DNA of 26,541 nucleotides from a virus. The DNA lies in IMG/VR virus record IMGVR_UViG_3300025168_000558, positions 1 to 26,541 of that record. One strand, given 5' to 3'. The notes under the pieces are model-generated. The model saw only the letters and a program-made list of their open reading frames with translations, ran no database searches and was not told the origin of the DNA. Every line of letters begins with the position of its first letter. Position 1 is the stretch's first letter. Shown in pieces: positions 1 to 26,541 of this stretch. The position numbers and the translations under genes were made by a program.

Positions 1-134
1 ACGTAGCTGCTATCGTGTAGCTCCTGGTCTCGAACTAATTGCTCCACCATGTTTAAGCGGTCACATAGTTCGTCCAAGGTTTTCGATTCCGGTACAAGCT
101 GCGCTGCTTCATCAATGAGAATTCTAACTGTCAT
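1..134 (-). CDS. Partial small gene running off the left edge, unknown function
   Basis: An ATG at 134 opens a leftward frame that stays open for 44 codons to the window edge. The product begins MTVRILIDEAAQLVPESK and continues with a charged, probably helical stretch rich in Glu, Asp and Leu. The ATG lies just downstream of a copy of the AAAGGAAGCAA-type leader element (138-147), which the other left-arm genes also use, and this is the main reason to call it a gene. It overlaps the 3' end of the upstream membrane-protein gene by 11 nt. I do not recognise the family, and the C-terminus is outside the window. Confidence 0.6.
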   Translation of the reverse strand, partial: MTVRILIDEAAQLVPESKTLDELCDRLNMVEQLVRDQELHDSSY

Positions 135-312
135 GGTTTGCTTCCTTCTTGAGTTCTGCTCGAACCCACTTGGCATTTATAGGTTGGTGAATGTCCGGGT
201 TCAACTCCCCGGCAGCATTGACTAACGCCGCACTGAGATATGGACCCAGAAATGGGACTATTGAGAACATGGCTGCAAGGCCGATAAGAACGAACTGAAT
301 CATTAAAAACAT
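124..312 (-). CDS. Small single-pass membrane protein, unknown function
   Basis: This 62-residue protein has a hydrophobic N-terminal segment (about residues 4-33, FLMIQFVLIGLAAMF then a second apolar stretch) and a polar C-terminal tail with Lys, Glu and Arg. It is probably an inner-membrane protein with a short soluble tail. The ATG at 312 has a GGAG about 8 nt upstream. An alternative ATG at 303 forms a TAATG overlap with the stop of the preceding gene and would give 59 residues. The sequence cannot decide between coupling and the SD start. Holin or spanin-like roles are possible by size and topology only; no diagnostic motif is visible. Confidence 0.55.
   Translation of the reverse strand: MFLMIQFVLIGLAAMFSIVPFLGPYLSAALVNAAGELNPDIHQPINAKWVRAELKKEANHDS
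138..147 (-). promoter_or_regulatory. Leader/RBS element, copy 1
   Basis: AAGGAAGCAA on the minus strand, 3 nt before the ATG of the partial left-edge gene. Confidence 0.6.
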
Positions 313-749
313 TCGATGTGCTCCACTAATAAGTTGCCGCCCTCTACGAAGTCGATGTCTGTAGAGTCACCGTCAAAGTGCAGGAATTGAGCGTCACTGA
401 TAATGTACTGAATGGCCATGTGAGCCATTACGAGCTTCTCTGCGGCTTCGGTTAACCACGTGGCTGACATCCACTCGCCACCGCTCATGATAAAGCTGTG
501 GTGTATCTTCAAATGCGTGGCGCCGAGTACGAGCTTTTCACCAGCGGCGTTGGTCCAGGTCAGCTTTAGATCCGTAGGGTAAAGACTGCGCCACAGGATT
601 TCACGGTCACCGGGGATCCGCTTGTCATCGTCGTCGACGGGGTAGCCTTGGGCGTCTGCGATAAAGTTGAGGTCGGCATCGGTCCAAAGTTCCTCGTTTG
701 GGCACCATGTCAGGGTAAAACCACAGTCTGATTGAAATACGAATTCCAT
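303..749 (-). CDS. Conserved-looking hypothetical protein, 148 aa
   Basis: An acidic, mixed alpha/beta protein with many Trp and Asp residues (ELWTDADLNF, DDDDKR, GGEWMSATWL). I see no signal peptide, membrane segment or recognisable catalytic motif. The ATG at 749 overlaps the integrase stop as TAATG and is preceded by the AAAGGAAGCAA leader element at 753-763, so this start is well supported. It is probably co-transcribed with the integrase and the downstream membrane protein. Its function is unknown. Confidence 0.65.
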   Translation of the reverse strand: MEFVFQSDCGFTLTWCPNEELWTDADLNFIADAQGYPVDDDDKRIPGDREILWRSLYPTDLKLTWTNAAGEKLVLGATHLKIHHSFIMSGGEWMSATWLTEAAEKLVMAHMAIQYIISDAQFLHFDGDSTDIDFVEGGNLLVEHIECF

Positions 750-1684
750 TATTTGCTTCCTTTCAAGAGTGGATGGTTTTCTGCCATCTGCTCTTTGTCT
801 AAGTAGTGCTTGATGCTCTCAACTGATTTGTGACCTGTCACCGCCATGATCTCACCGAGTGAGACCCCGGCCTTGGATGCCCAGGTGATGAACCCGGCTC
901 GCGTACTGTGGGGGCTGAAGTCTGAGACTTGAAACCCGCACTTGGTAAGTACACGCTTAAAGATTGCATCGTAGCCGCGCTTAGATAGTGGCCTATCGGT
1001 GATGTTGTCACTCTTTGAAATTGGCTTCCAAAGCGGGCCGGATGTTATTTCCGACCTTCGGAGCCATTCCATCAAGTGGGTAGAAGGTGCCAATGGTACG
1101 CTTAAATCACCAGGGGCGCCGGGTAAAAACTTGCGACGCAAGGTCACAGAGTTTTTCTCAACAACGTCTATCCAAATCCTATCGAAATCGACTACAATGT
1201 TCTCGACGGTAAGATTCAGCAATTCGGCTTTACGGCTAGCAGTCGCAAAGATAACGCTAAACAAAGCTTTATCTCTGCAATCACGCAATGAGCCGGAATC
1301 CAGAGACGATAAGACGCGCTCCACATCCCGGAGCATAAACGCTTTCTTGGTATCAATAGCCCGGTGTGCATGCTCTCGCTTGATACCGTCCAACACGTCA
1401 CGAACTATCTGACCGTTAAGTGATGGCATCCAGTCGATGCACCCGCAATAGGCTTGGTTGATTTTAGAACGTGAGTAGCCGCTGGAATGCAGCACGGCCA
1501 AGTAATCGCAAAGACTCACGGGAACCGCGTCTCTACCATTATCCACTAGCCATTGCTCGAACTGGGCGACGTTGACCCGATACGAATCGACCGTTCCAGG
1601 TGCTTTCTTTTGGGCCGCGAGTCGAGATGCTAACGGACTTAGACCGCTACCATCTGCCACAAACGGCAATACTTTTGCTGTCAT
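749..1684 (-). CDS. int: Tyrosine recombinase / phage integrase
   Basis: This 311-aa protein has the two-domain layout of phage integrases. The N-terminal part (about residues 15-100) looks like a SAM-like core-binding domain, with KAPGTVDSYRVNVAQFEQWL typical of its first helices. The C-terminal catalytic domain shows Arg151 in ATASRKAELLNL, His259 and Arg262 in HSTRAGF, His285 in TGHKS and the probable nucleophile Tyr294 in IKHYL, so the key residues appear complete. Members of this family cut and rejoin attP and attB through a 3'-phosphotyrosine intermediate. The ATG at 1684 follows the leader element at 1688-1698. The gene reads leftward between a 37-aa gene and the 148-aa gene. It points to a temperate life style. 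No att core could be identified by eye, and no excisionase was recognised. Confidence 0.93.
   Translation of the reverse strand: MTAKVLPFVADGSGLSPLASRLAAQKKAPGTVDSYRVNVAQFEQWLVDNGRDAVPVSLCDYLAVLHSSGYSRSKINQAYCGCIDWMPSLNGQIVRDVLDGIKREHAHRAIDTKKAFMLRDVERVLSSLDSGSLRDCRDKALFSVIFATASRKAELLNLTVENIVVDFDRIWIDVVEKNSVTLRRKFLPGAPGDLSVPLAPSTHLMEWLRRSEITSGPLWKPISKSDNITDRPLSKRGYDAIFKRVLTKCGFQVSDFSPHSTRAGFITWASKAGVSLGEIMAVTGHKSVESIKHYLDKEQMAENHPLLKGSK
753..763 (-). promoter_or_regulatory. Leader/RBS element, copy 2
   Basis: AAAGGAAGCAA ahead of the 148-aa gene; it lies inside the 3' end of the integrase gene. Confidence 0.65.
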
Positions 1685-1687
1685 GTT

Positions 1688-1698
1688 TTGCTTCCTTT
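1688..1698 (-). promoter_or_regulatory. Leader/RBS element, copy 3
   Basis: AAAGGAAGCAA ahead of the integrase ATG, in the 16-nt gap after the 37-aa gene. Confidence 0.65.
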
Positions 1699-1700
1699 AC

Positions 1701-1814
1701 TTAGCTATTCAGCCATTCATCAAATGTTTTGATAGGTTCACCCGTTGTCGAGTCAATCCCGTTGCCATCGTCGACACATCGGACGTAATTCTCATAGCGT
1801 TCTCTCAAAGTCAT
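1701..1814 (-). CDS. 37-aa small protein upstream of integrase
   Basis: A short frame from ATG 1814 to TAA 1703-1701 encodes MTLRERYENYVRCVDDGNG followed by a tail ending TFDEWLNS. It is polar and probably folds as two short helices. The evidence that it is real is its start context: the same GGAAGCAA leader element (1818-1827) that precedes the integrase and other left-arm genes, at the same distance from ATG. Its stop lies 16 nt before the integrase start. A small DNA-binding excisionase-type role is suggested only by position; no helix-turn-helix is obvious. Confidence 0.55.
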   Translation of the reverse strand: MTLRERYENYVRCVDDGNGIDSTTGEPIKTFDEWLNS

Positions 1815-1817
1815 CAC

Positions 1818-1827
1818 TTGCTTCCTT
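1818..1827 (-). promoter_or_regulatory. Leader/RBS element, copy 4
   Basis: AAGGAAGCAA ahead of the 37-aa gene; it is the main support for that start. Confidence 0.6.
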
Positions 1828-1850
1828 CCCTACGATTAGACGTAAGTTAA

Positions 1851-1871
1851 GCCGAGGATCTGACTCTCGGC
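1851..1871. repeat. Inverted repeat GCCGAG / CTCGGC ahead of the integrase operon
   Basis: GCCGAG (1851-1856) is complementary to CTCGGC (1866-1871), with a 9-nt loop. In the leftward transcript this hairpin lies between the terminator at 1872-1905 and the ribosome-binding site of the 37-aa gene. CTCTCGGC (1864-1871) also pairs perfectly with GCCGAGAG at 1896-1903, so alternative folds are possible. Confidence 0.5.
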
Positions 1872-1905
1872 ACCAAGAAAGCCCTCGGGATGGGAGCCGA
1901 GAGCT
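1872..1905 (-). terminator. Rho-independent terminator after the Gp88-like operon
   Basis: Read leftward, AGCTCTCGG (1905-1897) pairs with CCGAGGGCT (1888-1880) over 9 positions, one of them a G-U pair, with an 8-nt loop. TTCTTGGT follows. It lies 28 nt beyond the stop of the 41-aa gene. The downstream tail GGCTTTCTTGGTG (1883-1871) is identical to that of the terminator near 3950. Confidence 0.7.
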
Positions 1906-1932
1906 TTAAAGGGGCTTATTTCTTCCAGGGGC

Positions 1933-2058
1933 TTAGGCTTTGACTATCACCGCCCAATTGCATCCAATTAGAGTGATACGAACCAAACCATAATAACTAT
2001 GGCGCTCAATATAGCGTTCTGCATCCCGTCTAGAGCGTGATTTGTAGAGAATACTCAT
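1933..2058 (-). CDS. 41-aa small basic protein
   Basis: The ATG at 2058 overlaps the stop of the Gp88-like gene as ATGA, and a strong GGAGGTGG sequence lies a few bases upstream, so I start here. A longer upstream frame exists but would mean initiating inside the neighbouring gene. The product begins MSILYKSRSRRDAERYIERH and ends LIGCNWAVIVKA: a basic helical half, then a beta-like hydrophobic half. Translational coupling suggests it is made together with the Gp88-like protein. The family is unknown. Confidence 0.6.
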   Translation of the reverse strand: MSILYKSRSRRDAERYIERHSYYGLVRITLIGCNWAVIVKA

Positions 2059-2975
2059 GCCGCCACCTCCGCCGATACGAGACGCAATGAGGGACGCAGG
2101 ACGAAGCCAGAAGTGTCCCGCTTCGCAGGTCCGAGGGGTTTCAATGCAACGATGCAACCATTTCTAGGATCCAACCACCTACGGTCGTCAGCAGTCCCAT
2201 CTATTACGCGATAGCCTGACCACGAACCGGACGCGGTCACACGTTTCCAAGTAGCCTTGTCAAATACGATTGCCACATTGCCGCCATCGTCCAAGGTCTT
2301 GATCGCGTGTCGGTGGTTCGTTTCAGAGCGTGAGAATGTGAGGGAATAATTCTCAGGTAAAGACCGCTTAAATCTTCCAGGAAGCTTAGTGTAATCGTAG
2401 TAAATCACATCAGGGAACATGCTAAACATCCAACGCTCGCGAGATTCCCACACGATATCACTTGTTCCATTCGGACGGATTGCGACTTTGTAAGACCGCT
2501 TAGACAGTCGATCGATCATATCAAAGAACGTGAGAGCAAAGATTGCCCGATGTTCAAAGTAAAGCTTAGTGCGTTTGATCCGTCCTGCTTTGACGTTGAC
2601 AATTGATCCGTGCCCCGATTCGTATAAGCACGATTTAGTGCAACCCTCAGACCGTCCATGGCAGACCTCAGTTCCACTGAGATCACCGGGTGCAAAGTGC
2701 ATCACGAACGATTTCAAGACGCCCTTTGATGCTTTATTTGAGAGCATCATTTTGTGCTGACCTTCCGAGGTGAAAAAGTCCGGCAGGGTCTTCAGTCGCA
2801 AAAGTCGACGGGCTATCTGTCGGGCTTCCTTGACATCGCTGCGATCTGGCACCCGGCCAGATTTGAGGATGTTATAAGCCCGTTCAAAACGGGCCGGATC
2901 ATATTTCACGCGCGCGAGAGTGACGTGATAACGATTGCCATTTTTGGCATAAATAAATTTAGAAGTTTTGGACAT
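2055..2975 (-). CDS. Gp88-like phage protein with conserved Cys cluster
   Basis: This 306-aa protein matches my memory of the phage gene-product-88 family. It carries Cys105, Cys112 and Cys116 in the segment CHGRSEGCTKSC, then AIRPNGTSDIVWE (165-177), which resembles the family's RLNGTSDIPWE, and a C-terminal VIDGTADDRRWLDP block. Members are common in phages infecting many hosts, and their biochemical role is not established as far as I know. The three cysteines suggest metal or Fe-S binding, but that is inference. I chose ATG 2975 because the leader element sits directly upstream (2981-2990); a frame from 3002 would put the element inside the gene. A terminator-flanked gap of 159 bp precedes it, and it is coupled to the 41-aa gene downstream. 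Confidence 0.75.
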   Translation of the reverse strand: MSKTSKFIYAKNGNRYHVTLARVKYDPARFERAYNILKSGRVPDRSDVKEARQIARRLLRLKTLPDFFTSEGQHKMMLSNKASKGVLKSFVMHFAPGDLSGTEVCHGRSEGCTKSCLYESGHGSIVNVKAGRIKRTKLYFEHRAIFALTFFDMIDRLSKRSYKVAIRPNGTSDIVWESRERWMFSMFPDVIYYDYTKLPGRFKRSLPENYSLTFSRSETNHRHAIKTLDDGGNVAIVFDKATWKRVTASGSWSGYRVIDGTADDRRWLDPRNGCIVALKPLGPAKRDTSGFVLRPSLRLVSAEVAA

Positions 2976-2980
2976 AAGTT

Positions 2981-2990
2981 TTGCTTCCTT
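2981..2990 (-). promoter_or_regulatory. Leader/RBS element, copy 5
   Basis: AAGGAAGCAA ahead of the Gp88-like gene; it decides the start at 2975 over 3002. Confidence 0.65.
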
Positions 2991-3059
2991 GCTTGGCTGC
3001 AATCAATCACTAGGACCGATCGCGGGTTTGAATATTGAGCCCCTGGAAAGATTTAAGGA

Positions 3060-3078
3060 TATTTGAGCGCGTCAAATA
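3060..3078. repeat. Palindromic dyad TATTTGA-N5-TCAAATA
   Basis: The perfect 7-bp arms TATTTGA and TCAAATA flank GCGCG in the gap upstream of the Gp88-like gene, downstream of the terminator at 3106-3129. The position and symmetry would suit an operator. No good sigma70 promoter could be aligned with it. Confidence 0.45.
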
Positions 3079-3105
3079 GCCGTTGAAACACCCAGGGTGA
3101 GAGGG

Positions 3106-3129
3106 AAAAGCCCCTATTGAGCAGGGGCT
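3106..3129 (-). terminator. Rho-independent terminator after the NLxRGxWS gene pair
   Basis: AGCCCCT (3109-3115) and AGGGGCT (3123-3129) form a perfect 7-bp stem with a 7-nt loop. In the leftward transcript the stem is followed by TTTCCC. It starts 5 nt after the stop of the 116-aa gene, so it most likely ends that operon. Confidence 0.7.
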
Positions 3130-3134
3130 GACCA

Positions 3135-3485
3135 TTAACGGATCCACATCTCGGATGTATCAGTGAAGTAAGCTTCCGACGCTGTATCAATTCGGGTACC
3201 GTCAGAGAGCTGAAAGTATCGATGACCTTTACGAGGGTTAAAGTAGACCCGTTGCCAACCTGAGAGGTCAGGCTGTGGCGTGTCAACGATGGTTTCCTCG
3301 CTGTGGATATAGGCGAACACCTTGCGCTTCTCACCTTCGAGACATGCCTCGAATTGCTTGCCACTCGGTTGTTTAAACTTGATATCAAAGCAATGCACCG
3401 ACGATGCCGGTTGGACCTTGTTGGTCTCTTTAGGAGTGACCGACCAATCACCTCTGCTTAGATTCTTATGGACCTTGGATCTCAT
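3135..3485 (-). CDS. NLxRGxWS-family phage protein, shorter paralogue (116 aa)
   Basis: The N-terminus has HKNLSRGDWSV at residues 6-16, matching YRNLTRGGWSL at the same residues of the gene just upstream. A second shared block is KRKVFAYIHSEE (53-64). A third, VYFNPRKGHRYF (about 80-91), resembles a V-x-YNP segment I associate with small phage proteins of this type. The ATG at 3485 overlaps the upstream stop as ATGA, with no separate leader element, so translation is probably coupled. It is likely a small cytoplasmic beta-rich protein of the early region. No function is known to me. Confidence 0.7.
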   Translation of the reverse strand: MRSKVHKNLSRGDWSVTPKETNKVQPASSVHCFDIKFKQPSGKQFEACLEGEKRKVFAYIHSEETIVDTPQPDLSGWQRVYFNPRKGHRYFQLSDGTRIDTASEAYFTDTSEMWIR

Positions 3486-3919
3486 GCGTAGACCTCGCAG
3501 GTTTCATTGAATACGAGCGTCAACGTTGGAGCGATACGCGAGACATCAAACGGACGTGATGACCCGTCGAGAGGATTAATCAAAACGAGCTGACCTGCTT
3601 CAAGGTCAAGTGACAACGTGCCGAGGTGAACCAATGCACCATAGACATTGCCAACAAGGGGCTGACCTTCTGTGACGTCACCGGCAACGTATGCGATGAC
3701 CTCGCGACCATACTTGTTAGGTAGTGCAAGGTTCTTAACAATACGAGCGCAACCGCTCGCAATGGTGCTTGGGTTGTTCGTGACAACGTTGGTCATAAGT
3801 AGACCGCCGGTGTGGTGTGATGGTCCTGTGAGCTTTGAGGCATAGCCCTTGCGATCAAGTTTGGCATCAATGAGAGACCATCCACCTCGGGTTAGGTTTC
3901 GATAAATTGCTTGTGTCAT
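3482..3919 (-). CDS. NLxRGxWS-family phage protein, longer paralogue (145 aa)
   Basis: The protein opens with YRNLTRGGWSL (residues 6-16) and has GREVIAYVAGDV (71-82), both aligning with the paralogue downstream. The middle is an insertion rich in Thr, Asn and Gly. The C-terminal part is beta-like (GTLSLDLEAGQLVLINPLDG) and unlike its neighbour. The ATG at 3919 follows the leader element at 3923-3933. The pair probably arose by duplication followed by divergence of the second half. The function is unknown. Confidence 0.7.
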   Translation of the reverse strand: MTQAIYRNLTRGGWSLIDAKLDRKGYASKLTGPSHHTGGLLMTNVVTNNPSTIASGCARIVKNLALPNKYGREVIAYVAGDVTEGQPLVGNVYGALVHLGTLSLDLEAGQLVLINPLDGSSRPFDVSRIAPTLTLVFNETCEVYA

Positions 3920-3922
3920 AGG

Positions 3923-3933
3923 TTGCTTCCTTT
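3923..3933 (-). promoter_or_regulatory. Leader/RBS element, copy 6
   Basis: AAAGGAAGCAA ahead of the 145-aa paralogue. The identity with copy 7 extends upstream to ACAACAAAGGAAGCAA. Confidence 0.65.
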
Positions 3934-3945
3934 GTTGTGAGTTGA

Positions 3946-3973
3946 CACCAAGAAAGCCACTCTGAGGTGGCTT
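3946..3973 (-). terminator. Terminator-like hairpin between the 95-aa gene and the paralogue pair
   Basis: AAGCCAC (3954-3960) and GTGGCTT (3967-3973) form a perfect 7-bp stem with loop TCTGAG. Leftward it continues as TCTTGGTG. The 13-nt tail GGCTTTCTTGGTG is identical to the one at 1883-1871. Only about 26 nt separate it from the next start codon, which leaves little room for a promoter. Confidence 0.6.
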
Positions 3974-3997
3974 AAATGGATGTATGAGGGGCGTTGA

Positions 3998-4285
3998 TTA
4001 GCGGTGGACTGCAACGTTAGGATCATGGCGAGTCAGTCCGTATCGGTGCCATCGGGCTCCGTATCCGTACAGCGGGGATCCTTCGCACTTATTGCTCTCG
4101 TAGGGACAAATAGGCGCACCGTTATCGTCTCGGGTAAAAAAGGTAATTCTGTCAGAATAGCCCCGATTGCCCATCACATACATTGTGATGCACCATGCCT
4201 GAGCTATTTTGAGATAAGTAATTGCCGAATAGGTAAAAACGTTTCTCATAGTTGGATATGCGTGTTTCCAGAACTTAACTTGCAT
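3998..4285 (-). CDS. 95-aa hypothetical protein, first gene of the leftward arm
   Basis: The ATG at 4285 is preceded by the leader element at 4289-4299. The product is rich in Tyr, Arg and Trp. Its first half is partly apolar (TYSAITYLKIAQAWCITMYVMG, about residues 18-39) and could be a membrane segment, though it contains Lys. Its second half has two cysteines in PICPYESNKCEG, possibly metal binding. As the promoter-proximal gene of the leftward arm it may be expressed first after infection; that is inference. The opposite strand is also open over this interval, but it lacks a comparable start signal. Confidence 0.55.
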   Translation of the reverse strand: MQVKFWKHAYPTMRNVFTYSAITYLKIAQAWCITMYVMGNRGYSDRITFFTRDDNGAPICPYESNKCEGSPLYGYGARWHRYGLTRHDPNVAVHR

Positions 4286-4288
4286 TGA

Positions 4289-4299
4289 TTGCTTCCTTT
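4289..4299 (-). promoter_or_regulatory. Leader/RBS element, copy 7
   Basis: AAAGGAAGCAA ahead of the 95-aa gene, at the left edge of the divergent region. Confidence 0.65.
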
Positions 4300-4373
4300 G
4301 TTGTTGTCGCGGTCAATCCCGCTCATTCTCAGAGTCTCACATCATATGTCATCATTCAATATCAATGTGCATG

Positions 4374-4390
4374 CTGTAGGTTATGTACAG
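4374..4390. repeat. Dyad CTGTA-N7-TACAG, possible operator
   Basis: CTGTA (4374-4378) and TACAG (4386-4390) are inverted repeats. The outer CTGT...ACAG resembles an SOS box, but the spacing is 9 where the E. coli LexA site has 8. It overlaps the terminator-like hairpin at 4378-4401, so only one of the two can form in RNA. Confidence 0.4.
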
Positions 4391-4401
4391 TAACCTTTTT
4401 T
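4378..4401 (+). terminator. Rightward terminator-like hairpin in the divergent region
   Basis: AGGTTA (4378-4383) pairs with TAACCT (4391-4396) around a 7-nt loop and is followed by five more T residues. The stem is short, so efficiency is uncertain. No gene on the plus strand lies immediately upstream, so it would end a short rightward leader or antisense RNA, or act as an attenuator. Confidence 0.45.
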
Positions 4402-4463
4402 GGAGGGTGGATCGTCGCTACTATTCACTCTAAAGACCGCCTAAGTGCCTGTAATTGCGCGCA

Positions 4464-4480
4464 GGGGGGGGCCACCCCCC
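4464..4480. repeat. G-run/C-run hairpin
   Basis: Eight G followed by CCA and six C can form a 6-bp all-GC stem. The flanks CGCA (4460-4463) and TGCG (4483-4486) could extend it past a GG bulge. There is no T-tract on either side, so it is not a standard intrinsic terminator. Confidence 0.5.
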
Positions 4481-4598
4481 GGTGCGATTGTGCGTGTGAA
4501 TGTGTATTGCTACATCTGACTTTTTACCCCGATTTGCCTTTGATCTTGCCATTTATATGTCAACATGTAACATGGTGGCTTAACAAAGGAGGTCACCC

Positions 4599-4820
4599 AT
4601 GGGTGCCAAAAAGAAAACAGCTAAGAAGAAGACGGCGGTCGTCAAAAAAACACCAGTCATCTCTCAAAGCGCCGAGAAAACAATGATTACGCTTCCAGAA
4701 GGCTCACTGGTGAAAATTAAGGCCTGTGCCGAGTCAGAAGGCCTAAGTCAGTCAGCCTGGATACGGCGCCTCATCTTTCTAGGCCTTGAAGAGAACTATA
4801 GACGTCGAGGATTACTGTAA
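4599..4820 (+). CDS. Ribbon-helix-helix (CopG/Arc-type) DNA-binding protein with Lys-rich tail
   Basis: In this 73-aa protein residues 28-66 read as a ribbon-helix-helix fold: the beta strand TMITLPEG, helix VKIKACAESEG, then LSQSAWIRRLIFLGLEEN. Such proteins dimerise and bind operators through the beta ribbon. The first 18 residues (GAKKKTAKKKTAVVKK) form an unstructured basic tail like those of histone-H1-type proteins and probably add nonspecific DNA contact. A near-consensus SD, AAAGGAGGT, precedes the ATG. As the first rightward gene beside the divergent control region it is the best candidate in the window for a transcriptional switch protein. No other repressor or Cro-like gene is visible. 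Confidence 0.75.
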   Translation: MGAKKKTAKKKTAVVKKTPVISQSAEKTMITLPEGSLVKIKACAESEGLSQSAWIRRLIFLGLEENYRRRGLL

Positions 4821-5170
4821 TGGGATTCTCAAGCTACGAATGTAACCTATGCGGCAAGTCCATCCTGGCCACTTACGCTTTAGACCGCTACTCCGATGTT
4901 CCCGAGCGCTATACAGAGTCCGTGTGGATTCCGAAGCCAGGAGCAACGCCAGTCATCGGCACTTTTGACGGTTATGGCAACGTCACCACGGAAGACGGTG
5001 AGGAAGTTGACGTTTACGAGCAGATGGCCCGAAAGGATGGCAAATGGCACGAGCCGATGGTCCATCACAAAGACTGTTGGGAGAACGCAGGCAGTCCAAC
5101 CATACAGTTCGAGCCATCGGAGCGAGCGGAGGACCAGGGCTACTTTATTGATGACAGGGTCTATGTATGA
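4820..5170 (+). CDS. Small probable zinc-binding protein
   Basis: A 116-aa acidic protein with Cys8-x2-Cys11 (YECNLCGKS) near the N-terminus and HHKDCW (His82, His83, Cys86) further on, a spacing that would suit a zinc ribbon or treble-clef site. The part between is rich in Gly, Asp and Glu. The ATG at 4820 overlaps the preceding stop as TAATG, with GAGGA 8 nt upstream. Its stop overlaps the HIT gene start as ATGA. The function is unknown. Because it is coupled to a DNA-binding protein and a HIT protein, a regulatory or nucleic-acid role is plausible but unproven. Confidence 0.65.
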   Translation: MGFSSYECNLCGKSILATYALDRYSDVPERYTESVWIPKPGATPVIGTFDGYGNVTTEDGEEVDVYEQMARKDGKWHEPMVHHKDCWENAGSPTIQFEPSERAEDQGYFIDDRVYV

Positions 5171-5565
5171 GCGCCGAGTGCCCGTTCTGCACCCTACCTG
5201 AAAACTATTCGTTGGCGTTCTACGATTACGCCTACGCTCGCTATGATTCCTACCCGGCCAGTCCTGGCCACATGCTCCTCCTACCAAAAAGACACGTTAG
5301 CACCTGGTCGGAACTTACCGGCCCAGAAAAGACAGACCTACTAGATATGGTGGAATACGCTCGGATCACGCTTGACCGTGACGTGCGACCTGACGGCTAC
5401 AACGTTGGTTTCAACGATGGTAAAGCCGCTGGGCAAACTGTTATGCATTTTCACATCCACGTCATCCCACGTTTTGACGGCGACACGCCTGATCCACGGG
5501 GCGGGGTTCGAGGATGCATTCCAAATAGAATGAATTATATTGATGACGAAATTCTCAGCCACTGA
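5167..5565 (+). CDS. HIT-family protein (histidine-triad nucleotide hydrolase/transferase)
   Basis: This 132-aa protein shows the histidine triad H94-F-H96-I-H98-V-I, with His96 the expected catalytic residue. It also has Cys5-x2-Cys8 and His43, which together with His94 form the usual structural zinc site of bacterial HIT proteins. PASPGHMLLLPKRHV and YNVGFNDGKAAGQTVMHFH are classic family blocks, and GGVRGCIPNRMNY closes the domain. HIT enzymes act on nucleotide phosphoramidates, dinucleoside polyphosphates or related compounds; the substrate cannot be told from sequence. The length is normal for a bacterial HIT protein and the catalytic set looks intact. It overlaps its upstream neighbour by ATGA and its downstream neighbour by 23 nt. 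Confidence 0.9.
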   Translation: MSAECPFCTLPENYSLAFYDYAYARYDSYPASPGHMLLLPKRHVSTWSELTGPEKTDLLDMVEYARITLDRDVRPDGYNVGFNDGKAAGQTVMHFHIHVIPRFDGDTPDPRGGVRGCIPNRMNYIDDEILSH

Positions 5566-6007
5566 AGATATTAAAGACGTTGCACGACTAATTCACCGTG
5601 GGGGCTTACCAGACGAATGGGAGGACACCTCGGAGGCCATCAGTGACCGCGAGGATGCCCCAGGTTGGGCGCGGGACATCATAAGCAACGCCAAGGTCCA
5701 GCTAGCTCTGTATCTCCTCCCAGAGGACATGCAACTCACGATGCTAGCCGACGAAACGATTGATGAAATTAAAACGAACTGCAAACAGTTCTTCATGAAA
5801 AAACACGCTTACCGTCTCACGCAATCAATGCATGCTGACGGTTGGCAACAGTACCAGTCCGTCGTGAACACGAAGTCTAAGAAACAAGCCGAGCAAGATG
5901 GCGTAAAGCACAAACGTTACCGGTACGCCTGTCACTTCTGGGTGGCGCCGAGTGGTGAGATTGTCCTAGGCAAAGTGAAGCTAGAGGGTAAATTTATTCC
6001 GGCCTAA
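5543..6007 (+). CDS. 154-aa hypothetical protein, last gene of the first rightward cassette
   Basis: I start at ATG 5543; the codon before it is TTG, which also could initiate. The product is mainly helical and charged, with blocks DEWEDTSEAISDREDAPGWA (about residues 24-43) and YRYACHFWVAPSGEIVLGKVKLEGKF near the C-terminus, the latter beta-like. No catalytic motif or membrane segment is seen. It overlaps the HIT gene by 23 nt and has no strong SD, so it probably depends on translation of the HIT gene. The function is unknown. Confidence 0.6.
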   Translation: MTKFSATEDIKDVARLIHRGGLPDEWEDTSEAISDREDAPGWARDIISNAKVQLALYLLPEDMQLTMLADETIDEIKTNCKQFFMKKHAYRLTQSMHADGWQQYQSVVNTKSKKQAEQDGVKHKRYRYACHFWVAPSGEIVLGKVKLEGKFIPA

Positions 6008-6035
6008 CAACGGACGTCCAGATCTTAATCCATTA

Positions 6036-6050
6036 ATCTCAATCTGAGAT
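6036..6050. repeat. Dyad ATCTCA-N3-TGAGAT, possible operator
   Basis: Perfect 6-bp arms around ATC, in the gap ahead of the packaging operon. TAAT and ATTA flank it imperfectly. It could be a regulator-binding site for the late operon. Confidence 0.35.
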
Positions 6051-6131
6051 CATTAGTTCTCCCAAATATTCCCAATCCGCGATACAAGTTAAGCCTACTC
6101 CCAAAGTAGACCACGCGGGGCTGGGGTTTGG

Positions 6132-6142
6132 TTGCTTCCTTT
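6132..6142 (-). promoter_or_regulatory. Isolated copy of the left-arm leader element
   Basis: AAAGGAAGCAA on the minus strand, identical to the left-arm copies, but with no ATG within the usual distance and no credible leftward gene. It sits 27 bp upstream of the small-terminase start. Confidence 0.55.
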
Positions 6143-6168
6143 CCTCAGTCCCATTCTTAGGTGACACC

Positions 6169-6675
6169 ATGCCGCGTCGTAGTGACAGCAAAAAGCTGTC
6201 TGTTCAATTCCACTCTGCTGGTGGTAAATTAGGTGACGAAGAAGCCTTGGAGAAGGTGCGTGGCGAACTGCGCCATGAAGCCCGTCGCATTAAGATAAAC
6301 GACAAGCTTGCCATGGACGGCGGCGCCTCGATTGTACCTGATGTACACTCCCTGGTTTCCAACGCTTATTTTATTATCGACTCCGAACTACGAACGCTTC
6401 GGCAAATCAGCTCTACATCCTACGGCCTTGATAAGAACCAGTCTGCAAACTTTGCGGCTATTGTGCGTTCTATTCAAACACTCTCAAACGTTGAGAAAGA
6501 TTTGAAAGACCAAAACGCACTCGAGGCTCTACCGGATGACGAGCTACGCAAGAAAGCTTCTGAGGCATTTCTAAAACTCGACGGTCGTATACAGCGCACG
6601 ATTAAAGAAGAAGCTGGGCTATTGGCGACACGCCGAGCAAAAGAAGCATACGAGAAAGTTGGCGACGATGGATGA
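6169..6675 (+). CDS. terS: Probable terminase small subunit
   Basis: A 168-aa, charged, nearly all-helical protein that opens the packaging operon. Residues 1-45 are basic (MPRRSDSKKLS, RHEARRIK) and could contact DNA. The C-terminal half has long helices (NFAAIVRSIQTLSNVEKDLKDQNALEALPDDELRKK region, about residues 109-143) that look like the oligomerisation part and the LxxLxDEEL-type block of small terminases. Small terminases recognise pac or cos sites and regulate the large subunit. No clear winged or helix-turn-helix motif is visible, so the call rests mostly on position and composition. TTAGGTGA lies upstream of the ATG. The 3' end overlaps the GNAT-like gene by 8 nt. Confidence 0.55.
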   Translation: MPRRSDSKKLSVQFHSAGGKLGDEEALEKVRGELRHEARRIKINDKLAMDGGASIVPDVHSLVSNAYFIIDSELRTLRQISSTSYGLDKNQSANFAAIVRSIQTLSNVEKDLKDQNALEALPDDELRKKASEAFLKLDGRIQRTIKEEAGLLATRRAKEAYEKVGDDG

Positions 6676-7387
6676 TTTAAAATCAGACCTACGCCACAAG
6701 TTCGGCGTTAACGTTTTTCTTAGCGAAGACGATAGGAACACCGAAACCTCACGGCCCTATATTCCTGAAGAAGTTGAGGACGCACCCAACATTCTTATTA
6801 GGCCAGCAGATGCTAACGATGCGGCATTTATCCTTGATACCTGGTTAGACGGACACGCGAGACAAAATCGCAATCAATCCTCAATCAGTCTGTTCAAAAT
6901 GCATCGACCAATCGTGGAGAACCTTTTAGAGACGTCGTACACATATGTTGCTTGTAATCAGGCTCTCACAGATCAGATCTACGGATATGTCTGTGCGAAG
7001 CGTCAAGAATTTGACGTTTTGAATAAAAAGCGCAGCCTGCTCATTGTACATTGGGCACACGTAAAGAGTGTCTTTCGCACGATGGGAATAGCAACGGCGA
7101 TTCTAGATCGTGTGTACGGTTATCGTAGAGGGGAAAAGGTTCTTCACACCCATCAAGGCAGAATCATTAAAGACCTAAAGAAGGGTCACAATCTTGAGTA
7201 CGCACCAAAATGCCAGACAGCAGAAGGAAGTGAACTATTTATCACGCATTTTGCTGCTGAAAGAATCAAACACTACGGAGGCCATCATGGCAATAAGCGA
7301 AATTCATCTAAAACGGGACACAAAAGAAGTAAGACACCAGACACGTCTGAAACACGGGTCGAAGGTGAGCCTGGAGCTTCGGGGTGA
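6668..7387 (+). CDS. GNAT-like acetyltransferase-fold protein of the packaging module
   Basis: I start at ATG 6668; the frame extends three codons further to a TTG. Residues 42-60 (ILIRPADANDAAFILDTWL) resemble the first strand and helix of GNAT folds. HWAHVKSVFRTMGIATAIL (about 128-146) carries the RxxGIA acetyl-CoA-binding loop, and IYGYV (104-108) is the matching strand. The core corresponds to a family I recall near terminase genes of short-tailed phages. The enzymatic substrate is unknown, and it may instead be structural. The last third (about 200-239) is Lys-, Ser- and Gly-rich, probably disordered, and overlaps the next gene in another frame by 101 nt. Confidence 0.7.
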   Translation: MDDLKSDLRHKFGVNVFLSEDDRNTETSRPYIPEEVEDAPNILIRPADANDAAFILDTWLDGHARQNRNQSSISLFKMHRPIVENLLETSYTYVACNQALTDQIYGYVCAKRQEFDVLNKKRSLLIVHWAHVKSVFRTMGIATAILDRVYGYRRGEKVLHTHQGRIIKDLKKGHNLEYAPKCQTAEGSELFITHFAAERIKHYGGHHGNKRNSSKTGHKRSKTPDTSETRVEGEPGASG

Positions 7388-7556
7388 CTTTGTTCATGCA
7401 CGATTTGACGATGGTTACCTGGTAGCTATCCCGATGACGTCTATCGGTTTCTTGGTTTTAGATGGTGACGACCTTAATCTACCAGTACCTGAAGTAAAAC
7501 AAACGATTAAACGTGGCCGTAAGGCAAAGAGCCCCGATGGCGTCCAAGCCCACTGA
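7287..7556 (+). CDS. 89-aa small protein between GNAT-like protein and large terminase
   Basis: The ATG at 7287 has a strong GGAGG 6 nt upstream, better than the start at 7194, which is deep inside the GNAT-like gene. The product has a basic first third, a beta-rich centre (SLELRGDFVHARFDDGYLVAIPMTSIGFLVLDG) and a basic tail (TIKRGRKAKSPDG). Small beta proteins with a VPxxxIxxL-type block at this genome position occur in related phages as far as I recall; the role is unknown. It overlaps the GNAT-like gene by 101 nt and the large terminase by 20 nt. Confidence 0.65.
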   Translation: MAISEIHLKRDTKEVRHQTRLKHGSKVSLELRGDFVHARFDDGYLVAIPMTSIGFLVLDGDDLNLPVPEVKQTIKRGRKAKSPDGVQAH

Positions 7557-9012
7557 GAAGAAGCACGTCGACGAACGTGCATTATTGCGGGAGTTCACCC
7601 GTAGATTCGGTGATGTCTCGGACCTTGGCGGCCCGGAACAGACGCCAGATCGAACTTTTCGGTTTCGGGAAGATTTATTTAAAGAGCAGACGGATTTCAT
7701 CGACCATCCAGGCAAGCTCAAGGTTGCATGTTGCTCACGGCGAGCCGGTAAGTCCACCGCTGCTGCCATGTACCTCATCGAGCAAAGCCTACGGCACCCT
7801 GAGAGCCTCTGTGTCTACTTAGCAACGTCTCGGATGGCGGCGAAACGCATTCTTTGGCTTTTACTCAAGCAACTAAGCCGAAAATACGATTTGAAACTGC
7901 GTTTTCAGAACACAGACCTTGTTTGTCACTTTAATAACGGCTCAAGAATCGAATTACACGGTTGTTCTGATGCCGGTGACCTCGACAGGCTGCGCGGGAA
8001 CAAATTTAGACTGGTTGTGGTCGATGAAGCCGGTCACTTCACCAGTATTCTCGATGAATTGGTTCAAGAGACGATAGCTCCGGGCTGTATAGATTTGGAT
8101 GGGACAATTTGTCTCATCGGTACGCCAAGTCCACGCTGCACGGGGCTATTTTTCAACGCTTACCACGATGAGCGCTTAGGCTATGAAAAGTTTCATTGGA
8201 CGCTGCACGATAACCCCTATCTAAACAAAAAACCCGGCGCCACGAAGAAGTGGCTTGATGCCCGGATGCTACAGACGAACATGACGCCTGAAAGCTCAAT
8301 CTACCAGCGTGAGTGGTGCGGAAAGTTTGTTCGTAGCGATGATTCCCTCGTCTACAAGTACACAGAGAAGAACTTCTATACCCAACTCGATAGTAACTAT
8401 GATTGGCATTATATCTGCGGAGTAGATTTAGGCTGGCATGATGCTACGAGCTTCAGCGTGATAGCGTACTCATTAGAGCAACCTGCGGTCTATTTGGTCG
8501 ACTGTTGGAGCCAATCAAAGCTTTTACCCTCCCAGGTTGCAGACCAACTGGCCAAACTCCACGAAGAATACAATTTCACGAATATCATGGTTGATACAGC
8601 CGGTATGGGTAAGGCTATTGCTGAAGAGATGCGAGCCCGTTTCGCTTTGCCTATTCAAGCCGCAAAGAAGACTGAAAAACACGCGGCTATCGAACTTCTA
8701 AACTCTGATCTGCAATGTGGCACTTTTTTTATCCAGGAAGACTCCCCGATTCGCGAAGAGTGGGACCAGCTCCAATGGACTAAAGACTTTAAGAAAGAGC
8801 ACCCAGCTTATCCCAACCACATCAGCGACGGAACGCTTTACGCATTCAGAGAGGCCCGCCACTACGCATGGCGACAACGGGCCGACATTCCCGCGATTGG
8901 TACTCCCGGACGACTCGAATATGACCTTGACCAATACTGGGACAAGCGCAGTGACGCAATTCAATCAAAAGATGGAAAAGGATGGTGGGAAACACAATGG
9001 AACTTTCAGTAG
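7537..9012 (+). CDS. terL: Terminase large subunit
   Basis: A 491-aa DNA-packaging motor. The ATPase domain has the Walker A-like SRRAGKST (67-74), Walker B LVVVDEAGH (159-167, with Asp163 and Glu164) and a coupling-type LIGTP (193-197). The nuclease domain shows the three acidic positions of the RNase H-like fold in GVDLGW (Asp297), MVDTAG (Asp353) and ISDGT (Asp431). Together they pump DNA into the prohead and cut the concatemer. ATG 7537 was preferred over an upstream GTG at 7513 because it is an ATG, leaves a shorter overlap with the previous gene and has GAG upstream. Length and motif order are normal, and no inactivating change is visible. Confidence 0.95.
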   Translation: MASKPTEKKHVDERALLREFTRRFGDVSDLGGPEQTPDRTFRFREDLFKEQTDFIDHPGKLKVACCSRRAGKSTAAAMYLIEQSLRHPESLCVYLATSRMAAKRILWLLLKQLSRKYDLKLRFQNTDLVCHFNNGSRIELHGCSDAGDLDRLRGNKFRLVVVDEAGHFTSILDELVQETIAPGCIDLDGTICLIGTPSPRCTGLFFNAYHDERLGYEKFHWTLHDNPYLNKKPGATKKWLDARMLQTNMTPESSIYQREWCGKFVRSDDSLVYKYTEKNFYTQLDSNYDWHYICGVDLGWHDATSFSVIAYSLEQPAVYLVDCWSQSKLLPSQVADQLAKLHEEYNFTNIMVDTAGMGKAIAEEMRARFALPIQAAKKTEKHAAIELLNSDLQCGTFFIQEDSPIREEWDQLQWTKDFKKEHPAYPNHISDGTLYAFREARHYAWRQRADIPAIGTPGRLEYDLDQYWDKRSDAIQSKDGKGWWETQWNFQ

Positions 9013-9188
9013 AACAACTAAAACCGATTATCGACTTACTCAAATCAGAAGGCGTGACTCACTTTAAGTTTGGGCCGTTAGAAATGGACCTTCAGGCAAC
9101 GTCAAACTCTACAATGGTGCCACCCGCCAAATCACAACACGACATAGCAGCAGAAGCCGAAAACATGCTGTTTTACAGCGCGGAGTAA
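8997..9188 (+). CDS. 63-aa protein between terminase and portal
   Basis: ATG 8997 has GGTGGGA at good spacing; an ATG at 8982 has none. The product starts MELSVEQLKPIIDLLKSEGV, a helix, followed by a beta-like HFKFGPLEMDLQA and a polar tail ending DIAAEAENMLFYSAE. It overlaps the terminase stop by 16 nt and ends 3 nt before the portal. Its conserved place in the operon suggests a role in head assembly. The family is unknown to me. Confidence 0.65.
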   Translation: MELSVEQLKPIIDLLKSEGVTHFKFGPLEMDLQATSNSTMVPPAKSQHDIAAEAENMLFYSAE

Positions 9189-9191
9189 ATA

Positions 9192-11108
9192 ATGGGAACC
9201 GGTCAACGAATACACGACAAAACGTTTTGGTGGGAATCTAAAAAGGACATCTACTTGCGTATGCTGGCTAAATTCGACTCTTTGCGCGAAGACGCCAAGG
9301 ACCGCGATAAAGAAGCCCTGATGAACATGCGCCTGTACGGCAACGTCTACATGCGTGATTTATCACTTCACGGATACGCCAAAGTCGCATCTGCCGCCAA
9401 GAATCATCGAGTGCAGATGAACATCTGCCAAAGCATGGTGGACACGGTCACGTCTAAGGTGACCACGACATATCCCAAGGTTCAGTTCCTTACGGACGGT
9501 GGAAGCTTTGGTGAACAGCAGAAAGCCAAACGCCTCACCAAGTTCTGTTCTGGAATGTTCTACAAAACTAAACTGTATGAAGTGGCGCCGATGGTTTTTA
9601 GGGATGCCGCCGTTATGGGTATGGGCGTCATGAAAATTCATGGCAATGAGGATGGTTTGCATTGTGAAAGAGTTTTTCCGAACGAAGTCTTTATCGATGA
9701 AATGGAAGCCATTAACGGGGCTCCACGTCAGTACTTCCAGCGCAAGTACGTCAATGCGGAAGTCCTTAAACGTATGTTCCCAAATTCTGCCTCTAAGATT
9801 GACGATGCCCCACGAGTGGAAAGCCAGAGCCACACACGCAACACCTCAGACATGGTCGAGTGTATCGAGGCATGGCACCTCCCTTCTGGCAAAGGTGCCG
9901 ACGATGGCTTGCACTCAATTGTCATTGATGGGGCTGATTTATTTGCCGAGCAGTGGACTCGTGGCGTACCCTTTGTTTTCCTACGTTGGACTCCTAGGTT
10001 GCTGGGATTCTTTGCAGAAGGCCTATGCTCACAACTAACGGGCCTACAGGTCGAGCTTAATTGGATTTGCCGTGCGGTCGCTCAATCGATGCGTCTGGCC
10101 ACCCCGAAAATTATGTTACAGAGTGGAACCCAGGTATCCAAGGGCACGATAACCAATGAGATGTGGGGCATTGTCGAGTACACCGGACAGCCACCGACTT
10201 TTTATGTACCGCAAACCGTGGCACCTGAAGTCATGTCGCACATGGACCGTATTTTTTCACGAGCCTATGAGATTGCTGGTGTTTCAACGATGGAGAGTCA
10301 GGCCAAGAACCCAACAGGTTTAGAATCAGGTGTGGCGCTTCGTGAATACGCCTCCCAAGCAAGTACCCGGTTTGCCTCAATCCAACGCCAGTACGAGCAG
10401 ATGTTTTTAGATGCAGCAGACCACATGATTGAAGTCACACGAGGGCTGCACGAGGACGGTGTTGACCTGGAGATGATTCATGCGGGCGATAGGGACATCC
10501 AAAAAATTAAGTGGTCTCAAATTGATTTAACCAAAGACTGTTACGTCATGAAGAAGTTCCCGTCTAATCTGCTACCTGATACCCCGGCTGGTAAGCTTCA
10601 ATCAGTCGTTGAAATGAGTCAGGCAGGTTTAATCGACCCAATGCAAAGCATGATGCTTTTAGATTACCCTGACACTGAAGCGCTTACGCAATTAGCCACG
10701 TCAAATTACCACGACATACTGTTTGTCATTGACCAGATTCTTGAACACGGACGGTTTATACCGCCTGAGCCTTATCAAGACTTACAACTCGCAATTAAGA
10801 TGGTGAACAGTGCCTACCTTAAAGCCAAGTGCCAGGGCGCCCCTGATAAGAAACTAGATCTACTCAGACGCTTTATTGAGAGCTGCGTTGCGCTGGTTCA
10901 GCAAGCACAGGCTGAAGAGCAAGCTAAAGCGCAACAGATGGCAATGGCAGCACAGGGCGGCGTCCCTATGCCTCCAGAAATGGCAGGTGGTGAGGCGCCG
11001 ATGCCAGCACAGGGCGGTTCTATGCCAGCCACCGCCGGTGTACCTGAAGAATTAATGGGCGGCGGCGGCGGCGATGTGCCTCCGTCTGCACCCGGTCCCG
11101 GTTATTAA
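9192..11108 (+). CDS. Portal protein
   Basis: A 638-aa protein directly after the terminase and before scaffold and capsid genes, as expected for the portal ring. The N-terminal half (about 20-200) has the helix- and strand-rich clip and wing pattern seen in short-tailed phage portals, with NICQSMVDTVTSKVTTTYPKVQF and FRDAAVMGMGVMKIH as typical blocks. GLESGVALREYASQASTRFASIQRQYEQMFLDAA (about 377-410) corresponds to the conserved stem/crown helix. The last 55 residues are low complexity, Gly-, Met- and Pro-rich with Gln repeats, and probably disordered in the capsid interior. The SD GGAG lies 7 nt from ATG. Portals of this size fit the P22- or marine-podovirus type more than small siphovirus portals. 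Confidence 0.88.
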   Translation: MGTGQRIHDKTFWWESKKDIYLRMLAKFDSLREDAKDRDKEALMNMRLYGNVYMRDLSLHGYAKVASAAKNHRVQMNICQSMVDTVTSKVTTTYPKVQFLTDGGSFGEQQKAKRLTKFCSGMFYKTKLYEVAPMVFRDAAVMGMGVMKIHGNEDGLHCERVFPNEVFIDEMEAINGAPRQYFQRKYVNAEVLKRMFPNSASKIDDAPRVESQSHTRNTSDMVECIEAWHLPSGKGADDGLHSIVIDGADLFAEQWTRGVPFVFLRWTPRLLGFFAEGLCSQLTGLQVELNWICRAVAQSMRLATPKIMLQSGTQVSKGTITNEMWGIVEYTGQPPTFYVPQTVAPEVMSHMDRIFSRAYEIAGVSTMESQAKNPTGLESGVALREYASQASTRFASIQRQYEQMFLDAADHMIEVTRGLHEDGVDLEMIHAGDRDIQKIKWSQIDLTKDCYVMKKFPSNLLPDTPAGKLQSVVEMSQAGLIDPMQSMMLLDYPDTEALTQLATSNYHDILFVIDQILEHGRFIPPEPYQDLQLAIKMVNSAYLKAKCQGAPDKKLDLLRRFIESCVALVQQAQAEEQAKAQQMAMAAQGGVPMPPEMAGGEAPMPAQGGSMPATAGVPEELMGGGGGDVPPSAPGPGY

Positions 11109-11119
11109 GGAATAATAAT

Positions 11120-11983
11120 ATGAGTGAAGAAAACGAAGTTTCGGTTGAGCCAACCCCCCAACCGGAACAAGGGGTCTCAGAAGTCGTTTCATCTTCTGAG
11201 GCTCCGATTGAGCTTGAACAAACCCCGGCAAATCTTGCGACGAACTTTGCGGCTCTTTCGCGACGTGAGCGTGAACAACACTTGCAAGCACGAGATCTGC
11301 GACAGCGAGAAGCCCAAATCCAGGAACAAATGGCGCGTGTAGCAGAATACGAGCAAAACCTAAGTCTTGCAAAAGAGAACCCCCAAGAGTTCTTAAAGCA
11401 AGCTGGCGTAAACATGGCCGAGGTTATCAACAAAGAAGCATCTGGTGAAGTCGCAGAATCGACACAGCTACGAAGTGAGCTAGAGCGCCAACGCCAAGAG
11501 CTGACAGATCTTAAGTCACGCGAGCAAGAACGAGTGGACCAAGCTGAAACAAGTCGTCTGCATGGTTTAAGAAATTCTTATGTTGATAAAATCACCGATT
11601 GGGTGGATAATCGTGGTGACGAGTTTGAACTTGTCAAAAAAGCCAATGCGTATGAGACGGTGTATCAAGTTATTCAAAACGAATACAACGCCTCAGGTAA
11701 TGACATTGGATTCGAGCAGGCTTGCAAGGTGGTTAATGACCACTACGCAGGCGAGCTTAAGCGGTTTTCGGACACCCGCACGTTGAAACAATTGTACGAC
11801 GCTTCGCCAGAAGCAACCCCGACACCAAGTCCTGCTGCCATGGAAGGTCCGACAAAAACTGTCGCACCATCAGTTAAAACATTAAGTAATACGCAGGCTG
11901 TGGCCACAACGTCCACGGAACCTCGCGTTTTAACGCACCAAGAACGCCTCAGGAAATTCGCTGAAGCGATCAAATGGCAGTAA
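11120..11983 (+). CDS. Capsid scaffolding protein
   Basis: A 287-aa, mostly helical protein just before the major capsid gene. It has an acidic, Pro- and Gln-rich N-terminus (1-40), coiled-coil-like stretches (about 47-80 and 114-145, rich in Glu, Gln and Arg), a Pro/Thr-rich linker (about 233-265) and a basic terminal helix, THQERLRKFAEAIKWQ, of the kind that binds coat protein in known scaffolds. Scaffolds guide prohead assembly and are then released or degraded. No protease gene is visible nearby, so exit without cleavage is possible. AAGGA lies 6 nt before ATG. Confidence 0.8.
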   Translation: MSEENEVSVEPTPQPEQGVSEVVSSSEAPIELEQTPANLATNFAALSRREREQHLQARDLRQREAQIQEQMARVAEYEQNLSLAKENPQEFLKQAGVNMAEVINKEASGEVAESTQLRSELERQRQELTDLKSREQERVDQAETSRLHGLRNSYVDKITDWVDNRGDEFELVKKANAYETVYQVIQNEYNASGNDIGFEQACKVVNDHYAGELKRFSDTRTLKQLYDASPEATPTPSPAAMEGPTKTVAPSVKTLSNTQAVATTSTEPRVLTHQERLRKFAEAIKWQ

Positions 11984-11994
11984 AGGATTAAGTC

Positions 11995-13341
11995 ATGCCA
12001 ACGTCAACTTTAGGACACGGTACTATTGGAGGTAGCGCACTCAGCTCCGCTACAGGTACAGGTGTTACACTCGATATGTCGACCGTCCAAGACGGTCTAA
12101 AAGAACTCTATGGACGCGCCAACTGGCTAGCGGCTCTCTATGAGCACGACGGGCTATTCACGCGGATTCCAAAGTTTGAAGGCTTTACTGGTAGTTATTA
12201 TCCAGTGGTTGTTCAATACGCTCCGAACTCCCGACGTAGTCAGGATTTTAGCCGAGCACAAGATAACACCTCATCATTCGAAGTTGAGAAATTCCTAGTA
12301 CACCGTGTTCGTGATTATGCGTTCGCAACTTTAGACACAGAAACAATTCTTTCGACTCGCGGCGATGCTGGTGCATTCGCCAGTTACATGGACGTTGAAA
12401 TTAGCGGCGCACGTTACGCGCTTCGTCGTTCACTTGCTCGACAGTGCTACGGTGATGGTTCAGGTAAAATTGGTGTTATCACTAGTTCTACTATCGCTGA
12501 TGGTAAGACTACAATTGTTCTAACCAAGGCAAACGACATTGTGAACTTTGAGGTTGGTCAACAGCTTGAGGTTATTGTTAACGCTGACTACGGTTCAGTG
12601 CAGACTGGATATCTTACAGTTGAATCAGTAAACCGTGAAGCTGGCAGCTTTGTGGCCGATGACTCTGGTAGCTTTGACATGGACAACGCAGTTATCGGTG
12701 GCGGGAAAGGTCGTATCTTTATGCGCGGCGATTCCTCTGCAAGTGTTGCAGCTCATCACCGCATGAGCGGTCTTGATGCCTGGATTCCGGCAACGGCACC
12801 AACTTCATCAGACAGCTTTTTTGGGGTCAATCGGTCAACCGACACCACGCGCCTCGCTGGGCACCGTTTTTCGGGAGCCACCACAGACGTATATCACGCA
12901 TTCGTAAGCGCGAGTGAGCGTCTGGGTCGTGAGGGTGCCAAGCCTGACCATATCTTTACAGACTACTCAACCTACACATCGTTGATGAAGGAAGTTACAG
13001 CGGCAGGTGCCGGGTATTCCAGTGACACCAACAAGGGTGTTAAGATTGATATTGGTTTTGGCAAGACGCTTGAGCTTGGCTTCACCAACATCGTGATTCA
13101 CTTGCCAACGGGTCCAATTCAAGTTGTGCCAGATGCTGACTGTCCAGTTAATACAGCCTATATGATTAAGCTGTCAGACTGGGAATTGGCATCACTTGGT
13201 ATGTGTCCACAGATACTTGACCTAGATTCCAATGCTGCTCTCAGACGTTCAGATCGTGACAGTTTGGAAGTGAGACTAGGGGCCTATTCGAACGTAATCA
13301 CCAAGAATCCGGGTAACCAATGTCGGATTGATTTTAGCTAA
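11995..13341 (+). CDS. Major capsid protein
   Basis: A 448-aa protein following the scaffold. TVQDGLKELYGRANWLAALYEHDGLFTRIPKFEGFTGSYYPVVVQY matches the N-terminal arm and E-loop region of HK97-fold coat proteins of short-tailed phages. Residues of about 157-247 form a beta-rich segment (KIGVITSSTIADGKTTIVLTK, NFEVGQQLEVI, FMRGDSS) that looks like an inserted domain of the kind known in P22 coat. The C-terminus (LEVRLGAYSNVITKNPGNQCRIDF) is beta-rich. AAAGGA lies 7 nt before ATG. The stop overlaps the next start as TAATG. Length and order support the call. Confidence 0.9.
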   Translation: MPTSTLGHGTIGGSALSSATGTGVTLDMSTVQDGLKELYGRANWLAALYEHDGLFTRIPKFEGFTGSYYPVVVQYAPNSRRSQDFSRAQDNTSSFEVEKFLVHRVRDYAFATLDTETILSTRGDAGAFASYMDVEISGARYALRRSLARQCYGDGSGKIGVITSSTIADGKTTIVLTKANDIVNFEVGQQLEVIVNADYGSVQTGYLTVESVNREAGSFVADDSGSFDMDNAVIGGGKGRIFMRGDSSASVAAHHRMSGLDAWIPATAPTSSDSFFGVNRSTDTTRLAGHRFSGATTDVYHAFVSASERLGREGAKPDHIFTDYSTYTSLMKEVTAAGAGYSSDTNKGVKIDIGFGKTLELGFTNIVIHLPTGPIQVVPDADCPVNTAYMIKLSDWELASLGMCPQILDLDSNAALRRSDRDSLEVRLGAYSNVITKNPGNQCRIDFS

Positions 13342-13556
13342 TGAATATTGATCCTAAACGAGACGCGGAACTCATTCTTGAGAAACTTCGGTTAACCAAG
13401 GATGAACCTTCTGTCTCAAACCAGCGAGAAGTCGCTTTAGACAGTGCCATGCGCTCTGCGTTTGATGCTGCTAAAGGTGAGGACTATCGCCGGTTCGGAA
13501 GTGCATTAATTGATTTGTTAGACATTCATTCTTCCGGCGGTAGTTTGGATAGCTAG
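13341..13556 (+). CDS. 71-aa helical protein after the capsid gene
   Basis: Starts by TAATG overlap with the capsid stop, without a strong SD. The product is charged and helical (DPKRDAELILEKLRLTKDE and ALDSAMRSAFDAAKGEDYRRFGSALIDLLDI) with a Ser/Gly tail. It could be a minor head protein. Coupled expression would tie its amount to capsid protein. The function is unknown. Confidence 0.65.
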   Translation: MNIDPKRDAELILEKLRLTKDEPSVSNQREVALDSAMRSAFDAAKGEDYRRFGSALIDLLDIHSSGGSLDS

Positions 13557-13566
13557 CAAGGGTTTA

Positions 13567-13585
13567 GGGGGGTGCGCAGCCCCCC
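13567..13585. repeat. GC-rich hairpin downstream of the capsid genes
   Basis: Six G (13567-13572) and six C (13580-13585) flank TGCGCAG. It occupies the 50-nt gap between the 71-aa gene and the adaptor gene, where it could slow or partly end transcription or protect the capsid mRNA. It lacks a T-tract on either strand. Confidence 0.55.
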
Positions 13586-13606
13586 GGCCCATTTCTGAGG
13601 TGACGA

Positions 13607-14293
13607 ATGGCGAGCATTGTAGCATCAGACATGATTACTAGAGTGCGGCGTCGTGGTGACTTCGAGAACTCTGAGTTTGTCACAGATGAAGAGCTAACGG
13701 ATTTTTTAAACCGTGGCTTGTGCGAGTTGTGGGATATTTTAGTCACGACGCATGAGAATTACGGGATGCAGGAAGATAGTTTTACCATTCCGGGCACAGC
13801 GCCATACCCTCTGCCAGATAACTTCTATAAGCTTATGGGCGTCGATTTTACGCCAAGCTCTGGCGGTACAACTTCACGAGTTCGACCGTTTAGTTTCCAG
13901 CATCGCAACCAATACTCAAACCCAGTAATAAAAGCATCTGGTGTCGACCTGGTCGAGTATGCGCTTGTGGGCGATGACATAAAGCTTATCCCTGAGGACT
14001 TACCATCAGGCACGATAAAACTCTGGTACATTAAGACGGCGCCCCAATTCGACCCAGCAGACATCTCCAGTGTCGTAAAGGGGATCACCCCCGGTTACGA
14101 AGAATATCCAGTCACTTATGCTGTAATGCTGGCCAAGAATAAAGAAGAGTCTGACATCAAGTTCGAGGTTTCAAATTTGCAACGGTTGGCGAATCGTATC
14201 ACACAAGCTGCGACAAAACGTGACGCAGGCGAGTCGACAAGCATTGTAGATGTCACACGCGGAACCGAACCCTACCACTCTTTTATGTATTAG
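13607..14293 (+). CDS. Head-tail adaptor protein (P22 gp4 / tail tubular A-like)
   Basis: A 228-aa protein. The first half has the helical pattern DMITRVRRRGDFENSEFVTDEELTDFLNRGLCELWDILV typical of adaptor rings that dock below the portal. The middle has beta strands with YPLPDNFYKLMGVDF, a block common to tail tubular A-type proteins, and IKLWYIKTAPQF. The C-terminal helix ends NRITQAATKRDAGES. GAGGTGA lies upstream of ATG. Its place after the capsid gene and before the nozzle fits. I am sure of the class but not of the exact subfamily. Confidence 0.8.
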   Translation: MASIVASDMITRVRRRGDFENSEFVTDEELTDFLNRGLCELWDILVTTHENYGMQEDSFTIPGTAPYPLPDNFYKLMGVDFTPSSGGTTSRVRPFSFQHRNQYSNPVIKASGVDLVEYALVGDDIKLIPEDLPSGTIKLWYIKTAPQFDPADISSVVKGITPGYEEYPVTYAVMLAKNKEESDIKFEVSNLQRLANRITQAATKRDAGESTSIVDVTRGTEPYHSFMY

Positions 14294-14302
14294 GGGTAAG
14301 TC

Positions 14303-14608
14303 ATGGCGCGATATACATTTAGCCGAGTATCAACAAAAGACCCTACGGTTTTTATGCTTCAATCAGCCATTGAGACTGCGTTTCGATCACTTGACACCAT
14401 ACCTATTTTAGACGGTGAACTGATTGAGGGCATTGAGGTCTCAACCAGTGAGCGGCGCTTTCATCACACACTTAAAAGAAAGCCTAAGGGATTTATTGTC
14501 GTCGATGTCGACAATAACTGCCTTGTGTATCGAAGTTCTGAATCGACTCAAAGATATCTGTACCTTAAAGGTTCACGGGTTGCGAACATAAGTCTGTGGG
14601 TGTTTTAA
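14303..14608 (+). CDS. Small beta-rich virion-associated protein
   Basis: A 101-aa protein of a kind I recall next to adaptor and nozzle genes in short-tailed phages. Features are ILDGELIEGIEVSTSERRFHHTLKRKPKGFIVVDVDNNCLVYRS and the terminal VANISLWVF, probably a small beta sandwich. The His-x-Leu-x-Arg-x-Pro-x-Gly turn is the recognisable mark. GGGGTAA precedes ATG, and its stop overlaps the nozzle start as TAATG. The function is unknown; a connector or decoration role is inferred from position. Confidence 0.65.
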   Translation: MARYTFSRVSTKDPTVFMLQSAIETAFRSLDTIPILDGELIEGIEVSTSERRFHHTLKRKPKGFIVVDVDNNCLVYRSSESTQRYLYLKGSRVANISLWVF

Positions 14609-17600
14609 TGGCACTTAAGAAACAGACATTATCGCTCAGTTTCGAGAAAGGCTTGAATCAGAAAGCCTCAGACCGTGTGCTTAACGTTCCGCACATGGCC
14701 GACATACAAAATGGTCGCATGGAGAAGTCTGGCGAAATTAGACGCCGTGCAGGACTAGAACCGCTACAAAACGACAACCTACCGAACAACGGTAAATTTG
14801 ATGAAGTTTTAGCATCGACCTCATACAAGATTCCGACCGTATCAAACGTTTCGTCTTATCGTGACGGGTTGGCTTGGATGGACGGTAAACATCTTTACCA
14901 GAACCTAGGCGATAACGCTTATTCGCGACAGGGCGTCTGTGACCCTGTTGTCATGAATAACCAAGTGATTCGGGATGACCGGGGGATTACTCAATCTCGC
15001 CCTGAACTTTGTAAAATAACTAATGCAACCTACGGTAATTTTATATGCGCGGTTTGGTACGAGATTGACTGCACATCGCACGGCGCAACTCAGGATAATT
15101 ACTTTACTGAATACAGTGTATACGCCCAGCTTTATGATGCTGACACGGATGTTGAAGTTGGACGCAGACAACTTGTCGACACTTGCCGGTTCGAGACTCT
15201 TGGTATTTTTGAGGATGAGCGGGCTTACCTTGCGCCAAAACCTAAAGTCCTAGCGCTCGAAAATAAATTTGTCATTCTGTACAACTCGGTCGATGTCACT
15301 AACACTGGTTACACCCTTGGTGACGGTTCCTACCCTGTGCTGCTAAATTATCGATTGATCGATATAACGGCTTCAAATTGGCAACTTGGCGACATTAAAC
15401 CCTCAACTTCAACATCGCTCGTGGCGTTACATCCAACCGCTGCTTGGGACGCTTGCAGCTTTATTCGGGCCGTTGACACTCCAGTTGAAGGCATTGCAAT
15501 TTTTTGGCAGACAAGCACTGAAGGCAGCGAATCTAAATCCTTTAAGCTTAGAGAAGTTGTTTTAGACGGCACGTCATTAAGTTTTACCAGCCAACGCACC
15601 TTTGACATTGCGCAAAGTGCGCAGGCCCGTTTCGGTACAAGTGTGGCAGAGTATGGCTTAAACAACCCACAGGCTTACGGTGTTTTTGTTCGTCACTTTC
15701 ATCCAAACCTAGGACACGCAAACCCGGTTAACCGGGATGACCTATCCCACTATGTCATCGGATTTAATGCTTTAGACACCACAATACGAGGACGATTCGC
15801 CGTTGTCGACGCAGCCACAGGTACCTTATCCCTTGAAGGCTCAGTCATTAACGCACCTGACAACGAAGGCATGCTTAACGGAACAGCCATTCTTGACCCT
15901 AGCGCTTCACCTTCTACGCATACGCGAGTCTACTACGTCACAGACACAAAAGTTGACGCACGAGCACCTAATGTGACTACGTTGCGTTCTATTAAGTTTA
16001 CTATAGCTGACGCCACAGCGGCGCACTCAGTTCTTGCATACAACACCGGTTTGACCAGTGACCCGTGGACTTATGACGACGAAGTTTATTTTATGGGAAG
16101 TGAGTGTATAGCGCAGCAGGCAGGGACAAGCTGGGACGCGTCCTACCAAAACTTTTCTGAAGGCTCTACGTATATTTTTAGAGACACTTTTAGCGAAGCG
16201 CCCGGTAGTAAAAACTATAAACGAGATCGCTGTATGCCTGTGGCGAAGACCGCCGAGGGTGATGTTGGCGCTAATCCATTTACCGACTTTTTTCTTTTGC
16301 AGCGCGATTTTTCAAAGGTCGATAACGGCGAATTAGCATCGACAATGTACTACGGCGCCTCAGCGGTTATCGATGGCAAAACACCTGATCAAAAATTAAT
16401 TGGTAGCAGTCGCTGGGCTCCGTTGCTTGTCGGTGAGGAGGTAACGTTTGCAGCCTCAATTGCGACCGTACAGCATAAACCTAGACGTGAACTGCCTACA
16501 GTTGAAACAAACAATAGTTTGCTGATTGGTGGTGGCTACCTTAAGACCTTTGATGGTCAAGCAGTTCACGAAAACGGTTTTTTTCGAGCACCACAAATTT
16601 TTGCCACGCCTACATACGCAGCCGCTTCAAACAGTTCTGCTATAAACGGCATGACTGCCCGCATAACGACAGGAGTTCGGACCTACACAGCGATATATGA
16701 GTTTGTAGACGCTGCTGGCAACTTGCACAGGTCAAAGCCTAGCGACCCTATCACTGTGGATATAACGGCAGATAATAATCAAGGCTGGATAAAAGTTAAA
16801 GTTTACACTTACAATCATTCTCTACGCTACAACGAAAATGTCAGAATAGTTTTGTATCGCAGCACTGCTACGCAAGCTACTCATTACAGAATCGGTGACA
16901 TAGCTAACAATTGGGATAGTCCGTCAGTTGAGTTTCTAGACGTATACGCTGATGCCGACATTTTTCCAGTAGAGAATCCTAAGGCAGCACACGAAGTCCT
17001 CTACAGCGACTTTGAAAAAGCTAATGGTTGTTTAGGTTCAGTTACTGATCTTGTAATTCACAAAGACCGCTTAATGTTCGCAACAGCCGACAACAGAGTT
17101 CATACTTCTAAACCAACTGTAAACACACTTGCAACTGAGGTGTTTACGGATGCAGAATTCCAATTTGGGCAACTCGAAGGCGGCAGAGAAAAAGTTTACG
17201 GGATTGAGACGACTGGTGATCACCTTGTCGTATTCACACCAGAGAACGTCTTTGTAATAAGCGGCGAAGGACCAGACGCAAACGGTGGGACGGCAAGGTT
17301 CACAGAGCCACGATTACTTGTAAAAGGGCAAGGTGCATTAGAAGGAACTATTCATATCAATTCACCGCGTGGAATTCTTTATCAAGCAGAACGTGGTTTT
17401 TATAACATCAATCGTGAGCTGCAATCTGAATACATAGGGGCGCCGGTCGAAGACCTAGGCATATACAGAGGGCTTGCTACCGAACTAGATGATTCAAAAC
17501 ACGAGCTGTACATACCTCTTGGTGACCGCTTAGACGGTTCGAGTGACCCAGCAGGTTACTCTACAGTTCTTGTTTACAATTATTTCTTTGACGCTTGGAG

Positions 17601-18183
17601 CCAATACACTTTTGACAAAACTTATGTCGGCTACAACTCTAAGGGTCTAAAACTTTTAAATGGTGTTTTGCATTACGGACGTATGCGTTACGCATCTTAT
17701 TCGGGCCGCACTGCTACTTACGACCTAGACAGCTCTATTTTTTCAGGCGTGTGGAAAGTTGACGAGACGAAGTTTTGGGACGCTAAATACGGCTCAACGT
17801 CTGGTGATATTTATTCAAAATACACCACTGTAATCGAAACGCCTTACATATACACAAACAACCTCCAAGGAGCGCAGCGAATCTACAAGGTTCAGTTTCT
17901 TGGAGATCACAAAGGCGACCACGACGTCACTGTCGAAATGACTGTAGACTACAACGACTCAACAGCTCACTCACAGACCAAAACGGCTTCAACCTTTATA
18001 GATAAGCATTGCTATCAAGTCCCGGTAAAACGCCAGAAGAGTCGCGCTTTAAAAGTTAAGCACACGATAACTCCTAATGCTGCATCCACGATTACTAACG
18101 AAATGTTTCGCATGGACGGTATGGCTTTAGAAGTCGGTTTTAGACCAACGACATTCGCGCTTCCCAAAGGAGACCAAATCTAA
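14608..18183 (+). CDS. Tail nozzle protein (P22 gp10 / tail tubular B-like), unusually long
   Basis: A 1191-aa protein. I use ATG 14608 because it overlaps the preceding stop (TAATG); the frame runs back to a GTG at 14596. The N-terminus (SFEKGLNQKASDRVLNVPHMADIQNGRMEKSGEIRRRAGLEPL) is the standard opening of these proteins. The second half has the familiar propeller-like blocks TYTAIYEFVDAAGNLHRSKPSDPI (about 690-715), GDHLVVFTPENVFVISGEGPD (about 868-890), SPRGILYQAERGFYNINRELQSEYIGAPV and YNYFFDAWSQYTFD (about 988-1001). It closes the short tail below the adaptor. At 1191 aa it is well beyond the 500-900 aa I expect, and residues of about 100-600 look like extra beta-rich domains. Confidence 0.85.
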   Translation: MALKKQTLSLSFEKGLNQKASDRVLNVPHMADIQNGRMEKSGEIRRRAGLEPLQNDNLPNNGKFDEVLASTSYKIPTVSNVSSYRDGLAWMDGKHLYQNLGDNAYSRQGVCDPVVMNNQVIRDDRGITQSRPELCKITNATYGNFICAVWYEIDCTSHGATQDNYFTEYSVYAQLYDADTDVEVGRRQLVDTCRFETLGIFEDERAYLAPKPKVLALENKFVILYNSVDVTNTGYTLGDGSYPVLLNYRLIDITASNWQLGDIKPSTSTSLVALHPTAAWDACSFIRAVDTPVEGIAIFWQTSTEGSESKSFKLREVVLDGTSLSFTSQRTFDIAQSAQARFGTSVAEYGLNNPQAYGVFVRHFHPNLGHANPVNRDDLSHYVIGFNALDTTIRGRFAVVDAATGTLSLEGSVINAPDNEGMLNGTAILDPSASPSTHTRVYYVTDTKVDARAPNVTTLRSIKFTIADATAAHSVLAYNTGLTSDPWTYDDEVYFMGSECIAQQAGTSWDASYQNFSEGSTYIFRDTFSEAPGSKNYKRDRCMPVAKTAEGDVGANPFTDFFLLQRDFSKVDNGELASTMYYGASAVIDGKTPDQKLIGSSRWAPLLVGEEVTFAASIATVQHKPRRELPTVETNNSLLIGGGYLKTFDGQAVHENGFFRAPQIFATPTYAAASNSSAINGMTARITTGVRTYTAIYEFVDAAGNLHRSKPSDPITVDITADNNQGWIKVKVYTYNHSLRYNENVRIVLYRSTATQATHYRIGDIANNWDSPSVEFLDVYADADIFPVENPKAAHEVLYSDFEKANGCLGSVTDLVIHKDRLMFATADNRVHTSKPTVNTLATEVFTDAEFQFGQLEGGREKVYGIETTGDHLVVFTPENVFVISGEGPDANGGTARFTEPRLLVKGQGALEGTIHINSPRGILYQAERGFYNINRELQSEYIGAPVEDLGIYRGLATELDDSKHELYIPLGDRLDGSSDPAGYSTVLVYNYFFDAWSQYTFDKTYVGYNSKGLKLLNGVLHYGRMRYASYSGRTATYDLDSSIFSGVWKVDETKFWDAKYGSTSGDIYSKYTTVIETPYIYTNNLQGAQRIYKVQFLGDHKGDHDVTVEMTVDYNDSTAHSQTKTASTFIDKHCYQVPVKRQKSRALKVKHTITPNAASTITNEMFRMDGMALEVGFRPTTFALPKGDQI

Positions 18184-19127
18184 TGGCTAAGAAAGAACAG
18201 CCAAGCTTTACTATGGCCATGCTGCAAGAGGGATTTAATCGAATCGATCTCTCAATGGCGCAAGACGACCCGGAAATGGGCGCAATAATCGACGGCTTAA
18301 TTGGCAAGCTTTCAGGACCGATGGCTAAACGAATGGGCATTGACGGTCGTGCTTTGGCTCAACTTACGATGCAAATCATTCGTGGCCGAGCCCGACAAAT
18401 AATGAACGAGGAAAGCGAAGGACGCGAGACTAAAATGGCTCTCGCTCAAGGTTTGGGTCGAGCAAATAGAGCAGCAGATTTAAAACTTGAGGGCATTAAA
18501 ATGACTCAAGAGGCATTCCAAAAACAAATTATGATGCGTTATGTTGGAGCTGCAATGAGTGCAGCCGGAAGCTTTATCGGTCAAGGAATAGCCTCCGGCC
18601 TCTTTGAAGGCACCGATATGAGCCTCGACAAAGGTGTAGAGCAATTGCAGGACTTAAGTGACCAAACCTCTGTCGCAATGGACACAATGGATACCCGAGT
18701 TCAAGCAGGTCAACTAGATGCCTCTATTAAAGATTTAGCAGCCAGACCCGGCGCTTTGTCTGGCGAAAATCTACTTCAACAGAACTTAAGTCCTGGCGAA
18801 TTACAAATGGAACCTATGTCTGACGTACCAACGTTTCGTGGCATGCAGCCCCGATACGGCGGAGAAATGCCAGACGGGCCAAACACAGAGCAAAGTATAG
18901 ACCCGTCAGCTTTTGGTACCCCACGCTTTGAGACACATACGAATGAGATGAATCCAATAGGCGAAGCATCGGATTTCATTAAGAGACAAAAAGATTTAGG
19001 CAGCCACGATGTTGGAAATGTAAAAGGCACAGACCCACTAGCAGAAATGAGCGGGATGCGTCAGAAAAAAGAAAAAGACAAATTTGCCGGATTGGGCAAT
19101 GTCCTTCAAGCATTGAGAGGGGTTTAG
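18183..19127 (+). CDS. Internal virion / ejection-type protein 1
   Basis: A 314-aa helical protein coupled to the nozzle gene by TAATG, with AAAGGAG upstream. It is Met-, Gln- and Ala-rich. An amphipathic to hydrophobic segment, VGAAMSAAGSFIGQGIASGLF (about 121-141), could insert in membranes. The second half is polar with Pro and Gly and probably disordered, ending in a basic tail. Small proteins of this type behind the nozzle gene are often packaged and ejected with DNA in short-tailed phages. The assignment is by position and composition; no enzyme motif is visible. Confidence 0.6.
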   Translation: MAKKEQPSFTMAMLQEGFNRIDLSMAQDDPEMGAIIDGLIGKLSGPMAKRMGIDGRALAQLTMQIIRGRARQIMNEESEGRETKMALAQGLGRANRAADLKLEGIKMTQEAFQKQIMMRYVGAAMSAAGSFIGQGIASGLFEGTDMSLDKGVEQLQDLSDQTSVAMDTMDTRVQAGQLDASIKDLAARPGALSGENLLQQNLSPGELQMEPMSDVPTFRGMQPRYGGEMPDGPNTEQSIDPSAFGTPRFETHTNEMNPIGEASDFIKRQKDLGSHDVGNVKGTDPLAEMSGMRQKKEKDKFAGLGNVLQALRGV

Positions 19128-19129
19128 AT

Positions 19130-20173
19130 ATGCCCGGTGGTGGTGGACCGACACAGGAAGAACTAGACTCCTATAGTAACAATAATTCCGGTACCGACAC
19201 GTCAACCGACACGTCAACCGGTACGTCAACCGGTACGTCAACCGGCACGTCAACCACGCAAGACCCAGACGCTCCGTTTTTAAATGACGTTGGTGGTGGG
19301 CCAAGCGGTGGCGGTGTAGAATCTAAGGCAGTAAGAGATCGCCAACGACAGCTAATGGGCCGTGGCATGAGCGCTGAAGAAGCACTTGCGCAAGCGAGAA
19401 GTGATGTTCGCACCGGCAAGGACAAAATAGACCCTTATGATGAATATTCAGAACAGATTTTAGCTGAACTTCAAGGTTTAGCTTCAGGTGAAACTAAGTC
19501 GACTGCTGAAAAACAAGCTATGGAAATGGGTCAGCAAATTGGCACTGCTTCTTACGCAGTAGCTAAAAGCCGCCGTGGAGTGGCACCAGGAGCCATGTTC
19601 TCAGAAGGCGGAAGACAAGCCAGTCTTGCTAATCGCATGGGACGCCAACAGGCTATAGCAATAGGCAAGCAAACACAGGAAACCGCAGCAGGACAAGCAT
19701 TGCAGTTTCAAGCTTCAAAAGAGGCAGAGCGTAGAGGGTTGGGTGCCCAATACGCACAAATGCAACAACAAGCACAAATAGCAGCCCAACAAGCAAGCGC
19801 AGGTTTGTTTGGCAGCTTTATGGGTTTTTTAGGAAGCATCGGCGCTGGCATTATAGCTTCGTACTCGGATGAACGACTTAAGACAAACATCGACAGAGGT
19901 CGCGGAAAAGCAGACCTTATGGAGTTTCTGAGTTCCCTTGACGTAGCAACGTACGACAAGCACGTATTCGGTCATCACCGACACGAAACAGGAATCATGG
20001 CTCAAAGCGCAGAGCGCTCTAAAGTTGGCCGACAGTTTGTTAAGGAAGTTAAAGGCTACAAATCAATTGACGCTAACGCAGCAACCGGCCCGATTCTCGC
20101 TAGCTTAAAATTTTTACACGACCGGCTTGATGACCTTGAAAAGCCAAAGAAAAAAAAGCGAGGTAAAAAGTAA
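19130..20173 (+). CDS. Virion protein with TxTS repeats and C-terminal S74-like chaperone domain
   Basis: A 347-aa protein in four parts: a Gly-rich start, a Thr/Ser repeat (about 22-42), a long Gln/Ala-rich helical region (about 60-222) with a hydrophobic glycine-zipper-like segment GLFGSFMGFLGSIGAGII (about 225-242), and a C-terminal domain starting SDERLKTNI. Ser246 and Lys251 match the SDxRLK motif of the S74 intramolecular chaperone family, followed by HETGIMAQSAE, YKSIDANAATGPILASLKFLHDRLDDLEK. In fibres this domain trimerises the protein and cuts itself off. Here it sits in an ejection-module protein. GAGGGG lies 7 nt before ATG. Confidence 0.75.
   Translation: MPGGGGPTQEELDSYSNNNSGTDTSTDTSTGTSTGTSTGTSTTQDPDAPFLNDVGGGPSGGGVESKAVRDRQRQLMGRGMSAEEALAQARSDVRTGKDKIDPYDEYSEQILAELQGLASGETKSTAEKQAMEMGQQIGTASYAVAKSRRGVAPGAMFSEGGRQASLANRMGRQQAIAIGKQTQETAAGQALQFQASKEAERRGLGAQYAQMQQQAQIAAQQASAGLFGSFMGFLGSIGAGIIASYSDERLKTNIDRGRGKADLMEFLSSLDVATYDKHVFGHHRHETGIMAQSAERSKVGRQFVKEVKGYKSIDANAATGPILASLKFLHDRLDDLEKPKKKKRGKK
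19193..19252 (+). repeat. Five 12-bp tandem repeats encoding TxTS
   Basis: Five units of ACCGRYACGTCA, differing only at the two bases of the Asp/Gly codon. In frame they give TDTS, TDTS, TGTS, TGTS, TGTS in the disordered N-terminus of the S74-containing protein. Copy number is likely to vary by slippage or unequal recombination. Confidence 0.9.
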
Positions 20174-21879
20174 TGGCCAAGTCGGAACTTGAAAAAAGAA
20201 AAGAAGCCGTAGCTCGAGGTGAGGTTTATCGTCGTCCGGGTACGGCAAAATTTCACAAAGGGGATGTCGGACCCACGCTAGATAAATTATTTAGTTCCCT
20301 GTCCGACCCTTCATCAGTCGGCAATTATAATCCAGCATTACGACGAGAGAAAAAAGAACTCGGTAACATCAAAAGCGTTCGAGATGAGAGGGAATCCCAG
20401 TACGCCAGTGACAGCCTGGTAAGCGAAGAAACAACACCTGTTCTCGAAGAACTGGCGACACCATACGAAGACATGCAAAGCTTGGAAGCTGAACCAGAGC
20501 TTCCTGCTGGTGGACAATCAACCGGACGTCCTCAAAGCACAGACTTCTCGGACAGAGAAGGCATGGAACGCGGCGACCAATCAGCCGCAGCAGCAGAAGC
20601 AAGAATTTTTGCAGCAGCTCTCACTGGTGACAACGCAGCCCTACGAAACTATCAAGCACGACTTAATCGCTCCGAAGCTAAAGGCCAAGCAGCAGTCAAG
20701 GCACAAGACGATGCGTTTAAGAAGCAACAAGAGCATACTCAGCTTAAAAACGAGGCTCTCGATACTGCCATGGAAAATCGGCAGATTGAGCTTGAAGAAG
20801 AGCGTCAACAGATTGAAGACGCGGCAAAAATAAGAGGCGACACTTTAAACACAAGCCGCGAAGCCATCCGGGCCGCAGAAGACCGCGTTGCTAATTTTGA
20901 GATAGACCCAAAACGAATCTACAAAGACACGGTATCAGCAGTCGGCTCTGCCCTGGCTGTTGCGCTTGGTTCTTTTGGCGCAGCTCTTACAGGCACTGAG
21001 AATACCGCGTTTAAAATTTTAGATGCCGCAGTCGACCGTGACATTGCAGCGCAACGAACTGAGCTGGGTAAACTTCAGTACATGGTAGGTCGCAAAAGTA
21101 GCGAATACCAAATGCTAATGGGCGAACATAAAAACGAACGAGACGTTGAATCTTTGCTGCGGGGCCAAGCCGACAAAGTGTTTTCAATGAAACTAAACGA
21201 AATTGAAGCGCAGTATGGTGCGATGATTGAGCCAGCAAAGATACAAGCCCTCCGCGCACAGCTTCAAGAACGTGCAGCCGACCGTGAAATTACGATGCAC
21301 ACAAGCAAGTTCAATGCGGCCATGAAGAACCGCGCTATGAACATCCAAAGCTACGCAGCAACGGCTCGTGTTAAAGCAATGAACGCCAAAAAGACTGCCG
21401 CAGGATTTAAAGACGCTGACATGCGTAAGTCGATGCGTAACGCCCTGGCCGCACGAGACACAATTGCGTTTGCTAAAAAAGAAATGGAAAAACGAGACAC
21501 AGGTTATGCAGCGGCAATGGGTCGAGGACTCAAAGGGATGACGCCGGGAGTATACACCAGCGAAGACGAATTCGATAACACTATGGGCCGATTGGCAATG
21601 AGCTTAATTACCAGTAAGTCCGGCGCCTCATTTACTGATGTAAGTTACGAGCACATTAAGGAACAGTTGCCCGGTAAAACAGCAACGGTTGACACTGCTT
21701 TAAAGAAACTTGGTGATGCCGAACGAGACCTAAACGCAATTCTCCGTGCCAACTACGACATCATGACGCCTGAGGAACAGATTTACTACGAGCAAACAGT
21801 CGGTGCTCCCCCTCCACGCAACGAAGATCAGACTGCAAACTTCATGGCACTGCTTCAGGGCCAAGAGCTAAGGATGTAA
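20173..21879 (+). CDS. Internal virion / ejection-type protein 2
   Basis: A 568-aa protein starting by TAATG overlap, with GAGGT upstream. It is basic at the N-terminus, disordered and acidic to about residue 140, then long coiled coil (about 160-245). Residues 257-293 (GSALAVALGSFGAALTGTENTAFKILDAAVDRDIAAQ) form a hydrophobic helical block that I recall from interior proteins of environmental podoviruses. Near the C-terminus EDEFDNTMGRLAMSLITSKSGASFTDVSYEHIKEQLP matches another block seen in such proteins. It probably forms part of the interior core or trans-envelope channel during DNA ejection. No lytic transglycosylase motif is seen. Confidence 0.65.
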   Translation: MAKSELEKRKEAVARGEVYRRPGTAKFHKGDVGPTLDKLFSSLSDPSSVGNYNPALRREKKELGNIKSVRDERESQYASDSLVSEETTPVLEELATPYEDMQSLEAEPELPAGGQSTGRPQSTDFSDREGMERGDQSAAAAEARIFAAALTGDNAALRNYQARLNRSEAKGQAAVKAQDDAFKKQQEHTQLKNEALDTAMENRQIELEEERQQIEDAAKIRGDTLNTSREAIRAAEDRVANFEIDPKRIYKDTVSAVGSALAVALGSFGAALTGTENTAFKILDAAVDRDIAAQRTELGKLQYMVGRKSSEYQMLMGEHKNERDVESLLRGQADKVFSMKLNEIEAQYGAMIEPAKIQALRAQLQERAADREITMHTSKFNAAMKNRAMNIQSYAATARVKAMNAKKTAAGFKDADMRKSMRNALAARDTIAFAKKEMEKRDTGYAAAMGRGLKGMTPGVYTSEDEFDNTMGRLAMSLITSKSGASFTDVSYEHIKEQLPGKTATVDTALKKLGDAERDLNAILRANYDIMTPEEQIYYEQTVGAPPPRNEDQTANFMALLQGQELRM

Positions 21880-21886
21880 CTGAGAT

Positions 21887-24800
21887 ATGGCACAGCTTTA
21901 TAATCCAGCGACCCAGCAGTACGAAACGGTTCCTGATAATCAGGTGGTTGAACGAGTGCGAGCTGGTGGATTCAACTTTGCTGATGACGCCATGGTGCCA
22001 GTTGTTATTCCAGGCGGCAAAAAACACAAGATTGAAGCAAAGTATGCACGACGAGCTTTTGAACTTGGAGCTACTTTTGTAGGTGCGGCTGAAGTCAAGG
22101 AGGATGAGCTACGGGAGGAATACTCGAGCGGTTGGGATAACACCCTATCAGCTATAGCGCTTGGTGCTTTATCCGGCGCCACGATGAGCCTGTCGAACGT
22201 TGCGTTGGTGGAATCAGGCATCATCAATAAAGAGACCTTAGACGCTCTTAAAAAGTACCAGACAGCCGGTTACTACGGTGCTGACATTGCCGGTTCTGCT
22301 GCCATGATTTTTGGAACAGGTGGTGTAGGTGGGGTTGCTAAAGCCACTTCAACCCTAGGACGTGCTGTCCAATCGGTTAACATTGTTGGTGGTACAGCCC
22401 GTAAAGCTGCTGCGGCTGGACGCGGGGTCGCAAAGCTCACAATGGGCGGCGCCCCATCAGCAGCTCGTATGCGCGGCGCTAAGGCCCTTGGGCTGTTAAC
22501 TGAGGGTGCTATTGATGCTGGGGCTTACGCGGCGGGAGAGCACCTCTCAGAGGCCATCATGGGTAACCCTAACGCCAATGCTGAGAGTTTGGTCAGCAAT
22601 GTGGGTTTATCGTCAGCTATGGGCGGTGGCTTTTCGTTACTCATCCCAGGCACCGCTGCACTTGGAACCTATGGGAAAGAGAAAGTCGGTGACATGTTCA
22701 CCACTTTTTACCGTTCGGTTTTTGGCGGAGATATCAAGAATCCCACTGCGGCCCAGGATGCTCTCGCTAAGGCCCTCGTGTCGGAAACTACCCCGCTAAA
22801 CAAAACGCTTACCAAAGACGAATACGAAGTCGAGTACGCCAGCGCCCTTAAGAAAATCGAGATGACTGCGGATGGCAGCAGCTATCGTATGACTCAGGAC
22901 AACGTTGCCCTTCAATACCAAGGTGATGTTGTAAAGCTTGAAGCACAACTCGATAAAGTTACGCTGGCAAAAAAAGAACTTACCGACGCCTTTGCCGATG
23001 ACAAGATTGCGTGGCGGGCACTCAAAGACAAGCACGTCAATCAACTTAAAGACGCTCAAGCTCAGCTTGAAGGCATCGACAATATTCAGGCTAATGAGAT
23101 TGCCAAGAAGCTAGCTGAATTTGAAGAGATGGAACTTGCTGTTCAGCACCGAGAGATTCTAAAGAAATTTGAAGGTGAAGAAAAACTTTTAACAGAAGCC
23201 AAAACCCAACTCGACACCGACTACGATGCTGCCAAGAAAACCTTTGAAGCAACTGGCGAAACTGAGAAGAGCGGCTATCAGAAGATTAAAGACAGGGAGT
23301 TCGACCCAACGAACCCAGACAATGCTGTCGACAGGATGCAACGAATAGACGATAGCATCGAAGAAGTCTCTGAATTGCTTATGGGTGAAACGCGAACCAA
23401 CGGTCTCATCGGTAAAATAGAAAGCGGTGTCAACGAAGGCGAGTATGCCGACGACGTTGTGCGTACCGTCTTTGGTGTACTGCACGAGGCCCGAAAGAAA
23501 GCTAAAGCTGACCGGCAAGGATTGCCAAAGGGTCAGGGCAAGATTCAGAACGGTGAAACCGTAATCGACAACATACAAAAGCAAGTCATTGAAACTGTTG
23601 AACGGGTCTTAAAGATACAGGCTCCACGAGCCCCTGGAGCTAAAGGTTCTAAGAAAAAAGGAAAACTAGATACCGATAGATTCTTTGGCGAGACTCAAAC
23701 AAACGCCAGGATGACTCCAGACCTTGACCGTGAACTAAAACAAGAACTGTTTAAAGTGCTCGACAAAGGCCGCAAGCAGCTTGGTGATTTAGCTTTTGGA
23801 CGCAACGTCGAGGGCACTCTTAACTGGGACGTTAAAACAGTGCTTAAAGACCTGTGGTCAGACGTTACATCAATGCAGTCACACAAGGCATTTGGTACCG
23901 CAGGCACAGAACTTAAAGCTGTAAATCAAGCCTGGGAAGCTATGATTGAAGCTCGTAAGAACTTTAGCTCCAAGTTTAGAGGCACAGTTGTCAAAAACGG
24001 TCGCAAGCAAATCGACCCAAAAAAAGTCAAAACTTTTGTTATCAATGCTGGCAACAAAGCAGTCGCAATGGAGCATCGTGCATTAAACGACGTTTATAAC
24101 GCATACCATGGCGCTGCCTCCACAATGTTTCAATTGACGAATCGATTAGGCATTAATGTACCAACCAAGCTTTTCCCAGAATTTTTTGAATCAGTTGTAA
24201 CTCTAAACGGAAGCTATCTTGACATAGCAGAAGCCAACCAAGTTACACGTCTCATCGACGAGCTACTTAAAACCAAACAGAAGCCAGCCGACATAGAAGC
24301 CGAACGAATCCTGGCCGCTAAAGCTACGCATCTTACAGGCGACTACAATACCGCTTCTAAGCTAGGCCGTAAGCTGGATGAAAACGAAAACGCCCTTAAC
24401 GAGCTTAGGACAGGTGGCCTTGCTGAAGAGCAAACCCGCGCAGCCCGCAAGGTTAACGCAGCAAAAGAAGCTGAAGAGGACCGATTGCTTGAGGTTGCCC
24501 GCAACGAAAACACCGATGGCCCACGCGATTCTGTCATCTCGCGCATCAAGGAAATTGATGACAAGCAGGAACGTTTAAGACGTGCCACAGCGGAAGACAC
24601 GACATCTATCGAGCGCGAGCTCGCTGACCTGGAAACCCAAAAAACAGCTCTTACCAAAGAGGCTATGGGTTTACAAAAACCTGAGACATATCGCCCACGT
24701 TTGATGGATGAGCAGGTAGGAGCAATGGGACAGCTCCAAACGCATGGAACGACCTCACCAGCAGGTATGGCAGGCTTTCTACTGGGTGGTGGATGGATAG

Positions 24801-25678
24801 GTGGCGCCGCTGCCACCATGGGTACTTCATCAATAATCCAAAAGATGCGACGGGTTGTAAATCACGAGCGCCGATACCTAGCTTTAATGGACACTCACGA
24901 TACGATTGTACGCTTCCAGGAACGACGGAAAAAAACCATACGTGACTTTGTTCAAGGCAAAATGGACCGATATCTTAAAGACGCAAAGCCTTCCAAGTTT
25001 AGCGTCATCTTAGCATCTGCGGCAAAGAGTGCTGACTTTGGCGCCTTGCTTGAGCCAACATCAGACGACGAGTTTACGGCTGCGGTTGAGCGGTTAAACG
25101 CCATTGAAGCTAACCCTGAAATGAAAGCTAAACTGTTAGACCAGGCTGTCGGCAGAATGGACGATTTCGCACCAGAACACGCCACCGCATCACGCATGAA
25201 ACTAGCTCACGGCTACAGCTTAATGGCTAGCAAGGCTCCTAAAAAGCCAGCTTCAGAACTCTACAGATTAAACCCTACAGAATACACGGCGCCAGATTCT
25301 GAAAAATCACGATTCCAGGGTGACGTAGACTTCATCGAAGACCCGCTAAGTGCATTTGCCGACCGAGCTGCGAATAAAACATTAGCATCACACGAAGTAG
25401 CTACCTGGAAAGAATTTACACCGGAAATGTATCAGGAGTGTGTGCAACAATGCATTGAAGAGATAGGCAAATTGAAAGAGCCAATGGATGCAAGCACACG
25501 AGCAGTCGTAGCTGTTCTAATACCGGGCATCGATCCTACCCGCTCAGGCTCTTACATGAACACACTGAACGCAACACGAGCACAAGGCCAACCGGCCAAA
25601 CCGAATCCACAATCAGCGGCGCTCAAACAGGTGCCACAATCACACATGACACCAACACAACAGCGAGGATACTCATAA
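21887..25678 (+). CDS. Large internal virion / ejection-type protein 3
   Basis: A 1263-aa protein, the largest frame in the window. It opens with a short beta-like region (LYNPATQQYETVPDNQVVERVRAGGF), then a Gly/Ala-rich, partly hydrophobic part (about 85-265) with AIALGALSGATMSLSNVAL, GADIAGSAAMIFGTGGVGG and SSAMGGGFSLLIPGTAALG. Long charged coiled coils fill much of 300-950. A second hydrophobic patch, GMAGFLLGGGWIGGAAATMG, lies near 958-977, followed by a basic helix. This layout fits large proteins that leave the capsid and span the cell envelope. A tape measure is less likely because the tail genes are of the short type. No hydrolase motif is recognised. AGGA lies 12 nt from ATG. Confidence 0.65.
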   Translation: MAQLYNPATQQYETVPDNQVVERVRAGGFNFADDAMVPVVIPGGKKHKIEAKYARRAFELGATFVGAAEVKEDELREEYSSGWDNTLSAIALGALSGATMSLSNVALVESGIINKETLDALKKYQTAGYYGADIAGSAAMIFGTGGVGGVAKATSTLGRAVQSVNIVGGTARKAAAAGRGVAKLTMGGAPSAARMRGAKALGLLTEGAIDAGAYAAGEHLSEAIMGNPNANAESLVSNVGLSSAMGGGFSLLIPGTAALGTYGKEKVGDMFTTFYRSVFGGDIKNPTAAQDALAKALVSETTPLNKTLTKDEYEVEYASALKKIEMTADGSSYRMTQDNVALQYQGDVVKLEAQLDKVTLAKKELTDAFADDKIAWRALKDKHVNQLKDAQAQLEGIDNIQANEIAKKLAEFEEMELAVQHREILKKFEGEEKLLTEAKTQLDTDYDAAKKTFEATGETEKSGYQKIKDREFDPTNPDNAVDRMQRIDDSIEEVSELLMGETRTNGLIGKIESGVNEGEYADDVVRTVFGVLHEARKKAKADRQGLPKGQGKIQNGETVIDNIQKQVIETVERVLKIQAPRAPGAKGSKKKGKLDTDRFFGETQTNARMTPDLDRELKQELFKVLDKGRKQLGDLAFGRNVEGTLNWDVKTVLKDLWSDVTSMQSHKAFGTAGTELKAVNQAWEAMIEARKNFSSKFRGTVVKNGRKQIDPKKVKTFVINAGNKAVAMEHRALNDVYNAYHGAASTMFQLTNRLGINVPTKLFPEFFESVVTLNGSYLDIAEANQVTRLIDELLKTKQKPADIEAERILAAKATHLTGDYNTASKLGRKLDENENALNELRTGGLAEEQTRAARKVNAAKEAEEDRLLEVARNENTDGPRDSVISRIKEIDDKQERLRRATAEDTTSIERELADLETQKTALTKEAMGLQKPETYRPRLMDEQVGAMGQLQTHGTTSPAGMAGFLLGGGWIGGAAATMGTSSIIQKMRRVVNHERRYLALMDTHDTIVRFQERRKKTIRDFVQGKMDRYLKDAKPSKFSVILASAAKSADFGALLEPTSDDEFTAAVERLNAIEANPEMKAKLLDQAVGRMDDFAPEHATASRMKLAHGYSLMASKAPKKPASELYRLNPTEYTAPDSEKSRFQGDVDFIEDPLSAFADRAANKTLASHEVATWKEFTPEMYQECVQQCIEEIGKLKEPMDASTRAVVAVLIPGIDPTRSGSYMNTLNATRAQGQPAKPNPQSAALKQVPQSHMTPTQQRGYS

Positions 25679-26076
25679 TGGCTGGCATCAATCTTAACAA
25701 AACACTCACGGCTGCCGAAGTCGGCCTTGATACCGTTCTCCTAAACGCTTCAAACAACTCAAGCACCATTACGTGTTCGGGCATGAACCAAGCGACTTTT
25801 GTTTTTAATCACAGTGCCCACGCATCTACGCACACATGCACTTTCTATTTTGAAGTCTCAATTGACGACGGTGCTACATTTGCGCGTTTGCAAATTGAAG
25901 ACGGGGCTGCTGTCTCTGTACTGAGTGATTCAAGCTACAGCAAATCCCTAGCTGCAACAGGTGTCTTTGTCATTGACGTACCTATTAACTATTCGCATGT
26001 TCGCATTAAAGCGCTTACGGGTTCCAGCAACGCTGGTGACAAAATGAGCGTTAGTTGCAGACTAGGAGCAATCTAA
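25678..26076 (+). CDS. Small beta-rich structural protein, 132 aa
   Basis: Coupled to the preceding gene by TAATG, with AGGA 8 nt upstream. The product is Ser-, Thr- and Asn-rich with alternating hydrophobic residues (TVLLNASNNSSTITCSGMNQATFVFNHS, CTFYFEVSIDDGATFARLQIEDG, VFVIDVPINYSHVRIKAL), a pattern of a beta sandwich. Similar small proteins beside fibre genes can be tail or head decoration proteins. No specific family is recognised. Confidence 0.6.
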   Translation: MAGINLNKTLTAAEVGLDTVLLNASNNSSTITCSGMNQATFVFNHSAHASTHTCTFYFEVSIDDGATFARLQIEDGAAVSVLSDSSYSKSLAATGVFVIDVPINYSHVRIKALTGSSNAGDKMSVSCRLGAI

Positions 26077-26541
26077 TGGCTGGCTTTAGAACTCGCAGAC
26101 AAATCGTAAGCGCAGCCGGTGCGAAAATTGCCGATGCAAAAGCCGTTTCTTTTGAGTTGGAATCGACCGATGGAAAGGATTACGTATCCATCAGCACGGA
26201 TGACTCAAATCCGACCGTTGTGCTAGGAAAGGATGGCGCAAAAGTTGGGGTTGGCGTGGCATCACCTGCACACTTGCTTCACGTCCAAGACGGCGACGCG
26301 GCGGTGGTTACTAATTCGGACGATGCTTTATCCAAGAGCTTAGTATTTACCAAATCCCGAAATAATGGAGATGGCTCTCATACCCCCGTTGCTGATAATG
26401 ATGTGATCGGAACTATACAGTTTAAGGCTTCCAACGGTGCCGCATTTTCGGACGTTGCATCTATACGAGCGCAGATAGATGGCGAGCCGGGAGCAGCGGC
26501 GTCTATCTCTTCAATTAGTGCAGCGGGTGCAGGGTATACGG
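26076..26541 (+). CDS. N-terminal part of a tail fibre or spike, running off the right edge
   Basis: ATG 26076 overlaps the previous stop (TAATG), with TAGGAG 7 nt upstream, and the frame stays open to the window end (155 codons). The start MAGFRTRRQIVSAAGAKIADAK is followed by VGVGVASPAHLLHVQDGDAAV, close to the VGIGTxSPxxxLHV block of phage fibres, and by LVFTKSRNNGDGSHTPVADND with GTIQFKASNGAAFSDVASIRAQIDG, another block common in fibres that end in an S74 chaperone domain. The receptor-binding part and any S74 domain would lie beyond the window. Confidence 0.75.
   Translation, partial: MAGFRTRRQIVSAAGAKIADAKAVSFELESTDGKDYVSISTDDSNPTVVLGKDGAKVGVGVASPAHLLHVQDGDAAVVTNSDDALSKSLVFTKSRNNGDGSHTPVADNDVIGTIQFKASNGAAFSDVASIRAQIDGEPGAAASISSISAAGAGYT

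What the first reader, a model, noticed from the sequence alone, without database searches (positions are those of the whole stretch)
134..6142. Eight near-identical copies of AAAGGAAGCAA, seven of them leader elements of leftward genes
Copies at 138-147, 753-763, 1688-1698, 1818-1827, 2981-2990, 3923-3933, 4289-4299 and 6132-6142. The first seven lie just before ATG codons at nearly constant distance. Ribosome pairing explains only AAGGA; conservation of the following AGCAA is not needed for a Shine-Dalgarno site, and rightward genes do not use it. This suggests a shared post-transcriptional control site for the left arm (for example a host or phage RNA-binding protein; GGA-core binders such as CsrA are one idea), or genes acquired as modules with their leader.
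Basis: partly seen in the sequence, partly recalled or inferred. Interest (0 to 1): 0.6.

Follow-up and report, generated by a model that had tools for sequence, protein, structure and literature searches.

The report
Phage antisense hairpin matching shared leaders
Seven genes in one arm of this phage share a near-identical leader because a small RNA hairpin encoded on the opposite strand carries the exact complement of that leader in its loop, so one RNA could switch off translation of all of them together.

Summary
AAGGAAGCAA occurs eight times on the minus strand and never on the plus strand (0.1 expected). Seven copies sit 8-10 nt before leftward ATGs. It is more than a Shine-Dalgarno site: a standard 16S tail pairs with these leaders no better than with other genes.

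The eighth, "orphan" copy explains the rest. On the plus strand it is the 16-nt loop of a 10-bp hairpin (6117-6152) just before the rightward late genes; the loop reads UUUGGUUGCUUCCUUU, the complement of the leader element. The hairpin recurs at the same place in related phages. Its stem covaries (80/80 standard pairs in 8 sequences), and all nine non-Watson-Crick pairs are G-U on this strand but would be A-C on the other, so the RNA is the rightward one. Relatives encode a second structured RNA with the same anti-leader stretch. One contig outside the lineage carries the same hairpin plus a matching leader.

Best reading: a phage antisense-RNA regulon that blocks ribosome binding at many left-arm genes. 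Pairing and repression are inferred; there are no expression data.

K1 mycobacteriophages show the same layout: their single reverse-oriented start-associated sequence is the loop of a stable hairpin.

The parts
138..148 (-). Leader element (GAAGGAAGCAA) of the leftward ORF that starts at 134 and runs off the contig
753..763 (-). Leader element of leftward ORF 303-749 (148 aa, no family match)
   Evidence: families
1688..1698 (-). Leader element of the tyrosine integrase gene 749-1684
   Evidence: PHROG integrase, E 1.7e-24
1818..1828 (-). Leader element (GAAGGAAGCAA) of a short leftward ORF, 1701-1814 (37 aa)
2981..2991 (-). Leader element (CAAGGAAGCAA) of leftward gene 2055-2975 (306 aa, GP88 family PF17338 / phrog_1617)
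3923..3933 (-). Leader element of leftward gene 3482-3919 (145 aa); 13-nt perfect match AAAGGAAGCAACC to the complement of the hairpin loop
4289..4299 (-). Leader element of leftward gene 3998-4285 (95 aa)
6117..6152 (+). Antisense hairpin RNA: stem 6117-6126 with 6143-6152, loop 6127-6142 (UUUGGUUGCUUCCUUU)
   Evidence: fold -21.9 kcal/mol, z -4.15 on the + strand; -11.8, z -1.71 on the - strand; covariation; model hit E 1.1e-11, a training sequence
6132..6142 (+). Anti-leader sequence UUGCUUCCUUU inside the loop (the finding's eighth copy, read on the other strand)
6169..6675 (+). First gene after the hairpin (168 aa, no family match); its homologues follow the hairpin in the relatives; start of the rightward run that includes terminase, portal and capsid

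Best explanation
The repeated leader is the target site of phage-encoded antisense RNA. A hairpin in the transcript leader just before the rightward late genes (window 6117-6152, + strand) exposes UUUGGUUGCUUCCUUU in its loop; this base-pairs with AAAGGAAGCAA, which overlaps the Shine-Dalgarno sequence of seven leftward genes (integrase, GP88-family gene and small unknown genes), hides it from the ribosome and lowers their translation together. When rightward transcription rises, the left arm would be turned down (an early-to-late or lysogeny-to-lysis switch). Relatives add a second structured RNA with the same anti-leader stretch, between the second integrase and the primase genes. Shown: the repeats, the hairpin, its strand, its covariation, its conserved position and its complementarity. 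Inferred: that it is transcribed, that it pairs in trans, and that the effect is repression.
For: (1) Orphan copies recur at the same place, before homologues of the 168-aa gene, in G002, G003, G004, G005, G007, G008, G009 and G011. (2) Stem: 80/80 standard pairs in 8 distinct sequences; all 9 departures from Watson-Crick are G-U on the rightward strand and would be A-C on the leader strand; dealing the 3' arms out anew among the sequences gives 56 on average and reaches 80 in 5e-5 of permutations; 7 of 10 pairs change on both sides while the loop letters stay almost invariant. (3) A model built from five hairpins finds three group-B hairpins it was not trained on, at the syntenic place, at E 0.0005-0.001. 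(4) Own loop with element leaders: mean -16 to -19 kcal/mol, against -6 to -9 for other left-arm genes and -8 to -9 for rightward genes; a 16S tail with element leaders only about -6 to -7. (5) Second RNA in G004, G007, G008, G009, with a homologue in L112; its 3' hairpin has 48/48 standard pairs, 9 of them G-U, in four distinct sequences, and its 5' hairpin loop UUGCUUGUGC is complementary to GCACAAGCAA in G007 and G009 leaders. (6) Extended matches: 13 nt in the window, 16 nt in G007, 14 nt in G004 and 15 nt in G009 with RNA 2. (7) G026, outside the lineage, has the same 22-nt loop segment in its own 13-bp stem and a leader ACAAAGGAAGCAAAATG in the same operon.
Against: No RNA-seq, promoter or terminator supports a discrete transcript; consensus scans of the hairpin region found neither, so the hairpin may only be part of a long mRNA. 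Complementarity of loop and leaders is partly circular, because the loop was found as a copy of the motif. Loop-leader coevolution is weak: group A leaders fit group A loops better (13 of 16), but group B leaders do not prefer group B hairpins (9 against 14 of 27). The leaders are only half accessible in predicted folds. The second RNA lies outside this contig. The host is unknown.
Confidence: 0.74

Rival explanations
1. The element is a favoured ribosome-binding site that spread with copied leaders; the orphan is a coincidence.
For: It overlaps the Shine-Dalgarno position; AAAGGA pairs with a canonical 16S tail; the spacing is constant.
Against: Element leaders pair with the 16S tail no better than other genes, and in most genomes worse (about -6.7 against -8 to -10 kcal/mol). 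AGCAA is conserved without 16S pairing. The orphan is a covarying hairpin on the other strand in every relative that covers the site, plus a second structured RNA.
Confidence: 0.12
2. The element is bound by an RNA-binding protein (a CsrA/Rsm-like or phage translational repressor), with the orphan as a decoy hairpin on the leader strand.
For: GGA core; on the leader strand the orphan would put GGA in a loop, as CsrA prefers (family knowledge).
Against: Leader-strand stems have 9 A-C mismatches against none on the opposite strand; the window's leader-strand fold is weak (z -1.71 against -4.15). Ten conserved bases exceed a GGA-type site.
Confidence: 0.06
3. The pairing acts in the other direction: abundant left-arm mRNAs, through their leaders, bind the hairpin loop and control the late-operon leader (translation of the 168-aa gene, or transcription beyond it).
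For: The hairpin ends only 16 nt before the ATG of the late gene at 6169 and this position is conserved.
Against: RNA 2 and the G026 hairpin are not followed by that gene. Seven or more conserved leaders are easier to explain as targets than as redundant regulators.
Confidence: 0.07
4. The hairpin is a transcription terminator or RNA-processing site, and its similarity to the leaders is incidental.
For: GC-rich stem-loop between genes; in G026 it follows a gene end.
Against: No U-tract; none found by the terminator scan. The loop is 16-17 nt long and nearly invariant while the stem varies freely, the reverse of a terminator.
Confidence: 0.01

Closest known systems
Start-associated sequences (SAS) of cluster K mycobacteriophages (GGGATAGGAGCCC; PMC3203893)
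   Same: Many near-identical copies at the ribosome-binding position of non-structural genes; conservation beyond 16S pairing; one copy in the opposite orientation away from gene starts. In K1 phages that copy is the loop of a stable hairpin.
   Different: Different sequence, host and phage type; about half of the SASs have an upstream inverted repeat (ESAS), not seen here; Keshu (K3) has SASs but no such hairpin. SAS function is described as undetermined.
c4 antisense RNA of phages P1/P7 (Rfam RF01695) and Sar RNA of P22
   Same: Phage-encoded RNA that silences phage genes by antisense pairing (c4: PMC8198154 citing Citron and Schuster 1990; Sar and the detail that pairing covers ribosome-binding regions are from general knowledge).
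   Different: No Rfam match here; c4 and Sar act on one operon, this RNA would act on many separate leaders that share one element.
alpha-r14 / cuckoo RNAs of alphaproteobacteria (PMC10746234)
   Same: Hairpins with an ultraconserved anti-Shine-Dalgarno motif (CCUCCUCCC) in unpaired regions while the stems vary; predicted to target many mRNAs.
   Different: Host-encoded, different loop, generic anti-SD; here the loop matches a dedicated extended element found on a subset of phage genes.
icaR 3'-UTR anti-SD motif of Staphylococcus aureus (PMC3868564)
   Same: An untranslated part of an mRNA pairs with a Shine-Dalgarno region and blocks initiation; resembles the G026 layout (leader at the operon start, hairpin at its end).
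   Different: One gene, short motif, no family of targets.
CsrA/Rsm GGA-binding system
   Same: GGA core near the ribosome-binding site of several genes.
   Different: Wrong strand for the hairpin; no protein evidence.

Membership tests
Ordinary Shine-Dalgarno site | Conservation limited to what pairs with the 16S tail | tested here: not met
   AAGGAAGCAA conserved; AGCAA does not pair; 16S-tail pairing no stronger than at other genes. Host 16S not available, canonical tail assumed.
Start-associated sequence (works like) | Multi-copy extended motif directly upstream of start codons of non-structural genes | tested here: met
Start-associated sequence of cluster K (membership) | Consensus GGGATAGGAGCCC and upstream 17-bp inverted repeats | tested here: not met
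   Different sequence; no upstream inverted repeats seen in the leaders.
Phage antisense RNA (works like c4/Sar) | Structured phage RNA with an unpaired stretch complementary to ribosome-binding regions of phage mRNAs | tested here: met
   (by sequence and covariation only)
Phage antisense RNA (works like c4/Sar) | The RNA is made and represses translation of its targets | not testable with these tools
   No expression data for this uncultivated phage.
c4 antisense RNA, Rfam RF01695 (membership) | Match to the family covariance model | tested here: not met
   No Rfam match in the window or in the two RNA regions at E up to 5 apart from one irrelevant hit.
CsrA/Rsm-type control | GGA in a hairpin loop on the leader strand | tested here: not met
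   The structure is supported on the opposite strand: 0 against 9 mismatches.
Intrinsic terminator | GC-rich stem followed by a U-tract | tested here: not met
   one search found none; sequence

The most novel reading that the evidence does not exclude
Start-associated sequences of phages are in general target sites of phage-encoded antisense hairpin RNAs: a one-to-many translational switch found independently in this marine-type podovirus-like lineage, in an unrelated phage contig (G026) and in K1 mycobacteriophages, and so a new class of phage regulon.
Probability: 0.35. Interest if true: 0.85.

Novelty: new variant of a known kind. Interest (0 to 1): 0.72.

Why it matters
Antisense RNAs such as c4 silence one phage operon. 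Here one or two small RNAs seem to address a whole set of separate phage genes through a dedicated shared leader, a translational regulon. It also offers a concrete, testable answer to the role of start-associated sequences, open since 2011: in K1 mycobacteriophages such as Adephagia, which can be grown, the only reverse-oriented copy is the loop of a long hairpin, so deleting or mutating that hairpin would test it directly.

Tried and rejected
Nucleotide search of phage records: no match. Protein searches of cultured phages: only distant terminase hits under 25% identity and no capsid hit, so no host. Genome-contig scans with terminase and portal alignments: no prophage. The GP88-family protein gave no viral contigs. 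Portal relatives at about 30-42% identity lack the element, so it is lineage-limited. Rfam gave nothing useful. Consensus promoter and terminator scans were uninformative. MAFFT misaligned the two loop types by one base, so stems were compared by hand-set arms and then with a 16-nt-loop-only alignment. L096, L100 and L104 matched loop patterns but have no matching stem and were taken as chance. A strict loop-leader coevolution test was inconclusive. Microbacterium phage AnnaSerena (cluster EF, 10 SAS-like copies) has no reverse copy in a hairpin loop; Keshu (K3) has none either, so the antisense layout is not universal among SAS phages. Adephagia's region has 177 similar mycobacteriophage records. 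TM4 was not in the collection. No paper read reports the hairpin-SAS link; the library does not hold most subscription papers, such as the ZoeJ study.
Full report
WHAT WAS CHECKED. The window is a 26,541-base uncultivated virus contig. Exact AAGGAAGCAA occurs 8 times, all on the minus strand, against 0.10 expected. Seven copies precede leftward ATGs at 8 nt (six) or 10 nt (one) from AAGGA. Target genes include a tyrosine integrase and a GP88-family gene; the others are small and unknown. Three leftward genes with ordinary leaders, and all rightward genes, lack the element.

RELATIVES. Terminase, portal and capsid scans of viral contigs found relatives at 59-91% identity. All those with left-arm sequence carry the element (core AAGGAAGC) before leftward ATGs. 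More distant portal relatives (about 30-42%) do not. A typical extended form in relatives is (A/G)CAAAGGAAGCA-ATG.

THE ORPHAN COPY. In the window and in G002, G003, G004, G005, G007, G008, G009 and G011 one copy has no start codon and lies just before homologues of the same rightward gene (window 6169-6675). Each lies inside an inverted repeat. In the window, the plus strand folds as GGGGCUGGGG-UUUGGUUGCUUCCUUU-CCUCAGUCCC, -21.9 kcal/mol, z -4.15; the minus strand gives -11.8, z -1.71. Over eight distinct sequences, including G026, all 80 stem pairs are standard on the rightward strand, nine of them G-U; on the leader strand those nine would be A-C mismatches. Dealing the arms out anew among the sequences keeps 56 pairs on average and all 80 in 5e-5 of permutations. 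In the five sequences with the same loop type, 7 of 10 pairs change on both sides (0 of 500 shuffles reach this; related sequences inflate that test) while the loop is nearly invariant. A covariance model of those five detects three group-B hairpins it was not trained on, at the syntenic place, E 0.0005-0.001; G007's hairpin stays below threshold, although its stem is perfect. So this is a structured RNA on the rightward strand whose conserved loop is the complement of the leaders.

PAIRING. Own-loop duplexes with element leaders average -16 to -19 kcal/mol; other left-arm genes average -6 to -9, rightward genes -8 to -9, and random contexts about -7. A canonical 16S tail gives only -6 to -7 with element leaders, no better and usually worse than with other genes. 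Longest perfect matches reach 13 nt in the window (gene 3482-3919) and 16 nt in G007. These numbers are partly circular, because the loop was recognised as a copy of the motif; the independent support is the structure, its strand and its conserved position.

A SECOND RNA. G004, G007, G008 and G009 carry another copy without a start codon, between the second integrase gene and the primase genes, again on the strand opposite to the genes around it. It folds as a 5' hairpin, a linker UGUGAUUGCUUCCUUU and a 12-13 bp hairpin. L112, whose primase is 40% identical, has a homologue (read by eye from the sequence). The 3' hairpin has 48/48 standard pairs with nine G-U in four distinct sequences. Its 5' loop UUGCUUGUGC is complementary to GCACAAGCAA, the second half of several G007 and G009 leaders. 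In some predicted folds the linker is partly paired. The window ends before the place where this RNA would lie.

OUTSIDE THE LINEAGE. An 18-base loop pattern found contig 3300032218_002291 (L097, G026), with no recognised relative of the window's structural genes. It carries the 22-nt segment GGGTTTGGTTGCTTCCTTTCCC in its own 13-bp stem after a gene for a VWA-like protein, and the leader ACAAAGGAAGCAAAATG before the upstream MoxR-like ATPase gene of the same operon (the two gene names are my reading of the sequences, not a search).

LINK TO START-ASSOCIATED SEQUENCES. Cluster K mycobacteriophages have 11-19 copies of GGGATAGGAGCCC at start codons, conserved beyond 16S pairing; Anaya, Adephagia, Angelica and CrimD have a single copy in the opposite orientation not associated with a gene start, and the authors left open whether an RNA or a protein binds (PMC3203893). 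In Adephagia that copy (about 58,694) is exactly the 10-nt loop CCUCCUAUCC of a long hairpin in the gp92-gp93 gap, -33.7 kcal/mol, z -6.2. Anaya and Niklas keep the loop with changed stems; read by eye, their outer ten pairs include G-U pairs on the anti-SAS strand, though total fold energies do not separate the strands. Ekdilam's homologous hairpin has a two-mismatch loop; Keshu (K3) has SASs but no such hairpin, and AnnaSerena (cluster EF) has none. So the layout recurs in K1 but is not universal.

MECHANISM. Most likely the rightward transcript presents the loop, which pairs with the leaders and blocks ribosome loading, turning down left-arm genes as the late operon is expressed. Transcription, trans pairing and the sign of the effect are inferred. 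Alternatives (plain RBS, protein site, reversed direction, terminator) are weighed above. Closest known mechanisms are c4-type phage antisense RNAs, anti-SD hairpins of alphaproteobacteria (PMC10746234) and the icaR 3'-UTR (PMC3868564). None has a dedicated multi-gene phage leader as target, hence 'new variant of a known kind'.

Noticed in passing
L114 38660-38715 (Adephagia JF704105.1, about 58,660-58,715); also Anaya (L115) and Niklas (L116): The single reverse-oriented SAS of K1 mycobacteriophages is the loop of a long stable hairpin between two genes; a possible anti-SAS RNA in a culturable phage.
   Followed up: partly
L097 1823-1858 (minus) and about 4207-4218 (minus): An unrelated phage contig has the same hairpin loop at the end of a MoxR/VWA-like operon and the matching leader at its start.
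   Followed up: partly
L097, upstream of starts at 4206, 5235, 7706 and 8033: A different repeated leader, TACCTACTAA, precedes several gene starts; another start-associated repeat.
   Followed up: no
L071 about 6980-7110; L068 about 11670-11800; L112 about 3380-3450: Second structured RNA between integrase 2 and primase, with two stretches complementary to the leaders.
   Followed up: yes
G007 20359-20583 (+): One rightward early gene in a relative does carry the leader element (AAAGGAAGCAACAATG), an exception to the strand rule.
   Followed up: no
G007 12092-13519 and 15884-16798: Relatives carry two different tyrosine integrase genes in the left arm.
   Followed up: no
window 6018-6055: CAGATCT followed by an imperfect palindrome (ATCTCAATCTGAGAT) upstream of the hairpin is largely conserved in relatives; candidate regulatory or promoter region.
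   Followed up: no
window 5167-5565 and 3135-3485: HIT-domain protein gene and a relative of mycobacteriophage L5 gp82 (PF25735).
   Followed up: no
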